DNA of 64,000 bases from assembly GCF_014905135.1 (NCBI RefSeq), contig NZ_CP041406.1, forward strand, positions 496,001-560,000, in the 5' to 3' direction. Origin of the DNA: Sulfurimonas paralvinellae (GTDB lineage: Bacteria; Campylobacterota; Campylobacteria; Campylobacterales; Sulfurimonadaceae). Made by a program: the position numbers and the translations under genes. The notes under the pieces were generated by a model. That model was not told where the DNA came from and did no database searches. It worked only from the letters and a program-made list of their open reading frames with translations. Below, in pieces: positions 1 through 64,000 of this stretch. Within the stretch, counting starts at the first letter, position 1. Each line of letters opens with the position of its first letter.

Positions 1-615
1 TTTAACCAAAATGCGGACAATCACACTTTTATGGCACTGACAGAACTGCTATCTGTCATAACTCTTCTTATCGTCATTTTAACGGCAATCGTATTTGTAA
101 AAGAGAAAGAAGAAGGTACTTGGGATATTATGCTGCTTATGCCGGTGGACTCAAAGATTACCATCTTGGCAAAAAGCTTTTCTCAGGTAATCATTGTCAT
201 GGTTGGTACGGTTATGACAGTGGGGTTTGTACTGCTTGGTGCCTTTGATATACCACTCAATGGTTCCTTTTGGGCATTTATGCTGCTTACTCTTTTGTAC
301 TCTATATCGAGTGCCGGTATTGGGCTTTTTGTAGCAGCAGTTTCCAAAGATGTGATGCAGGTGGCACAACTCTCCATTATGATCATGATGCCGTTGATCT
401 TTTTAAGCGGTGCGTGGACACCTATCTACGCGATGCATCCTCTGTTTCAGACACTGTCACTCTTTTCACCGCTTCGTTATTATATTGAAGGTACTGAAAG
501 TATATTTTTCAGAGGGACTGCATTTGTAGATCTGTGGCCGTATTTTAGTGGTGTTGTTATTTTGGGAATTCTACTGTACTGGTATGGGTTTAGAAAAATT
601 GGAAAGTTATTCTAA
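1..615 (+). CDS. ABC-2 type transporter permease, C-terminal part
   Basis: The frame is open from the first base of the window, so this is the 3' part of a longer gene; 204 residues are visible. It is the membrane subunit of an ABC exporter of the YadH/YhhJ type. What shows this is the hydrophilic loop with KEKEEGTWDIML (the usual E-GT-E element of ABC-2 permeases, about residues 34-45) followed by the PVD turn, then about five hydrophobic segments and the FLSGAWTPIYAMP-like region before the last helices (SPLRYYIEG). The ATPase partner must lie upstream, outside the window. Substrate cannot be told. A hairpin follows the stop codon. Confidence 0.85.
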   Translation, partial: FNQNADNHTFMALTELLSVITLLIVILTAIVFVKEKEEGTWDIMLLMPVDSKITILAKSFSQVIIVMVGTVMTVGFVLLGAFDIPLNGSFWAFMLLTLLYSISSAGIGLFVAAVSKDVMQVAQLSIMIMMPLIFLSGAWTPIYAMHPLFQTLSLFSPLRYYIEGTESIFFRGTAFVDLWPYFSGVVILGILLYWYGFRKIGKLF

Positions 616-616
616 A

Positions 617-650
617 AACGAAGTGAGTGGAACCTTCGTTATTTCTTTTT
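617..650 (+). terminator. Hairpin terminator after the ABC permease
   Basis: A 7-bp perfect stem (AACGAAG at 617-623 with CTTCGTT at 634-640) and 10-nt loop is followed by ATTTCTTTTTC. It sits between two convergent genes and overlaps the stop codon of the facing radical SAM gene, so it could act in both directions. Confidence 0.6.
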
Positions 651-1616
651 CTTTCTCTTACTGTTGGTAGCAGGGAGAAAAAACTCTAAATTATCGAGTG
701 TTTTTGTAGTGATGATATTTTCTGCTACAAGTTTTTCAAGCCTTTTTTTGCTGATATCATCAAAAAGAAGGTCGATGTCCTCTTGCGTGAGGGGGCGTTT
801 GTCCAAAGTGTTCACAATTTCATCTTCAGTATATGTAGTCTGATTGGCTTCTGCATGCTGGCGTGAGGCTATGTGAATCGGCAGAGAACTGTCAAAGAGG
901 TGAGATAGTTCGTGCAGCTCTTTATAACTTATTCCCATTACAGGGTAGGCCGGAGGTCTGTCAATAGTTCCAAGGTCTATTCTTGTGGCATTGATGGAGA
1001 GAAGAACCTCGTTGAGTTTCTTTATCTCTTCTTCTGTATCGTTGAGTCCATGAACAAAGAGTATCTCAATAAAAAGCTTGCCTTTGTACTCTTTTGAAAA
1101 TGATTCTATCTTTTGAATGATATTTTCAATTGTTATAGCTGCGTGAGGTCGGTCTATTTTTTTAAAAACTTCCGCAGAGACGGCATCGAGAGAGAGTTTA
1201 ACCTGATCGAGCTTGAGAAGGGAATTGTAGACTTTTTCATCTGTCAATGTAGTAGAGTTCGTCAAGATGAGAGTCTGTGTCTTGCCTTTTATGGTATTTA
1301 TAGTATCAATGAGTTCGTCAAGATAAGGGTAGAGCGTCGGTTCACCATTCGCTGTGAGTGTAATGACATCGATTTTATCATTGAGATGCTTCTTCAGCTC
1401 TGTTATAATCTCCGAAACGCTGACAACGCTTCCTTGTTTATTAACGGTAGCACTGGGAGCAAGTTCACAATAGAGACAATCAAAATTGCACTGTTTCAAT
1501 GACGGAGAGAGGTCGATGCCCAGACTCATACCAAATCGGCGTGAGTTGATAGGGCCGAAGATGATGTTATTTTTTTCCACTGACTCTGTGACACTCATTA
1601 ATGAAGTGTTTTGCAT
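639..1616 (-). CDS. Radical SAM Fe-S protein (COG0731-like)
   Basis: A 325-residue radical SAM enzyme. The cluster-binding motif is CNFDCLYC (Cys43, Cys47, Cys50), and the preceding [16 protein letters not shown] stretch is typical of the COG0731 group of small radical SAM proteins related to wyosine-base enzymes. The C-terminal 70 residues are lysine-rich and helical. The reaction is unknown. The ATG at 1616 lies inside the 3' end of hemE (about 50 nt overlap) and has a weak ribosome site. Met7 (1598) or a GTG at 1580 are possible alternatives; all retain the whole domain. It is probably co-transcribed with hemE. I am sure of the superfamily, not of the substrate. Confidence 0.85.
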
Positions 1617-2601
1617 TCTCTACCGGTACATCAGGAAGGATTCCGTGTCCGAGATTGAAGATATGGCGTTTACCCTGCATAATATTTTGAATGGCTTCTA
1701 CACACTCTGTTGTAGCCTCTTTAGAATAGAGACGGCATGGTTCCATATTTCCTTGAAGTACGTATTTGTCTCCAAGTTTTTCTTTTGCAAATGCCATTGG
1801 TGTTGACCAGTCAACGCCAAATACATCGAAGTTTCCATATACTTTGTCTAAAAATGCAGGAATGCCTTTAGGGAACATGATAACAGGAATGTGTGGATAT
1901 TTCTCTTTAAGGTATTCTGCGATTTCTACCATATATTGCCAAGAGAATTCATCATATTTTCCTGGTTCAATAGCGGCTGCCCATGAGTCAAATATTTGAA
2001 CGACATCAATGCCTGATTGAATCTGTTTCTCCATATAAAACTTGACGACATCTGTTACTTTTCTAAGGATCTTATGAAGCAGTTCAGGATTAGAGTACAT
2101 CATCTTTTTACAGATATTGTATGTTTTTGTTCCCTGTCCTTCAATCATATAAGTAGCAAGTGTCCAAGGCGCTCCGGTAAAGCCGATGAGCGCTTTGTCA
2201 TCTGCGAGTTTTGTTTTGATAAGTTCAATTGTCTCATAAACGTAAGTCAATTTACTCGCTGCTTCTTCACCGCCGATGAGTCTGTCGAGATCTGCTTCAT
2301 TTTTGATAGGATCTGAAAACTTAGGGCCTTCACCTTTGACAAAAGAGAGATCCATTCCCATCTCATCAGGAATGACAAGAATATCACTAAATAAGATCGC
2401 AGCATCGACACCAACGATGTCGACCGGTTGCAGTGTCACTTCACAAGCCATCTCAGGATTGTGACAGAGGTTTAAAAAGTCACCTGCTTTTTGTCTCACA
2501 GCCATATATTCCGGCAGGTAACGTCCTGCTTGTCGCATCATCCATACCGGAGTGTATGGAGTCTCTTTTCCAAAACATGCATCTACAAATATCTTACCCA
2601 T
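1567..2601 (-). CDS. hemE: Uroporphyrinogen decarboxylase
   Basis: Converts uroporphyrinogen III to coproporphyrinogen III by four decarboxylations, a cytosolic step of haem synthesis. The 344-residue length is normal. The family signature [15 protein letters not shown] lies at residues 18-32, with the conserved substrate-binding Arg in MRQAGRY. A second signature, [16 protein letters not shown], is near residue 140, and [14 protein letters not shown] closes the barrel. AAGGA lies 5 nt before the ATG. It heads a minus-strand pair with the radical SAM gene, whose start overlaps it, and follows the YqhA-type gene after a short gap. Confidence 0.97.
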
Positions 2602-2612
2602 TAGTATCCTTA

Positions 2613-3131
2613 TTAGTGTTTGTGTCCTACTTTACTTAAAAAGTATAAACCGACAGCAACCGCTGTAATAGAAAGTGCCAGATAGAGCAACTCGAGTGGA
2701 GTTGTGTAACTGGCAAGTCCGACTTTTTTGAAAAAACCGACAACCAAGACCATAACGATGACTTTGGATATTTTATCTTTGAGCTGGTCGAGGTTTTGGA
2801 TTGATAGTATTTTATTTTCTCTTACTTCATCTTCACGTGCAATATCGATGTCAGAGATGAAAAGTTCATAAAGTCCAAACGAAAACAGAAGCATAACGAC
2901 ACCGATGAGGTACAGATCGACTGCACCGATGATGCCACCGACTACATGTTCATGAAAATGTTCAGGATGTGCATGGTTTATATATGTGTTTATAACAAGC
3001 TTGGCTGTGTCGTAGATATCAAAAGAGGCAACTATAAAAAGTGCAACTGCACCGATGATACCAAATACAACGGCCATAAGAACCATAAGCCGTGAGCCCC
3101 AAAGACCGCCCTCAAACATTTTCTCAAGCAT
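2613..3131 (-). CDS. YqhA-family (UPF0114) integral membrane protein
   Basis: A 172-residue inner-membrane protein with about four hydrophobic helices, matching the UPF0114/YqhA family in size and in the N-terminal [18 protein letters not shown] region. I chose the ATG at 3131 because it follows the asd stop by one base and GGAAGG in the end of asd is correctly placed as a ribosome site; a longer reading from 3164 would overlap asd. The loop after the first helix pair is histidine-rich ([11 protein letters not shown]), which could bind metal. The function of the family is not established. Translationally coupled to asd. Confidence 0.8.
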
Positions 3132-3132
3132 T

Positions 3133-4158
3133 TTAGCCTTCCATCTCAACCCATTTTTGGGCAATTCTTACTGCATTTGTCGCAGCACCGACACGGAGGT
3201 TGTCAGCGACTACGAACATATGCAGGATGTTGTGTGCATAGACATCTTCTCTGATTCTTCCGACAAAAGTTTCATTACTCTCAACACAATCTTTTGGCAT
3301 AGGGTAGAGCTCTTGTTCCGGATCATCTACAACAACGATGTTTGGTGCTTGGCTTAAAAGCTCTCTCGCTTCGTTTGCACTTACTTCTGAGTCAAATGTC
3401 AGTGTTAAGGCTTCCGAGTGACCGCGAAGCACAGGAACACGTACACATGTTGCACTTAGAGGAATTTCTTTGTGCATGATCTTCGTTGTTTCATTGACCA
3501 TTTTCATCTCTTCTTTTGTGAAGCCGTTTTCCGTAAACTTGTCGATTTGAGGAATGACATTGAGTGCGATCTGTTGATTGAAAGCTTTGATCTCCGCTTC
3601 ATCGAGTTTAAAAGCAAAGAATGCCTGCATCTGATTGACAAGCTCTTTCATTGCAGATTTTCCTGCACCGCTGGTCGCTTGGTATGTCGCAACATCAACG
3701 CGAACGAGATCATAGGCATTGTCAAGTGGTTTTAGTGCCTGAACCATCTGGATAGTTGAGCAGTTCGGATTAGCGATAATACCTGTCTCTCTCCATTTGC
3801 TGATATCTTCAGGGTTTACTTCAGGAACTACCAAAGGAACATTTTCCTGCATTCTGAAGTGGCTTGTATTGTCGATGACAACAGCGCCTGCTTTGACAGC
3901 TGCCGGTGCAAACTCTGCACTTACACTGCCGCCCGCTGAAAAGATCGCGATCTCAACATCTTCTTGTTCAAAGATTTCATTTGTAAGTTCTAAGATAGTG
4001 AGTTCTTCACCATTGAAATCTATTTTTGTACCTGCACTTCTTGAACTTGCCAACGGCACTAGTTTTGCCAAAGGAAAGTCTATCTCCTCAAGTATACGAA
4101 GGACTTCTTCTCCTACTGCTCCATTTGCACCGACAACGGCTACATTGTATTTTTTCAA
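3133..4158 (-). CDS. asd: Aspartate-semialdehyde dehydrogenase
   Basis: Reduces aspartyl phosphate to aspartate semialdehyde with NADPH, the branch point to lysine/diaminopimelate, threonine and methionine. The NADP-binding loop is GANGAVGEEV (residues 10-19), the catalytic Cys133 is in NPNCSTIQM, and SGAGKSAMKE is the conserved following loop. 341 residues is the usual length. The start codon is TTG with AGGAG about 6 nt upstream. It follows flgR closely, the same flgR-asd order as in Campylobacter jejuni, and overlaps nothing. The next gene (YqhA-like) begins one base after its stop. Confidence 0.96.
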   Translation of the reverse strand: MKKYNVAVVGANGAVGEEVLRILEEIDFPLAKLVPLASSRSAGTKIDFNGEELTILELTNEIFEQEDVEIAIFSAGGSVSAEFAPAAVKAGAVVIDNTSHFRMQENVPLVVPEVNPEDISKWRETGIIANPNCSTIQMVQALKPLDNAYDLVRVDVATYQATSGAGKSAMKELVNQMQAFFAFKLDEAEIKAFNQQIALNVIPQIDKFTENGFTKEEMKMVNETTKIMHKEIPLSATCVRVPVLRGHSEALTLTFDSEVSANEARELLSQAPNIVVVDDPEQELYPMPKDCVESNETFVGRIREDVYAHNILHMFVVADNLRVGAATNAVRIAQKWVEMEG

Positions 4159-4166
4159 ATTTTCTC

Positions 4167-5309
4167 CTATTTTCTAATATCTAAAAAGAGTTCATCTTTT
4201 TGTATCTCTTTGTTTTCACTGAGAATGACAGCTCTCTCAACGACTGAGATAAGTTCACGTATATTTCCCGGCCAGTTGTAATCAAGCAGTTCGCTTTGTG
4301 CTTCTTTTGAAAAGCTTTTCTCTTCAAATCCATATTTTGTACAGTTTTGTGCACAGACAGCATTAGCAATCTCTAGTATCTCATTTTTACGCTCACGCAA
4401 TGGTGGAATCTGCAAGGGAATCGTATTGAGTCTGTAGTAAAGATCTTCTCGAAATTCACCATTGTCAATTTTTTTATGCAGATCTGCATTCGTTGCAGAA
4501 ACAACACGGATGTCTATCTTGATGCTCTTTGATGAGCCAAGACGACGCACCTCTTTTTCTTGCAGTGCACGTAAGAGTTTTGCCTGCACACCGTAGGGCA
4601 TTTCACCTATTTCATCTAAAAAGAGCGTGCCGCCGTTTGCAAGTTCAAACTGTCCTGCCTTTGCTTCTGTTGCATCAGTAAAAGCACCTTTTTCAAACCC
4701 AAAAAGCTCACTCTCTATGAGATTGTCAGGAAGAGCTGCCATATTGATAGCGACAAAAGGTTTTTTCGCCCTTGGTGAGTTTTTATGAATGTATGAGGCA
4801 AAAACCTCTTTTCCTACACCGCTTTCTCCGAGCAGTAAGATACTGGCATCTGTTTTACTTGCTTTATCGGCAACTTTCAGTGCTTGCTGCAGTGCTGCAG
4901 ATGAACCTAAAAAATCATCTGTAGTCTTTTTAGCTGTTCTTTTTGCACTTTTTTTGACTTTTTGGACAGTCTCTTCACGCTTTATTGCTGCAATAAGTGT
5001 GTCGATATCAAAAGGCTTGAGTAAAAAATCTTTAACACCAAGCTGAATGGACTCAATTGCACGTGAAAGTGTTGCATTCCCTGTCATTATGATGACTTCA
5101 AAACGACCGCCGAGTTCTTTTACAAACTCTATTCCGTCCATCCCCGGCATATTGATATCTGTAATGACAAGATCAAAAGTATCATCGAGACCTTTGAGCG
5201 CATCTTTGGCATTTTTAAATGTCTTTACTTCAAACTCTTTGTAATCGCCCATAGCAATCTCAAGAGATTTACGCATATTGATATCGTCTTCGACTATGGC
5301 AATTTTCAC
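4167..5309 (-). CDS. flgR: Sigma-54-dependent flagellar response regulator FlgR, no DNA-binding domain
   Basis: Activator of RNA polymerase-sigma54 for the middle and late flagellar genes; phosphorylated by FlgS (gene not in this window). Receiver domain at residues 1-120 with Asp51 and Lys98. The AAA+ domain has Walker A GESGVGKE (161-168), a GAFTDA loop at 208-213 in place of GAFTGA, and Walker [11 protein letters not shown] (about 229-238). The protein ends at residue 380 right after the AAA+ lid, with no Fis-type helix-turn-helix. Helicobacter pylori FlgR (381 residues) also ends there, so it probably acts without a specific enhancer. The order gyrA-flgP-flgQ-flgR-asd confirms the assignment. 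Confidence 0.93.
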
Positions 5310-5330
5310 TAAAAAGTCCTATTTACACAC

Positions 5331-5750
5331 CTATTTTAAAGGTGCAATTTTAACAGAATTATCATTAAAGTCGACTTTGAAACATGTTGTTTTGAGTGTA
5401 AGTACGGTAGTAGAGTGATTTACGCTGTTAGAAGTTTTTTCCTGGTGGTCTATATTGAGCCCTATTTTATATAAAAAATCGCTAAACTCTTCTTTGTTTG
5501 CGAGTAAAATATCTTTTAAGTTATCGGATTTTTGAGGATCTAAAATGAGAAAATTAGAAGGTTTTCCTTTGCATTTTTTCATAGCTTTTGAAATAAAGAG
5601 TGTCTCGTTGTAAAGAGCTGCGTCTTTAACAGAATAACGATAGGATATAAGGTATTCATCTGCAAAAAGTGCAGATGAAAAGAGCAGGGCAAAAAGAATT
5701 ATTGAGGAAATTGAGAACGTGAAAGAGTGATCTCCATCTCTACTTCGCAT
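5331..5750 (-). CDS. flgQ: Flagellar basal-disk-associated protein FlgQ (probable)
   Basis: A 139-residue exported protein between flgP and flgR, the position of flgQ (needed for FlgP stability and motility) in C. jejuni. I identify it by this gene order, not by a strong motif. The ATG at 5750 has AGAGGG just upstream and overlaps the 3' end of flgP by 52 nt. It gives an unusually long polar N-region (residues 1-12) before the hydrophobic signal-peptide core IILFALLFSSALFA, with cleavage expected after Ala30. The mature part is small, with two cysteines (Cys55 in KKCKG and one near the C-terminus). No membrane segment follows. Confidence 0.7.
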   Translation of the reverse strand: MRSRDGDHSFTFSISSIILFALLFSSALFADEYLISYRYSVKDAALYNETLFISKAMKKCKGKPSNFLILDPQKSDNLKDILLANKEEFSDFLYKIGLNIDHQEKTSNSVNHSTTVLTLKTTCFKVDFNDNSVKIAPLK

Positions 5751-6271
5751 AATCCCTCTTTGAAAGTCGTCTCAACGATATTTGCATTTCGAACCATTGC
5801 CTGAACGGATGTTCTAACAGTGGAACGTTTTACCATCATGTTTTTGATCAGATCTTGACCGTCGATACGAACGCCTTTTACCTTTTCTGCAATAAGTCTG
5901 TAAGCATCAGCGACTGCAGCACGTTTGGCAAGTGCGTAAGCTTGTGCCGGAGATGATGTGTTCACTGGTGCAACACCCTGACCGACAACGCTGATAAGAA
6001 GATCATGATTTGTATCAAGATTTGGTTCAGGTTTTTCTTCAACTTCCGGTTTTGCAATTTCAATCGGTTTTGAAATCTCTACAGGGTTGATAACTTCAAC
6101 CTTCTGAATCTCCGGCTTTTTTGGTTCTGCCGGTTTCATACAGTTTCCTGTCGGACAAACTACTGTAATGGTAGAAGGTGCTGGAGCAACTTGTGTTGTT
6201 TTTGCTTCATCTTTATCTGCTGCAAATGATGCAACACTCAAAAGTGCTGCTAATACTAAAGAGTATTTCAT
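5699..6271 (-). CDS. flgP: FlgP-like basal-disk protein (LPP20-like domain)
   Basis: By gene order this is FlgP, which forms the outer-membrane-associated basal disk of the campylobacterial flagellar motor. The C-terminal half (about residues 90-190) is an LPP20/FlgP-type domain with AYALAKRAAVADAYRLIAEK and a final beta-hairpin EVEMEITL. The ATG at 6271 has AAGGA 6 nt upstream and opens a signal peptide (MKYSLVLAALLSVASFAA). The family is usually a lipoprotein, but here the cleavage site AADKDE has no lipobox cysteine. The linker at residues 25-75 is rich in Pro, Glu and Lys and contains CPTGNC. About 190 residues, slightly longer than the C. jejuni protein. Confidence 0.8.
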   Translation of the reverse strand: MKYSLVLAALLSVASFAADKDEAKTTQVAPAPSTITVVCPTGNCMKPAEPKKPEIQKVEVINPVEISKPIEIAKPEVEEKPEPNLDTNHDLLISVVGQGVAPVNTSSPAQAYALAKRAAVADAYRLIAEKVKGVRIDGQDLIKNMMVKRSTVRTSVQAMVRNANIVETTFKEGLCEVEMEITLSRSQFPQ

Positions 6272-6330
6272 TGAGTATCCTTGTTGGAGCATAGTAAACT
6301 CCTATTTTGTTGAGAATTATTAAGCAAGTA

Positions 6331-8814
6331 CTATTCCAACTCTAGTGTTGGTGAATCGTTCGTCGCTTCTTCTTCCTCTTCCTCTTCTTTTTTCGGACAG
6401 CGTGAAATACTGACGACATCATCACCTTTTACAATGTAAACACCGGAAGTGTTACGGCTTGATTTAGAGATGGTTTGCATATCGACACGAATCATTTTAC
6501 CAGCTTTTGTAAGTGCCATCATGTCCATTGATTCATCTACCATAAGGGAACCAATGATATGCTTACCTGTTTTTGGAGTCATTTTCATCGCGATCACACC
6601 GCTTCCGCCACGGTTTGTAAGGCGATATTCACCTGCATCCGTACGTTTTCCGATTCCTTTTTCTGCAACAATAAGGATTTCTTGCTCATCATTTTTGATG
6701 ATATTACCATCGACGACTTCATCACCCTCATGCTTGAATTTGATACCGCGAACACCACGTGTCGAACGGCCTTGTTCACGAGTTTTGTCAATTTCAAACT
6801 TGATACACTGCGCAAGTTTTGTTACGATAAAGAGATATTTCACTTCTTGATCAGCTATTTTTGCAGTAATAAGCTCATCACCTTCATCAAGAACGATAGC
6901 ACGGACACCATTACTTCTTATATTGCTGAATTCACTAAGATTTGTTCGTTTGACAACACCTTTTTTCGTAAAGAATACTAAAGATTTTTCATCAGAGAAA
7001 TCTGTTGTAGGGATAATAGATTGGATTTTCTCATCTGCTTGGAGATTTATGAGATTAACAACTGCTTTTCCTTTGGCTGTTCTGCTGCCTTCAGGAATTT
7101 TGTAAACTTTAAGCCAGTGGAGTTGTCCTCTGTCGGTCACAAAGAGAAGAGTGTCATGCGTGTTACATGTAAAGAAATTTTCAATAAAGTCGTCTTCATA
7201 TGTTGTTACAGCCGTTTTGCCTTTACCACCGCGTTTTTGTTTTTCGTAAGATGCAAGCGGTACACGTTTGATGTATCCTCTGTGTGTAATAGTGACGACC
7301 ATAGGCTCATTTGGAATGAGATCTTCAATATCGATGTCATCATAGTCATCTTCTATCTCAGTTTTTCTTGGTGTCGTATATGTTTCCAAAACTTCATCAA
7401 ACTCTTCAGCGATAATGCCGTGGAGTACTTCTTCGCTTTTTAGAATTGACTCAAGGTACTCAATGAGTTTCATTAGTTCTGCAAGTTCATTTTCGATTTT
7501 TTCTATCTCTAGACCTGTAAGGCGGCCAAGACGCATAGCAACGATGCTTGCTGCCTGGATCTCTGAGAAATCAAATTCAGTTACAAGATTTTCTTTTGCT
7601 GTTTCTTCATTGTTTGAAGCACGGATAACACGAATGACATCATCGATGATGTCGATTGCTTTTTTGAGACCTTCTAAAATATGCGCACGTGCTTTTGCTT
7701 TTTCAAGATCGAAGATAGTACGACGGATAATGATGGTTTTACGGTGGTTGATAAAGTGCTTGAGTATATCAATGATACCGAAAATTCTAGGCTCTTGGTT
7801 TAATATAGATAGCATGATGATACCAAAGGTCACCTGCATAGCTGTCTGTTTGAAAAGGTTGTTTAAAACGATCTCACTCATTGCATCACGTTTAAGCTCG
7901 ATGACAACGCGCATACCGTCACGGTCAGATTCGTCTCTTATTTCTGAGACGCCTTCTATGAGCTTCTCTTTTACAAGGTTGGCAACATTTTCAATGAGAC
8001 GCGCTTTGTTGACTTGATAAGGGAGTTCATCGATAACGATAACCTCTTTCTTCGCTTTTTGTTCAATATGTGTCTTTGCACGAACTTTTATGCGGCCGCG
8101 TCCTGTTTCATACGCATCCATGATGCCTTTTTTACCAAAGATGATACCACCCGTTGGAAAGTCAGGTGCTTTGATGTGCTCCATCAGCTCATTTAATGAG
8201 ATATCTGGATCGGCTAAAAGAGCTTTGAGACCGTTGAGCACTTCTGTCGGGTTATGGGGAGGGATGTTCGTAGCCATACCAACAGCGATACCGCTTGAAC
8301 CATTAATGAGAAGATTCGGCACACGTGTCGGCATAACATCAGGTTCTTTTGTTGTCGCATCGTAGTTGTCTATCATATTGACAGTGTTTTTGTCCAGGTC
8401 TTTGAGCAGTTCGCCTGCATATTTTGTCATACGTGCTTCTGTATAACGCATTGCCGCAGCGGAGTCACCGTCAACAGAACCGAAGTTTCCTTGCCCGTCA
8501 ACGAGTTCCATTCTCATCGAGAAGTCTTGCGCCATACGAACCAGTGCATCATATACAGCAGTATCACCATGTGGGTGGTACTGACCAATAACATCACCAA
8601 CTATACGGGCTGATTTTTTATATTTTGCACCATGAGAAAGGTTAAGCTTGTCCATAGCATAGAGAATTCTTCTATGAACAGGTTTAAGGCCATCTCTTAC
8701 ATCAGGTAAAGCACGTCCCACAATGACACTCATAGAGTAATCAAGATAACTATTTTGAAGCGTCTCTTCAATGTTAATAGTATGTATATCGTCGTTATTT
8801 AGCAAATCGCTCAT
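6331..8814 (-). CDS. gyrA: DNA gyrase subunit A
   Basis: Breakage-reunion subunit of gyrase; introduces negative supercoils with GyrB. 827 residues. The catalytic Tyr124 lies in [10 protein letters not shown]. The quinolone-determining loop reads [10 protein letters not shown], so Thr85 occupies the position of E. coli Ser83, as in Campylobacter, and Asp89 that of E. coli Asp87. The C-terminal beta-pinwheel has the gyrase-specific GyrA box ([10 protein letters not shown], about residue 530), which separates it from ParC. The C-terminal tail is acidic (KKEEEEEEE). AGGG lies 8 nt before the ATG. It is followed on the same strand by flgP. Confidence 0.98.
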
Positions 8815-8846
8815 TCAAACACCCTAGTAATTAAAAATAAAATCTG

Positions 8847-8852
8847 AATATA
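8847..8852 (-). promoter_or_regulatory. gyrA: Possible -10 box for gyrA
   Basis: Read on the minus strand this is TATATT, about 33 nt before the gyrA ATG, with T-rich DNA upstream but no clear -35 box. Campylobacterota sigma70 promoters often lack a -35 element. Weak support. Confidence 0.3.
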
Positions 8853-8945
8853 GTATCTAATAAAGACTTAAGAAAATGTTTAAAGGGCTTATCTTTTTAA
8901 GAAATAGATAGTGATTAAAAATTAATCAATTAAATAATAATTTCG

Positions 8946-8965
8946 AGTATGATTTGTGTCATACT
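8946..8965 (+). promoter_or_regulatory. Inverted repeat in the amt promoter region
   Basis: Perfect 7-bp arms AGTATGA and TCATACT separated by 6 nt, ending 33 nt before the amt start codon. The left arm contains TATGAT, a plausible -10 hexamer (8948-8953), so a protein bound here would cover the promoter. The site could instead form a leader hairpin. No GlnR- or NtrC-like consensus is recognisable. Confidence 0.4.
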
Positions 8966-8998
8966 GCGTCTTGAAAATTAAAAATAAAGGATTTTTTT

Positions 8999-10303
8999 AT
9001 GAAGAAGGGGTTTATAGCATTTTTATTTGCTTTACCAACATTTGTATTTGCAGAAGATACATTGGATACGGGGGATACAGCATGGATGATGATGTCTACT
9101 GCATTAGTGTTGCTTATGACACCTGCAGGTCTGGCACTCTTTTATGCTGGTATGACGCGAAGCAAAAATGTGCTTAATACTTATGCAATGGTTTTTGGAG
9201 CATTCGTAGTTGCCTTTGTTGTTTGGATTGTTGCGGGATATTCGATAGCATTCGGTACAGCTGATTCTGCTGCTGTCCAAAACATAATGGGCGGACTTGG
9301 TAATGTAATGTTAGACGGTATCAAATGGACGGACCTTAGCGGAACGTATCCTACATATGTTTTTGTTGCATTTCAAGGTACTTTTGCTGCTATTACCGTT
9401 GCTATTGCATCTGGTTCGGTTATTGAACGTATCAAATATTCAACGTGGTTGGTTTTTGTGGCAATCTGGGGACTTGTAGTTTATGCTCCTGTCGCTCACA
9501 TGGTGTGGGGTGGAGACGGTGCACTTCTTTTTGATGCCGGTGCTTTAGACTTTGCCGGTGGTACTGTTGTACACATGAATGGTGGTTTAGCCGGTCTCGT
9601 TCTAGCTCTCTTAGTCGGCAAACGTGCGGGATACCCTAAAACTGCTATGAAGCCTGCAACTGTTCTTTTGACAGCACTTGGTGCAGCTTTATTATGGTTT
9701 GGTTGGTATGGATTTAATGCAGGATCTGCATTTGGTGCAAATGCTATTGCCGGTGTAGCACTGTTAACAACTACTATCGCTACTGCTGCAGCAGCTATTA
9801 CGTGGATGCTTGCTGAGTGGTTCGTTTATAAAAAACCTACACTTTTAGGGATTGCTACAGGTGCTGTTTCCGGACTTGTCGCTATTACACCTGCAGCAGG
9901 TTTTGTAGGCATTGGTGGAGCTTTCATTGTTGGTATCGTTGGTACATTGTTCGCTTTCTGGGGAGTTACAGTGTTGAAGAAAAAACTTGGATATGATGAT
10001 TCTCTTGATGCATTTGGTGTTCACTTCCTAGCAGGACTTTTCGGTGCACTTGCAACGGGTCTTCTTGCACTTAAAGACAATGACTTGCTATGGGACGGAC
10101 CACTTAAAGAGTCTGGTGACAGAATGGGACAGTTTATGATCCAAGTAGAATCAGTTGTCGTCGTCGGTATATTTACACTTGTGGGTACTGTAGTTGTTTA
10201 TTATATAGCGACTGCACTTACAGGTGGAAGCCGTGTAGATGAAGAGAATGAGTCTATGGGACTTGATGAATCGGTTCATGGTGAGAAGTATATCAACAAC
10301 TAA
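8999..10303 (+). CDS. amt: Ammonium transporter (Amt family), first copy
   Basis: Ammonium channel/transporter of the inner membrane, 434 residues. A cleavable signal peptide (MKKGFIAFLFALPTFVFA) precedes about eleven transmembrane helices. Family marks: GLALFYAGMTRSKN in the first helices, the twin pore histidines in GGTVVHMNGG and DAFGVHFLAG, and VAHMVWGGDG in helix 4. AAGGA lies 7 nt before the ATG. It lies directly upstream of glnB and of a second amt, which points to PII-controlled ammonium uptake and nitrogen control. The C-terminal tail (GLDESVHGEKYINN) is cytoplasmic, where PII would contact it. Confidence 0.96.
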   Translation: MKKGFIAFLFALPTFVFAEDTLDTGDTAWMMMSTALVLLMTPAGLALFYAGMTRSKNVLNTYAMVFGAFVVAFVVWIVAGYSIAFGTADSAAVQNIMGGLGNVMLDGIKWTDLSGTYPTYVFVAFQGTFAAITVAIASGSVIERIKYSTWLVFVAIWGLVVYAPVAHMVWGGDGALLFDAGALDFAGGTVVHMNGGLAGLVLALLVGKRAGYPKTAMKPATVLLTALGAALLWFGWYGFNAGSAFGANAIAGVALLTTTIATAAAAITWMLAEWFVYKKPTLLGIATGAVSGLVAITPAAGFVGIGGAFIVGIVGTLFAFWGVTVLKKKLGYDDSLDAFGVHFLAGLFGALATGLLALKDNDLLWDGPLKESGDRMGQFMIQVESVVVVGIFTLVGTVVVYYIATALTGGSRVDEENESMGLDESVHGEKYINN

Positions 10304-10318
10304 TCTCTTTTTGAGATT
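10302..10318 (+). other. Small stem-loop between amt and glnB
   Basis: AATCTC and GAGATT form a 6-bp stem with a T5 loop, overlapping the amt stop codon. There is no U-tract after it, so it is more likely an RNA stability or processing element than a terminator; glnB starts about 65 nt downstream. Confidence 0.3.
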
Positions 10319-10382
10319 GGTATGTTGATTTTGTAAGTAAATATGGTTACAATTTAAAAATAGATTTTTTTGGAGTAAATAG

Positions 10383-10721
<339 letters not shown>

Positions 10722-10733
10722 AAAGGTTAGTTA

Positions 10734-11909
10734 ATGTCTGAAGCTGATTTTAAATACATCATAGACACTTTTTTTGCACTTTTTGCAATGGTACTTATCA
10801 TTTTTATGGTGCCTGGCTTTGCGATGCTTGAAGCGGGACTTGTTCGAACGAAGAATGTCTCTTCCGTGTTAACGGTCAATACGATGATCTATGCTGTTGC
10901 TTCTATGTTTTTTTTACTTATAGGTTATACAATTGCATTTGGCTCATGGGAGAACAGTTCCATGAGTATCTGGGCAGCATTTTTGTTTCAAATGGCATTT
11001 GTCGGTAAAACTGTCAATATCATGAGCGGCGGAGTCAGTGAACGTGTAAAAATTATTCCATTGATGATATTTACCGTTGTCATGGCGGCAGTTATCTATC
11101 CTCTTGTCGTGAATATCTCATGGGGAGCCGATCTGCTCAAAGATACGGTTTTGGATCTCAATATGTATGATCTTGCAGGCTCGACAGTTATTCACTCGAC
11201 AGGCGGTTGGGCGCTTTTGGCTGCTATACTTATTATAGGGCCGCGTAAAGGAAGATACAAAAACGGAAATATCAGAGTTATACCGGCTTCAAATGTTCCG
11301 CTTGTTGTCCTTGGCGCTATGGTTTTATGGATAGGATGGTTCGGCTTCAATGGCGGGAGTGTCGGTTCCATCTCCTCTGTTGAAAATGCAAATACGGTTG
11401 CAAAAACGATCATGAATACAAATACGGCAGGTCTTGCCGGTGCAATCATCGCAGCTGCCATTATGTATATGCGCTATAGGCTTTTAGATATTACGATGAT
11501 TCTTAACGGTGCTCTTGGCGGGCTTGTTGCCATTACTGCCGGACCGGATCTCTACGATATGTACACGCCGATACTCATCGGTGCCATAGGTGGAGCTCTT
11601 GTTGTATTTGCTGTCCCTATGTTTGATAAATTGAGACTCGATGATCCTGTCGGAGCACTTTCTGTGCATTTGATAAACGGTATCTGGGGAACGCTCGCTG
11701 TGGGTATTTTTGTTGAGAGTGTTTCTATTGTAGATCAGTTAAAAGGCATTGTAGTTGTTGCACTGTTCGCATTTGTGAGCTCCTATGCAGTTATTTTTGT
11801 CATCAATAAATTCGTGAAATTTAGAGCAGAAGATGATGTTCAAGTTGAAGGACTTGATGTCAATGAAGTTGGTGTTGAAGCATATCCTGAGTTCAAACGC
11901 GCAATTTAA
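10734..11909 (+). CDS. amt: Ammonium transporter (Amt family), second copy
   Basis: A second, divergent Amt of 391 residues, 12 nt after glnB with AAGG 7 nt before its ATG. It has no cleavable signal peptide. About eleven helices; FAMLEAGLVRTKN in helix 1 region and the twin pore histidines in GSTVIHSTGG and GALSVHLING are kept. The helix-4 element is VVNISWGAD where the first copy has VAHMVWGGD, so the external vestibule differs. Two paralogues around one PII gene suggest channels of different affinity or regulation rather than redundancy (inference). Confidence 0.95.
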   Translation: MSEADFKYIIDTFFALFAMVLIIFMVPGFAMLEAGLVRTKNVSSVLTVNTMIYAVASMFFLLIGYTIAFGSWENSSMSIWAAFLFQMAFVGKTVNIMSGGVSERVKIIPLMIFTVVMAAVIYPLVVNISWGADLLKDTVLDLNMYDLAGSTVIHSTGGWALLAAILIIGPRKGRYKNGNIRVIPASNVPLVVLGAMVLWIGWFGFNGGSVGSISSVENANTVAKTIMNTNTAGLAGAIIAAAIMYMRYRLLDITMILNGALGGLVAITAGPDLYDMYTPILIGAIGGALVVFAVPMFDKLRLDDPVGALSVHLINGIWGTLAVGIFVESVSIVDQLKGIVVVALFAFVSSYAVIFVINKFVKFRAEDDVQVEGLDVNEVGVEAYPEFKRAI

Positions 11910-11944
11910 CACTAATGTAACAGAGATTTTGATACGATGCATTT

Positions 11945-12682
11945 ATGAATAAACATACAAAGTCTCTTCTTTTTTCTCTTGTTATTCACTCTCTTTTGCT
12001 GGCTGCTTTTATATATACTTATAAAACGGTCAGTGAAAGTTTATTCTCCAAGAAATCATCACCTCAAAAGAGAATCTGCATAAGTCTTGGCACCTTGACA
12101 AGTCAACCAAAGATAAAAAAAGAGACAGCAGTTGTTTCACAAAAAAAGCCTGCAATAAAAAAGAGTGTTCATAAAAAGCCACCACCTAAAAAGAAGTCTG
12201 TTAAAAAAGAAAAAGTGGTGCCAAAAAAGAAGACGAAAGTCCCTGAAACCAAACCTGTAAAAGAAGCCCCACAGAATAAAGTTCAAAAAGAGAAAGAAAC
12301 AGTAAAAGAGCCAGAAGAAAAAACTGTTCTTCCTGTCCCAACAAAAGGTGTGCAAAAAGAGGAAGACTGTCCTTTAGCCTGCTGCTCCCACCCATCTAAA
12401 GAACAGGTGTATACAGAGAAAAATCTCGCCATAATCGCAAAACTTTTGCAGAAAAACCTTTCTTATCCAAGACGTGCAAGAAAAAGAGGTATAGAAGGCG
12501 AGGTAATTGTGAAATTTACACTAAAAACGAATGCAGAGGTTACTGATATTGAAATTGTATCTTCAAAAAGTGATGTCCTCTCACGTGGCGCTGTAAAAAC
12601 ACTTGAAAACTTGTCAGGTAAATTCCCAAAACCGGATGAAGCTTTGACTCTGACTGTGCCGATTGATTATAAACTGCAGTAA
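11945..12682 (+). CDS. tonB: TonB energy-transducing protein
   Basis: Periplasm-spanning protein that passes proton-motive energy from ExbB-ExbD to outer-membrane receptors. One N-terminal membrane anchor (about residues 8-27), then a Lys/Pro/Val-rich linker (residues 55-135, many KKPPPKK-like segments), then the C-terminal TonB fold (about 160-245) with YPRRARKRGIEGEVIVKFTL and IDYKLQ at the end. Oddity: a CPLACC cluster just before the C-terminal domain. No exbB/exbD nearby; the facing TonB-dependent receptor at 14-16 kb is a likely client. Weak ribosome site; 35 nt after the second amt, so it may be read through from it. Confidence 0.9.
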   Translation: MNKHTKSLLFSLVIHSLLLAAFIYTYKTVSESLFSKKSSPQKRICISLGTLTSQPKIKKETAVVSQKKPAIKKSVHKKPPPKKKSVKKEKVVPKKKTKVPETKPVKEAPQNKVQKEKETVKEPEEKTVLPVPTKGVQKEEDCPLACCSHPSKEQVYTEKNLAIIAKLLQKNLSYPRRARKRGIEGEVIVKFTLKTNAEVTDIEIVSSKSDVLSRGAVKTLENLSGKFPKPDEALTLTVPIDYKLQ

Positions 12683-12726
12683 TTAATCACTTTAAATATT
12701 CCAAACAGCCATGCAAAAAACTCAAT

Positions 12727-14064
12727 TTATATGGACTGCAAATTTTTTCTTTTCCTCTGATTCCATCTTATGATTCCCGTAATAACTAATAAAATAAGCG
12801 ATATTGCAGCAAAATCATTGACCCATATCCACCAAGAACTGAAAAATGTACCATCATGCAACGTTAGCAAAAGCGTATAAAGTGTTATGTTGGAAAATTT
12901 CGGAAGAGGAAACTTTTTTTGCATACTCGAAAAATATTTCAGAGTATGGTTTTCAATAAATATATCACGAAACATATGTGGAGCCTTTGGCAATATATTA
13001 AATTTATTTTCTTTATAAATTCTATTTGGTGCACCCATTCCGCTTATATATAAAACCTTATCTTGTCGAATCATTTTATATGCAAATTCTCTGTTCTCAA
13101 GTTTCCAATCCTTAAGATTTTTACTACTATAAATGCCATAACGATTACCCACTCTATATATTTGTCCATCAAAATCTACTGACCAGATATCACTACGAAG
13201 TGAATTGTAAATAGGTGGCAATACTGAATGAGGAAGTGTTATTGAGTTCATGAATTTTGCTAAACCTGATGAATGATCTAAAAATATACCCGTAACAGCC
13301 AAAAAAAACAACGGAACTGTCGCGATAACTGCAAAGATATTTGCATGTGTTTTAATGAGTTTTCTAGATATTTTAGGGGATTTCTTTTGTTTTATTAAAA
13401 ACCAAATAATGTATCCAGTTAATGACAAATAAATTAATGCAATAGCACCATAATCATTTATAATCAATGAAGTGTTTTCATCAAACAGCCCCCGTCCATA
13501 ATGTAGATCTCGAATAAAACGAGATAATTTTATATCTTCTTGCAACTCTTCTTTATTGATCTTTACAACTGTTTCATTCAGAATGACTAAATTTTTTCTA
13601 TTAAGCACTATAAGTTTTTCTTTGTCAATTACAGCAATAATCTTGTTTTGAGAGATACTTAGTGCTGTAATATAGTTGTTTTGTAGTGCGAGTCTTTTTA
13701 AAATTTGTTTGTTATAACTATAAACTCCATCAGAAGTGGCAAGATAGAGTTGCTTTTGAAATGGAATAATTGCTAAAATTTGTAAAGATGATATTTTTGA
13801 AAATTTTTCACCATTATTAAAACTCTCAAAAAGACCTCTATGTCCTCCAACAATTATATGCTGTGGATTTTCAGTATCTTTATAGTAAGCATTAAAAAGT
13901 CTTTTCTCAGAACCTTTTATGTGTGATGGTACACTACTAAAAGTAGTAGTGTACAAAAAACCCCATTTGTCATGATCAAGAAAAAAGCCGCTGATTGAAA
14001 GAATAAGGAGAATAACGCCAGCGCTTATCCCTGAGATTTTATGAAGTTTATACGCTTTTACCAT
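12727..14064 (-). CDS. PepSY-associated transmembrane protein
   Basis: 445 residues with a helix near residues 7-28 beginning HKISGISAGVILLILSISGFFLDHD, a helix about 220-240, another about 260-285 containing the related FAVIATVPLFFLAVTGIFLDHSSG, and one near the C-terminus. The repeated helix-plus-FLDH element is the PepSY_TM architecture, often found beside TonB-dependent siderophore or metal receptors, where it may reduce or help import the ligand. Between the helices are two periplasmic domains. Its ATG overlaps the 3' end of the receptor gene by 7 nt, so the two are translationally coupled. No catalytic motif is visible. Confidence 0.75.
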   Translation of the reverse strand: MVKAYKLHKISGISAGVILLILSISGFFLDHDKWGFLYTTTFSSVPSHIKGSEKRLFNAYYKDTENPQHIIVGGHRGLFESFNNGEKFSKISSLQILAIIPFQKQLYLATSDGVYSYNKQILKRLALQNNYITALSISQNKIIAVIDKEKLIVLNRKNLVILNETVVKINKEELQEDIKLSRFIRDLHYGRGLFDENTSLIINDYGAIALIYLSLTGYIIWFLIKQKKSPKISRKLIKTHANIFAVIATVPLFFLAVTGIFLDHSSGLAKFMNSITLPHSVLPPIYNSLRSDIWSVDFDGQIYRVGNRYGIYSSKNLKDWKLENREFAYKMIRQDKVLYISGMGAPNRIYKENKFNILPKAPHMFRDIFIENHTLKYFSSMQKKFPLPKFSNITLYTLLLTLHDGTFFSSWWIWVNDFAAISLILLVITGIIRWNQRKRKNLQSI

Positions 14065-16109
14065 TTATACTCAATCCCTGCATAAAAACTTCTAGGATCA
14101 GCAGGTGTATAATCCTCTTTTCCATAAGCATATCTAGCATTAACAGCATATTTTTTATCTGTAAAATTGGTTACTTTTGTAAAAATTCTTAATTTTTTAG
14201 AATAGACATAGTTAGCTTTTAAATTTCCAATGCTATAACCATTATATTTATTTACCGTATGTGCGTCATCCATCCAATAAGAACCTACATATTGCCATTC
14301 CGCCATTGCCGTTAAACCTTTTAAATACTTTGGTAGATAAAATAGTCTTGCATTGGCAAGTGTATTTGGAGCTCCTGAAATTTCATTGTTTCCAAACGTA
14401 GGATCATTATCATAATTATGTTTAGAATATGAATAGCTTATACTTGTTTCAAACTCTTTTGTTATCTCAGATCTAAGTGAGGCTTCTATCCCTTTATGTA
14501 TACTCGCACCACCATTTCTATAGCCACCGGTAGCTGAATCCCTTACAATAGTATCATCAATTGTCATATAGTAGGCAGCTAATTCAAGAAAAGATTTGTT
14601 AGAAAAACTTTTCTTTAGACCAATTTCATAAGTATTTGATTTTTCTGCATCAAGATTAATATTTTCATAACCTACTTTGACTGAGTAGAGTCTTGTAGCT
14701 TGTGGAATTCTAAATCCATTTGCATAACGAATATATAAGTTTAGATCTCTTTGTGGCATATAAGAGAGTGCAAGCTTTGGACTGAGATGATTATAGGAAT
14801 CTTTTCTATTTGCAGGTCTATAATATGTACCTGAACTGTCTTGTGAATTTTGAGCTAAATTATTGGTATAGTCATAGCTATTGTAATCATATCTTAACCC
14901 TGGAGATAATTTTAATGTATCTGTAACCATATAATCTACATGTACATAAGGAGCAATAGCAAAATAATCTACATCATAATCATATAAAGCACCTTTTGTA
15001 TATGTTGTAGCACCCCATCCCGTTGTTGTTACATTGAAGTCTTGGTTATATTTTAATGATGATTTTGTATATTCGCTATCAAAACCAAAGATTACTTTCC
15101 CCCAGTTTTTCTCATAAGTATTTCTTTGTAAAAACCCCAGAGTATAGAGTTCATTATCATTACTTGGAAGGTTCTTCTCCCATGTTGCGATATATCTATT
15201 CCTGTTATATCTAATATATGGCGTCATAGTTATCTCTAGATCATTATAGGAATAGTTGCTAAACTCTGCACTTATTTTAGCATAGTCAAATTTTCGTTTT
15301 ACATCTGTTTTTTGTAAAGCTGTGAAGTAGTTTGGATCATCACTTGCCGCTGTTGAACCATTTTCGATGTTTGCATAGTCATTAAAACTATCTGCTTGCT
15401 CAGCATCTGTTTTTGAGAAATTAAAAAGAACTTTAACATCATTGTCATCATTGAAAGTATGATCATATCGGATATTGGCTTCCGCTCTATCTGCTTTTGT
15501 GTGATCCCTCCAACCTTTTGAGTGCATATACGAAGCATTGGCACGATAAGCATTGTCTTTATCTAGGGTGTCGCTTGCTTCTACACCACCAGTAATATAG
15601 CCATAACTCCCACCCATACCTTTAATAAATATCTCTTGTGTTTTAGATGGTTTTTTTGCAGACTCAACATTTATAACAGCGGCAACAGCATCAGAACCAT
15701 AAAGAGCAGTTCCAGCCCCTTTTAACACTTCAACAGAAGATGCAGACTGATAAGTTGTATAAGCTAAGCCATTATGATTAAAAAATCCACTTGATTGGAC
15801 TGGAATACCATCTTGCATAAATAGATAATAAGGGCCCGTCCCCATTGGCATACGAATCGATGTCATATGACCAATAACTGAGCCGGTCTGCTCAATTCTT
15901 ACACCACTTAAAGAGTTCAGTAAATCTTTTTGGTAAATTACCTGGTCTAACTTTATCTCTTTTTCATCTTTTGTTGCAATACTTAAGGGTTGTTCAATAA
16001 CATTTTCGTCAACACCAGTTGCTGTTACACTAACGGGTGCAATTTGAACAACACTATCTGCTAATAAAGCAGATGCTATTAAAGAAATCCCCAATATTCT
16101 TTTTTTCAT
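14058..16109 (-). CDS. TonB-dependent outer-membrane receptor
   Basis: 683 residues: signal peptide (MKKRILGISLIASALLA), a possible TonB box around VSVTATGV, plug domain (about 45-155, with GVRIEQTGSVIGHMTSIRMP and EVLKGAGTALYGSDAVAAVINVE), then a 22-stranded barrel ending in aromatic-rich FYAGIEYKW with a terminal Trp. The plug and the C-terminal TonB_dep_Rec domain fit the siderophore/vitamin B12/metal receptor class. The ligand cannot be told. GGAG lies 5 nt before the ATG. Coupled to the PepSY gene downstream. This gene pair carries none of the CTCACGCA octamers common elsewhere in the window, which would fit later acquisition but does not prove it. Confidence 0.92.
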   Translation of the reverse strand: MKKRILGISLIASALLADSVVQIAPVSVTATGVDENVIEQPLSIATKDEKEIKLDQVIYQKDLLNSLSGVRIEQTGSVIGHMTSIRMPMGTGPYYLFMQDGIPVQSSGFFNHNGLAYTTYQSASSVEVLKGAGTALYGSDAVAAVINVESAKKPSKTQEIFIKGMGGSYGYITGGVEASDTLDKDNAYRANASYMHSKGWRDHTKADRAEANIRYDHTFNDDNDVKVLFNFSKTDAEQADSFNDYANIENGSTAASDDPNYFTALQKTDVKRKFDYAKISAEFSNYSYNDLEITMTPYIRYNRNRYIATWEKNLPSNDNELYTLGFLQRNTYEKNWGKVIFGFDSEYTKSSLKYNQDFNVTTTGWGATTYTKGALYDYDVDYFAIAPYVHVDYMVTDTLKLSPGLRYDYNSYDYTNNLAQNSQDSSGTYYRPANRKDSYNHLSPKLALSYMPQRDLNLYIRYANGFRIPQATRLYSVKVGYENINLDAEKSNTYEIGLKKSFSNKSFLELAAYYMTIDDTIVRDSATGGYRNGGASIHKGIEASLRSEITKEFETSISYSYSKHNYDNDPTFGNNEISGAPNTLANARLFYLPKYLKGLTAMAEWQYVGSYWMDDAHTVNKYNGYSIGNLKANYVYSKKLRIFTKVTNFTDKKYAVNARYAYGKEDYTPADPRSFYAGIEYKW

Positions 16110-16142
16110 TTGTACTCCAATTTTTTAATAAATTTTTAAAAT

Positions 16143-16148
16143 AGTATA
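16143..16148 (-). promoter_or_regulatory. Possible -10 box for the TonB-dependent receptor
   Basis: On the minus strand the sequence is TATACT, 34 nt before the receptor ATG. Upstream are two palindromes, TGATG-TG-CATCA (16180-16191) and TGTGTACACA (16196-16205), that could be operators. None resembles a full Fur box. Confidence 0.35.
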
Positions 16149-16268
16149 AAAAAATTGTTACAAAAGCGTTAAATGATTCTGATGTGCATCAAAAATGTGT
16201 ACACAAATGCAATGTGCTCAATCAAGTGTTTGTAAAAGTGCTTATTTTAGGGAGTTGTAGAGAAAAGT

Positions 16269-16343
16269 TGGTGACCCCGAGGAGAATCGAACTCCTGTAA
16301 CATGGATGAAAACCATGGATCCTAACCGCTAGACGACGGGGCC
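16269..16343 (-). tRNA. tRNA-Glu (UUC)
   Basis: On the minus strand: acceptor stem GGCCCCG pairing with CGGGGUC, anticodon loop UUUUCAU with anticodon UUC, TPsiC loop with GUUCGAUUC, and an encoded 3' CCA. 75 nt. Followed at a short distance on the same strand by nothing but the receptor promoter region; tRNA-Lys lies just upstream, so the two probably share a transcript. Confidence 0.95.
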
Positions 16344-16361
16344 AACTTAAAAGGTGTAAAA

Positions 16362-16437
16362 TGGTGTCCCGTGATGGATTCGAACCATCGGCCACATCAT
16401 TAAAAGTGACGTGCTCTACCAGCTGAGCTAACGAGAC
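16362..16437 (-). tRNA. tRNA-Lys (UUU)
   Basis: On the minus strand: acceptor GUCUCGU pairing with ACGGGAC, D-arm AGCUCAGCUGGUAGAGC, anticodon loop CUUUUAA with anticodon UUU, GUUCGAAUC in the TPsiC arm and an encoded CCA. 76 nt, 18 nt upstream of tRNA-Glu on the same strand. Confidence 0.95.
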
Positions 16438-16591
16438 ATATACTCTCTTTGTTAAGAGGTCGAAATTATAGACAAATCCTTTTAAGATGTCAAGCAAAAT
16501 AAGAAGAAATTTTAAATTTTATAGCTTTTATGCATATTAATCATCAATTAAATAATTTTTAACTAAAATCATTGCCAAATAAAGGAAATGA

Positions 16592-17593
16592 ATGCAAATA
16601 TTTGGATATTTTGTCTTTTTGATACTGTTGATGTCTTTTTCGGGATGTTCGCAGCAAGTTCGTATCAAGGCGCTTGAACCTGCAAAGGTTGACAGAATCT
16701 CTCAAACAAAAAAAATAGCAGTGCTTCATTTTAAAAATGATAGAGTAGGTCTCGCACGAAAGATAGAAGCAAAATTGGCAAGTTTTAAGATTGACAACAA
16801 GAAATATTTTACAATAGTAAGCCGCAACGATTTCAATACTATCATCAATGAACAAAAACTTCAAAGCAGTGGTTTGGTAGATGAAGAGGGATCGGTTAAA
16901 GTGGGTGAGATCATTGGTGCGCAGGCTATTATTTCCGGAGATGTGCGACGTCCTGCAAAACAGGACAGCTATTTTTATGAGCCGCGGGTACGATGTGCCA
17001 ATGCAAAATGTAGTGAACTCTCTTACTATAATGTACGCTGTATGAAGCGTGTAGTCTCGCTTGCCGCGGAGGTGCGTGTCGTAGATGTCTCACATGGAGA
17101 TATCATCTATGCTGATACGCTCAGCAGAAACAGGGTCTTTAAGCATTGCAGTGACGACTCACGTGCCTTACCTTCTACATCAATGGTAGCACAACAACTA
17201 GCACAGAACATAGCGGATGATTTTACCTATCAATTGACACCGCATTATCGAAGCTTCTCCGTGACACTTTTGGATGATCCCGATCTTGATTATACATCGC
17301 AGCAGAAAAAACTCTTAAAGGTTTCTTTGGAATATATAGAGCAGGGAAGATATGACAAAGCAGAGCAGTTCTTAACACGTCTTATAGATTCGACAGGTGG
17401 GAAAAGCTACGTTGCTTTTTATAATTTGGGTGTCATTAAAGAAGCACAAGGAAAATATAAAGAGGCAAAAGAGTATTATGAGTATGCCGATAATCTGATG
17501 GTCGAACCGGTAGAAGAGATAAATGCAGCTGTTGTGCGTATAAACAGACTCATAGCAAAAAGAGAGAAAACAATGGAGCAGCTTAACAGATGA
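16592..17593 (+). CDS. CsgG-like lipoprotein with C-terminal TPR
   Basis: 333 residues. The signal peptide ends in a lipobox (FSGC, Cys19), so it is a lipoprotein, probably of the outer membrane. Residues about 40-230 resemble the CsgG/penicillin-binding-activator fold: KKIAVLHFKND, a LVDEEGSVKVGEIIGAQ segment and a QAIISGDVRR strand. Four or more cysteines (CANAKCSE, RCMK, KHCSDD) are unusual and could form disulphides. The C-terminal part (about 240-330) is one or two TPR units (YVAFYNLGVIKEAQGKYKEA). AAGGA precedes the start. The next lipoprotein gene overlaps it by 4 nt (ATGA). Role unknown; envelope assembly or secretion is an inference. Confidence 0.7.
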   Translation: MQIFGYFVFLILLMSFSGCSQQVRIKALEPAKVDRISQTKKIAVLHFKNDRVGLARKIEAKLASFKIDNKKYFTIVSRNDFNTIINEQKLQSSGLVDEEGSVKVGEIIGAQAIISGDVRRPAKQDSYFYEPRVRCANAKCSELSYYNVRCMKRVVSLAAEVRVVDVSHGDIIYADTLSRNRVFKHCSDDSRALPSTSMVAQQLAQNIADDFTYQLTPHYRSFSVTLLDDPDLDYTSQQKKLLKVSLEYIEQGRYDKAEQFLTRLIDSTGGKSYVAFYNLGVIKEAQGKYKEAKEYYEYADNLMVEPVEEINAAVVRINRLIAKREKTMEQLNR

Positions 17594-18585
17594 AAAAAAT
17601 GGTATACATTATAATGACCGCAATGCTTTTTTTGACAGCATGCGGCTCTGCAAACAGGGTTGTTGTGCAGCCAAAAGCGTTACCATCGTGGTACACCCAT
17701 CCGCCGCAATCAAATGCTTTTGAACTCTATGCAATCGGCGAAGGCAAGGAGAAAAAAGAAGCAATATCGAATGCTCTTACGCTCTTGCTATCGACGCTTA
17801 GTGTATCTATCTCTTCAAACTACAGCGCAAAAACAATTGTGAAAGAAGGAACACATTACAATAGTTCGGATGCAACCTATGTCAATGAAACACACAGTGA
17901 AGTACAAAAGATAAAAGTAACAAACTATGAACTGCTTCAATCGGAGAAACTCGGGTTTAAACATTATGCTGTTTTGATAAAAGTCGATAAGAAGCAGTTC
18001 TTTAACGGACTGAAGCAGGATATAGAGCAGCAGCTTAACATCATTGAAATGCGTGAGCAAAATATAGGCAGCAAGAATGCCATAGAACAACTTGCCTTTT
18101 ATAGACAATCATTAGATTCGCTAAAAGAGCTGCAAAATTCATTAGCTGTGATGAAAGTTTTAGAGCCGAAATTCAGTGCAGAGAGTTATCTGCAAAGGTA
18201 TGAAAGACTTCGTAAAAAGCATGATGCCTTATTGCAGCGTATAAGCTTTTGGGTGAAATCGAACTATCAGCCATTGGCTTTTCCGATTGCAAAGGGAATC
18301 AGTGCTAAAAAACTGACAATCAAAAATAGAAAAGATAAGTTTCATTTCAATGTCTTGATAGATGCGGATATAAAAAAAGCAAGCGCGTATGGATTTACAC
18401 TGGCTCGAGCGAACATAACTATTGCAACACAAGATGCTCACGCAAATGTCATAGCGAATAACTCCCTCAATCTTGTCGGTCAGTCATCCCAGGGCTACAG
18501 CATTGCGAAGCAGGATCTAGTGAAAAAATTGAACAGGCTCATTGAAAAAGAGGGCATTGAAAAAGTGCTCAATTTAGACATTTAA
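17590..18585 (+). CDS. LPP20-like lipoprotein
   Basis: 331 residues with a lipobox at LTAC (Cys18). The region at about residues 30-140 (LPSWYTHPPQ, ELYAIGEGKEKKEAISNALTLL, then a beta-rich stretch with YAVLIKVDKKQF) is like the LPP20/FlgP family: a short helix carrying alternating Ala/Lys followed by a beta sheet. The middle (about 145-215) is a likely coiled coil, and the C-terminal part is not recognised. Its start overlaps the stop of the CsgG-like gene (ATGA), so the pair is one unit. CsgG-like plus LPP20-like lipoproteins recall the FlgO/FlgP pairing of Vibrio, but a flagellar role here is unproved. Confidence 0.65.
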   Translation: MKKMVYIIMTAMLFLTACGSANRVVVQPKALPSWYTHPPQSNAFELYAIGEGKEKKEAISNALTLLLSTLSVSISSNYSAKTIVKEGTHYNSSDATYVNETHSEVQKIKVTNYELLQSEKLGFKHYAVLIKVDKKQFFNGLKQDIEQQLNIIEMREQNIGSKNAIEQLAFYRQSLDSLKELQNSLAVMKVLEPKFSAESYLQRYERLRKKHDALLQRISFWVKSNYQPLAFPIAKGISAKKLTIKNRKDKFHFNVLIDADIKKASAYGFTLARANITIATQDAHANVIANNSLNLVGQSSQGYSIAKQDLVKKLNRLIEKEGIEKVLNLDI

Positions 18586-18643
18586 AAATCGTTTACTCCA
18601 AAGGAATATACTTTCACTATATACACATTAAGGTAGTGAAGAT

Positions 18644-19591
18644 ATGATTTCAAAGATTCAAAATATAAAAAATGAAGTTGCAAAGGTAGTCGTTGGGCAA
18701 GAGAAGATGATAGATTCTCTTCTTATCGCTCTTTTATGTGAGGGTCATATCCTTATTGAAGGTGTTCCCGGACTTGCAAAAACAACTACGGTAAATGCCC
18801 TTTCAAAAGCACTTGGACTTGATTTCAAGCGTGCGCAGTTCACACCGGATCTACTTCCGTCAGATATTTTAGGGGCTGAAATATATGACCCGCAAAGCAA
18901 TCAGTTCAAGATCAAAAAAGGTCCGATCTTTACAAACCTCTTACTCGCAGATGAGATCAACCGTGCTCCTGCAAAAGTACAGTCTGCCCTTCTTGAAGTG
19001 ATGCAGGAGAAGCAGGTTACCATCGGTGATACGACTTTCAAGATAGATCTTCCTTTCTTTGTAATGGCGACACAAAATCCTGTAGAACAAGAGGGCGTCT
19101 ATCAGCTTCCAGAAGCACAGCTTGACCGTTTTATGCTCAAGCTTGTTGTCGGGTACAACACAAAAGAAGAAGAGCTGGAAATCGCGCGTAGGATCTCAAG
19201 CGGAAACTTTGAGAACATCATGCCTGCAATTGATAAAGGCGAACTCGATGCCATCAAAGCTGCCGTGCGAGAGGTGCATGTCGATGCCGAGGTTGAGAAG
19301 TATATGATCGAGCTTGTGAATGCGACGAGATATCCGGAAGAATACGGTCTTGAAGAGATAAAAGATTTTATCCAGTTCGGTGCCTCTCCGCGTGTCAGTA
19401 TCGATATGTTCAAAGCGGTAAAAGCGATGGCATTTATGCGAGGAAAGGATTTTGTGACTCCTGTCGATGTTGCTTATATTGCAAAAGAGTTGATGCGTCA
19501 CCGTATAGTGCTCACATATGAAGCGGAGGCGGAAGGCATTACGACAGATGAGATCATTCAAAAAGTGCTTGAAGCTGTAGCCATCCCGTAA
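18644..19591 (+). CDS. MoxR-family AAA+ ATPase
   Basis: 315 residues, cytosolic. Walker A is GVPGLAKTT (residues about 42-50), Walker B is LLADEINRAP, sensor 1 is FVMATQNPVEQEG, and the C-terminal lid domain is present. MoxR ATPases act as chaperones on vWA-domain partners; here it heads a cluster with DUF58 and two vWA proteins plus BatD, the Bat (Bacteroides aerotolerance) layout linked to stress resistance and cell-envelope processes. Reading frame is unbroken and the length is normal. Starts 58 nt after the lipoprotein pair. Confidence 0.93.
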   Translation: MISKIQNIKNEVAKVVVGQEKMIDSLLIALLCEGHILIEGVPGLAKTTTVNALSKALGLDFKRAQFTPDLLPSDILGAEIYDPQSNQFKIKKGPIFTNLLLADEINRAPAKVQSALLEVMQEKQVTIGDTTFKIDLPFFVMATQNPVEQEGVYQLPEAQLDRFMLKLVVGYNTKEEELEIARRISSGNFENIMPAIDKGELDAIKAAVREVHVDAEVEKYMIELVNATRYPEEYGLEEIKDFIQFGASPRVSIDMFKAVKAMAFMRGKDFVTPVDVAYIAKELMRHRIVLTYEAEAEGITTDEIIQKVLEAVAIP

Positions 19592-19601
19592 GGTTGTTCA
19601 C

Positions 19602-20432
19602 GTGAGCAAACTACAAAAGATACTTGTCCGTGCTCGTCGTCAGGTCTTTTCCGAAATGGTGGGGAACAACCCTTCCATATTTCAAGGAGAGGGCTATGAT
19701 TTTATCGAGCTGCGTGAGTATATGCCGGGCGATGATATTCGTCATATAGACTGGAATATCACTGCGAAGCTGCAAAAACCTTATATCAAGATATTTCGTG
19801 AAGAGCGTGAGCTCAATGTCGTTGTCGCTTCCATGCTCAACGGGAGTGTTTACTTCGGTTCAAAACGCTTCAAGCAGGATGTGATTGCCGAGATAGTGGC
19901 AATGCTGAGCTTCTCAACGATAAAAAATGGTGACCTGCTGAGTTCTTATATCTTTACAGATAGAATGGAATCACACCTCAAACCGAGCAAAAAACTCTTC
20001 TCCGTGCATAAAAACGTTGAAGAGATCGTGAACTTTGAAGCCTTGAACCATAAAGCAGACTACAAAGTGCTCGCTGATACGCTCTTTACAAGACTTAAGC
20101 GTAAATCACTTGTCATTGTTGTCGGTGATTTTTTTGAAATTCCCGATTTTAAACTTCTGGCAAAAAAACATGAGGTTGTCGCCGTTGTCGTGCGGGATAT
20201 TTTAGAAGAAAAACCGCCGAAAATGGGTTTTGCTTCATTGATTGATCCGGAAAGCGGTAATGTACTTGAAGGTGACTTCAATGATGCTACTGTGGCTTCG
20301 TATGCGAAAAAAGTGACAGAGCATGACAGAGAACTCTATGCGACTTTTAGAAAGCATCATGTTCGTTTTACAAAAGTTTATACACATGAAAGTGCCGGTG
20401 TCGCTTTAAGAAGATTATTTGAAGGCAGATAA
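19602..20432 (+). CDS. DUF58 domain protein (Bat cluster)
   Basis: 276 residues, soluble. The DUF58 signature is GDDIRHIDWNITAKLQKPYIK split around residues 45-65, preceded by FIELREYMPGD. The C-terminal half has a vWA-like fold with KSLVIVVGDFFEIPDF. GTG start with AAGG 8 nt upstream, 10 nt after moxR. In Bat clusters DUF58 proteins sit between MoxR and the vWA membrane proteins; the molecular role is not settled. Its stop is one base before the next start. Confidence 0.88.
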   Translation: MSKLQKILVRARRQVFSEMVGNNPSIFQGEGYDFIELREYMPGDDIRHIDWNITAKLQKPYIKIFREERELNVVVASMLNGSVYFGSKRFKQDVIAEIVAMLSFSTIKNGDLLSSYIFTDRMESHLKPSKKLFSVHKNVEEIVNFEALNHKADYKVLADTLFTRLKRKSLVIVVGDFFEIPDFKLLAKKHEVVAVVVRDILEEKPPKMGFASLIDPESGNVLEGDFNDATVASYAKKVTEHDRELYATFRKHHVRFTKVYTHESAGVALRRLFEGR

Positions 20433-20433
20433 T

Positions 20434-20841
20434 ATGCAAAATATGCAGACAAATGAGATACCGTTACACGATATAAAACCGCTGCTTGAGATAGAAGATT
20501 ATTCATTCTGTTACTTTATAGGAATCGTTACGGTCGTTACGCTGATTGTGCTAGGCGGTTTATATCTTCTTTATAGACATTTTCGAACTAAAAATAGATT
20601 TAATCTGCGAAAAGAACATTGGAAAATTTTAAACAATATTGATTTGAATGAGACAAAGAAAGCAGCTTATGAACTCACGGAATATGGCGCTACCTTTGCA
20701 AATGACAGCGATAGACATGCGAAGACCTATCATGATATGCTAGAACATTTACAGAAGTATAAATACAAAAAGAATGTTGATGATTTCGACAGTGAAACAT
20801 TGAGAATTATAGAACTATATAGAGGTATGATAGATGTTTGA
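20434..20841 (+). CDS. Small membrane-anchored protein of the Bat cluster
   Basis: 135 residues from the ATG at 20434, which has AAGG 8 nt upstream inside the end of the DUF58 gene; an earlier in-frame TTG at 20419 is less likely. One transmembrane helix (about residues 25-47), then a charged cytosolic domain with KNRFNLRKEHWKIL and a helical remainder. It is probably the DUF4381-like partner that is usual between DUF58 and BatA, but similarity is low and I name it only by place. It overlaps BatA by 8 nt. Confidence 0.65.
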   Translation: MQNMQTNEIPLHDIKPLLEIEDYSFCYFIGIVTVVTLIVLGGLYLLYRHFRTKNRFNLRKEHWKILNNIDLNETKKAAYELTEYGATFANDSDRHAKTYHDMLEHLQKYKYKKNVDDFDSETLRIIELYRGMIDV

Positions 20842-21763
20842 CGGAATATATTTCGAATTTCCAAAGATTGCATTTGTAATCTTTTTTTTCATAGCCTGTG
20901 AAACACTCTGTAAGATGAAACTGCCGTCTATATACTTTCCTCACGCAAGCCAATTTATGAAGAGCAATATTGCTACATCTAAATTGCTCTTTTTTCTGAA
21001 ATGGCTGGGGATAGTGATGTTGATCTTGGCTTTGATGTCGCCTGTGAAAGACGAGCCGTATGAGCTTGCACCGAAAAAAGGACATGAAATAGCATTGATA
21101 CTGGATGCTTCGCAGTCTATGCAAGAGCGTGGATTTGACAGAATGAACCCTGCAGCAACACGTTTTGATGTTGTGAAGAGAATTGTAAGAGACTTTATAA
21201 AAAAACGTAAGAACGACAATATCGGTCTCGTTGTTTTTGGCGCCTACTCTTTCATCGCTTCACCGCTTACTTATGATGAGCATATTCTCTCACGCATAGT
21301 TTCGCAGTTGCAGATTGGCATGGCCGGAAAATATACGGCACTCTATGAAGCACTTGCACAGGGGGTTAATCTCCTTAAAATGAGTAAGGCTAAATCCAAA
21401 GTGGCTATTTTACTGACTGACGGTTATTCGACGCCGCAGGTAGATAAGATTCCTCTCGATGTTGCTATCGATCTGGCAAAAAAAGAGGGTGTTAAGGTCT
21501 ATCCTATCGGAATAGGCGGTCCTGACGGCTACAATCGTGCAGTACTTATGAAGATAGCCAAAGAGACAGGCGGCGTGGCTTTTGGAGCTTCAAGTGCAGA
21601 TGAACTAAAAGCGGTGTATGACAAGATAGATGCGCTTGAAAAGTCAGATATCAAGAATGAAACATTTACCTATCTGAAGTACTACTATTTCTATCCGCTC
21701 TTTATAGGGTTGATATCACTAATGCTCTATATCTATCTTCGAAATAAGAGAGGGAGTGCATAA
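20834..21763 (+). CDS. BatA-like von Willebrand factor A membrane protein
   Basis: 309 residues. An N-terminal membrane pair (about 10-25 and 55-75), a vWA domain (about 85-265) with the MIDAS motif DASQSM in ALILDASQSM, TALYEALAQG and ILLTDGYST, and a C-terminal transmembrane helix (YPLFIGLISLMLYIYL) with a short basic tail. The vWA domain should face the periplasm side between the anchors. GAGG precedes the ATG by 8 nt. The partner BatB/C gene starts 2 nt after its stop. Confidence 0.88.
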   Translation: MFDGIYFEFPKIAFVIFFFIACETLCKMKLPSIYFPHASQFMKSNIATSKLLFFLKWLGIVMLILALMSPVKDEPYELAPKKGHEIALILDASQSMQERGFDRMNPAATRFDVVKRIVRDFIKKRKNDNIGLVVFGAYSFIASPLTYDEHILSRIVSQLQIGMAGKYTALYEALAQGVNLLKMSKAKSKVAILLTDGYSTPQVDKIPLDVAIDLAKKEGVKVYPIGIGGPDGYNRAVLMKIAKETGGVAFGASSADELKAVYDKIDALEKSDIKNETFTYLKYYYFYPLFIGLISLMLYIYLRNKRGSA

Positions 21764-21764
21764 A

Positions 21765-23750
21765 ATGAGTTTTTTACATCCTGAATTCTTATACTATATG
21801 CTTCCGCCGCTTTTCATACTCTTTGGACTGCTGCTCACGCAGAAAGAGGCGCAGGCAAACTTTTTTTCTCAGGAAGTTATTGACAGGCTGCGTGTCAGTG
21901 CAAATACTTTGACGCTCAAGGCTAGAAACGCACTGTTTTTTCTCATTGGTGTTTTACTGGTTATCGCACTTGCAGGTCCGGTCATCAAAGAGGGCAAGAT
22001 CGAGATCAAGGCAAAAAGTGCTGACATTATGATAGCGTTGGATATCTCTGATTCGATGCTTGCGACGGATGTCTATCCGAATCGTTTGAAGCTGGCAAAA
22101 CAAAAAGCGCTGGAGTTTTTGCGACTGGCACCAAACGAACGCATAGGTGTCATAGCTTTTGCAAAGAACTCCTATCTTGTCTCTCCTCTTAGTTTTGACC
22201 ATGATGCCGTAGCATTTTTGCTTAAAAATTTGGATACGACATCCATAACAGAGCAGGGAACAGATCTGATGTCCATGCTTGAGGTGGTTGACAGAAGTAT
22301 TAAAGATGAGACGCGAAGATATATACTGCTGCTGAGTGACGGTGGTGATGATAAAGACTTCTCACGTGAGATAGCTTATGCGAAAAAGCATAACATAACT
22401 GTGTTTGTACTAGCAATAGGAACGAAAAAAGGAGCACCGATCAAGCTGCCTAACGGAGAGTTTATTAAACAAAACGGTTCTATTATTTTGACAAAATTAA
22501 ATGAGAATATTGCTGACCTTGCAACAAAAACAGGCGGTGTTTATATAGAAGGTGTGAATGCCAACAGTGATGTCAAAGCGATGCTGCGTGAGATAGAGAC
22601 AAAAGCGAAGAAAAAAGAGAGAAAATCTGAAGAGATTGAAAAATACATACCTCTTTTTTACTATCCTGTAGGGTTGGCACTTCTGTTGTTGCTGATTGCT
22701 ACATCTTCAATGAGTAAGCGTAAAACGGTACAGGTGCCTTCCATGTTCCTTTTGGCTTTGGTGCTTTTCAATGCACCTAATGTCAAAGCGGGTATCTTGG
22801 ATTTTAAAGAGTTAAACAGTGCCAAAAAAGCGTATGAGCAGCAAAACTATCAGCAGTCGGCGAAATATTTTGACGAATATGCGAAGAAAACCCATAAGGA
22901 CGCTGCTTATTACAATGCAGGAAACGCTTTTTACAAGCAAAAACAATATAAAAAAGCACTGCAAAATTATGAAAAAGCGACGTTTAGTAATAAAATAGAG
23001 CGTGCCAAAAACTTTGCAAATATGGGGAATGCTCACGCAAGACTCGGCAGTGAAAAAGAGCTAAAAGCAGCGATACAATCTTATGAAGAGTCTTTGAAAC
23101 TTCATGAAGACAAAGCGGTGCGTGAGAATCTCGAAGCTGTAAAAAAAGCGCTGCAGAAAAAACAACAAAAGAAACAGCAGCAAAATAGAGATCAAAAGAA
23201 TAAAGATCAAAAAAATAAGCAGCAAAATAAAAAGAATGAGAAGAATAAAAATCAGCAAAACAAAAATGAGAACAACAAACAAAACAGTAAGGACAATAAA
23301 CAAAATCAGCAAAACAAACAGAGTGAGCAAAATAAAAAGAATGAACACAAAGAGAAGCAAAATTCTCAGCAAAACAAGCAGCAGCAAAAAGAGAATGAGA
23401 AACAAAAAGAGAAACAAGAGAGAAAATCAAAACAGCAAAGTTCTGATGAAAAGCTGAATCAACAAAAGAATCAAGAAGAGCAGAAAAAACAGAACAAAGA
23501 AGAAAAAGAAAAAGCGAAGAAAGAAAAACAAAAACTTCAGGAGCTTAAAAGTCAAAAAGAAGATAAAAATAAAAAAGACAAAGAACAAGCTCACGCAGCA
23601 CAAATGCAGCAAAAAATGATGAAAGATAAAATGAGCGATGCCGAAGAGAAAAAATGGCTCAAGGCATTGAATCAGCAGCAAAACTCCTATCTTTATATGC
23701 TCAACAAAGAAAAACCTATAAAGGATAATGAAAATGAAAAACCTTGGTAA
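21765..23750 (+). CDS. BatB/BatC fusion: vWA domain plus TPR and Lys/Gln/Asn-rich tail
   Basis: 661 residues from the ATG at 21765 (GGAG 8 nt upstream); a GTG 9 nt earlier is less likely. Two membrane helices and a vWA domain (about 60-290; MIDAS DISDSM, LLLSDGGDD), a third helix (about 300-320), then three TPR-like repeats (about 350-450; YYNAGNAFYKQKQYKKALQ). Residues about 458-625 are a low-complexity Lys, Gln, Asn and Glu tail with no aromatic residues, likely disordered and periplasmic. BatB and BatC are separate genes in Bacteroides. BatD begins within its last 20 nt. Confidence 0.88.
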   Translation: MSFLHPEFLYYMLPPLFILFGLLLTQKEAQANFFSQEVIDRLRVSANTLTLKARNALFFLIGVLLVIALAGPVIKEGKIEIKAKSADIMIALDISDSMLATDVYPNRLKLAKQKALEFLRLAPNERIGVIAFAKNSYLVSPLSFDHDAVAFLLKNLDTTSITEQGTDLMSMLEVVDRSIKDETRRYILLLSDGGDDKDFSREIAYAKKHNITVFVLAIGTKKGAPIKLPNGEFIKQNGSIILTKLNENIADLATKTGGVYIEGVNANSDVKAMLREIETKAKKKERKSEEIEKYIPLFYYPVGLALLLLLIATSSMSKRKTVQVPSMFLLALVLFNAPNVKAGILDFKELNSAKKAYEQQNYQQSAKYFDEYAKKTHKDAAYYNAGNAFYKQKQYKKALQNYEKATFSNKIERAKNFANMGNAHARLGSEKELKAAIQSYEESLKLHEDKAVRENLEAVKKALQKKQQKKQQQNRDQKNKDQKNKQQNKKNEKNKNQQNKNENNKQNSKDNKQNQQNKQSEQNKKNEHKEKQNSQQNKQQQKENEKQKEKQERKSKQQSSDEKLNQQKNQEEQKKQNKEEKEKAKKEKQKLQELKSQKEDKNKKDKEQAHAAQMQQKMMKDKMSDAEEKKWLKALNQQQNSYLYMLNKEKPIKDNENEKPW

Positions 23751-25179
23751 AAAAATATTTATAACATTTATACTTTTTACTACAGCTGTTTATGCTTCTG
23801 TAACAGCACGTGTTGAACCGCCTGTTGTGCACAGCGGTGAAACAGCTACATATATACTGACTATCAGCGGTGAAAAAGTACATAAACCGGTACTCAATGA
23901 TATCTGTGGCAATCAAATACTTGGAACAAGCTCACAGACAAGCATCGAGATGGTCAATATGGACTACAAGAAAAGCTATGTACTCTCATATGAGTTCGCT
24001 CCACAAAAAAGCTGTACTATTGAGCCTGTAAATGTTGAGGTCGATGGCAAAACAGAAAAATCCAACGCAGTCAAAGTAGTTGTAAAACCTGCTTCACAGG
24101 ATAAAGATGCGCCCTTTGTTCTCTCTTTAAAACCCTCTAAAGAAGAGCTGTATGTAGGAGAGCCGTTTGTGCTCAATCTTGAACTCAAACAAAGTAAAAA
24201 TGCTGCTGTTGTTGATTCGAAATTCATAGAACCGGATTTCAAAGGTTTCTGGATAAAGGCAAAATCACAGGCAACAAGACAAGAGACACCGGAGTATATC
24301 ATCACCCGTGCATCTTATAAACTCGCTCCCCAACGAGAAGGCAATTTAACAATAAAGCCTGCACAACTTCGAATCGCTACACGCATAAATCGTCGTGATA
24401 TGTGGGGATCATTTATGCCTCAGGTAAAGTGGAGAAATTATTACTCTAATGAAGTGAAAATTCATGCCAAACCTCTGCCAAACGGTGCCAAAATCGTCGG
24501 TGATTTTACTATTAGTGTCAAAGCGGACAAAACAGAGATAACATCTAATGAGGCTGTTAATGTTACGGTAACAGTAAAAGGAGAAGGCAATCTTGAAGAT
24601 ATAGGCACGTTCAAGCCTTACATTGACGGCGTGAATGTCTTTGATGAAAAGATTGAAATTCACGGAGATGCTTTGACGCAAAAACTGGCTTTTGTCTCAG
24701 ATAAAGATTTTACAATACCACCTTTTAAACTCGCTTTTTATGATCTCAAAACAAAACAGGTACGACAGATAAAAACAGAACCGATCCATATAAAAGTAAA
24801 AGGCTCTGCTAATGCGAGCAGTTCATTAAATATTAAAAAAGAAGAGCCGAAAATTACGATAAAAAAAGCTAAAGAAACTTCAGTACCGGCAACTCAAAAT
24901 AGTGTAAATTATATATGGCTGGCTGTCGTTTTTATCTCTGGCCTTGTCATTGGTATTGCTCTTATGTTTTTCAAACCTTTTAAAATAGCAAGAAAAGAAA
25001 AAAGCTTCAATATAAAAGATGAAAAACTATTGCTTCTAAAACTATTGCCATATAAAGATGAAGATGAAGAAGTGAAAAAAATAGTAGATATTTTAGAAGG
25101 TAATTTATATGGCGGGAAAAAAGAAAAGATAGATAAAAAGCTCTTAAAAGAGATAATTAAGAAGTACGATATAGCCTAA
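23734..25179 (+). CDS. BatD-like protein
   Basis: 481 residues. I chose the ATG at 23734, which lies 8 nt after AAGGA; the ATG at 23728 is only 2 nt from it. Signal peptide (KKIFITFILFTTAVYAS), then immunoglobulin-like beta domains (ARVEPPVVHSGETATYILTISG and repeats), typical of the BatD/oxygen-tolerance family, a transmembrane helix near residue 395-418 (YIWLAVVFISGLVIGIALMF), and a charged cytosolic C-terminus. Probably scaffolds BatA and BatB/C at the periplasmic face. Its stop overlaps that of the convergent tyrA by 4 nt. Confidence 0.85.
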   Translation: MKNLGKKIFITFILFTTAVYASVTARVEPPVVHSGETATYILTISGEKVHKPVLNDICGNQILGTSSQTSIEMVNMDYKKSYVLSYEFAPQKSCTIEPVNVEVDGKTEKSNAVKVVVKPASQDKDAPFVLSLKPSKEELYVGEPFVLNLELKQSKNAAVVDSKFIEPDFKGFWIKAKSQATRQETPEYIITRASYKLAPQREGNLTIKPAQLRIATRINRRDMWGSFMPQVKWRNYYSNEVKIHAKPLPNGAKIVGDFTISVKADKTEITSNEAVNVTVTVKGEGNLEDIGTFKPYIDGVNVFDEKIEIHGDALTQKLAFVSDKDFTIPPFKLAFYDLKTKQVRQIKTEPIHIKVKGSANASSSLNIKKEEPKITIKKAKETSVPATQNSVNYIWLAVVFISGLVIGIALMFFKPFKIARKEKSFNIKDEKLLLLKLLPYKDEDEEVKKIVDILEGNLYGGKKEKIDKKLLKEIIKKYDIA

Positions 25180-25192
25180 TCTAGGATATCGT
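25166..25192. terminator. Hairpin spanning two convergent stop codons
   Basis: Arms ACGATAT (25166-25172) and ATATCGT (25186-25192) plus an inner CCTA/TAGG extension and a 3-nt loop, with a 2-nt bulge. It covers the stop codons of both batD (plus) and tyrA (minus). There is no strong T-tract, so termination strength is uncertain, but the symmetry suits a bidirectional element. Confidence 0.45.
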
Positions 25193-26006
25193 GCAACTTA
25201 TTGGCGTCTGCCATCTCCTTATGTACTTTCTCCCACTCATCATTTTTGATGCACTCTTTCATAAAATCGAGCTCTTTTTCAAAAAGATCAATTGCTTCGA
25301 GCAGGTTCTCTTTGTTTTGTCTGAAAATATCTTCCCACATGTAAGGAGATGATTTAGCAAGGCGGCTCATAGAACGGAATCCACCGGCAGCAAGCGCTAA
25401 AATATTGTTCTTTTGCTCTTGTCGCATGACGGTATTTGCAAGTGAATAGGAGATTGCGTGAGGCATATGTGAGATAAATGCCGCATGTCTGTCATGCTCA
25501 TTTGATTTCATGAAGTATTTTTTCATCTTCAGTGCTTTGAAGATTTTACGCGCGACTTCTCTTTGGTGCTCACCGCTCTCTTCAAGATCACATAGTACAA
25601 CGACTTTATCTTCATAAAGGCCTTCCAATGCTGCGTGAGGACCAAAATTCTCTGTTCCAGTCATTGGATGTGCGGCTACGAAGTTCTTACGTATCTCTTT
25701 TGGTACGGCGGCAACTATTTTTGCTTTTGTACTGCCAAGATCTATGACGGTTGTGTTTTTGTTGATATCTTTGAGATCTTGAAGTGCGGCAATGACACCA
25801 TTGACAGGAATGGCTAAAAAGATGACATCATAATTTTTGACTTCATCAAAGGAGACGATCTTTTCTACAAGATGTAAAGCAAGTGCATCTTTTTGATGCT
25901 GTTCATTATGGTCATGACCGACAATCTCATCGATAAAGTCAAGTTTCTTGAGACTCAGTGCCAAAGAACCACCCATAAGCCCTAATCCTATAATTGCTAC
26001 ATTCAC
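25176..26006 (-). CDS. tyrA: Prephenate dehydrogenase
   Basis: Oxidative decarboxylation of prephenate to 4-hydroxyphenylpyruvate with NAD, toward tyrosine. I place the start at a GTG (26006) with AAAGGG upstream; the reading frame stays open further back but that part is only the antisense of bamA. The Rossmann motif GLGLMGGS is at residues 7-14, HPMTGTE and FISHMPHAI are family motifs in the middle and C-terminal helical domains, with MPHA marking the active-site end. 276 residues, the length of monofunctional bacterial TyrA. It contains two CTCACGCA octamers in sense orientation. Divergent from bamA. Confidence 0.94.
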   Translation of the reverse strand: MNVAIIGLGLMGGSLALSLKKLDFIDEIVGHDHNEQHQKDALALHLVEKIVSFDEVKNYDVIFLAIPVNGVIAALQDLKDINKNTTVIDLGSTKAKIVAAVPKEIRKNFVAAHPMTGTENFGPHAALEGLYEDKVVVLCDLEESGEHQREVARKIFKALKMKKYFMKSNEHDRHAAFISHMPHAISYSLANTVMRQEQKNNILALAAGGFRSMSRLAKSSPYMWEDIFRQNKENLLEAIDLFEKELDFMKECIKNDEWEKVHKEMADANKLHDILD

Positions 26007-26103
26007 GACATCCCTTTTATTATTTTTCAAAATTATACTGAATTTACTTAACATTAACCTCATAATGGGTAAAATCTTTTCTAATTTTACGTATGGATTA
26101 TGA

Positions 26104-28386
26104 ATGAAAATATTTTTATCGCTCTTTTTTGTCTTTTTAACAAGCAGCTTATATGCAGAAGTTGTGAAATCAATAGAATTTGACGGGATGATGCACTTGT
26201 CAAAACCGGTTGCTTTACGCATGCTCTCCTTTGAAAAAGGTGATGATATTGGTGTGGAAGATGTCGATAAAGCGATTAAAAAATATTTTGAGCAGGGATA
26301 TTTCAATGATGTCTGGGCGGAATTTTCAGATGGAAAACTTACTTTCTATTTTAAAGAAAAAGCGATCATCTCTCAAGTTGAACTCAAAGGCTGGAAAGAG
26401 AATGATGACGATGTGAAAGACTCGGTCATTCAAATTAAAAAGGGTACGCTCTATGATGAAAAGAAAATCGAAGCTGCTAAAAAACGAATTATCGAAGCGA
26501 TATCACAAGAGGGAAAAATAGACTCTGTTGTCGAAGTGAAAACGACATATCTTGAAAACGGCAGTATTAAAGTGACTTTTATTGTCAACGAGGGTGAAGA
26601 GATTACGATTGAAAAGATCGACTACAGCGGTGTTTATGGATTGGATCCGGATGATTTTGATGATGTCATAGCAAATAAAGAACATCAGTTTATGGGATGG
26701 TTCTGGGGAAGAAACAACGGAAAAATGTCGCTTCGTGATTTAGAGTATGATAATTTGAGAATTCGTGATATGTATATGCAACATGGTTATCTCGATGCAA
26801 AAGTAGATGAACCTTTTGTCCGTGTCAATTTTGACAGTTATCTCGCAGACATGAGCTATCAGATTACAGAAGGAGAACAATATACGATCTCTAAAGTAAC
26901 GATTTATCAAGTTAAGCATGTGATAGACGATGCAAAGATAAGAGAACTCATCTCTTTGCAAAAAGGAGATATCTTTAATGTTAAGAAGTTCCGTGAGGAC
27001 TCTGAAAAGATAAAAACACTCATAGCAGATAAAAGCTATGCTTTTGTGCAGGTTGTACCGGATCTAAAGAAAGACAAAGAAAAGAGAACTGTCGAAGTCG
27101 TTTTTCGCGTTATGCCTGGAGATAGAGTAAAAATAAGAAATGTACTTATTTCCGGAAATACAAGAACGCTTGACAGAATCATCCGTCGTGAACTCTATCT
27201 AGGTCCTGGAGATATGTACTCCTTAACCGACTTGAAAGATTCACGTAACTCACTTGGGCGTCTTGGATTTTTTGATAGCAATACGATTGAAGAGAAGCGT
27301 ATTGACAACCATACGATGGATCTTGTTGTAAAAGTGAAAGAGGCACCGACCGGTAATGTTCAGCTTGGTGGCGGCTATGGTTCCTATGGCGGGTTGCTAT
27401 TGAGCATAGGTGTAAATGATAGAAATATTTGGGGTTCAGGTATCAATGTCGGTGTCAAAGCTGAAAAGTCACAGACATCACAAAGCTACTCATTCAATAT
27501 TTCAAACCCGAGACTTAACGACAGTGACTTCAGCGGAAACTTTTCTGTTTACCACTCTGTCTATGACTATAATGATTATACGACATTGACAGACGGTGTC
27601 TCTATTGGTACTGGACATAGATTTTCTCGACATATAAGTGGTTATCTTGGCTATGGATACTCTAAAAATGATTATGAATTCGGTTCAGATTTTAACGCGT
27701 CACAGTACGGAACGGGAACATATTACTTTGAAGCGTATGATAAAAGTTCAGTTACGGTAAGTATAAACTGGGACTCTACAGATGATTATTATCTGCCGCG
27801 TGAAGGGTTTACCCTTTCTCAAAGTTTTGAAAAATCAGGACTCGGCGGTGATGCGGATTTCTTAAAATCGAGAACGACATTCAACAAGTATTACGGACTG
27901 GATGATTACCTGGGATTTGATGCTATATTTCGCTATAAAGCGCGCTATTATGCCATTATAGACAATGGCTATATTCCATTGGCAGAAAAGTTTTATATGG
28001 GTGGTATAGGAAGTGTCAGAGGATATGAGTCTTACTCTATCTCACCAATGATTGCAGATTCTTCAGGAACAGATACCTATAAAGGAACGACTATTCGAAG
28101 GATAGGGGGAACACAGACATTTTCTAATAATGTTGAAATGAGTTTTCCTCTGATCCCAAAAGCGAAGATGCGTTTGGTTACCTATTTGGACTGGGGAATT
28201 ATTTCAGATAATATCAGTGCAAATGTTTTAGATGGTACCAACAATCAATCCCGTGCCGGTTATGGAGCAGGACTGGAGTGGTTTTCTCCTGTAGGACCGA
28301 TTCAATTGATGTTCTCCAAAGCAATCAACCCACAAGAGGGCGATAAGACTTCTAACTTTGAATTTACAATGGGCCAGAGGTTCTAG
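26104..28386 (+). CDS. bamA: Outer-membrane protein assembly factor BamA
   Basis: Central Omp85 protein of the Bam machine that inserts beta-barrel proteins into the outer membrane. 760 residues: signal peptide (MKIFLSLFFVFLTSSLYA), five POTRA domains (about 20-420), then a 16-stranded barrel. The lid-loop motif VRGYES occurs near residue 640 (GSVRGYES), the usual VRGF/Y element. The last residue is Phe (TMGQRF), the beta-signal. Usually followed by skp/hlpA and lpx genes; here it is single, and it runs convergent with gppA, overlapping its 3' end by 4 nt. Confidence 0.97.
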   Translation: MKIFLSLFFVFLTSSLYAEVVKSIEFDGMMHLSKPVALRMLSFEKGDDIGVEDVDKAIKKYFEQGYFNDVWAEFSDGKLTFYFKEKAIISQVELKGWKENDDDVKDSVIQIKKGTLYDEKKIEAAKKRIIEAISQEGKIDSVVEVKTTYLENGSIKVTFIVNEGEEITIEKIDYSGVYGLDPDDFDDVIANKEHQFMGWFWGRNNGKMSLRDLEYDNLRIRDMYMQHGYLDAKVDEPFVRVNFDSYLADMSYQITEGEQYTISKVTIYQVKHVIDDAKIRELISLQKGDIFNVKKFREDSEKIKTLIADKSYAFVQVVPDLKKDKEKRTVEVVFRVMPGDRVKIRNVLISGNTRTLDRIIRRELYLGPGDMYSLTDLKDSRNSLGRLGFFDSNTIEEKRIDNHTMDLVVKVKEAPTGNVQLGGGYGSYGGLLLSIGVNDRNIWGSGINVGVKAEKSQTSQSYSFNISNPRLNDSDFSGNFSVYHSVYDYNDYTTLTDGVSIGTGHRFSRHISGYLGYGYSKNDYEFGSDFNASQYGTGTYYFEAYDKSSVTVSINWDSTDDYYLPREGFTLSQSFEKSGLGGDADFLKSRTTFNKYYGLDDYLGFDAIFRYKARYYAIIDNGYIPLAEKFYMGGIGSVRGYESYSISPMIADSSGTDTYKGTTIRRIGGTQTFSNNVEMSFPLIPKAKMRLVTYLDWGIISDNISANVLDGTNNQSRAGYGAGLEWFSPVGPIQLMFSKAINPQEGDKTSNFEFTMGQRF

Positions 28387-29873
28387 AGGTTTTTATCTTC
28401 TTCGAAGAGAACTTGAAAATGATTGTCCTTACATTCTATTTTCGAAACAGCTCTTTGTGCGATGTAGAGTTTCGTCTTTGATCGAATCGTGAACGCTCCC
28501 GATGCAAACTCCATACTAAAATCTATATTTCTTGGTCGATGACTTAGCAGTGCAATAGAGAGGGAGAGTATGTAGCTTAAAGAGTGCACTATATGTACAT
28601 TTTCAGGAAGCAGTTTTGCATAGAGCTGTAGATGTGTATCTGATGGCAGACGATTTTTTGCATACTTTGTCAATGTTGAGATGAGCATAATATCATGATG
28701 TCTAAATCCATACTCCAAAGCACTTTGGATGATATAGTAAGTGTGTTTGTTCTGTGAGTAAAAATGAACACTACTGCCGGCAGGATAGAGCTTGGCAGCA
28801 ATACTTAATGATTTTCTGTACTCTTTATCGATACCAAAATATTCTGCTGTCAGATCAAAAATCTTTTTGCTTAAAGATGCAAGATTGTTTGAAAATGCTT
28901 TATCCTGCACATACGAGTCTAAAATGTAGCGTACCGATGTATTGTAGTTTTGCGGAAACTTATGTTTGGAAGTGCGAAGCAGATCAGAAAGATAGACACC
29001 TTCACGTACACCGACACCACTTGTAATGATTTTGTCTATATCGATTTTTTTCATCACTCTTTGCAGTATCAGTGTACCGGGTTTGATGACATCAAAGCGA
29101 TTGTTTTTGATAAAAAGAGCAGCTAAAGCCTTTTCATCTTTGGCTTTGAGAATACGTTTGAGGTAATCTTTGAAGATAGCTGTGCTGTACTCAAATGCAT
29201 GCAATTTATTGAGAGGATAGAGCGTCTCTTTTAAAATAGCATTGGATATTGCCCGAAATGTTCCACCTATCCCTATAAGTGTACTTACAGAGCTGATATC
29301 AGAGAGTTTTTCTAACTCTTTATCAATGTAATTTGTTGCACCTTCTATATCGTCTTTATCGAAAAAAAGTTCTTTAAGTCGAACAGTTCCAAGTTTGAGA
29401 GAGACGGTATTTGAGACATTATCTTCATTGATAAAAGCAAACTCTGTAGAACCGCCGCCGATATCTATGCTCAATGCATTTTTTTGTTTTGGCAGGAGAT
29501 TTGCACAGGCTATAGCACCGAAGTATGCCTCTTTCTCTCCTGAGATGATTTTAATATTGAGTTTAAGAGCGTGCTTGACACGCAGTAAAAAAGTTTGTTT
29601 GTTTGGTGCGTCACGCAAAGCAGAAGTCGCTACACAGAGAACTTTTCTTACTTTAAAAGAGTGTGCGATACTTAAAAAGTCATGCAGGGCATCATAGGTT
29701 CGCTGCATGGGGATTTCTTGAAGCTCTCCATTGTGCTTGTAGGCGTCTTGGGATATTCTTACTTTGGATTTTTCTTCGTGGAGGAGGTGGAAAGCATAAC
29801 GGGAAGTCTTCTCATAGACAACCATTCTAACTGAGTTAGAACCAATGTCTATGATAGCAACTCTCTTAGCCAA
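28383..29873 (-). CDS. Ppx/GppA exopolyphosphatase / pppGpp phosphohydrolase family
   Basis: 496 residues. The actin-like ATPase fold carries IDIGSNSVRM (residues 8-17) as the phosphate-1 loop, CVATSALRDA, SIDIGGGSTEF as phosphate-2 and GIGGTFRA. The C-terminal half has an HD-like helical domain as in long PPX/GPPA proteins. It hydrolyses polyphosphate or pppGpp; which is not decided by sequence. The start is TTG directly after the ferredoxin stop codon (TAA then TTG), so the two are translationally linked. Helicobacter and Campylobacter have the same family. Confidence 0.92.
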   Translation of the reverse strand: MAKRVAIIDIGSNSVRMVVYEKTSRYAFHLLHEEKSKVRISQDAYKHNGELQEIPMQRTYDALHDFLSIAHSFKVRKVLCVATSALRDAPNKQTFLLRVKHALKLNIKIISGEKEAYFGAIACANLLPKQKNALSIDIGGGSTEFAFINEDNVSNTVSLKLGTVRLKELFFDKDDIEGATNYIDKELEKLSDISSVSTLIGIGGTFRAISNAILKETLYPLNKLHAFEYSTAIFKDYLKRILKAKDEKALAALFIKNNRFDVIKPGTLILQRVMKKIDIDKIITSGVGVREGVYLSDLLRTSKHKFPQNYNTSVRYILDSYVQDKAFSNNLASLSKKIFDLTAEYFGIDKEYRKSLSIAAKLYPAGSSVHFYSQNKHTYYIIQSALEYGFRHHDIMLISTLTKYAKNRLPSDTHLQLYAKLLPENVHIVHSLSYILSLSIALLSHRPRNIDFSMEFASGAFTIRSKTKLYIAQRAVSKIECKDNHFQVLFEEDKNL

Positions 29874-30131
29874 TTATAACTCTTCGTGCTCTTGGAGCTG
29901 TTTATACTTGAACTGCAGTTCTGCAATTGTTTCCACATTATCTTTATCCGGAACAATGCAGTCAACAGGACAGACTGAAATACATGCAGGTTCATCATAA
30001 ACACCAACACATTCAGTACATCTGTCAGGGTCGATATAGTAAATCGGGTCACCTTCTTCGATCGCTAATGTCGGACACTCTTCACGACAAGCATCACATG
30101 CTATGCACTCTTCATTAATAATTAATGCCAT
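29874..30131 (-). CDS. 2[4Fe-4S] ferredoxin (YfhL/Alvin type)
   Basis: A 85-residue cytosolic electron carrier. Cluster cysteines are Cys9, Cys12, Cys15 and Cys19 in ECIACDACREECP, and Cys38, Cys41, Cys50, Cys54 in RCTECVGVYDEPACISVCP, with a ninth at Cys58. The long spacing between the second and third cysteine of the second set is the mark of the Chromatium/YfhL ferredoxins with low redox potential. The ATG at 30131 has AAGG about 9 nt upstream. Tail is acidic. Same strand as and linked to the Ppx/GppA gene, whose relation is not known. Confidence 0.93.
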   Translation of the reverse strand: MALIINEECIACDACREECPTLAIEEGDPIYYIDPDRCTECVGVYDEPACISVCPVDCIVPDKDNVETIAELQFKYKQLQEHEEL

Positions 30132-30213
30132 ATTCAAAAACCTTATATTTTCTACTTATTTATTTCGTGAGAGATTTATAGCAAAAGTAAGCTTTATTAT
30201 TTTTGAAACGCTT

Positions 30214-31512
30214 TTAATTCCTTGGAATTATGCACGATAGTTTGGAGTTGAGCTGCAGTGAAGCAACCGTTCCCTCAATACCGTCTTCTCTATTTTTTAT
30301 ATTTATCTTAGCACCGAGCGCATCTGCAGCACTTTTTGCCAAGAAGAGACCCAGGCCAACACCACTTTTATTGCCTTGGCGTTTAAAAGGTGCAAATAGA
30401 TCGACACTTTCATCGATACCACACCCCTCATCAATAACTTCTATTAAAAGTCCATATTCATCCTCTTTGCTGCGAAGAAGAACATGCTTCTCTTTTGGTG
30501 TGAATTTGAGTGCATTTTGTAGAAAATTCTGGATGATTTGATTTAAAAGAGAGACCTGCAGCGTTGCCATATAGCCGTCAGGTTTGAAATCCATTAAAAG
30601 ATGTTTGCCTTCATTCTCTGCTAAGAGTTTAAAATCATCTGCTTTTTGTTTAAGAATTGAGATAACATCGACTTCTACGGGTTTATCAAGCTGCGCACCC
30701 TCTTGACGGCCTATGTTTAAAATATTTGAGACAATGATATTCATCTCATCTATTGTCTTGTTTGTCGTCTTGAGTGCGTCGATGTACTCCTCTGGAGAGC
30801 GTTTTTTAATGAGTGTTACCTGATTTTTGAGTTTGATTACGGCAAGTGGTGTTTTTAACTCATGCGCAGTACCGATGAAGAGCTCTTTTTGATACTTGAC
30901 AAAGTTTTGAATTCTTGCGATGAGATGATTGATCGTTTCACCAAGTGGTTCAAACTCTTGTGGAAGTGCGTTAAGGTCAATTGGTTTCATCAGGTGTTCG
31001 TTCATGTTCGCAAGCTTCATATTGAGAGTTTTAATAGGGACAACAAGCATTTTAGAAAGCATTACCGCATAGAGAATGACCAGTAAAAAACTGGCGATAT
31101 TGATGATGAAGATATAGTGCAGTATTTTATTTAACAAGCGCTTTGTCGGTGTGATATTCTTGGTGATTTTCAGATAACTTGCATCATCAAGTTTAAAGGG
31201 ATAGATAAGGGTAAGATAGGTTTGATTTTTTTTAGTGATCTCGTAGACATCCATGTCCCCCATTGGAGATTTGAGATGAATAATTTCAATATTGATGGAG
31301 AGAAAGTTCTCTGAAATGGAATCATCTAACTGAAACACAGATTTATAGTTTGCTATATTTTTAGCATAATGGATAAGCTCTTCTTTTTTTTCATCATAGA
31401 CTGATTTTTCGATGTAAAAGTATAAAACAGATGAGAAGATAAAGATTAAAATTGCAGAGGAAAAAATGAGTTGGATTAGAAAGCTTTTTCTAATACTCTT
31501 TTTGGAGAACAT
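30214..31512 (-). CDS. Sensor histidine kinase, partner of the HsrA/CosR-type regulator
   Basis: 432 residues. First transmembrane helix about 11-31, periplasmic sensor about 32-130, second helix about 133-153, then a HAMP-like linker. Dimerisation/phosphoacceptor box GTAHELKTPL with His217; ATPase domain N-box QNFLQNALKFTP, G1 DEGCGIDE and G2 GVGLGLFLAK. It follows the response regulator on the same strand after 38 nt. In Helicobacter and Campylobacter the equivalent regulator is an orphan. The ribosome site and start are inside an 11-bp hairpin. Confidence 0.92.
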   Translation of the reverse strand: MFSKKSIRKSFLIQLIFSSAILIFIFSSVLYFYIEKSVYDEKKEELIHYAKNIANYKSVFQLDDSISENFLSINIEIIHLKSPMGDMDVYEITKKNQTYLTLIYPFKLDDASYLKITKNITPTKRLLNKILHYIFIINIASFLLVILYAVMLSKMLVVPIKTLNMKLANMNEHLMKPIDLNALPQEFEPLGETINHLIARIQNFVKYQKELFIGTAHELKTPLAVIKLKNQVTLIKKRSPEEYIDALKTTNKTIDEMNIIVSNILNIGRQEGAQLDKPVEVDVISILKQKADDFKLLAENEGKHLLMDFKPDGYMATLQVSLLNQIIQNFLQNALKFTPKEKHVLLRSKEDEYGLLIEVIDEGCGIDESVDLFAPFKRQGNKSGVGLGLFLAKSAADALGAKINIKNREDGIEGTVASLQLNSKLSCIIPRN

Positions 31513-31539
31513 ATAATCCCTTTTTTTGAGGGATTATAT
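31511..31539 (-). promoter_or_regulatory. Hairpin hiding the ribosome site of the histidine kinase
   Basis: A perfect 11-bp palindromic stem (ATATAATCCCT and AGGGATTATAT) with a 7-nt loop, lying between regulator and kinase on their transcript. The right arm holds AGGG and the first two bases of the kinase ATG. Folded, it would block initiation. It could instead be a weak terminator that reduces read-through, though the run of bases after it is not U-rich in the minus direction. Confidence 0.55.
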
Positions 31540-31550
31540 CATTGTTTGGA

Positions 31551-32222
31551 TTAAACTTCTTTTGGAAAACAGAAACGGTATCCGCGACGGCGCACAGTTT
31601 CAATTGTTGTAATACTTAATGGTTTATCCATCTTTTGTCTGATTTGATTGATAGCAACTTCAATAACATTAGGCGTTACAAGTTCAGGCTCTTCCCAGAT
31701 AGCATCTAAAAGCTGTTCTTTGGAAACGATTTGGTCACGGTGACGTGCCAAGTGAGTAAGTACTTCAAAAGGTTTTCCTTTGAGCTCTATTTCAGTTTCT
31801 TTGTAAGTGATTTTTTCTTCTTCAGGGTTGATAGTCAAGTCTTCGATTTCGATGATGTTACTACCACCAAAACGTAAACGCGCTTCTATACGTGCTACAA
31901 GAACGTCAAAATCAAAAGGTTTTCTGATGTAGTCATCAGCACCTGCACGAAGTGCTTCAATTTCACTTTCGTTATCATCTCTTGCTGAAAGAACAACAAC
32001 AACAGTTTTTGGAGTATTCGCTTTGATATCACCGATGATATCTACTGAATTACCATCCGGAAGCATCCAGTCCATAAGAACTAAATCGTAGTTACGGATG
32101 TCAAGATAGTATTCACCGTCTTTAAGTGTTTCAACAACATCACTTTGGTAACCAAATTCTTTTAGTCCCTCTGCAAGCATCTTATTTAATGTTACTTCAT
32201 CTTCTATGATTAGAATACGCAT
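31551..32222 (-). CDS. OmpR-type response regulator, HsrA/CosR orthologue
   Basis: 223 residues. Receiver domain: Asp8 and Glu9, phospho-acceptor Asp51 in LVLMDWMLPDG, Ser79 and Lys101, all canonical. The winged-helix domain (about 125-220) contains the stretches GKPFEVLTHLARHRDQIVSK (split), IEVAINQIRQKMDKPL and ETVRRRGYRFC, almost as I recall them from Helicobacter HP1043 (HsrA) and Campylobacter CosR, which are essential and lack the phospho-acceptor. AGGA lies 8 nt before the ATG. Followed by its own kinase gene. Gene order plsY-folB-regulator is the Campylobacter order. Confidence 0.9.
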   Translation of the reverse strand: MRILIIEDEVTLNKMLAEGLKEFGYQSDVVETLKDGEYYLDIRNYDLVLMDWMLPDGNSVDIIGDIKANTPKTVVVVLSARDDNESEIEALRAGADDYIRKPFDFDVLVARIEARLRFGGSNIIEIEDLTINPEEEKITYKETEIELKGKPFEVLTHLARHRDQIVSKEQLLDAIWEEPELVTPNVIEVAINQIRQKMDKPLSITTIETVRRRGYRFCFPKEV

Positions 32223-32254
32223 TCATCATTTCCTATTTCTAATATTTTGGCGGA

Positions 32255-32260
32255 ATTGTA
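32255..32260 (-). promoter_or_regulatory. Candidate -10 box for the two-component operon
   Basis: On the minus strand TACAAT preceded by TGA (TGATACAAT), 33 nt before the regulator ATG. Upstream DNA (32261-32320) has long A and T tracts, which suit campylobacterial promoters lacking a -35 box. The 100-nt gap to folB supports a separate promoter. Confidence 0.4.
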
Positions 32261-32322
32261 TCATAATTTTAGGTTAATTTAAAGTTTTTTTCAATTTTTT
32301 TTAAAAAAAAATGAAGTTTGGA

Positions 32323-32655
32323 TTAAGAATCAAAAGAGGTAAGCTCTTCAACAGATACCCTGCAGTCAGGGAGTATGGAAGATTTTGTGATTTTTAAATT
32401 GAGGGTGTTGATTTTTGAAAAATTTTCTTTAAGTATTTGTGATAAATTAAGCAAAGCATCTTCTATTAAAAGATATTTTTCTTGTTTCATTGTTTTTTTG
32501 ATGAGCTCTGCAACATCGGCGTAATTGATAAATTCATTTTTGTCATATGTATACTCGATCTCGAGATTTATGATGACATCCTGCTCTTGCTTACGCTCAA
32601 AATCCAAAATGCCGATGATGCATTGAAAATTCAGATCTTCTATGAAAATTTTCAT
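32323..32655 (-). CDS. folB: Dihydroneopterin aldolase family protein
   Basis: 110 residues, a small T-fold enzyme that would cut dihydroneopterin to 6-hydroxymethyl-dihydropterin and glycolaldehyde in folate synthesis. MKIFIEDLNFQCIIGILDFERK at the N-terminus is the family pattern (IGI-x-x-ERK-x-QD-I-NL), with the catalytic Glu in the FERK segment and Lys near the C-terminus (LNLKITKSS). Tandem with plsY, whose stop touches this start. The matching FolK lies at 50.6 kb. The same plsY-folB arrangement occurs in Campylobacter. Confidence 0.88.
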   Translation of the reverse strand: MKIFIEDLNFQCIIGILDFERKQEQDVIINLEIEYTYDKNEFINYADVAELIKKTMKQEKYLLIEDALLNLSQILKENFSKINTLNLKITKSSILPDCRVSVEELTSFDS

Positions 32656-33270
32656 CTAAATTACTCTTTTTTCCTCACCTTTGATAACACGGATGATATT
32701 TGGAATATGTTTATAAAAAAGAATGAAAACAATAAAAACAACAGGTGCGTGAGGCATTTCTGGATGAATGAAAAAGCTCGATATCAACAGTGCCAAAACA
32801 CCGGTAAGTGAAGAGACAGATGAGATGCGAACAGTTTTTGCCATAACGGCCCAGACTACAAGGGCTATAGTCGTCTCAATCGGGATCATGAACATCATAA
32901 CACCCATACCTGTTGCAATTCCTTTGCCGCCTTCAAGACCAAGATATGGAGAAAAACAGTGTCCAAGAACTGCTAAAACAGCAATCGCCCACAGTACAGA
33001 ATTATCAAGCCCCATAAAATAAGCAGCTGCTAAAACGACAACACCTTTGAGTGCATCGAGGACAAGCGTTGCGGTTCCAAGTTTTTTAGCCAGTTTCGGA
33101 TCGCGTTCTTTGACCACGCGAAGTACATTGGTTGCTCCAATACTGCCGCTTCCACTTGCTTTGACATCCACACCGGCAAATTTTTTAGCAAGCAGTAGAC
33201 CAAAAGGAATCCCGCCGATAAGATAAGCTGCTATATAAAACTGTACATTGATATTGAATAAAAAATCCAT
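32656..33270 (-). CDS. plsY: Glycerol-3-phosphate acyltransferase PlsY
   Basis: 204 residues, five transmembrane helices. Transfers acyl from acyl-phosphate to glycerol-3-phosphate at the inner membrane, the first step of phospholipid synthesis. Motif 1 GSGSIGATNVLR (about 41-52), motif 2 GHCFSPYLGLEGGKGIATGMG (split around 103-123), and a third glycine-rich element. N-terminal GGIPFGLLLAKK. It holds one CTCACGCA octamer in sense orientation. Divergent from nadA with a 96-nt gap; upstream of folB. Confidence 0.95.
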   Translation of the reverse strand: MDFLFNINVQFYIAAYLIGGIPFGLLLAKKFAGVDVKASGSGSIGATNVLRVVKERDPKLAKKLGTATLVLDALKGVVVLAAAYFMGLDNSVLWAIAVLAVLGHCFSPYLGLEGGKGIATGMGVMMFMIPIETTIALVVWAVMAKTVRISSVSSLTGVLALLISSFFIHPEMPHAPVVFIVFILFYKHIPNIIRVIKGEEKRVI

Positions 33271-33331
33271 TAAAAACCTTAATTATAATTTGTTCTGACA
33301 TTCTACAATCTATATGCTAAATAATTTTTGA

Positions 33332-33337
33332 TATAAT
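33332..33337 (+). promoter_or_regulatory. nadA: TATAAT box of the nadA promoter
   Basis: A perfect TATAAT, 30 nt before the nadA start chosen here. Transcription would begin near 33344, which excludes the first in-frame TTG at 33337 (inside this box) as the start codon. No -35 box is visible; the DNA upstream is AT-rich. Confidence 0.55.
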
Positions 33338-33366
33338 TGCAGAATAACAAAATACAGGATATTTTT

Positions 33367-34365
33367 TTGCAATACACAAATGAAGAATTGAAAATAAAAA
33401 TTGACGAATTGAAGAAGAAATTGAGTGTAACGGTAGTTGCGCATTTTTATCAGCGTGATGAGGTTTTTGAAATCGGTGACATTACGGGTGACTCTCTTGA
33501 GCTTGCTATGAAGACAAAAGCGGATGATTCTGAATTTGTACTTTTTTGCGGTGTCGGCTTTATGGGACAGAGTGTCAAGGTGCTCTCTCCTGAAAAACGT
33601 GTAGTTATGCCAAAAATCGCCTGCTGTGCAATGGCGAGAATGATAGACTCAATCTACTATGATGACTCAGTGAAATTTTTAAACGATAACGGCATCGCGA
33701 GTGAGAATATACTGCCTATTACCTACATAAACTCAAATGCCGATGTCAAGGCAAAGGTCGGTGAAATGGGCGGTATGGTCTGTACAAGTTCCAATGCCAA
33801 AAAGATCATCACAAAAGCTCTCGGCGAAGGAAAAAAGATACTTTTTGTACCGGACAGATGTTTGGGACAGAATATCGCCAACCAGATGGGATTGAAATCT
33901 ATGGTTATCGGTCAAGGCGGTGATCCAAAAGAGGCAGATATCATCTGTTATGATGGTTTTTGTTCCGTTCACCAGCTTTTTACGCTTGAAGATATTGAGT
34001 TCTATCGTAAAAAATATCCGGGTATCAAGATAGCAACCCACCCTGAGTGTGATCCTGCCATCTGTGATGCAAGTGATTTTGTCGGTTCTACTTCTCAGCT
34101 TATTAACTACATAAAAGAACTTCCCCAAGATCAAAAAGTGGCTGTCGGTACGGAGTTCAACCTTGTAAACCGTCTGCGTCCGAAAAATACCTATGTACTC
34201 TCTTCGACTAAACCGGAGTGTCCTACGATGAATGAAACAACACTGCAGGATGTCTATGATACACTTAAGGCTATCGATGAGGGTGAACCTATCAATGAGA
34301 TAGAAGTTGATCCAAAGACACAAAAATGGGCGAAAGTTGCACTAGAGAGAATGTTGGACCTATGA
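33367..34365 (+). CDS. nadA: Quinolinate synthase A
   Basis: Condenses iminoaspartate with dihydroxyacetone phosphate to quinolinate using one [4Fe-4S] cluster. I place the start at TTG 33367, 7 nt after AGGA, giving 332 residues. Cluster cysteines are those in MPKIACCAMARMID, PDRCLGQNIANQMG region and SSTKPECPTMNETT, with HPECDPAICDASD and VAHFYQRDEV as family motifs. It is followed by nadC with an ATGA overlap. NadB (aspartate oxidase or dehydrogenase) is not in this window. Confidence 0.95.
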   Translation: MQYTNEELKIKIDELKKKLSVTVVAHFYQRDEVFEIGDITGDSLELAMKTKADDSEFVLFCGVGFMGQSVKVLSPEKRVVMPKIACCAMARMIDSIYYDDSVKFLNDNGIASENILPITYINSNADVKAKVGEMGGMVCTSSNAKKIITKALGEGKKILFVPDRCLGQNIANQMGLKSMVIGQGGDPKEADIICYDGFCSVHQLFTLEDIEFYRKKYPGIKIATHPECDPAICDASDFVGSTSQLINYIKELPQDQKVAVGTEFNLVNRLRPKNTYVLSSTKPECPTMNETTLQDVYDTLKAIDEGEPINEIEVDPKTQKWAKVALERMLDL

Positions 34366-35177
34366 TAGAGGCATTTGTAAAAGAGGCTTTGGCTGAGGAT
34401 GTCGGTCGCGGAGATCTTTACGCTTTGGTTGAACCTGCCGTTCCGGCAAGTGCCAAGATAGTTGCCAAAAGCAATGGTGTTGTGGCAGGTCAAAAATATG
34501 TTGATGTGCTTTGCAAGCTTGAAGGCATTGAAGTGCAATGGCTGAAAAATGACAGAGAACTCTTTAAAAACGGTGAGGTCATTGCCGAATTTCAAGCTGA
34601 TTCTCACGCAATACTTCGTTGTGAACGCACAATTTTAGATATGCTGCTGCACGCAAGTTCAATTGCTACGCTCACGCAACAATATGTCGATATCATCAAA
34701 CCATACGGTGTCAAACTCTTAGATACACGTAAAACAAGACCGCTGTTGCGAGTCTTTGAAAAGTATGCCACGCGTTGCGGCGGTGCAGTCAACCATAGAA
34801 TGGGACTCGATGACAGTCTGATGATAAAAGACACCCATCTAAAAACAATCGATAATCTCGCTCAATACATTGCCAAAGCGCGTGAGGTTATTCCTTTTAC
34901 GGCAAAGATCGAAATAGAAGCCGAGACCTTCTGGATAGCACAAGAAGCGATGAAAGCCAAGTGTGACATCGTGATGTGTGACAATATGACACCGGCTCAG
35001 GTTGAAGAGGTCATTGCTTTTAGAGATGAAAATTTTCCACATATCTTATTGGAAGCCAGTGGTAATATTTCACTCGATACCATTGAGTCTTATGCAAAGA
35101 CAGGTGTTGATGCTATCAGCTCCGGTTCACTTATCCATCAGGCGAACTGGATCGATCTGTCCATGAAAATGGATTAA
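34362..35177 (+). CDS. nadC: Nicotinate-nucleotide pyrophosphorylase (carboxylating)
   Basis: Makes nicotinate mononucleotide from quinolinate and PRPP. Start at ATG 34362, overlapping the nadA stop (ATGA); 271 residues. Motifs: LLDTRKTRPLLR and GGAVNHRMGLDDSLMIKDTH (in two parts, with the quinolinate/PRPP-binding Arg and Lys), and IEIEAETF. The final SGNISLDTIESYAKTGVDAISSG is the barrel closing region. It carries two CTCACGCA octamers (34603 and 34671). flhB starts 15 nt after it. Confidence 0.96.
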   Translation: MIEAFVKEALAEDVGRGDLYALVEPAVPASAKIVAKSNGVVAGQKYVDVLCKLEGIEVQWLKNDRELFKNGEVIAEFQADSHAILRCERTILDMLLHASSIATLTQQYVDIIKPYGVKLLDTRKTRPLLRVFEKYATRCGGAVNHRMGLDDSLMIKDTHLKTIDNLAQYIAKAREVIPFTAKIEIEAETFWIAQEAMKAKCDIVMCDNMTPAQVEEVIAFRDENFPHILLEASGNISLDTIESYAKTGVDAISSGSLIHQANWIDLSMKMD

Positions 35178-35192
35178 AGGTCATTGTAACAG

Positions 35193-36245
35193 ATGGCTGA
35201 CGACGCTGAAAAAACAGAAGAACCCACCCCCAAGAAGATAGAAGATGCCCGAAAAGAAGGCAATGTTCCAAAATCGCAGGATGCATCGGGAACAATCACT
35301 CTTTTTGTAGCAATTTTGGCATTTTTAATGCTCTTTCCTTTTATGGCAAAACATATGATTTTGCTGTTTCATTACTACTTTTCTCTTATTGGTTCTGAAC
35401 TCGACAGGGCTTCAATGATGGATATAGCCATTGTCACAATTAGGGAATTTTTGCTGATGGTGCTGCCGATTGCTGCTGCTGTTGCGGTTGCCGGTATTAT
35501 TGCCGCTTTTGCACAATTTGGTTTTTTGTTTACCAGCAAGGCAATTATGCCGGATATTAAAAAGATCGATCCTATCAAAGGGATGAAAAATCTCTTTTCT
35601 CTGAAAAAACTTATTGAAGGTATCAAAATTACCTTTAAATCATTTACGACTCTGGGTGTTGGTTTTATCTTCTTTTTCTACTTTATCATAGAATTGCCGA
35701 CGGTTGCTCTTTTTGGTCTGCATGATCAGATGATGTGGTTGAAAGACAAGATGCTTATCATCGCTTTTGTTATGCTGTTGATTATCTTTCTTTTTGCCGT
35801 CATCGATGTCATTATTGTTAGAAAACAGTATTTTGACGGTCTTAAGATGTCCAAACAAGAGATAAAGGATGAAATGAAGAACATGGAAGGAGATCCGCTT
35901 GTGAAGTCAAAGATTCGTCAGATACAGATGGAAGCCTCACGCAAGCGGATGATGGCAGAAGTACCCAATGCCGATGTTGTCATTACCAATCCTACCCATT
36001 ATGCCGTTGCTGTGAAGTATGATGCCGAAACATCACATGCGCCGATAGTTATAGCAAAAGGGATGGATCATGTTGCTCAAAAGATAAAAGAGATAGCACG
36101 TGAGAATCATGTCCATATCGTTCAAAATCCACCGCTTACACGTTCACTCTACAATGAAGTCGATGTTGACAAGCCAATCCCCGAAGCTCTTTTTGCAGCG
36201 GTAGCCGAAGTGCTTGCCTATGTTTACAAAATGAATAAGAAATAA
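35193..36245 (+). CDS. flhB: Flagellar type III export protein FlhB
   Basis: Inner-membrane gatekeeper of the flagellar export apparatus that switches secretion specificity. 350 residues with four transmembrane helices (about 30-210) and a cytosolic C-domain. The autocleavage site NPTH is at residues 266-269 (ITNPTHYAVAVKYD). The N-terminal EKTEEPTPKKIEDARKEGN is typical. AAGG lies upstream but 12 nt away. One CTCACGCA octamer lies at 35936, within the codons for Ser-Arg-Lys. Downstream is an unrecognised gene with an odd start region. Confidence 0.97.
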   Translation: MADDAEKTEEPTPKKIEDARKEGNVPKSQDASGTITLFVAILAFLMLFPFMAKHMILLFHYYFSLIGSELDRASMMDIAIVTIREFLLMVLPIAAAVAVAGIIAAFAQFGFLFTSKAIMPDIKKIDPIKGMKNLFSLKKLIEGIKITFKSFTTLGVGFIFFFYFIIELPTVALFGLHDQMMWLKDKMLIIAFVMLLIIFLFAVIDVIIVRKQYFDGLKMSKQEIKDEMKNMEGDPLVKSKIRQIQMEASRKRMMAEVPNADVVITNPTHYAVAVKYDAETSHAPIVIAKGMDHVAQKIKEIARENHVHIVQNPPLTRSLYNEVDVDKPIPEALFAAVAEVLAYVYKMNKK

Positions 36246-36274
36246 TATATGATTTCACTAGATTTTTTCAAAAG

Positions 36275-36952
36275 TTGAGCAATTTGATACCGGATAAGAA
36301 ACAGATAGAAGCGTCAAAACATATTCTTATAAAAAGTGATAAAGAGAGCCTCGCTCAGGCAAGTGTTCTCTACTCTTACTGTTTGTCACTGCATAAAAAA
36401 GTATCTCTTTATGCACCTGAGATAGAGAGAAGATTCTCTTTTTTGCCATGGATAGATAAAAGACGCTCAAATAGAGCTGATTCTGCAGATCTGGAGATAG
36501 ATTCCAGCATTGAAATTATGGATTTGTATGACTTTATGCAGATGAGTGATGTCAAGATCAATGCCAAGATGGCAACAGCGCTCTATGCAGGCTTATTACA
36601 GCGATATGAAAATTTTCTAAGTGATGCAATGGATGGTACAATTTTTGCTGTGCTTGCACAATTGATAACATTGGGTGCTGATCATCAAAAATGTGTAGAG
36701 AATATAGTCTACAGTGAGCCTTTAAGCAAAATTCGTCTAAAGGCAATACTGTATAAAAATCTTCTTTTAAAAGAAAATGCAAAAGTGGCGCATGTAAGTT
36801 TTTGTGATGAAGATCTGCATGCAAGTGGCGCTTCTTTGGAAGATGTTTGTGAAGCTGCGAGAGAATTTTTGCATATAGTGCATATAAGAGAAGTGCATAT
36901 TGTTAAAAGTGATGAAAATAATAAAATAATAAAAATAGTTAAGGATGTTTGA
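36275..36952 (+). CDS. Uncharacterised protein, possible DHH-like fragment; possible N-terminal frameshift
   Basis: 225 residues from TTG 36275, the first in-frame start. No close family recognised. Its N-terminal layout (KQIEASKHILIKSDKESLAQASVLYSYC) loosely recalls DHH/phosphoesterase-type proteins, but no DHH motif is visible. An ATG at 36249 (3 nt after the flhB stop) opens 9 codons that stop at 36276-36278; adding one T to the T6 tract at 36263-36268 would join it to this frame as MISLDFFQKLSNLIPDKK. The gene may start there with slippage or a recent indel. Downstream gene overlaps it by 8 nt at most. Confidence 0.55.
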   Translation: MSNLIPDKKQIEASKHILIKSDKESLAQASVLYSYCLSLHKKVSLYAPEIERRFSFLPWIDKRRSNRADSADLEIDSSIEIMDLYDFMQMSDVKINAKMATALYAGLLQRYENFLSDAMDGTIFAVLAQLITLGADHQKCVENIVYSEPLSKIRLKAILYKNLLLKENAKVAHVSFCDEDLHASGASLEDVCEAAREFLHIVHIREVHIVKSDENNKIIKIVKDV

Positions 36953-36953
36953 T

Positions 36954-38324
36954 TTGAGAAGAAGAAAAAATAACTCTTCATTTGGTGTATTGTTTGTACT
37001 TGTACTGATTATAGCAGCAGGGCTTTATGTCTATTTTTCGGCAACGTTTGAGAGAAAAGCGCCAAGTATTGTATTGCAAAATTCCAGTGGATTTTGGAAT
37101 TTAAAAAAGCCGTTGAAACTTACCATAAAGGATGACAGCGGCGTTCAAGCTTATAAAATCGTTATGCATACACAAGACGGTGATAAAACACTGCAGTATG
37201 AAAAGCTTTTAAATCCTCAAAAAGAGGTTGACTTGGAAATTGCTCCTCCAAGAGGCGCTTACACAATGAAAGATAAAGAGATAAAGCTGATTGTTGAAGC
37301 ACAAGATACCAGTAAATGGAACTTTTTAAAAGGGAATCTTGCACAGCAGGCTTTTAAGCTTAAAATCGATAAAAAAAGACCAAGTGTGAGTATCGTCGGA
37401 AATTCTTATAAAATTTCTAAAGGCGGATCGGCACTTGTTGTTTTTAAAGTAGATGATGAGAACCTTGAGGACCTTTATATCCTTTCAAATCACAACAAAC
37501 ATTTTAAGGCAGAACCTTTTTACAAAGAAGGATACTATATTGCACTTCTGGCATGGCCGGTTAAAGACAGTGGTTTTAAAGCAACAGTTGTGGCAACGGA
37601 TGCAGCGGGTAATGTGGGCAAGGCTTATGTGCCGCTTTATCTTAAAAATAAAGATTACAGACTCTCAAAAATCACGATCTCAGATAAGTTCTTAAACGGA
37701 AAGATCGCAGAACTTGCAGATCAGTTCGAAGAGACACAGGGTGTTGACAATAAACTTGAGCAGTTTAAAATAATCAATGAAGATATACGTGCCAAAAATG
37801 AGAAACTCATTCATAAGATAACTTCCAAAGTTCCTGAGGAGATGATTGAAAATTTTAAAATGAAAAAGCTCTATCCATTGAAAAATGGACAGGTTGTGGC
37901 TTATTTTGGTGATCACAGAAAGTATTACTATAAAGGTAAATTCATCTCTGAAGCGTATCATTTAGGTTTGGATATGGCATCTCACGCAATGGCTCCTATT
38001 GTCACGCAAAATGGGGGAGAAGTTGTTTTTGCTGATTATAACGGACTTTACGGAAATAATCTTATTCTCTCTCACGGTCTTGGACTCTACACGCTCTATG
38101 GGCACTGTTCAAGTTTTGATGTGAATGTCGGAGAAGATGTAGGGCCAAATACAAAAATTGCAAGTACCGGAAAAACAGGTTATGCAATGGGAGATCACCT
38201 GCATTTTGGTGTTTTGGTACAGGGCATAGAAGTTCGTCCTCAAGAGTGGATGGATAAACAGTGGATAAAACTTAATATTAGTGATATAATTAAGAACGCT
38301 AAAAAGATTATTGACGAACAATAG
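36954..38324 (+). CDS. M23-family zinc peptidase, membrane-anchored
   Basis: About 456 residues. TTG 36954 has AAGG 9 nt upstream; the ATG at 36945 touches that site and is less likely. One transmembrane helix near the N-terminus (NNSSFGVLFVLVLIIAAGLYVYF), a beta-rich periplasmic middle (about 40-270), and a C-terminal LytM/M23 domain with zinc ligands in HLGLD (His336, Asp340) and DHLHFG (His417, with His415). Cuts peptidoglycan cross-bridges, and in relatives shapes the cell. It precedes lpxC as Cj0131 does in C. jejuni; one CTCACGCA octamer is at 37981. Confidence 0.85.
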   Translation: MRRRKNNSSFGVLFVLVLIIAAGLYVYFSATFERKAPSIVLQNSSGFWNLKKPLKLTIKDDSGVQAYKIVMHTQDGDKTLQYEKLLNPQKEVDLEIAPPRGAYTMKDKEIKLIVEAQDTSKWNFLKGNLAQQAFKLKIDKKRPSVSIVGNSYKISKGGSALVVFKVDDENLEDLYILSNHNKHFKAEPFYKEGYYIALLAWPVKDSGFKATVVATDAAGNVGKAYVPLYLKNKDYRLSKITISDKFLNGKIAELADQFEETQGVDNKLEQFKIINEDIRAKNEKLIHKITSKVPEEMIENFKMKKLYPLKNGQVVAYFGDHRKYYYKGKFISEAYHLGLDMASHAMAPIVTQNGGEVVFADYNGLYGNNLILSHGLGLYTLYGHCSSFDVNVGEDVGPNTKIASTGKTGYAMGDHLHFGVLVQGIEVRPQEWMDKQWIKLNISDIIKNAKKIIDEQ

Positions 38325-38333
38325 GAAAAAAAT

Positions 38334-39218
38334 ATGTATCAAACTACTATACAAAAGAGTGCAGAACTCGTAGGAATCGGCCTTCATAAGGGTTCTCCTG
38401 TAAAGCTCAGAATTGAACCACTTGAAGCAAACAGCGGCATCGTCTTTTATCGCAGTGATGTTGATGTGGCGATTCCTTTGAAACCGGAAAATGTAGTTGA
38501 TACAAAAATGGCGACGGTAATCGGTAAGAACGGACACATTATCTCAACGATAGAACACCTGTTGTCTGCCGTCTATGCCTATGGAATAGATAATCTTAAA
38601 ATAACAGTCGATGCAGATGAGGTGCCGGTAATGGATGGCAGCAGTGCTAGTTACTGCATCTTGCTGGATGAAGCAGGTATTGCCGAATTGGATGCACCCA
38701 AAAAAGTAATGCGCATTAAAAAAGATGTTGAGATCAAAGAGGGAGAAAAATATGTAAAACTCTCTCCTTCACCGGATCTCAACTATGATTTTACTATCAA
38801 GTTTCCACATCCTGTCATTCAGGAACAGGCTTATGTGCTTAAGTTCACAAAAGAGAGCTATAAAAAAGAGATAGCGCGTGCACGAACATTCGGTTTTTTA
38901 CATGAAGTACAGTATCTGCGTTCAAAAGGTCTGGCTCTTGGCGGTTCTTTGGAAAATGCCGTTGTATTGGATGAAAAAAAGATCCTCAACCCTGAAGGCC
39001 TGCGTTTTCCGGATGAATTCGTTCGCCATAAAATTCTCGATGCTATCGGTGATATGAGTTTAATAGGCATGAACTTCATTGGAAATTATGAAGCAATGGC
39101 AGGCAGTCATGACCTTAATCATAAACTGACACTTGCACTTTTGGAAGATGCTGAGAATTATGAGGTTATAGAGGTCGTCGGTGAAAAAATGAGAGAGTTA
39201 GAAAAAGCGTATGCCTAA
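38334..39218 (+). CDS. lpxC: UDP-3-O-acyl-N-acetylglucosamine deacetylase
   Basis: Zinc amidase, first committed step of lipid A synthesis. 294 residues. Zinc ligands lie in [13 protein letters not shown] (His), and [15 protein letters not shown] (HKxLD, two ligands). Also the catalytic His in SHDLNHK and [13 protein letters not shown] precedes the ATG by 7 nt. A perfect TATAAT lies at 38285-38290 inside the peptidase gene, about 44 nt upstream, and might serve as an internal promoter. The next gene overlaps by 8 nt. Confidence 0.96.
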
Positions 39219-39675
39219 AAAAAAGGTAGATGTCCTTCTCATCACACTTACTTCTCCCATTCTTGTCGGCATTTATGAAGATAAAAAGCTGATGGATACC
39301 ATAGAATCAGAGGAAAAAAGTTCCGATGTTCTGCCGCTGATTTTTAGAGATATTTTGAAAAAATATGATATACAGACTCTGCTCTATGCAAATGGACCGG
39401 GAAGTTTTATGGCGATAAAAGTTGCCTATGTATTTTTAAAATCACTCTCCGTTTTGAAAAAGATTCCGATGCTTGCGCGTGATGCTTTTTATTTTAATGA
39501 AAATCAGCCTATAAAAGCGATAGGAAAGCTATGTTTTGTTAAAATCGTTTCAGAAATAGAAACTCAGAAGTTCGAAACAGTTCCAACAACGGTCTTTACG
39601 TTACCTGATGAACTGGATTACAACGAGTTTAGTACAAACACAACACCACTTTATAAAATAGGTGCTGTTGGATAG
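39211..39675 (+). CDS. TsaB-like protein (degenerate, probable t6A partner)
   Basis: 154 residues. The only clear family feature is [23 protein letters not shown] (split), comparable to the GPGSFTGLRIG segment of TsaB (YeaZ), the partner of TsaD in making threonylcarbamoyl-adenosine in tRNA. The N-terminal nucleotide loop (normally DTS) is replaced by [14 protein letters not shown]. Such short versions between lpxC and thrB are the campylobacterial norm (Cj0133). Overlaps both lpxC and, by its stop, the upstream region of thrB. Function inferred; no catalytic site is expected. Confidence 0.6.
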
Positions 39676-39685
39676 GAAAACATCA

Positions 39686-40567
39686 GTGACAATAAGTGTA
39701 CCGGCAACCTCTGCAAACCTTGGACCAGGTTTTGACACCTTGGGTCTTGCGGTTGATCTTCGCAACCGTGTGGAATTTCATCCTTCTAAATTTTTTTCTG
39801 TAAGTATAAAAGGCGAAGGCGAAAATAATCCTAGACTCAAAGGCAATAACCTTTTTATCTCTATTTTTAACGAACACTATACACGCTTGACAAAAAAGAA
39901 ACAGAACTTTAAATTTAGTTTTTATAATCAGATTCCGATGTCTCGCGGGCTTGGAAGTTCATCGGCTGTGATCGTATCGGCAGTTGCATCGGCACATGAA
40001 GCGGCTGGCATCCGCGTGAGTAAGCGTCGAATTTTAAATCATGCGCTTGTCTATGAGCCGCATCCTGACAATATTACACCTGCGGTTATGGGTGGCTTCA
40101 ATGTCGCTACCATTGAGAAGAACAAGGTCTTTTCTCAGAAAAAACATCTGCCTGATTATCTCAAAGCAGTGGTGGTCATTCCAAATAAACAGATGAATAC
40201 AGCAAAATCCCGCACAATTCTGCCGAAATCTTACTCCAAAGAGAATGCTATCTATAATCTTTCTCATACGGCATTGACAGTTGCCGCATTTTTTAATGAA
40301 GATTGGGAAATGTTGAAGCTTGCAGCACAGGATAGATTTCATCAAAAGGCAAGAATGAAAACACTGCCGGAGCTCTTTTCGGTTCAAAAAGTTGCTTATG
40401 AGAGCGGAGCATTGATGAGTACGCTTTCAGGAAGTGGATCAACATTCTTTTCTCTTGTGTATGATGATGATTCTGCAATGATTGCGAATCGTCTGCGTCA
40501 AAAATTTCCGGATTTTGGAGTAAAAGTTTTGGATTTTGACAATTCCGGTCTCATTATAGAGCGATAA
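39686..40567 (+). CDS. thrB: Homoserine kinase
   Basis: GHMP-family kinase making O-phosphohomoserine toward threonine. I chose GTG 39686 (AGGA 8 nt upstream), which starts the conserved [24 protein letters not shown] at 39662 would overlap the previous gene. The ATP loop [15 protein letters not shown] is near residue 90, and [12 protein letters not shown] is the C-terminal motif. 293 residues, the usual size. It lies between the TsaB-like gene and ylxR, the C. jejuni order. Confidence 0.95.
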
Positions 40568-40607
40568 ACTGACAATCCTCTATTAAATAAAGCGAGATTT
40601 AGATATA

Positions 40608-40871
40608 ATGGCGAAAAAATTTCATCAACCAACGAGAATGTGTGTCTCTTGCAGACAAAGGACACCACAGTTTCATCTTACGAGGCTTCAATGTATTGAT
40701 GGGGAAATTACTCCATTTAGCGGAGTTGGACGAAGTTTTTATTTATGTCGAGATTGTCTTGAAGAAGATAAAAAGATTATCCGAGTTCTTATGCGTCAAT
40801 GCAGAGGCGGAGATAAAGACAAACACATGAACAAACTAAAGGAGATCATCACTGATGACAGAAAAAGTTAG
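40608..40871 (+). CDS. ylxR: YlxR/RnpM-family RNA-binding protein
   Basis: 87 residues. The signature is [16 protein letters not shown] with a [12 protein letters not shown] motif, the two CxxC-type pairs of the YlxR (DUF448) family. RnpM in Bacillus modulates RNase P. The conserved place before infB supports the call. Overlaps infB by 17 nt. The bases TATAATG at the start look like a -10 box but the promoter is probably not there. Confidence 0.85.
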
Positions 40872-43500
40872 AGTACACGAAATTGCCAAAGAGCTAGGCA
40901 TTGCTTCTAAGGATGTATTGGAAAAAGCAAAAAAAATGGGTCTTGAAGTCAAATCTGCACAGAGTGTAGTGACGATGGAGCAGGCTGAAAATATTGCCAA
41001 TTACATCATTAACGGAGAACCTGCTGCAGAAGAGAAACCTGTAACAGTGAAAAAAGAGAGCAAAAAAGCTAAAAGTGATACTCCAAAAGAAGAGACTCCG
41101 ACAAAAGAAGAAACAGTCCAGAAAACGAAAACAGAGAGTAAAAAAGCTGCACCTAAAGAGGAGGTTTCTGCAAAAAAAGAAGCTCCTTTAGAAGAAAAAG
41201 AAGCAGCGACTGCAGAATCAAAAGAGGAGACTCCTGCAACCAAAGAGAAGCCTCAAGAGACGAAAAAAGAAGAAAAAAGTAATCTCAAGGTTGTTCAGCC
41301 TTCTCTCAGACCTGCTATTAAAAAATCCGGACTGAAAATTGTCAAAAAGAAAAAGCCAAAAGTAGAAGAAGTTTACAGTGCACCTCAGAAAAATGCGGCA
41401 GCTGTTTCTTCGTATGGAAAATTGAGTGAAGAAGCGCGTGCCGAACTTGCTAAAAAGAGAAAGACCGCTAAAAAAGAGGCGCCTGTTTCGAAAAAAGACC
41501 AAGGTGTCAAGCTTGATATCTTTGGCGGTTCGCTTTCCGAAGTGACAATGGATATGGATGATCAGGTAACACTGTTAGATCTTAACGCTACAGAACGTGC
41601 ACCAATAGCACCAGAAGAGCCTCGCAAGCCAAGAACACCGAAGCCGGCAGGTAGAAATGCAAATAAAAAGCAGGCGCCACGCGGAAGAAAAGTTTCTCGT
41701 GACAAGCGTAAAAAGTATACAAAAGAAAAACATGTTGATGAAGTTGTCACGCATGTAGAGATTCCTGAAGATATTCGTGTTTATGAATTTGCCGAGAAAT
41801 TGAAACGTCCAATGTCTGATATCATTAAAGTTCTTTTTGATCTTGGTATGATGATGACGAAAAACGACTTTCTTGGTGCTGATGAGATTGAGATCCTTTC
41901 AGAAGAATTTGGTGTTGAAGTAACGATAATTGATCCGAAAGATGAGTTCAATTATGTCGAAGAGGCAAAAGCTGATGAAGATCCTAATGCAGTTGAACGT
42001 CCTCCTGTAATTACAATCATGGGTCATGTCGATCATGGTAAGACTTCACTGCTTGATGCAATCAGAAATGCAAAAGTAACAGAAGGTGAAGCCGGCGGTA
42101 TTACGCAGCATATCGGGGCATATACAGTTAGCCAAGATGGAAAAGACATTACATTTATAGATACTCCGGGTCACGCGGCATTTTCAAATATGCGTCAGCG
42201 TGGTACTGATATTACGGATATTGTTATCATCGTTGTTGCTGCAGATGATGGTGTGAAACCACAGACACTTGAAGTTATCAAGCTTGCAAAAGAGTCTGGG
42301 AAACCGATAATTGTAGCACTCAATAAAATGGATAAAGAGACGGCAAATCCTGATCTTGTAAAAGGTCAAATGGCCGAGCACGGCATCAGCCCTGTAGATT
42401 GGGGCGGTGATATAGAATTTGTTCCGGTATCGGCAAAAACAGGCATGGGAATAGATGATCTACTTGAAAATATCCTTTTGACTGCAGAAGTTCTTGAACT
42501 CAAAGCAAATCCAAATGCAAAAGCAAAAGCAGCTGTTGTTGAGTCTTCTTTAGAAAAAGGACGTGGACCGGTTGCAACTGTAATTGTACAAAACGGAACA
42601 TTGAAAATTGGTGATCATGTTGTGTGTGGTGCTGCGTACGGACGTGTGAAAGCTCTTATCAATGATATGGGTAAAAACATCAAAAGTGTTGCACCTTCTC
42701 ATACGGCAGTAACGGTCGGTCTCAATGAAGTTCCGCCTGCAGGTGAGATTTTAATGGCAATGGATAGTGACAAAGAAGCCAAAGAGTATGCACTCAAACG
42801 TAAAGAGTATGAGCGTAATAAAGAACTTTCCAAATCAACGAAATCTTCATTGGAAGATATGACTGCAATGATTGCAGAAGGTAAACTCAAGTCTCTCAAA
42901 GTCGTTCTTAAAACAGATGTTCACGGTTCTCTTGAAGCTATCAAATCATCACTCTCTGAACTAAGAAATGAAGAAGTGAAAATAGACATCATCTCTAGCG
43001 GTGTCGGCGGGATTACTGAAAGTGATGTTGAACTTGTTGCAAACTCTGAAAACTGTGTACTTCTTGGATTCAATGTTCGTCCTACAGGTTCAGTCAAAGC
43101 ACTTGCAAAACAGAAAAATGTAGATATCAGAACTTATTCTATCATCTATCAGCTTCTTGATGATATAACAATGATGCTCACAGGTATGATGGCACCGAAA
43201 TTTACTGAAGAGAATACTGGTCAGGCGGAAGTTAGAGAAGTATTTAAAATACCTAAAGGTATGGTTGCCGGTTGTATCGTTAATGATGGTAAACTTATCC
43301 GTGGCGGTATGGTCCGTGTTATCCGTAATGGTGTTGTTACTTACGAAGGTGAACTTGTCTCACTCAAACGTTTCAAAGACGATGTTGAAGAAGTCGGAAA
43401 TGGATATGAATGTGGTGTTGTTATTAGCGGCTACGATGATGTCGTTCCTGGTGATGTTCTTGAAACATTCAAAAAAGTCGAACAAAAAGTTTCATTATAA
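40855..43500 (+). CDS. infB: Translation initiation factor IF-2
   Basis: GTPase that brings fMet-tRNA to the 30S subunit. 881 residues. N-terminal IF2_N domain (residues 1-50) then about 250 residues of Lys/Glu/Ala/Pro-rich linker, a second IF2_N domain (about 300-350), and the G-domain: GHVDHGKT (about 390), [29 protein letters not shown]. Domains II-IV follow and the C-domain ends with [13 protein letters not shown] is 10 nt before the ATG. ylxR-infB-rbfA-rimP are translated in series. Confidence 0.98.
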
Positions 43501-43513
43501 GTAAAAGAGAAAT

Positions 43514-43876
43514 ATGACTGAAGCGCAGATAAAACTCAAACGAACGGAATCTCTTTTAGTTGAGCTTATTCCAGAAGCGCTCACGCAGCTTAATGATGCC
43601 AGACTTCATGGTCTGAGTGTTATCGATGTGAAGTGTTCACGTGGAAGAAGTGATGCGAAGGTTTACATTGACCCAAGCAGTTATAGTGAAGAAGAACGTC
43701 GTACTTATATGAAACAGCTTCGCAAAGCCCGTCCTATTATTGAAGATTTTTGCTTGAAGGATCAGGGTTGGTACAGATGTCCGAAACTGACATTTGAATT
43801 TGATGAACAGATCAAAAAATCGCAAACAATTGAAGAGCTGTTTAAAAAGATAGCAAAAGATGAGGAAGAAGTATAA
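43514..43876 (+). CDS. rbfA: 30S ribosome-binding factor A
   Basis: Late 30S assembly factor, 120 residues, KH-like fold. RbfA features are the N-terminal IKLKRTESLLVELIPEAL, the DVKCSRGRSDAKVYIDP strand and the KARPIIEDFC helix, then the family's C-terminal strands (LTFEFDEQI). Starts 13 nt after infB. Contains one CTCACGCA octamer at 43580 in the LTQ frame. Overlaps rimP by one base (its stop TAA is followed at once by ATG). Confidence 0.93.
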   Translation: MTEAQIKLKRTESLLVELIPEALTQLNDARLHGLSVIDVKCSRGRSDAKVYIDPSSYSEEERRTYMKQLRKARPIIEDFCLKDQGWYRCPKLTFEFDEQIKKSQTIEELFKKIAKDEEEV

Positions 43877-44325
43877 TGAGCCTGCATAGTGATATAGAAT
43901 CAATCGTAAAATCAATGGGACTTGAGCTCTATGATACCGTCATTGCAAATGAGTTTGATGAAACTATTTTTCGTGTGAGCGTTATTTCACCGGAGTTTGA
44001 AGATGCCAAGCGTAAAAGTGTTGATTTAGATACTTATGTAGAACTTACGCATCTTCTCTCACCGCTTCTAGATGTAACACCGCCGGTCTCCGGAGAGTAC
44101 AGACTTGAAGTCGGCAGTCCGGGAATTGAGCGAAAATTGACGACGCTTGATCATTTTAAAAAGTCAATCGGTGAAGATGTCGCTTTAGTTTATGGTGATA
44201 AAGAGAAACTTCGTGCAAAACTCACTGCAGTTGAAGGCAATAAGCTTACATTTGAAAATGAAGATGAAAAAGTTACAATTAACTTTAACGATATCAAAAA
44301 AGCAAAAACTTATTTTGAATGGTAA
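43876..44325 (+). CDS. rimP: Ribosome maturation factor RimP
   Basis: 149 residues. Binds free 30S particles during maturation of uS12. Family marks: an N-terminal alpha-beta domain (IVKSMGLELYDTVIA), the SPPLDV-PVSGEYRLEVGSPGIERKL region (LEVGSPGIERKL, family V-S-S-P-G-L-D/E-R), and a C-terminal SH3-like barrel (about 85-149, GDKEKLRAKLTAVEGNKLTF). Sits after rbfA with a one-base overlap and overlaps ribD by 7 nt. Confidence 0.92.
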   Translation: MSLHSDIESIVKSMGLELYDTVIANEFDETIFRVSVISPEFEDAKRKSVDLDTYVELTHLLSPLLDVTPPVSGEYRLEVGSPGIERKLTTLDHFKKSIGEDVALVYGDKEKLRAKLTAVEGNKLTFENEDEKVTINFNDIKKAKTYFEW

Positions 44326-45338
44326 TCGATAATAACTTTTATATGTCTTTGGCCTTGCGTGAGGCTTGGAAATATCAAGGTCTGACATATCCAAATCCCG
44401 CTGTTGGCTGTTGTGTAGTCGGCGAGCATGGAGAGATCCTTGGAGTTGAAGCACATCACAAAGCAGGTGAACCTCATGCAGAGGTGAATGCTCTTAAATC
44501 CGCCTACTATAAACTAACGAATGACAGCTATATTTTAGCCCTCAAAGAGTCTGTCGATATCCATACGCACCTTTTAAGCAATCATAACGGTATCTTTAAA
44601 AAGACAAAACTTTACACTACACTTGAACCGTGTTCTCATTACGGTAAAACTCCTTCATGTGCCAATCTTATAGCTGAACTTGGCATTGAAGAGGTATATA
44701 TAGGCTCAAGTGATACAAACAAAATAGCTGCAAACGGCACACTGAAGCTCTCTATGAACAACTGCATGGTTTACAGTGATGTGTTAAAAACGGAGTGTGA
44801 TGCACTTCTCTTGCCATTTAATAAAACTTTGGAAGATAGATTTGTCTTTTTTAAATGGGCAGAGCGCTTAAACGGTACAACAGATGAGGGGACAATATCT
44901 TCTCAAAGCTCACGCAGACAAGTTCATGCCATGCGAGATGTATGCGATCTGCTTGTTATCGGCGGCGGAACCGTACGTGAGGATAGACCAACACTTGATG
45001 CACGGCTTGTCAACGGTAAAGCTCCCGATATATTGATACTCTCACGCAACAAAGATTTTGACAGAGCCATCCCGCTTTTTGATGTACCGGATAGGAAGGT
45101 TTATATAGAAGATAATTTAGAGCGAATTCAAGAGTATAAAAATATTATGATCGAGGGCGGCTCAGCTATGTACACTTTAACCCGCGGAGTTGTGGATTAT
45201 TATCTCTGCTATATCGCACCGTCACTTGGCGGCAATGAAAGCATAAAATTCTCTAACGATAAGTTTACATTTTTAAATGTGGATAAAGAGAGCGAAGATA
45301 TAATTGTATGGATGAAAAGGATAGAGAACAATGGCTAG
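44319..45338 (+). CDS. ribD: Riboflavin deaminase/reductase RibD
   Basis: Bifunctional enzyme: the N-terminal deaminase domain uses zinc with HAEVNAL and EPCSHYGKTPSCA (His and two Cys), and the C-terminal reductase has VIGGGTVREDRPTL and IMIEGGSAMYT. 339 residues, slightly short. The deaminase domain has an extra loop of about 40 residues (roughly 60-100) before the second zinc motif. It carries three CTCACGCA octamers. The ATG overlaps rimP; ubiE overlaps its end by 8 nt. Confidence 0.93.
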   Translation: MVIDNNFYMSLALREAWKYQGLTYPNPAVGCCVVGEHGEILGVEAHHKAGEPHAEVNALKSAYYKLTNDSYILALKESVDIHTHLLSNHNGIFKKTKLYTTLEPCSHYGKTPSCANLIAELGIEEVYIGSSDTNKIAANGTLKLSMNNCMVYSDVLKTECDALLLPFNKTLEDRFVFFKWAERLNGTTDEGTISSQSSRRQVHAMRDVCDLLVIGGGTVREDRPTLDARLVNGKAPDILILSRNKDFDRAIPLFDVPDRKVYIEDNLERIQEYKNIMIEGGSAMYTLTRGVVDYYLCYIAPSLGGNESIKFSNDKFTFLNVDKESEDIIVWMKRIENNG

Positions 45339-46068
45339 CATTTTAGAGCAAGAGGGTGATGTAAAACAGGAGAAAATTGTCTCTATGTTTGATGATATCG
45401 CACCGACATATGACACTGCAAACAGAGTTATGAGTATGGGTGTCGATATTTCATGGAGAAAAAAGGCTTGTGATCTCGCCTTTGACTATTACGGCAAAAA
45501 GAATATTGACAAGATAGCCGACATTGCCTGTGGAACCGGTGATATGATGGGATTTTGGCAGAAACAGGCAGATAAAGCCGGTGTGACGATAAGTGAATTC
45601 GTCGGTGTCGATCCATCAAACGGTATGGTCGATGTAGCGCGTAAAAAATTTCCTGATTTTTCTTACCATATTGCAAAAGCAACGGAAATTCCATTACCTG
45701 ATGCAAGTGCTGATATGCTCAGTATTACCTATGGTATTCGTAATGTTGTTGAGCGTCAGGAAGCATTTCATGAGTTCAATCGTGTACTCAAACCCGGCGG
45801 ACTTGTTGTCATTTTGGAATTTATGAAAGATGAGAACAAGAACATACTCAAAAAGATGCGTGATGTATATATGCATAAAATCCTGCCGTATGTAGGCGGC
45901 ATAATCTCTAAAAACCTTGAAGCATATACCTATCTTCCAGATTCGATCGAGAATTTCGTTACGATTCAGGGAATGCAAAAAGAGCTTGAAAATGCAGGTT
46001 TTGAGATGCTGCATACACAAAGTTTTTCCATGGATATCTCGACGCTTCTTATCGCCCGTAAAAAATAG
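45331..46068 (+). CDS. ubiE: Demethylmenaquinone/ubiquinone methyltransferase
   Basis: SAM-dependent methyltransferase that completes menaquinone (MenG) synthesis. 245 residues. Motif I ADIACGTGDMM (about residues 65-75), post I FVGVDPSNGM, motif II region LSITYGIRNV, and PGGLVVILEF. In organisms with the futalosine route, the gene is used for menaquinone; MqnX in the same window agrees. Overlaps ribD by 8 nt. No frameshift. Confidence 0.93.
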   Translation: MASILEQEGDVKQEKIVSMFDDIAPTYDTANRVMSMGVDISWRKKACDLAFDYYGKKNIDKIADIACGTGDMMGFWQKQADKAGVTISEFVGVDPSNGMVDVARKKFPDFSYHIAKATEIPLPDASADMLSITYGIRNVVERQEAFHEFNRVLKPGGLVVILEFMKDENKNILKKMRDVYMHKILPYVGGIISKNLEAYTYLPDSIENFVTIQGMQKELENAGFEMLHTQSFSMDISTLLIARKK

Positions 46069-46083
46069 GTACAATAGTCGTAG

Positions 46084-47334
46084 ATGCACACTCTTTCAGT
46101 CTCCGCGCTCAATGAACAGATAAAACATCTTTTAGAAGAGAGCTTTTCCCGTGTTTTTGTAGAGGGAGAACTCTCACGCATTACTTTCCATAACTCCGGG
46201 CATATCTATTTTACCCTCAAAGACAAAGATTCTGCAATATCAGCAGTTATGTTTCGCGGCAATGCCTCAAAACTCAAGTTTCGTCTTGAAGAGGGGATGA
46301 GGGTTGTCATTGACGGTGCCATTACGCTTTACAAACCGCGTGGAAGTTATCAGATAAACTGTTTTTCCATTGAGCCATCAGGACAGGGAGCTTTGGCACT
46401 TGCTTATGAACAGCTCAAGCAAAAGCTTTCTGCACAGGGGTACTTTAATCCTGAAACAAAAAAACAACTGCCAAAATTTCCTTCACGCATAGCACTTGTC
46501 ACCTCTGCAACAGGAGCGGCACTTCAGGATATGCTGCGAGTGGCAAATGCACGTTACAGACTTGTTGAGATAGATGTGCATGATGTCCTAGTACAGGGAG
46601 AGAGTGCGGCAGCTTCCATTGCTCACGCAATCAACATGGCTGATACAAAAGGGTATGATATCATTGTCATCGGTCGTGGCGGCGGGAGTTTGGAAGACCT
46701 GGGGGCTTTCAATGAAGAGATCGTTGCCGATGCTGTTTTTCATGCAAAAACACCTATCGTCTCAGCTGTCGGTCATGAGATAGACTGGCTTATCAGTGAT
46801 TTTACTGCCGATCTTCGAGCGCCGACACCGAGTGCGGCAATGGAGATGATATTGCCTGATACAAATGAACTCTATATGACGATAGATTCATTTTCACAGC
46901 AACTTACGCAGCTGCTGCGTCAAAAGATTCAGACAAAACAACAAGCTTTGCAGCATCTTAAACTCTCCTATGAACAGCATTCGGTTGAGAGAAAACTGCA
47001 GCAAAAAAGTGATGAGATAAAACAGTTGCGTGAGGCTTTTACGCAAAGCATAGATTTTAAACTTACATCACTGCAAAAAGAACTGCAAAATACAAAAGAT
47101 CGCTTTCCTCACGCAGTGGACTCCGTTGTCAATCTTGCGCAAAATCAACTTTTACATCTGCGAAAAATGCTAGAATCCAACCATCCAAAACTAAAAACAA
47201 AAAAAGGCTTTGCCCAGATTGCAAAAGAAGGTGTTGTTGTCGATATAGCCGATCTGAAAAAAGATGATATTTTCGAAGCACAGAGTGAGCATGTGGTCAT
47301 AGAGGCAAAAGTCTTGCAAACAAGGAAAATATAG
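46084..47334 (+). CDS. xseA: Exodeoxyribonuclease VII large subunit
   Basis: Single-strand DNA exonuclease subunit. 416 residues. N-terminal OB-fold (about 20-95: VEGELSRITFHNSGHIYFTLKD), catalytic core with FPSRIALVTSATGAALQD and VIGRGGGSLEDLGAFN (about 190-205), followed by coiled coil and the C-terminal DIADLKKDDIFEAQ. The small subunit (xseB) is not in this window. It has the densest set of CTCACGCA octamers, four in 943 nt. Ribosome site weak. Confidence 0.95.
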   Translation: MHTLSVSALNEQIKHLLEESFSRVFVEGELSRITFHNSGHIYFTLKDKDSAISAVMFRGNASKLKFRLEEGMRVVIDGAITLYKPRGSYQINCFSIEPSGQGALALAYEQLKQKLSAQGYFNPETKKQLPKFPSRIALVTSATGAALQDMLRVANARYRLVEIDVHDVLVQGESAAASIAHAINMADTKGYDIIVIGRGGGSLEDLGAFNEEIVADAVFHAKTPIVSAVGHEIDWLISDFTADLRAPTPSAAMEMILPDTNELYMTIDSFSQQLTQLLRQKIQTKQQALQHLKLSYEQHSVERKLQQKSDEIKQLREAFTQSIDFKLTSLQKELQNTKDRFPHAVDSVVNLAQNQLLHLRKMLESNHPKLKTKKGFAQIAKEGVVVDIADLKKDDIFEAQSEHVVIEAKVLQTRKI

Positions 47335-47934
47335 ATGAACTATCCCGATTTTTTTGAGACAGTAGAGAGTATCCAGGTTCAAGATCCTTTGGCAAATATC
47401 TTAGGCGCTTTTGAAAAAGGCGAATACGAGATAACATATCTTGAAGTCGTAAAAGCGGCAGGGCATTCATGTCCGACTGTTGCCGGTGCTTATCTGATGG
47501 CAGACGAAGCTCTCAAAGCGCTTTATCCAAATGAAAGAGCCGTTCGCGGTAATATCAAAGTGGAGTTTAAAGAGTCACTTGAAGAGGGTGTTGCCGGAGT
47601 TATTGGTAATGTAATCACGCAGATCACAGGCGCTACATACAAAAGTGGATTTAAAGGGCTTGGCGGAAAATTTGCCCGTCACTCTTTGATGTTTTTTGAT
47701 GCAGATATCTCTTCTTCTGCAAGATTTACAAGAATTGATAACGCAAAGAGTGTAGATGTCATTTACAATCCATCATCAATTCCTGCAGATGCTGCAATGC
47801 AGCCATTGATGCAAAAGATAATGCAGGGTGCGGCCCAGCCGCAGGAAGTAAAACGTTTCGGCGAACTTTGGCAGGATAGAGTCAAAAGAGTATTTGAAAA
47901 CAGAGCTCAGGTGATCAGCGTAACAGAGCTTTAA
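47335..47934 (+). CDS. FmdE-like domain protein
   Basis: 199 residues, starting at the base after the xseA stop with AGGA 8 nt upstream. The segment AAGHSCPTVAGAYLMADEALKAL (around residue 42) matches the His-x-Cys-Pro motif of the FmdE/PF02663 fold from formylmethanofuran dehydrogenase subunit E. Later KVEFKESLEEGVAGVIGNVI and a KGLGGKFARH motif follow. No zinc-finger tail is present. The role in this bacterium is unknown, and nothing else of a methanofuran pathway is here. A family function in redox or cofactor binding is inference. Confidence 0.6.
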   Translation: MNYPDFFETVESIQVQDPLANILGAFEKGEYEITYLEVVKAAGHSCPTVAGAYLMADEALKALYPNERAVRGNIKVEFKESLEEGVAGVIGNVITQITGATYKSGFKGLGGKFARHSLMFFDADISSSARFTRIDNAKSVDVIYNPSSIPADAAMQPLMQKIMQGAAQPQEVKRFGELWQDRVKRVFENRAQVISVTEL

Positions 47935-47945
47935 AGCTTTGCTCT
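47925..47945. terminator. Hairpin between convergent FmdE-like and sppA genes
   Basis: Arms AGAGC (47925-47929) and GCTCT (47941-47945), enclosing AAAGC-type inner pairing and the stop codon of the FmdE-like gene; followed by ATTTTAAG. Short arms make this only a fair candidate for a bidirectional terminator. Confidence 0.4.
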
Positions 47946-48813
47946 ATTTTAAGATAAGTTCCGGAAAATAGGTCTGCAGAACTACGGCAGTTGATGCTGC
48001 AAGCTTTTTCATCAACTTGTCAAACTCATCTTCTTGATTCCATACAGGATGTGATACGCCGCTGAGAGTGACAAGTTCGTTTTTAGCATTGTATAGAACA
48101 CCGACTTCATCGATAAGACCGACATCCTTTGCCTGCTCTGCAGTGAAGATATGCGCATTGGCAAACATATCTCTTTTTTTGATATTGAGTTTTCTTGCCT
48201 TTGCAACATCGTGCGTGAACATATCGTATGTTCCTTGTATGACCTTGTTGAGTTCATTGATCTCATACTTTTTCCAAGGCCGATCCGGTGTGCCTATCTG
48301 TTTATAAAGACCGGCTTTTACCACCTGACTCTTTATCCCTATCTTTTTCATGATGCCGCTGAGATCGGCTCCTTGCATAATGACACCGATACTGCCGACC
48401 ATACTGCCCGGATTTGCGATGATCTTATCTGCCCAGATACTTGCATAGTAGCTTCCGCTTGCCATGGTTCCTTTCGCATAGACGATAACCGGTTTTTTCT
48501 CTTTGAGCCTTTTGAGGGCATAGGCGATTTCGACTGATGGTGCAACGGCTCCACCGGGAGAATCAACTGTGAGTAAAACACCTTTAATAGCATCGTTCTC
48601 AGCTGCTTTATCGATCTTTTGTACAATTTCTGTCGCATCCATAATAGGACCTGTCAGAAAAATTTGCTGCAGGTTGTTGGGTGTGAGTTCCTGCTTGCCT
48701 GCCGGTGCAAAAAGCAGTACGAGCAAGAGAATAAAAAGCATGGCTTTAAAATGATTTTGAATATAGTTGATGGTTGCGGACAGGGGAGAAAATATTTTCT
48801 TTAAAAACTCCAT
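47944..48813 (-). CDS. sppA: Signal peptide peptidase SppA
   Basis: Membrane serine protease that clears cleaved signal peptides. 289 residues, the short form. N-terminal transmembrane helix (about 21-40: HFKAMLFILLLVLLFAPAG). Catalytic serine region is GSMVGSIGVIMQGADL (about 140-155) with DSPGGAVAPSVEIAYAL and YAKGTMASGSYYAS giving the dyad partner lysine region. Overlaps mqnX by one base (its TAA-ATG junction). Order sppA-mqnX-aroQ-folK-flhF is the C. jejuni Cj0068-Cj0064 order. Confidence 0.93.
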   Translation of the reverse strand: MEFLKKIFSPLSATINYIQNHFKAMLFILLLVLLFAPAGKQELTPNNLQQIFLTGPIMDATEIVQKIDKAAENDAIKGVLLTVDSPGGAVAPSVEIAYALKRLKEKKPVIVYAKGTMASGSYYASIWADKIIANPGSMVGSIGVIMQGADLSGIMKKIGIKSQVVKAGLYKQIGTPDRPWKKYEINELNKVIQGTYDMFTHDVAKARKLNIKKRDMFANAHIFTAEQAKDVGLIDEVGVLYNAKNELVTLSGVSHPVWNQEDEFDKLMKKLAASTAVVLQTYFPELILK

Positions 48814-50036
48814 TACGCTTCTCCTTTTTCAAGTTTTCCGTTGATATAAACTTTGGAAATGTTGTATCTATGTAAAATAAGATGAACAGCCAGTTCAGGC
48901 GTTGGTTCAGATTCCAGATCAACGACGATCATGTCTGCATTTTTCCCTGCTTCGATGACTCCTGTATTAAGCCCGAGTGCTTCCGCTGCATCTATTGTAA
49001 CACCGTTAATGAGTGCTTGAGCAAATTTTTGAAGCGGTGCATCACTGTGCATAAAGAGTGATATCTTCATCTCTTCAAAAAGATCGAGATCATAGTTCGA
49101 GCTCAGGCCGTCCGTTGCAACTACCCAGCGGATATTATTTTTATTAAGTTCTTTGATATTAAGGGTCGGATTGCCGAGAAGTCTGTTTGAGATCGGACAG
49201 TGAATGACTGTCAGATTGTTTTTTGCTATGGTTCTTATCTCTTCTTCGTTGGCATTCGTTACATGCGTGAGGAGTGTGTCCGTTCCCTCAAAGTATTCTA
49301 AAAACTCCTCTGCAGAAGTAACGCTTTTATCTTGTGAAAGCATCTTGTCAAAAAACTCTTTAAAATCACCTTTGTCTTCATCGAGCCACTCTCGCTCGGC
49401 AATACTTTCCATGAAATGCGCTGTGAGTTTGAGGTTTTCATTCTTCGCGATCTCTACAGCTTTTTTAACTAAGATCGGATGGACAGAGTAGGGTGAGTGA
49501 ATAGCAACTGCCGGATAGAAACCTTCGCGTTTTATAGTCTTAGAAGCATCAAGCCGTGCTGTAAAATCACTAAAGAGAGCATCGGCCATATTTGCCTGTG
49601 AACCGATAAGTTCATTGAAAAAGACGACATTTTGTTTTGCTTTTGCGCAGGCTTCAAGGTCCATAGCGTGAGAGCTGATAGCGCCAAAGGTAGTGATGCC
49701 GCCTTCTAGCATTCTCTCAATGGCCTTAGACATACACTCTTTATCACAGTCATTGATAAGGTCGGCTCTGTTCTCTATAACGCTGTAGAGCCAGTTGAGA
49801 AAATCTCCGTAAGAGAGTTCTGTCTTGTTCTTTGAAAATTCAATGTGAACGTGAGCATTAATAAGTCCCGGCATCAAAAGAGAGTGTTCACGCAGCGTCG
49901 TAACTTCAGCATCTGGAAATTCTTCAATAAGCTCTTCAAAAGGAGCTATCTTTTGTATCTGTTTGTCAAAAGCGACGGAGAGGTTAGCAACGACTCTGTC
50001 ACGCAGCATAATGTAATGAGGTGTAATGATTTTCAT
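48813..50036 (-). CDS. mqnX: Aminofutalosine deaminase MqnX
   Basis: Deaminates 6-amino-6-deoxyfutalosine in the futalosine route to menaquinone. 407 residues, amidohydrolase barrel. Metal-binding GLINAHVHIEFSKN (HxH), KLTAHFMES, LLTHVTN and the VVATDGLSSNYDLD Asp match the subgroup, and NPTLNIKELN and GKNADMIVVDL close it. The reading frame lies upstream of sppA on the minus strand. By position and motif it equals Cj0067/HP0267. Divergent from aroQ. Confidence 0.88.
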   Translation of the reverse strand: MKIITPHYIMLRDRVVANLSVAFDKQIQKIAPFEELIEEFPDAEVTTLREHSLLMPGLINAHVHIEFSKNKTELSYGDFLNWLYSVIENRADLINDCDKECMSKAIERMLEGGITTFGAISSHAMDLEACAKAKQNVVFFNELIGSQANMADALFSDFTARLDASKTIKREGFYPAVAIHSPYSVHPILVKKAVEIAKNENLKLTAHFMESIAEREWLDEDKGDFKEFFDKMLSQDKSVTSAEEFLEYFEGTDTLLTHVTNANEEEIRTIAKNNLTVIHCPISNRLLGNPTLNIKELNKNNIRWVVATDGLSSNYDLDLFEEMKISLFMHSDAPLQKFAQALINGVTIDAAEALGLNTGVIEAGKNADMIVVDLESEPTPELAVHLILHRYNISKVYINGKLEKGEA

Positions 50037-50058
50037 ATATATTCTCTAGTTTTTTATA

Positions 50059-50064
50059 ATTATA
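50059..50064 (-). promoter_or_regulatory. TATAAT box of the mqnX-sppA promoter
   Basis: On the minus strand a perfect TATAAT, 22 nt before the mqnX ATG, in an AT-rich intergenic region. Confidence 0.45.
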
Positions 50065-50088
50065 CACTTTATTTAATAATACTTTAGG

Positions 50089-50094
50089 TAAAAT
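50089..50094 (+). promoter_or_regulatory. aroQ: Candidate -10 box for aroQ
   Basis: TAAAAT, 28 nt before the aroQ ATG, in the same divergent intergenic region as the mqnX promoter. Weak alone. Confidence 0.35.
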
Positions 50095-50122
50095 AAATAC
50101 CAAAATCATAAAAAGGTTAAAA

Positions 50123-50605
50123 ATGAAAATAGTAGTGATTCAAGGTCCAAATTTAAATATGCTTGGTGTTCGAGAGCAAAATATCTATGGTCCAATGAAA
50201 TTAGAGCAGATTCATGCGCAAATGAAAGAAGTAGCAACACAAAACGGTGTAGAGATCGAATTTTTTCAAAGCAATCTCGAAGGCGAGATTGTAGATAAGA
50301 TCCAAGAGTGTTACGGTGAAGCACAGGGTATCATCATTAATGCTGCAGCATATACACACACTTCAATTGCTATTCGTGATGCTATCTCTGCTGTAAGTCT
50401 TCCTGCTATTGAAGTACATATTTCTAATATATATCGTCGTGAAGAGTTCCGTCAGAAAAATCTTATTGCACCTGTATGTGCATCTTCAGTTATCGGTTTT
50501 GGTCCATTTGGTTATCATTTGGCGATGATGGGTATGCTTCAGATCATGAATGAGATCAAAGCGGCTCAAGAAGCACAGGCGCAAGCACAACAAGCACAAG
50601 CGTAA
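50123..50605 (+). CDS. aroQ: Type II 3-dehydroquinate dehydratase
   Basis: Third step of the shikimate pathway. 160 residues. [16 protein letters not shown] (catalytic Tyr in NIYG) and [16 protein letters not shown] (family INPAAYTHTS) plus the [12 protein letters not shown] loop are diagnostic. The C-terminal 15 residues are Ala/Gln repeats ([10 protein letters not shown]), an unusual tail that is probably disordered. AAGG precedes the ATG by 6 nt. It heads the flagellar-linked run folK-flhF-flhG. Confidence 0.95.
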
Positions 50606-50613
50606 AGAGTAAG

Positions 50614-51099
50614 ATGTATCGCTCACGCAGAGTAAGAGAAGATCTGACATCTTTTTACGGTGGGCACTTTCCCTATGCTGCTACAAGCCAAACTTCACTA
50701 CGCTATGAAGTGACGGTCGGCATAGGCGGCAATCTCGGCGATGTGCGCCGCAGATTTGAACATCTTTTTTTTGCTTTAAAAAGAGAGAGACAGGTAGAAG
50801 TTCTGAGAACATCGTTGATTTTGAAAAATCCTCCTTTTGGATACAAAGAGCAGGATGATTTTTTTAACGCAATCATTGTTCTCAAGACCTCAATGCAGCC
50901 AAAAGAGTTTTTACGTTATCTGCATAGAGTTGAGAAAAGATTTGGCAGACGCAGAAGTTTTGCAAATGCACCAAGGACATTAGATTTGGATATTATATTT
51001 TTTGACAATCGTGAAGTAAAGACAAAAGATCTAACCATTCCACATGCCGCTTGGTTTGAGCGTGAGAGTGTTCTTATTCCGCTTGCAGGAGTGAAATAG
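50614..51099 (+). CDS. folK: 2-amino-4-hydroxy-6-hydroxymethyldihydropteridine diphosphokinase
   Basis: Transfers pyrophosphate from ATP to the pterin alcohol in folate synthesis. 161 residues, with an N-terminal extension of about 33 basic residues before VTVGIGGNLGDVRRRFE (family VGLGSNLGD). Catalytic parts RRRSFANAPRTLDLDIIFF (RTLDLDI) and IPHAAWFERESVLIPL are conserved. One CTCACGCA octamer is at 50622, in the Ser-Arg-Arg codons right after the start. Its stop overlaps flhF by one base (TAGTG). Confidence 0.94.
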   Translation: MYRSRRVREDLTSFYGGHFPYAATSQTSLRYEVTVGIGGNLGDVRRRFEHLFFALKRERQVEVLRTSLILKNPPFGYKEQDDFFNAIIVLKTSMQPKEFLRYLHRVEKRFGRRRSFANAPRTLDLDIIFFDNREVKTKDLTIPHAAWFERESVLIPLAGVK

Positions 51100-52391
51100 T
51101 GAAGATTCTGACATTTACAGGTAAGACACCTTCTGAAGCACTGAAAAAAGCGAAGATGGAGATCGGTGATGAGGGAATGCTCATCGAGACCAAAGAGATC
51201 CAAAAAAAAGCGCTTGGACGTGACGGACTCTATGAGATAGTGATCGGTATCGATGAAGATATGATCCCCGCAACATATCAAAAAGCTACAAAGCCGCTTT
51301 CAAAACAGCAGCCTATTAAAGATAAAAGTCAGGATGTTCTTTATGATATTTCCAATGCTGCAAGACAGATCTCTGAGATAAGCAAAGTCGTTGATGATCC
51401 GTTGGAAAAATATATGGGCCCGACAGCAGGATTGCAGGAAAGATCATTACAAGCAGCGGTTGAACCTACAGAGCTAAAAGAGATAAAATCTGAGATCAAC
51501 AAGCTTACGGATAAAGTCAAGATCATTCAAAATATGTTCTGGGATGAAAAAGCACCGGATCTGGAGCGTCAAATTCCACCGGAGTTTGCCGAAATATACA
51601 GACTTGCTTCACAAAGCGGTATGAATAAAGAGCATCTTGATATGCTGATGCAGATAACTTTGGAGCATATGCCTCTGAAGATGCGTGAAAATTCATCGAC
51701 TGTCAAGCGCTATTTTCAGACTATTTTACGAAAAATGGTACCGATACGTCGTGAAACACCTCCGGCTATGGGAACAAAAAAGGTCATTATGCTTGTCGGG
51801 CCTACGGGTGTCGGTAAGACAACATCCATTGCAAAACTCGCAGCACGCTACTCTTTTTTAATGGAAAAGAAATATAAGGTCGGTCTTGTCGTTTTAGATA
51901 CTTACCGTATCGGTGCCGTTGAACAGCTGATGCAATATGCCCGTATGATGAAACTTGGCATTGAGACGGTCGTGGATCCTCCGGAATTCTCTCACGCACT
52001 CGATTCGCTTAAATATTGTGACTATATTCTTATAGATACTATGGGATCATCGCCATACGATAAGAACAAAATAGAGAAGATTTACGAATGTCTCAATGCA
52101 AATACGACAGAGTATCATGTCGATGTTGTTCTCGTTATGCCTAGTTCTATAAAGTATGAAGATCTGAAAGTCACCTATGAGAATTTTTCATCTTTGGGTA
52201 TTGATACCCTGATGTTTACGAAACTAGATGAGACGATGGGGTTTGGAAATATCTTTTCACTGGCCTATGAGACGAAAAAGCCTATTTCGTATTTTTCCGT
52301 AGGGCAGGAAGTTCCCGAAGATCTTGTGACGGCGTCGAGTGACTTTTTGGTTGAGTGTCTACTGCATGGATTTAACAGGAGTAAAGCATGA
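51099..52391 (+). CDS. flhF: Flagellar SRP-like GTPase FlhF
   Basis: Places the flagellum at the pole and, with FlhG, sets its number. GTG start; 430 residues. N-terminal basic domain, then the NG core: GPTGVGKTTSIAKLA (about 233-247), LDTYRIGAVEQL, LIDTMGSSPYDKNK and FTKLDETMGFGN. The next gene, flhG, overlaps by 4 nt. One CTCACGCA octamer (51991). Together with flgR and fliA it governs the flagellar hierarchy in Campylobacter. Confidence 0.96.
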   Translation: MKILTFTGKTPSEALKKAKMEIGDEGMLIETKEIQKKALGRDGLYEIVIGIDEDMIPATYQKATKPLSKQQPIKDKSQDVLYDISNAARQISEISKVVDDPLEKYMGPTAGLQERSLQAAVEPTELKEIKSEINKLTDKVKIIQNMFWDEKAPDLERQIPPEFAEIYRLASQSGMNKEHLDMLMQITLEHMPLKMRENSSTVKRYFQTILRKMVPIRRETPPAMGTKKVIMLVGPTGVGKTTSIAKLAARYSFLMEKKYKVGLVVLDTYRIGAVEQLMQYARMMKLGIETVVDPPEFSHALDSLKYCDYILIDTMGSSPYDKNKIEKIYECLNANTTEYHVDVVLVMPSSIKYEDLKVTYENFSSLGIDTLMFTKLDETMGFGNIFSLAYETKKPISYFSVGQEVPEDLVTASSDFLVECLLHGFNRSKA

Positions 52392-53272
52392 TAGGCCATC
52401 AAGCTGAAAAACTCGAAGAACTGGTAGCATCCAATACAAAAGCCGGCCCTAGAAAATCCAAAAAAACACGTTTTATTGCCATCACATCAGGCAAAGGCGG
52501 TGTCGGTAAAAGTACAATAAGCTCAAATCTTGCATACACTTTGGCACAGCGTGGACTTAATGTCGGTATCTTTGATGCAGATATCGGTCTTGCAAACCTC
52601 GATGTGATGTTTAACGTTAAGATAAAGAAAAATATCCTACATGTTTTAAAAGGTGAAGCGACAGTCAGTGATATACTTATCCCTATAACGCGAAATTTGA
52701 TTCTTATTCCGGGTGAAAGCGGTGATGAGATACTCAAATACGCTGATATGGCACTTTTTGAGCGCTTTATGGAAGAGGCACAGGTGCTGGATAAACTTGA
52801 TGTAATGATCATAGATACAGGTGCCGGAATAGGTGAGCATATTCAAATGTTTCTCGATGCGGCAGATGATGTCATCGTCGTGACTGTTCCTGACCCGGCT
52901 GCTATTACTGATGCTTATGCGACAATCAAAACGATTGCCGCCTTGCGTGATGATGTCGGCATGATAATGAATCAGGTAAAAAGTGAAAAAGAAGCGGTAG
53001 GTGTTTTTGAAAAGATAAAAAAAGTTGCCCGTGCAAATATCGGCAGTGATTTGGACTTGACACTCGTGGGGAAAATAAATGCTGATGCGAAAGTTGCCAG
53101 TGCCATTAAACAAAGAGCACTCTTCTCAGCACTCTATCCATCGGCTTTGGCAACGAAAGATATAGAAGCTATAGCGAATAAGGTGGCTCTTAAGCTGGAA
53201 CGAAATGTGCTGGTTACTTCAAACGAAAGTGGACTCAGTGGCCTGTTTAGAAGGCTTATGGATCATTTTTAA
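52388..53272 (+). CDS. flhG: MinD-like ATPase FlhG
   Basis: 294 residues. Deviant Walker A SGKGGVGKSTISSNLA at 34-49, Walker B IIDTGAGIGEHI, and a MinD-type amphipathic C-terminus. The ParA/MinD fold restrains FlhF and limits flagellar number. Its stop lies 17 nt before a small membrane gene. The family hallmark, the FlhF-FlhG pair with a 4-nt overlap, is clear. Confidence 0.95.
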   Translation: MIGHQAEKLEELVASNTKAGPRKSKKTRFIAITSGKGGVGKSTISSNLAYTLAQRGLNVGIFDADIGLANLDVMFNVKIKKNILHVLKGEATVSDILIPITRNLILIPGESGDEILKYADMALFERFMEEAQVLDKLDVMIIDTGAGIGEHIQMFLDAADDVIVVTVPDPAAITDAYATIKTIAALRDDVGMIMNQVKSEKEAVGVFEKIKKVARANIGSDLDLTLVGKINADAKVASAIKQRALFSALYPSALATKDIEAIANKVALKLERNVLVTSNESGLSGLFRRLMDHF

Positions 53273-53289
53273 TAATGTTGGGGTAGTAT

Positions 53290-53625
53290 ATGTTAGGTGA
53301 GAATTTTGTCTATTTCTTTACAGTGCTTGGCTTTTTTGTCGGTACTATTTTTGGCATTTTAAAGTCATTTGATGCTGAAGGATTGATAACATACACCTTT
53401 CTCATTACAACGTTCTTTTATCTTTTTTCGCATATTATTGTCGCATTTTACTATAGAACGATCGTTGTCAAAGCCTATAACTTTCCAAAAGAGAGGCATG
53501 AGATAGAACTTGACCTTTTTGTTAAAGAGATAAACAAACGTGAAAAGCTGATAGATTCGGCATGCAGGCTTACTGATGCGGCGATGAAGATGAATAATGA
53601 AGATATGGCAGGGCAGAAGCTATGA
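53290..53625 (+). CDS. Small membrane protein between flhG and fliA
   Basis: 111 residues, two hydrophobic helices (about 4-25 and 33-55), then a charged helical tail (KINKREKLIDSACRLTDAA). It corresponds in position to the uncharacterised Cj0062c of C. jejuni. Ribosome site GGGG tagtat. It overlaps fliA by 4 nt (ATGA), so it belongs to the flagellar operon; a role in motility is inferred only from place. Confidence 0.75.
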   Translation: MLGENFVYFFTVLGFFVGTIFGILKSFDAEGLITYTFLITTFFYLFSHIIVAFYYRTIVVKAYNFPKERHEIELDLFVKEINKREKLIDSACRLTDAAMKMNNEDMAGQKL

Positions 53626-54308
53626 TGGCAAATGCATATGTCCAGGACCTCAAACATAAAGAAGATGAACTGGCAATTCAATATCTTCCTGCTGTAAAAG
53701 CAATGGCATTTCGTCTCAAAGAGCGGCTTCCGAGTTCTGTTGATTTTTCCGATCTTTCAGCAATAGGTACTGAAGAATTGATAAAACTGGCCCGCCGCTA
53801 TGATGAAAACTTGAATGATTCTTTTTGGGGGTATGCCAAAAAGAGAGTCTATGGGGCAATGCTCGATTACCTAAGAAGTCTTGACATTCTTTCACGGGCA
53901 AGTCGTAAACTGGTTAAACAGATAGACTATGCTGTTGAAGAGTATCGTTTAACGCATGATGAAGAGCCAAGTGATGAAGAACTTGCAGAAATGTTGGAAG
54001 AAGACATTGATAAGGTGCATGAAGCAAGGGTGGCCTCGAGTATTTATACGGTGATGCCGCTTCATGATCAGCTTCAAGTCGGTGATGAAGGTGCAGCACT
54101 TGCACAGATAGAGAAAGATGAACTTGTTGAGGTTATTAAAAAAGTGCTCTCGACATATAAAGAGCGTGAGCAGATGATTATTCAGCTTTACTATTTTGAA
54201 GAGTTGACACTCAAAGAGATAAGCGATATACTCAATATAACTGAATCAAGAATTTCACAGATTCATAAATCGGTAATACAAAAAATTAAAGCAGGGATAG
54301 GGGCATAG
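53622..54308 (+). CDS. fliA: Flagellar sigma factor FliA (sigma-28)
   Basis: 228 residues. Region 2 (AMAFRLKERLPSSVDFSDLSAIGTEELIKLARRYD, in parts) and region 4 (YFEELTLKEISDILNITESRISQIHKS) with the sigma-28 helix-turn-helix. Drives late flagellar and chemotaxis promoters; usually restrained by FlgM (not here). Start ATG overlaps the preceding gene; fliM starts one base after the stop. Confidence 0.96.
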   Translation: MMANAYVQDLKHKEDELAIQYLPAVKAMAFRLKERLPSSVDFSDLSAIGTEELIKLARRYDENLNDSFWGYAKKRVYGAMLDYLRSLDILSRASRKLVKQIDYAVEEYRLTHDEEPSDEELAEMLEEDIDKVHEARVASSIYTVMPLHDQLQVGDEGAALAQIEKDELVEVIKKVLSTYKEREQMIIQLYYFEELTLKEISDILNITESRISQIHKSVIQKIKAGIGA

Positions 54309-54309
54309 T

Positions 54310-55404
54310 ATGGCAGATATACTTTCGCAAGAAGAGATAGATGCGCTTCTGGATGTCGTTGAAGATGAAGGTGATGAGGTCCTAGAGAGCGGTGATGACA
54401 ATCTTTTGCCTCAGCGACAGGTAACACTCTATGACTTCAAGCGTCCTAACCGTGTCTCAAAAGAGCAGCTGCGTGCTTTTCGCGGTGTTCATGACAAAAT
54501 GGCACGTTCGCTTGCTTCGCAGATATCATCCATCATGCGTTCCATTGTAGAGATTCAGCTTCACTCTGTTGATCAGATGACCTATGGCGAGTTCTTGATG
54601 AGTCTGCCAAATCCTACAAGTTTTAATGTTTTTTCCATGAAACCACTTGAAGGAAGCGGCGTCATTGAGATAAATCCTTCCATTGCATTTCCGATGCTTG
54701 ACCGTCTTTTGGGTGGAAAAGGAGAGCCATTTGATGCCAGTCGAGAGTTCTCAGATATAGAGCTCTCACTCTTTGAAACAATCCTGCGTGTTATGATGAG
54801 CACACTCAAAGAGGCTTGGGGACCTGTCATGGATGTTTATCCGACAGTCGAATCAAAAGAGTCCTCTCCAAATGTTGTGCAGATTGTCGCACAAAATGAG
54901 ATCGTTGTGATGGTTGTAATGGAAATCATCATCGGACACAGTTCAGGAATGATGAACATCTGTTATCCTGTAATCTCTCTCGAGCCGATATTGCCAAAGC
55001 TGGCTTCTCGTGATCTTATGCTGAATGAGACCAGTTCAAAAAAGAGTAGAAACACAGAACTAAAAGTACTTCTTGGTGGTGCCAAGGTTGATGTAGAAGC
55101 CAATTTAGGGGATGCTGATCTCTCTATGGCAGAGATTTTAGATTTAAAAGTCGGTGATGTACTGAGACTTTCAAGTCCGGCAAATGATATCGTAACTGTA
55201 GCCGTTGACGGCAAAGAACGCTTTCATGGTGAGATAGGACTGCGTCGTTTTAGAAAATCTATTCAGATTACAGAAGTGATTGAAACAGAAAAAGATGCTG
55301 TTAAACGTGCATTGGAAAATCTTGAAAAACAGAGACATGAAAAGATCTCCGGTGTTCGGGATATAATTCATGAAGATGAAACAGCAGAAGATGAGGATAT
55401 ATAG
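54310..55404 (+). CDS. fliM: Flagellar motor switch protein FliM
   Basis: 364 residues. N-terminal CheY-binding peptide ADILSQEEIDALLD (residues 2-15), the middle CheC-like domain with MIEIN/IEINPSIAFPMLDRLLGG (split), and the C-terminal SpoA domain (about 270-340). Part of the C-ring that reverses motor direction. A GVHDKMARSLASQI helix supports the call. It continues directly into fliY. Confidence 0.96.
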   Translation: MADILSQEEIDALLDVVEDEGDEVLESGDDNLLPQRQVTLYDFKRPNRVSKEQLRAFRGVHDKMARSLASQISSIMRSIVEIQLHSVDQMTYGEFLMSLPNPTSFNVFSMKPLEGSGVIEINPSIAFPMLDRLLGGKGEPFDASREFSDIELSLFETILRVMMSTLKEAWGPVMDVYPTVESKESSPNVVQIVAQNEIVVMVVMEIIIGHSSGMMNICYPVISLEPILPKLASRDLMLNETSSKKSRNTELKVLLGGAKVDVEANLGDADLSMAEILDLKVGDVLRLSSPANDIVTVAVDGKERFHGEIGLRRFRKSIQITEVIETEKDAVKRALENLEKQRHEKISGVRDIIHEDETAEDEDI

Positions 55405-56277
55405 ATGAGTGATTTTATTAAACTCTTTGAAGAAGAGACGGTAGGTACGATTGAAGCACTTGTTGGCACAGCACCATCATTGGAATTGAAAGAAGAGCAA
55501 GAGTTAAGTATCATATCCAATATAGTACCGCCAATCGTTCTTGTAAAGATTTCAATAACAGGTGATGTTGATGCTGATGTAATGGTGGCATTTCCACCAA
55601 ATCTAGTAGCTTCACTCTCTGATATGATGATGGGTGAAGATCCAAGTGAGCGAGACGATGTCAATGATGACGACATGGATGCTGCAAAAGAGATAGTTTC
55701 AAATATATTCGGTGCTATTTCAAATGCACTCTCAGCGCAGAAAGAGTTGCCGGTACTCTCTTTTTCAGTAGAGAGCATAGAGCTTGTTAAAGATGATGAC
55801 GAAGTAAGTTTGGAAGCTTTTAACAGGATGTTTGTTTACAAGTTTGCACTTGATAATATTCACTCCCTTATGATGTTCATTATTGATGAAAAACTTTACA
55901 ATGCACTTTATGACTCCAGCAAAGAGACAAGTGCAGCTGTGGCAGGTACATCAAACGATAGTTACACTGAGCATAATTGTGAAGGTGAAGCTGTCAACCT
56001 AAGCAGTGAAGAGATGAAGAACATCGCACTCATTATGGATGTGAAATTACCTGTTCGAGTGCGTATCGGTAAAAAACGAATGCTTTTAAAAGATGTACTT
56101 AATATGGATATAGGATCTGTGATAGAGCTTAACCAGTTAGCGAATGATCCACTTGAAATCTTGGTAGATAATCATGTTATAGCTCAAGGAGAAGTCGTTA
56201 TAGTTGATGGAAACTTCGGTGTTCAGATAACAACGATAGGAACGAAAAAAGAACGTCTTAATCAACTTAAAGGTTAA
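55405..56277 (+). CDS. fliY: Flagellar motor switch protein FliY
   Basis: 290 residues, begins at the base after the fliM stop. The N-terminal part (1-190) is a CheC-like phosphatase-type fold ([37 protein letters not shown]), and the C-terminal 85 residues are a FliN/SpoA domain ([41 protein letters not shown], in parts). This fusion form replaces or joins FliN in Campylobacterota. Some relatives have CheY-P phosphatase activity; the sites are not clear here. Confidence 0.93.
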
Positions 56278-56300
56278 GCGTTAATATTAAGGAAAAGAAA

Positions 56301-57332
56301 ATGTCACCGAAAAAAAAGGTGCTTGTAGGTATGAGCGGAGGTGTTGACTCCACAGTTACCACACTTTTGTTAAAAGAAGAAGGCTATGAAGTAGAAGGCC
56401 TTTATATGAAACTGCACTCAAAGCCGGGATATCATGAGATACATCAGGCACGTGCACAAAAAGCTGCTGATTTTGTCGGTATCAAACTTCATGTACTTGA
56501 TCTGCAGGAAAAATTCAATAAAAATGTATTTCAGCCGTTTATAGATACATATGCCGAGGGAAAAACACCAAATCCCTGTGCACTTTGTAATCGTACAATG
56601 AAATTTGGAGAGATGATACAGTTCGCCGATCAAATAGGTGCAGATTATCTAGCAACCGGACACTATATAAAAACAGATGGTGAGTTTTTTTATCAAGCAG
56701 AAGATGATACAAAAGATCAGAGCTATTTTCTTTTTTATGTAAACAAAGAGATTCTGCCAAGACTTAAATTTCCACTTGGAGAGAGAAAAAAAAGTGACAT
56801 AAAAAGATTGGCAGCTTCCATTAAAGGTTTGGAGTCTTTCGCATCACAGGCTGAATCAAGTGAAATATGTTTTGTTGAAACTACATATACAGATGTATTA
56901 AAAGATCATGTTCAAGTAGATCAGGTGGGTGAAGTACTTGATACACAAGGCAATGTTGTCGGTGAACATAAGGGGTATATGCATTATACAATTGGAAAAC
57001 GTCGCGGTTTCACTGTAAAAGGTGCACATGACCCTCACTTTGTTACGAAGATCATCCCTGAAAAAAACCAGATAATCGTAGGTAAAAGAGAAGATCTTGC
57101 ATGTAATGAAGTTGTCATAGATAATCTTAACATGTTTCATGATGAAAAAGAGTTTGATACAACTGTAAAATTACGTTATCGAACAAAAGCAGTAAAATGT
57201 CATGTAAAAATAGAAGATGATAAAGCGCATATAAAATTAGAAGAGGGTGTATTCGGTGTTGCTGTTGGTCAGGCTGCTGTTTTTTATGATGATGATAAGC
57301 TCATAGGTGGTGGTTGGATTATCGATGCATAA
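56301..57332 (+). CDS. mnmA: tRNA-specific 2-thiouridylase MnmA
   Basis: 343 residues. Adenylates then thiolates U34 of Lys, Glu and Gln tRNAs. PP-loop [11 protein letters not shown] (10-20), catalytic Cys96 in [10 protein letters not shown], and Cys190 in [13 protein letters not shown] is 7 nt before the ATG. Follows fliY as in C. jejuni. No gene lies between it and the rRNA operon. Confidence 0.96.
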
Positions 57333-57418
57333 TCACCACATTTCACAGTAAAAAAAGAATTTAAAAACTTCTCCCCCCATCTTCCAGAACCTTAAGCGAT
57401 TTCTAAGCAACATCCCCC

Positions 57419-57424
57419 TATAAT
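57419..57424 (+). promoter_or_regulatory. rRNA operon promoter, TATAAT box
   Basis: A perfect TATAAT followed by a C-rich discriminator (TCCCCTCCAC). No clear -35 at 17 nt; this is typical of Campylobacterota. The start site would be near 57431. Strong position for an rrn promoter. Confidence 0.6.
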
Positions 57425-57488
57425 TCCCCTCCACAAACGAAGAGACTTCGAGTTGAAGTTTAAAGACCGGAAGGTTAAAGACGTTTGA

Positions 57489-57530
57489 GATCATTGAAAA
57501 CTAAGCAAGTAAGAGAGACTGATGTAACTA
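57489..57530 (+). other. Left arm of the 16S rRNA processing stem
   Basis: Matches, as its reverse complement, 59319-59359 downstream of 16S: about 35 of 41 positions pair, including TGAAAACTAAGCAAG uninterrupted. RNase III would cut this stem to free the 16S precursor. Confidence 0.85.
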
Positions 57531-57737
57531 TCAGTTAAATCTTATTTAGAAATAACTAATAAAACAACAACCGTCTATTCTATTTGAATTCTAGCTATTG
57601 ATATAGTTAGTTTCCCTATAGTAATAGATAACTATATTCATTAAGAGCTTAAGCACTCTTAATGTCTTAACAAAGCCAATGATTTTTAAATCTTGGGCAA
57701 AGATCAGTAATTAAATTTATTTATCTTTTCATAAACA

Positions 57738-59257
<1,520 letters not shown>

Positions 59258-59318
59258 CTAGAGTAAAGAGCGATCATTCGTTTGATCGGCTCAACACAAA
59301 AGAATCTCACAGAGATAT

Positions 59319-59359
59319 TAGTTACTTCAGTCTGCTTGCTTGCTTAGTTTTCAGTGATC
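59319..59359 (+). other. Right arm of the 16S rRNA processing stem
   Basis: Pairs with 57489-57530 (see there). It lies between 16S and tRNA-Ile. Confidence 0.85.
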
Positions 59360-59388
59360 TGTGTTCATTTGACATTCGATTATATCAA

Positions 59389-59465
59389 GGGCCTATAGCT
59401 CAGCTGGTTAGAGTGCACCCCTGATAAGGGTGAGGTCCCAGGTTCAAGTCCTGGTAGGCCCACCA
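59389..59465 (+). tRNA. tRNA-Ile (GAU) in the rRNA spacer
   Basis: 77 nt. Acceptor GGGCCUA pairs with UAGGCCC, D-arm AGCUCAGCUGGUUAGAGU, anticodon loop CUGAUAA with GAU, GUUCAAGUC in the TPsiC arm, encoded CCA. The tRNA-Ala that often accompanies it in this spacer is absent. Confidence 0.97.
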
Positions 59466-59766
59466 TTTTTGCACTATTTGCATCTGAAAAGTTAACTCAC
59501 GTACTTTAGTACGCTTCGTCACCTTTTCAAATACAACTAGCACAAAAACAAGTTTTTGCTAAAACTAAATATAAGCTTTCAAAGTTAGAAAGTTTATATT
59601 TGGTTTTTAAACCAAAAGTTCATTAAATTACAATTGTTAAAGTCAACAACATATAATTAAAGAGATTTAATTATAAACTAAATAACTACAAAAAAATGGA
59701 TTCATTCAATCTTGTTTGTTGTATTAGAGATAGTACATTAAATAAGGTAGTGAACGCAATATAGAA
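59466..59766 (+). other. Spacer between tRNA-Ile and 23S with hairpins and processing stem
   Basis: 301 nt without a gene. Contains CGTAC-TTTA-GTACG (about 59500-59513), AGCA-AAAAC type hairpin (59539-59561), a 16-bp stem (59565-59603, loop AAAGTTA, two G-U pairs), and at 59733-59754 the left arm of the 23S processing stem. No tRNA-Ala or other RNA gene found. Confidence 0.75.
59733..59754 (+). other. Left arm of the 23S rRNA processing stem
   Basis: Pairs with 62674-62695: the 22-nt arms match in all but one position (C/T), and the flanks pair further with gaps (TCTT-TTTG region). Expected RNase III cut site. Confidence 0.85.
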
Positions 59767-62650
<2,884 letters not shown>

Positions 62651-62673
62651 TATGTTCTTACGAACGCTGTTGC

Positions 62674-62695
62674 TTCACTACCTTATTTAGTGTAC
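62674..62695 (+). other. Right arm of the 23S rRNA processing stem
   Basis: Pairs with 59733-59754. Between it and 5S lie hairpins TACCCC/GGGGTA (62753-62782) and GCGG/CCGC (62785-62797), of unknown role. The spacer 62651-62889 holds no gene. Confidence 0.8.
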
Positions 62696-62842
62696 GAATA
62701 GATTACACAAATAAGAAGAATCTTGAAACAAGTTCTTTAGTATGTTGACTTTTACCCCACTTATGCTTTAGCAACGGGGGTATCGCGGTTTAGCCGCAGA
62801 ACGATTGATATTTAATGAGTTACTTCAACTCTTATGATCCTT

Positions 62843-62891
62843 CAAGGTCAAATATAAGTTCATTACTCCAATGAATTTATACTTGATCTTG
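62843..62891 (+). other. Stem-loop immediately before 5S rRNA
   Basis: A 22-bp stem (62843-62864 with 62870-62891) and 5-nt loop ACTCC, all positions pairing with three G-U wobbles. It ends at the 5S start and probably marks a processing site. Confidence 0.7.
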
Positions 62892-63008
62892 TCTAGGTGG
62901 CTATAGAGAGAGGGAAACGCCTGGTCCCATTCCGAACCCAGAAGCTAAGCCTCTCATCGCTGATAATACTGCATCTTTCAGGTGTGGGAATGTAGGTCGC
63001 TGCCTAGT
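62890..63008 (+). rRNA. rrf: 5S ribosomal RNA
   Basis: The terminal helix GTCTAGGTGGC pairs with GCTGCCTAG, with CCGAACCCAGAAGCTAAGC in the middle. About 118 nt. GATCAA after it can pair with TTGATC before it. A T-rich stretch (63016-63050) follows, and no strong intrinsic terminator hairpin is seen. Confidence 0.95.
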
Positions 63009-63100
63009 TCGGATCAAATTTTTCTACTTTTTTATACTTTTCTTCATCATCTTTTTTTTCAAAGAATTATGTGTTATTATTTTAATAAACAAGGTCCTTT

Positions 63101-63781
63101 ATGCATAATGTCAATCCTCAAATACCTCAAGGCTGGAAAGATATTCTTCAAAATGAATTTTCAAAACACTATTTTATTGTTTTAAAACAATTTTTACTTG
63201 ATGAAAAATCTAAATACACTATATATCCGGAAAATAAAAATATTTTCAATGCCTATAACTCTATGGATTTTCATGATGTAAAGGTTGTTATTTTAGGTCA
63301 AGACCCTTATCATGGGACAGGGCAGGCACATGGGCTCTCTTTTTCAGTTAAAGACGGCGTTGCTTATCCTCCTTCATTAAAAAATATATTTACAGAGTTG
63401 GCAGATGACACAGGATGTTCATATCCAAGTAGTGGAAATTTGTCTAAGTGGGCAAAGCAGGGTGTTTTATTGCTCAATGCAGTTTTGACAGTGCGTGCAG
63501 GAGAAGCGAACTCTCATCGCTGTATGGGATGGGAACATTTTACAGATGCTACGATTCAAGCCATCAGTGAGAAGTTAGAGAATGTTGTTTTTATACTTTG
63601 GGGAAAACCTGCACAGATGAAAGAGAAGCTCATTGATACTTCCAAGCACCTTGTTCTAAAAGCTCCACATCCTTCACCTCTTTCATCATATAGGGGTTTC
63701 TTTGGATCAAAACCTTTTTCTAAAACCAATGAGTATTTAACAGCTCGCGGTAAAGAGCCTATAGATTGGTGTTTAGAGTGA
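63101..63781 (+). CDS. ung: Uracil-DNA glycosylase
   Basis: Removes uracil from DNA. 226 residues. Motif A GQDPYHGTGQAHGLSFS with catalytic Asp68, motif B HPSPLSSYRGFFGS near residue 190, and the aromatic region. AAGG lies about 6 nt before the ATG. It stands alone between the rRNA operon and a convergent nuclease gene. Confidence 0.96.
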   Translation: MHNVNPQIPQGWKDILQNEFSKHYFIVLKQFLLDEKSKYTIYPENKNIFNAYNSMDFHDVKVVILGQDPYHGTGQAHGLSFSVKDGVAYPPSLKNIFTELADDTGCSYPSSGNLSKWAKQGVLLLNAVLTVRAGEANSHRCMGWEHFTDATIQAISEKLENVVFILWGKPAQMKEKLIDTSKHLVLKAPHPSPLSSYRGFFGSKPFSKTNEYLTARGKEPIDWCLE

Positions 63782-63797
63782 TAAACTTTTAAAAAGT

Positions 63798-64000
63798 CTA
63801 ATATATAAACTCTGCAATTACCGGAAGATGATCTGAATAACCGCGTCCATAATGTTTTCGTGGTTTTCTCCATGACATCTGCCATCTGTAAAGAGATTTT
63901 CCTTTATAAAGGTAGGGTTTATTTAAAGTATGGATGGAACCGCATTTGTAGTCGATACCTTGGTTGTCAAGTAGTGCTTTTGTTACTAGAATATTATCAA
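63798..64000 (-). CDS. Endonuclease/exonuclease/phosphatase family protein, C-terminal end
   Basis: The last 67 residues of a gene that continues beyond the window. It ends RGYSDHLPVIAEFIY; SDHLPV is the C-terminal catalytic motif of the EEP (DNase I-like) family, with the His of the S-D-H triad. Upstream residues include GIDYKCGSIHTLNKPYLYKGKSLYRWQMSWR, without recognised motif. Convergent with ung. Substrate (DNA or other) cannot be told. Confidence 0.75.
   Translation of the reverse strand, partial: DNILVTKALLDNQGIDYKCGSIHTLNKPYLYKGKSLYRWQMSWRKPRKHYGRGYSDHLPVIAEFIY

Follow-up and report, generated by a model that had tools for sequence, protein, structure and literature searches.

The gene xseA, an ordinary host gene of the octamer CTCACGCA, lies within a 64 kb stretch of a Sulfurimonas chromosome that was analysed as a whole and is called the window here. 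The window contains 31 copies of the octamer on both strands. Relatives carry other words, termed dialects below, and some of these are found at sites aligned with octamers of the window. The main features, in window coordinates, are the following.

46084-47334, plus strand: xseA, exonuclease VII large subunit (Pfam Exonuc_VII_L, E 8e-78), with four octamers, one of them on the opposite strand
46173-46180, plus strand: octamer CTCACGCA in xseA, read in the frame C-TCA-CGC-A, Leu-Ser-Arg
46622-46629, plus strand: octamer in xseA, read in the frame CT-CAC-GCA, Ala-His-Ala (GCT CAC GCA); the aligned site in the relative L024 is CACATGCC
47027-47034, minus strand: octamer in xseA, TGCGTGAG on the coding strand, Leu-Arg-Glu; a copy absent from the xseA list of the preliminary description of this DNA
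47108-47115, plus strand: octamer in xseA, read in the frame CT-CAC-GCA, Pro-His-Ala (CCT CAC GCA); the aligned site in the relative L019 is CACATGCC
50622-50629, plus strand: octamer; the aligned site is CAAACGCA in L022 and TAAACGCA in L037, two relatives of the AAACGCAG dialect
57738-63008: complete rRNA operon (16S, a tRNA, 23S, 5S), without octamers
784-51998: span of the 31 octamers of the window
Octamers, first part (start and strand): 784-, 1140-, 4392+, 18050-, 18437+, 19711-, 20940+, 21289+, 21834+, 22585-, 23032+, 23119-, 23590+, 25455-, 25632-, 32746-
Octamers, second part: 34603+, 34671+, 35936+, 37981+, 43580+, 44356-, 44909+, 45041+, 46173+, 46622+, 47027-, 47108+, 49264-, 50622+, 51991+

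Abundance, form and placement of the octamer

The genome (2,078,871 bases in two contigs) contains 962 copies of CTCACGCA, divided 474:488 between the strands, and 33 copies of the reversed word. For the window, 100 dinucleotide shuffles give an expectation of 1.66 copies (sd 1.17, largest 5) versus the 31 observed. In a chromosome sample of 824 kb, made up of the window and 38 stretches of 20 kb each (L089-L126), the octamer is the most enriched of all 8-mers, with 379 copies versus 17 expected from dinucleotides and 16.8 from a third-order Markov model. The consensus extends by one base on each side to B-CTCACGCA-R: A is avoided before the word (0.08), and G or A follows it (0.88; G 51%, A 37%). 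Beyond these two bases, the profile of the sampled copies contains almost no information out to 16 bases on each side.

At positions 2 to 6, one-base variants of the octamer occur about as often as expected or less often; they are in excess at positions 1 and 8 and, for one variant, at position 7; examples in the sample are CTCACGCG (43 versus 8.0 expected) and CTCACGTA (33 versus 11.6). The partial form TTCACGCA is represented by 57 copies versus 30 expected in the same sample. Other words are also in excess there, e.g. AAAAGAG, apparently as a result of composition and codon use.

Most of the sampled copies are located inside ORFs (362 of 379, with 17 outside), at a density of 0.48 per kb versus 0.27 per kb outside, and their distribution within genes is flat, with no bias to gene ends. 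Even spacing was not found; the gaps are more clustered than random, 81 being shorter than 300 bp in the sample versus 51.7 +- 6.2 in random placement. Pairs within 30 bp are limited to two inverted and one direct among the 379 copies. A terminator role was rejected on account of the few copies outside ORFs and the rarity of inverted pairs, and restriction avoidance because the octamer is in excess, not depleted.

The octamer is missing from two sampled regions. The second contig (49.8 kb), which carries hydrogenase and hyp genes, contains none in the 40 kb that were read, where 18.4 would be expected, and none occurs in the 20 kb stretch L118 (C1 1150001-1170000; 28.9% GC), which encodes a type I-like restriction-modification set and a C5 methyltransferase. 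Gene content and composition suggest that these two regions are recently acquired DNA. Inside the window, the part from the last octamer at 51991 to 64000 is free of further copies and comprises the rRNA operon, flagellar switch genes, a ParA-type gene and a tRNA methyltransferase-type gene. Another octamer-free gap of 13.7 kb (4392-18049) includes, among others, gyrA, two ammonium transporters, a PepSY gene and a TonB receptor; the location of gyrA in this gap means that a core gene can be without an octamer.

With the leading strand assigned stretch by stretch from the sign of the GC skew, TGCGTGAG is distributed 212:167 in favour of this strand (379 copies; binomial p 0.024 versus equality). 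All other permutations of the same letters, taken together as a composition control, are distributed 6399:3575. Because these permutations lean more strongly than the octamer itself, the latter has no polarity of its own; it is nearly strand-symmetric in both halves of the chromosome and ranks about 1005th in polarity among the 5848 8-mers with at least 40 copies. Clearly polar words of the sample are GATGAGGT (40:2) and AGAGGGTG (44:7), which are better candidates than the octamer for FtsK-orienting or Chi-like signals. A word related to these two, GAGGGTGA, is enriched in the loci L021 and L037.

Codon and amino-acid choice at the octamer

The preliminary description had proposed that codons are selected so as to preserve the octamer, under a pressure that acts on DNA. 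The proposal is supported by synonymous shuffles (n=60), in which the protein and the overall codon usage are kept fixed: 361 coding copies are present versus 22 in the shuffled genes. On the coding strand, CTCACGCA occurs 209 times versus 10.9 (maximum 19), and TGCGTGAG 152 times versus 11.1 (maximum 19). The reversed words display no clear excess in these shuffles (12 versus 10.5; 5 versus 3.4). Five of the six control words are near or below expectation, the exception being CTCACGCG, one base off the octamer, with 16 copies versus 3.5. Since a large octamer excess remains when proteins and codon usage are held fixed, selection or drive on DNA is supported. This is a cleaner test than the codon tables presented below, which follow from the octamer excess and thus are not independent of it.

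The individual spellings from which the proposal started were recovered in the sequence. In xseA, His-Ala after Ala or Pro is spelled CT-CAC GCA at 46622 and 47108, while Phe-His-Ala is spelled with CAT GCA at 46741; Thr-His-Ala in the PepSY gene likewise has CAT GCA, at 13347. Matched as letters only are CTGCATGCA, corresponding to Leu-His-Ala with CAT GCA (His codon at 36818), and CTGCACGCA, corresponding to CTG CAC GCA, which had been named as an exception to the rule and is found at 34647 and a second time at 63492 on the minus strand.

The tables were compiled from 782 mechanically called ORFs of at least 100 codons, covering 824 kb of the chromosome rather than the whole genome. The anticipated excess of CAC before GCA, limited to His codons that follow a codon ending in CT, is present: CAC accounts for 84 of 94 His codons in this context versus 35 of 137 otherwise (Fisher p about 3e-23). 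The latter group comprises 25 of 61 after other codons ending in T and 10 of 76 after codons with a different last base, CAC making up 32% of all His codons in these ORFs. A preceding CT has little effect where GCA does not follow, CAC being used in 2 of 9 cases before other Ala codons and in 96 of 252 before other codons. The intermediate CAC share after other codons ending in T points to a preference for partial forms such as TTCACGCA as well.

The same holds for the remaining spellings of the octamer. The description had also pointed to Ser-Arg spelled TCA-CGC where CGC looks uncommon, and indeed this spelling is used in 59 of 96 cases between C and A versus 53 of 459 otherwise, CGC being 13% of the Arg codons. 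Leu-Thr is encoded by CTC-ACG in 66 of 132 cases before a codon beginning with CA versus 25 of 1167 elsewhere, and Arg-Glu by CGT-GAG in 141 of 180 cases after a codon ending in TG versus 165 of 626 otherwise. Judging from the over-use of the peptides PHA (3.4x), LRE (3.0x) and LTQ (2.5x) relative to independence, the choice of amino acids may be bent as well. A protein-level repeat was rejected, the octamer being read in five combinations of frame and orientation, and the sole empty one containing a stop codon.

Words of the genus and competence genes

Retention of the octamer at orthologous sites was measured in 21 of 80 loci. Of the 50 octamers aligned with six relatives that share the dialect (76-81% identity), 30 are unchanged versus 14-21% for any 8-mer. 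The locus L021 (79% identity), which falls inside the CTCACGCA clade and is without the word, has kept one of nine, and 14 relatives outside the clade (70-76% identity) have kept none of 150 versus 8-14% for any 8-mer. The aligned sites that hold the word of another dialect or most of it (46622, 47108 and 50622) give a hint only; such overlap is suggestive at most, because shared amino acids favour it.

The dialect words were first found in short loci and then counted in whole genomes, and the list of words is not exhaustive. The nearest named relatives are recorded as Sulfurimonas, S. indica among them, whose locus L011 contains 6 octamers in 12.3 kb. Among 37 genomes of the genus, including the one studied here, six carry 621 to 962 copies of CTCACGCA and the other 31 at most 75. 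Across the order (248 genomes, again with this one included), three are strongly enriched for CTCACGCA (G000, G020 and G098), all of this genus; the next-highest count in the order sample is 132 versus 63 of the control. Enrichment for AAACGCAG is clear in seven of the 37 genus genomes (G003, G009, G010, G014, G016, G023 and G029; 146 to 1822 matches), and for CACATGCC in two (G035 with 494 and G036 with 140). TACATGTAR is clearly enriched in a further group of seven (G004, G006, G011, G017, G032, G033 and G034; 281 to 1213 matches); because of its palindromic core a single site can be counted on both strands, and matches therefore outnumber sites and strand symmetry is uninformative. The palindrome TACATGTA is enriched beyond Sulfurimonas too, in the loci L029, L032, L033, L035 and L061, and G055, from another family of the order, has 2673 TACATGTAR matches.

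Strong enrichment for two words at once is seen in none of the 37 genus genomes, and 15 of them have no clear excess of any of the four. Weak excesses of AAACGCAG include those in G028 (124 versus 40), G018 (71 versus 29) and G019 (39 versus 8), as well as those in the CTCACGCA carriers G007 (101 versus 32), G027 (97 versus 34) and G022 (46 versus 14); weak excesses of TACATGTAR include those in G021 (148 versus 48) and G005 (77 versus 17). In the genome studied here, the AAACGCAG count is one-sided (111:30 between the strands), at least in part because of a tandem array:

L093:17326-20000 (C1 from 417326): 306 bp units, 8.7 copies, 100% matches, running to the end of the stretch

The three other words also exceed their synonymous shuffles (34 versus 3.8, 17 versus 1.5 and 47 versus 4.1), in loci mostly chosen for showing the word, of the 18 additional loci only L184 and L185 being used; a separate locus, L204, was left aside.

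The dialects follow phylogeny, as their labels are clustered on the tree of a single gene, xseA. The tree has 33 rows, one for the window and the others for 32 of the 80 loci; labels were given at 2.5 or more copies per 10 kb, which leaves 15 rows unlabelled. The labels need seven changes versus a shuffled mean of 16.4, and none of 200 shuffles gave as low a number. The AAACGCAG rows form one group, the CTCACGCA group includes L021, which is without the word, and the CTCACGCA, CACATGCC and TACATGTA labels need two changes each. The letters ACGCA are shared by CTCACGCA and AAACGCAG, and ACATG by CACATGCC and TACATGTA; inspection by eye reveals no core that the four words all have in common, with profiles made for three of them.

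A ComEC match was found in 56 of 60 genomes. It is missing in G003, G033 and G034, which are word-rich but incomplete (82, 78 and 73% complete, respectively). Other competence-type genes present are DprA, five prepilin-type matches and three strong T2SSE-type ATPases. Two of the prepilin genes are located about 7 kb from comEC, and of 12 comEC loci that were scanned, among them the one of the genome studied here, 11 have a prepilin gene nearby. These genes do not discriminate between genomes with and without a word, because all 15 genus genomes lacking a clear word have a ComEC match. The comEC gene of the genome studied here is interrupted:

L191:14863-15948 (C1 about 254863-255948): comEC, with an in-frame TGA after residue 361 of about 427

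About 65 residues past the TGA remain recognisable. The gene is broken in another carrier, G013, and open in the four other carriers that were fetched. The stop may reflect either a recent loss of competence in this strain or an assembly error.

A candidate DNA uptake sequence

The octamer occurs throughout the chromosome in both orientations, lies within genes in spite of the cost to codon choice, is missing from the sampled accessory DNA, is kept in orthologues and is swapped for other words in sister lineages. On these grounds it is likely to be a DNA uptake sequence that serves natural transformation and exists in different dialects among the Sulfurimonas lineages, the uptake itself being deduced from this pattern. 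The competence machinery would include a DNA receptor, probably one of the minor pilins, with a preference for DNA carrying B-CTCACGCA-R, and fragments of conspecific DNA would thus be taken up and recombined more often. Such an uptake bias (molecular drive) could spread the octamer and maintain it chromosome-wide against weak coding costs, and synonymous codons would be bent toward it as the copies spread. The lineages of Sulfurimonas may have switched specificity, each filling its genome with its own word. Several observations speak against this reading: the TGA in the comEC of this genome and the broken gene in G013, the three word-rich genomes that gave no ComEC match, the ComEC matches in genomes lacking a clear word, the clustered spacing, the rarity of inverted pairs, the flat distribution within genes in contrast to Pasteurellaceae, and the absence of the word from core genes such as gyrA; nor is an inner core, a usual companion of such sequences, obvious across the four words.

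Several other functions have to be weighed against uptake. Chi sites are short, over-represented and mostly coding words that are expected to be polar. The first three of these properties, and the retention at orthologous sites, would fit a Chi-like recombination hotspot read by AddAB/RecBCD. The lean of the octamer to the leading strand is, however, weaker than that produced by composition alone, the clearly polar words of the genome are different ones, polarity is impossible for the palindromic genus word TACATGTA, and the word changes within one genus, making a Chi-like site improbable. The spread of the octamer over the chromosome, together with its absence from the 40 kb read of the second contig, would agree with an FtsK-orienting (KOPS-like) sequence or another replication or segregation signal, yet its near strand symmetry in both chromosome halves and its low polarity rank leave very little probability for this function. 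Both the Chi and the KOPS readings are disfavoured by the lack of octamer polarity beyond the composition control.

The word might also be recognised by a DNA methyltransferase or another marking enzyme, with modification of the site guiding uptake or the recognition of self. This idea has a precedent in the same phylum in Campylobacter jejuni, which, according to an excerpt of the cited work, takes up DNA only with methylated RAATTY (PMC10046745), and the genome studied here has at least two DNA methyltransferase genes. Both of these, however, sit in an octamer-free stretch, and the variant excess at positions 1, 7 and 8 points to a graded preference, which resembles binding more than recognition by an enzyme; we therefore regard a marked site as unlikely. 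Genome-wide, coding and strand-symmetric placement with clustered spacing would also be compatible with binding of the octamer by an abundant protein of the chromosome (nucleoid, supercoiling or repair) unrelated to uptake. Such a protein would have had to switch its specificity repeatedly within one genus, at hundreds of sites or more each time, and to our knowledge repeated switching to different words with hundreds of sites each is a feature of uptake sequences only, which renders this explanation improbable. A functionless origin from bias in codon pairs, mutation or composition would find some support in the excess of other words such as AAAAGAG, but the octamer count (379 versus 17 or 16.8 expected), its occurrence on both strands and in all stop-free frames, and the flat behaviour of the reversed words under synonymous shuffles refute this explanation and leave it a negligible probability.

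Under the DNA uptake reading, we are inclined, on balance, to see here a further independent evolution of uptake-sequence transformation, in Campylobacterota. It would comprise at least four nearly exclusive Sulfurimonas dialects (CTCACGCA, AAACGCAG, CACATGCC and the palindrome TACATGTA), by which species living together in vents and sediments would be sexually isolated, and an outright switch of specificity rather than a change of a base or two. If true, this would extend uptake sequences to a phylum far from the known families, where a single genus of environmental chemolithotrophs has several dialects, and would provide a fresh test of molecular drive versus species barrier as the origin of such words. 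The natural dialect switches could be used for finding the receptor, and the words would give hints for making DNA that Sulfurimonas will take up. In the carrier genomes, gene and codon statistics are distorted by a DNA-level signal.

According to an excerpt of a 2025 paper, uptake sequences are known from no families other than Neisseriaceae and Pasteurellaceae (PMC12616744), and an excerpt of a 2025 review gives Neisseria as the example (PMC12236230). No report of an uptake word in Campylobacterota is found among the best matches listed from the open-access literature, preprints excluded. By title and abstract, the best 20 of 48 matches to the exact octamer string in the open-access literature concern neither uptake nor this phylum.

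The word of Sulfurimonas resembles the DNA uptake sequence (DUS) of Neisseriaceae, which is read by the minor pilin ComP, in several respects. Excerpts of the respective papers describe the DUS as a short word with hundreds to thousands of copies (PMC12616744), with lineage-specific dialects congruent with phylogeny (PMC3630211), that is absent from recently acquired genes (PMC2734928). Copy number, dialects that follow phylogeny, absence from apparently acquired DNA and the coding constraint imposed by intragenic copies are shared, and the Sulfurimonas word lies on both strands. The two differ in sequence and phylum, and candidates for the receptor here are prepilins encoded near comEC. Unlike the DUS dialects, which differ by a few bases, the four words of Sulfurimonas differ over much of their length, and unlike the DUS the Sulfurimonas word has little placement outside ORFs. 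Inverted pairs, which are common in Neisseria and Pasteurellaceae (often at terminators, although not essential), are rare here.

The uptake signal sequence (USS) of Pasteurellaceae is described, in an excerpt of the cited paper, as distributed genome-wide without a general orientation bias, one orientation being commoner in genes (PMC2346458). The Sulfurimonas word is similar in all three respects, with 209 versus 152 copies in the two orientations within genes. It has a different core, however, is without an AT-rich tract within 16 bases on either side, and lacks the gene-end bias of the USS. The RAATTY-dependent uptake of C. jejuni belongs to the same phylum and has in common with the system proposed for Sulfurimonas the discrimination of self from non-self in transformation, which in the latter would follow from the uptake reading. 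In C. jejuni, as far as the excerpt of that work goes, discrimination relies on the methylation of a short degenerate site (PMC10046745), whereas in Sulfurimonas a specific word of 8-10 bases is greatly enriched.
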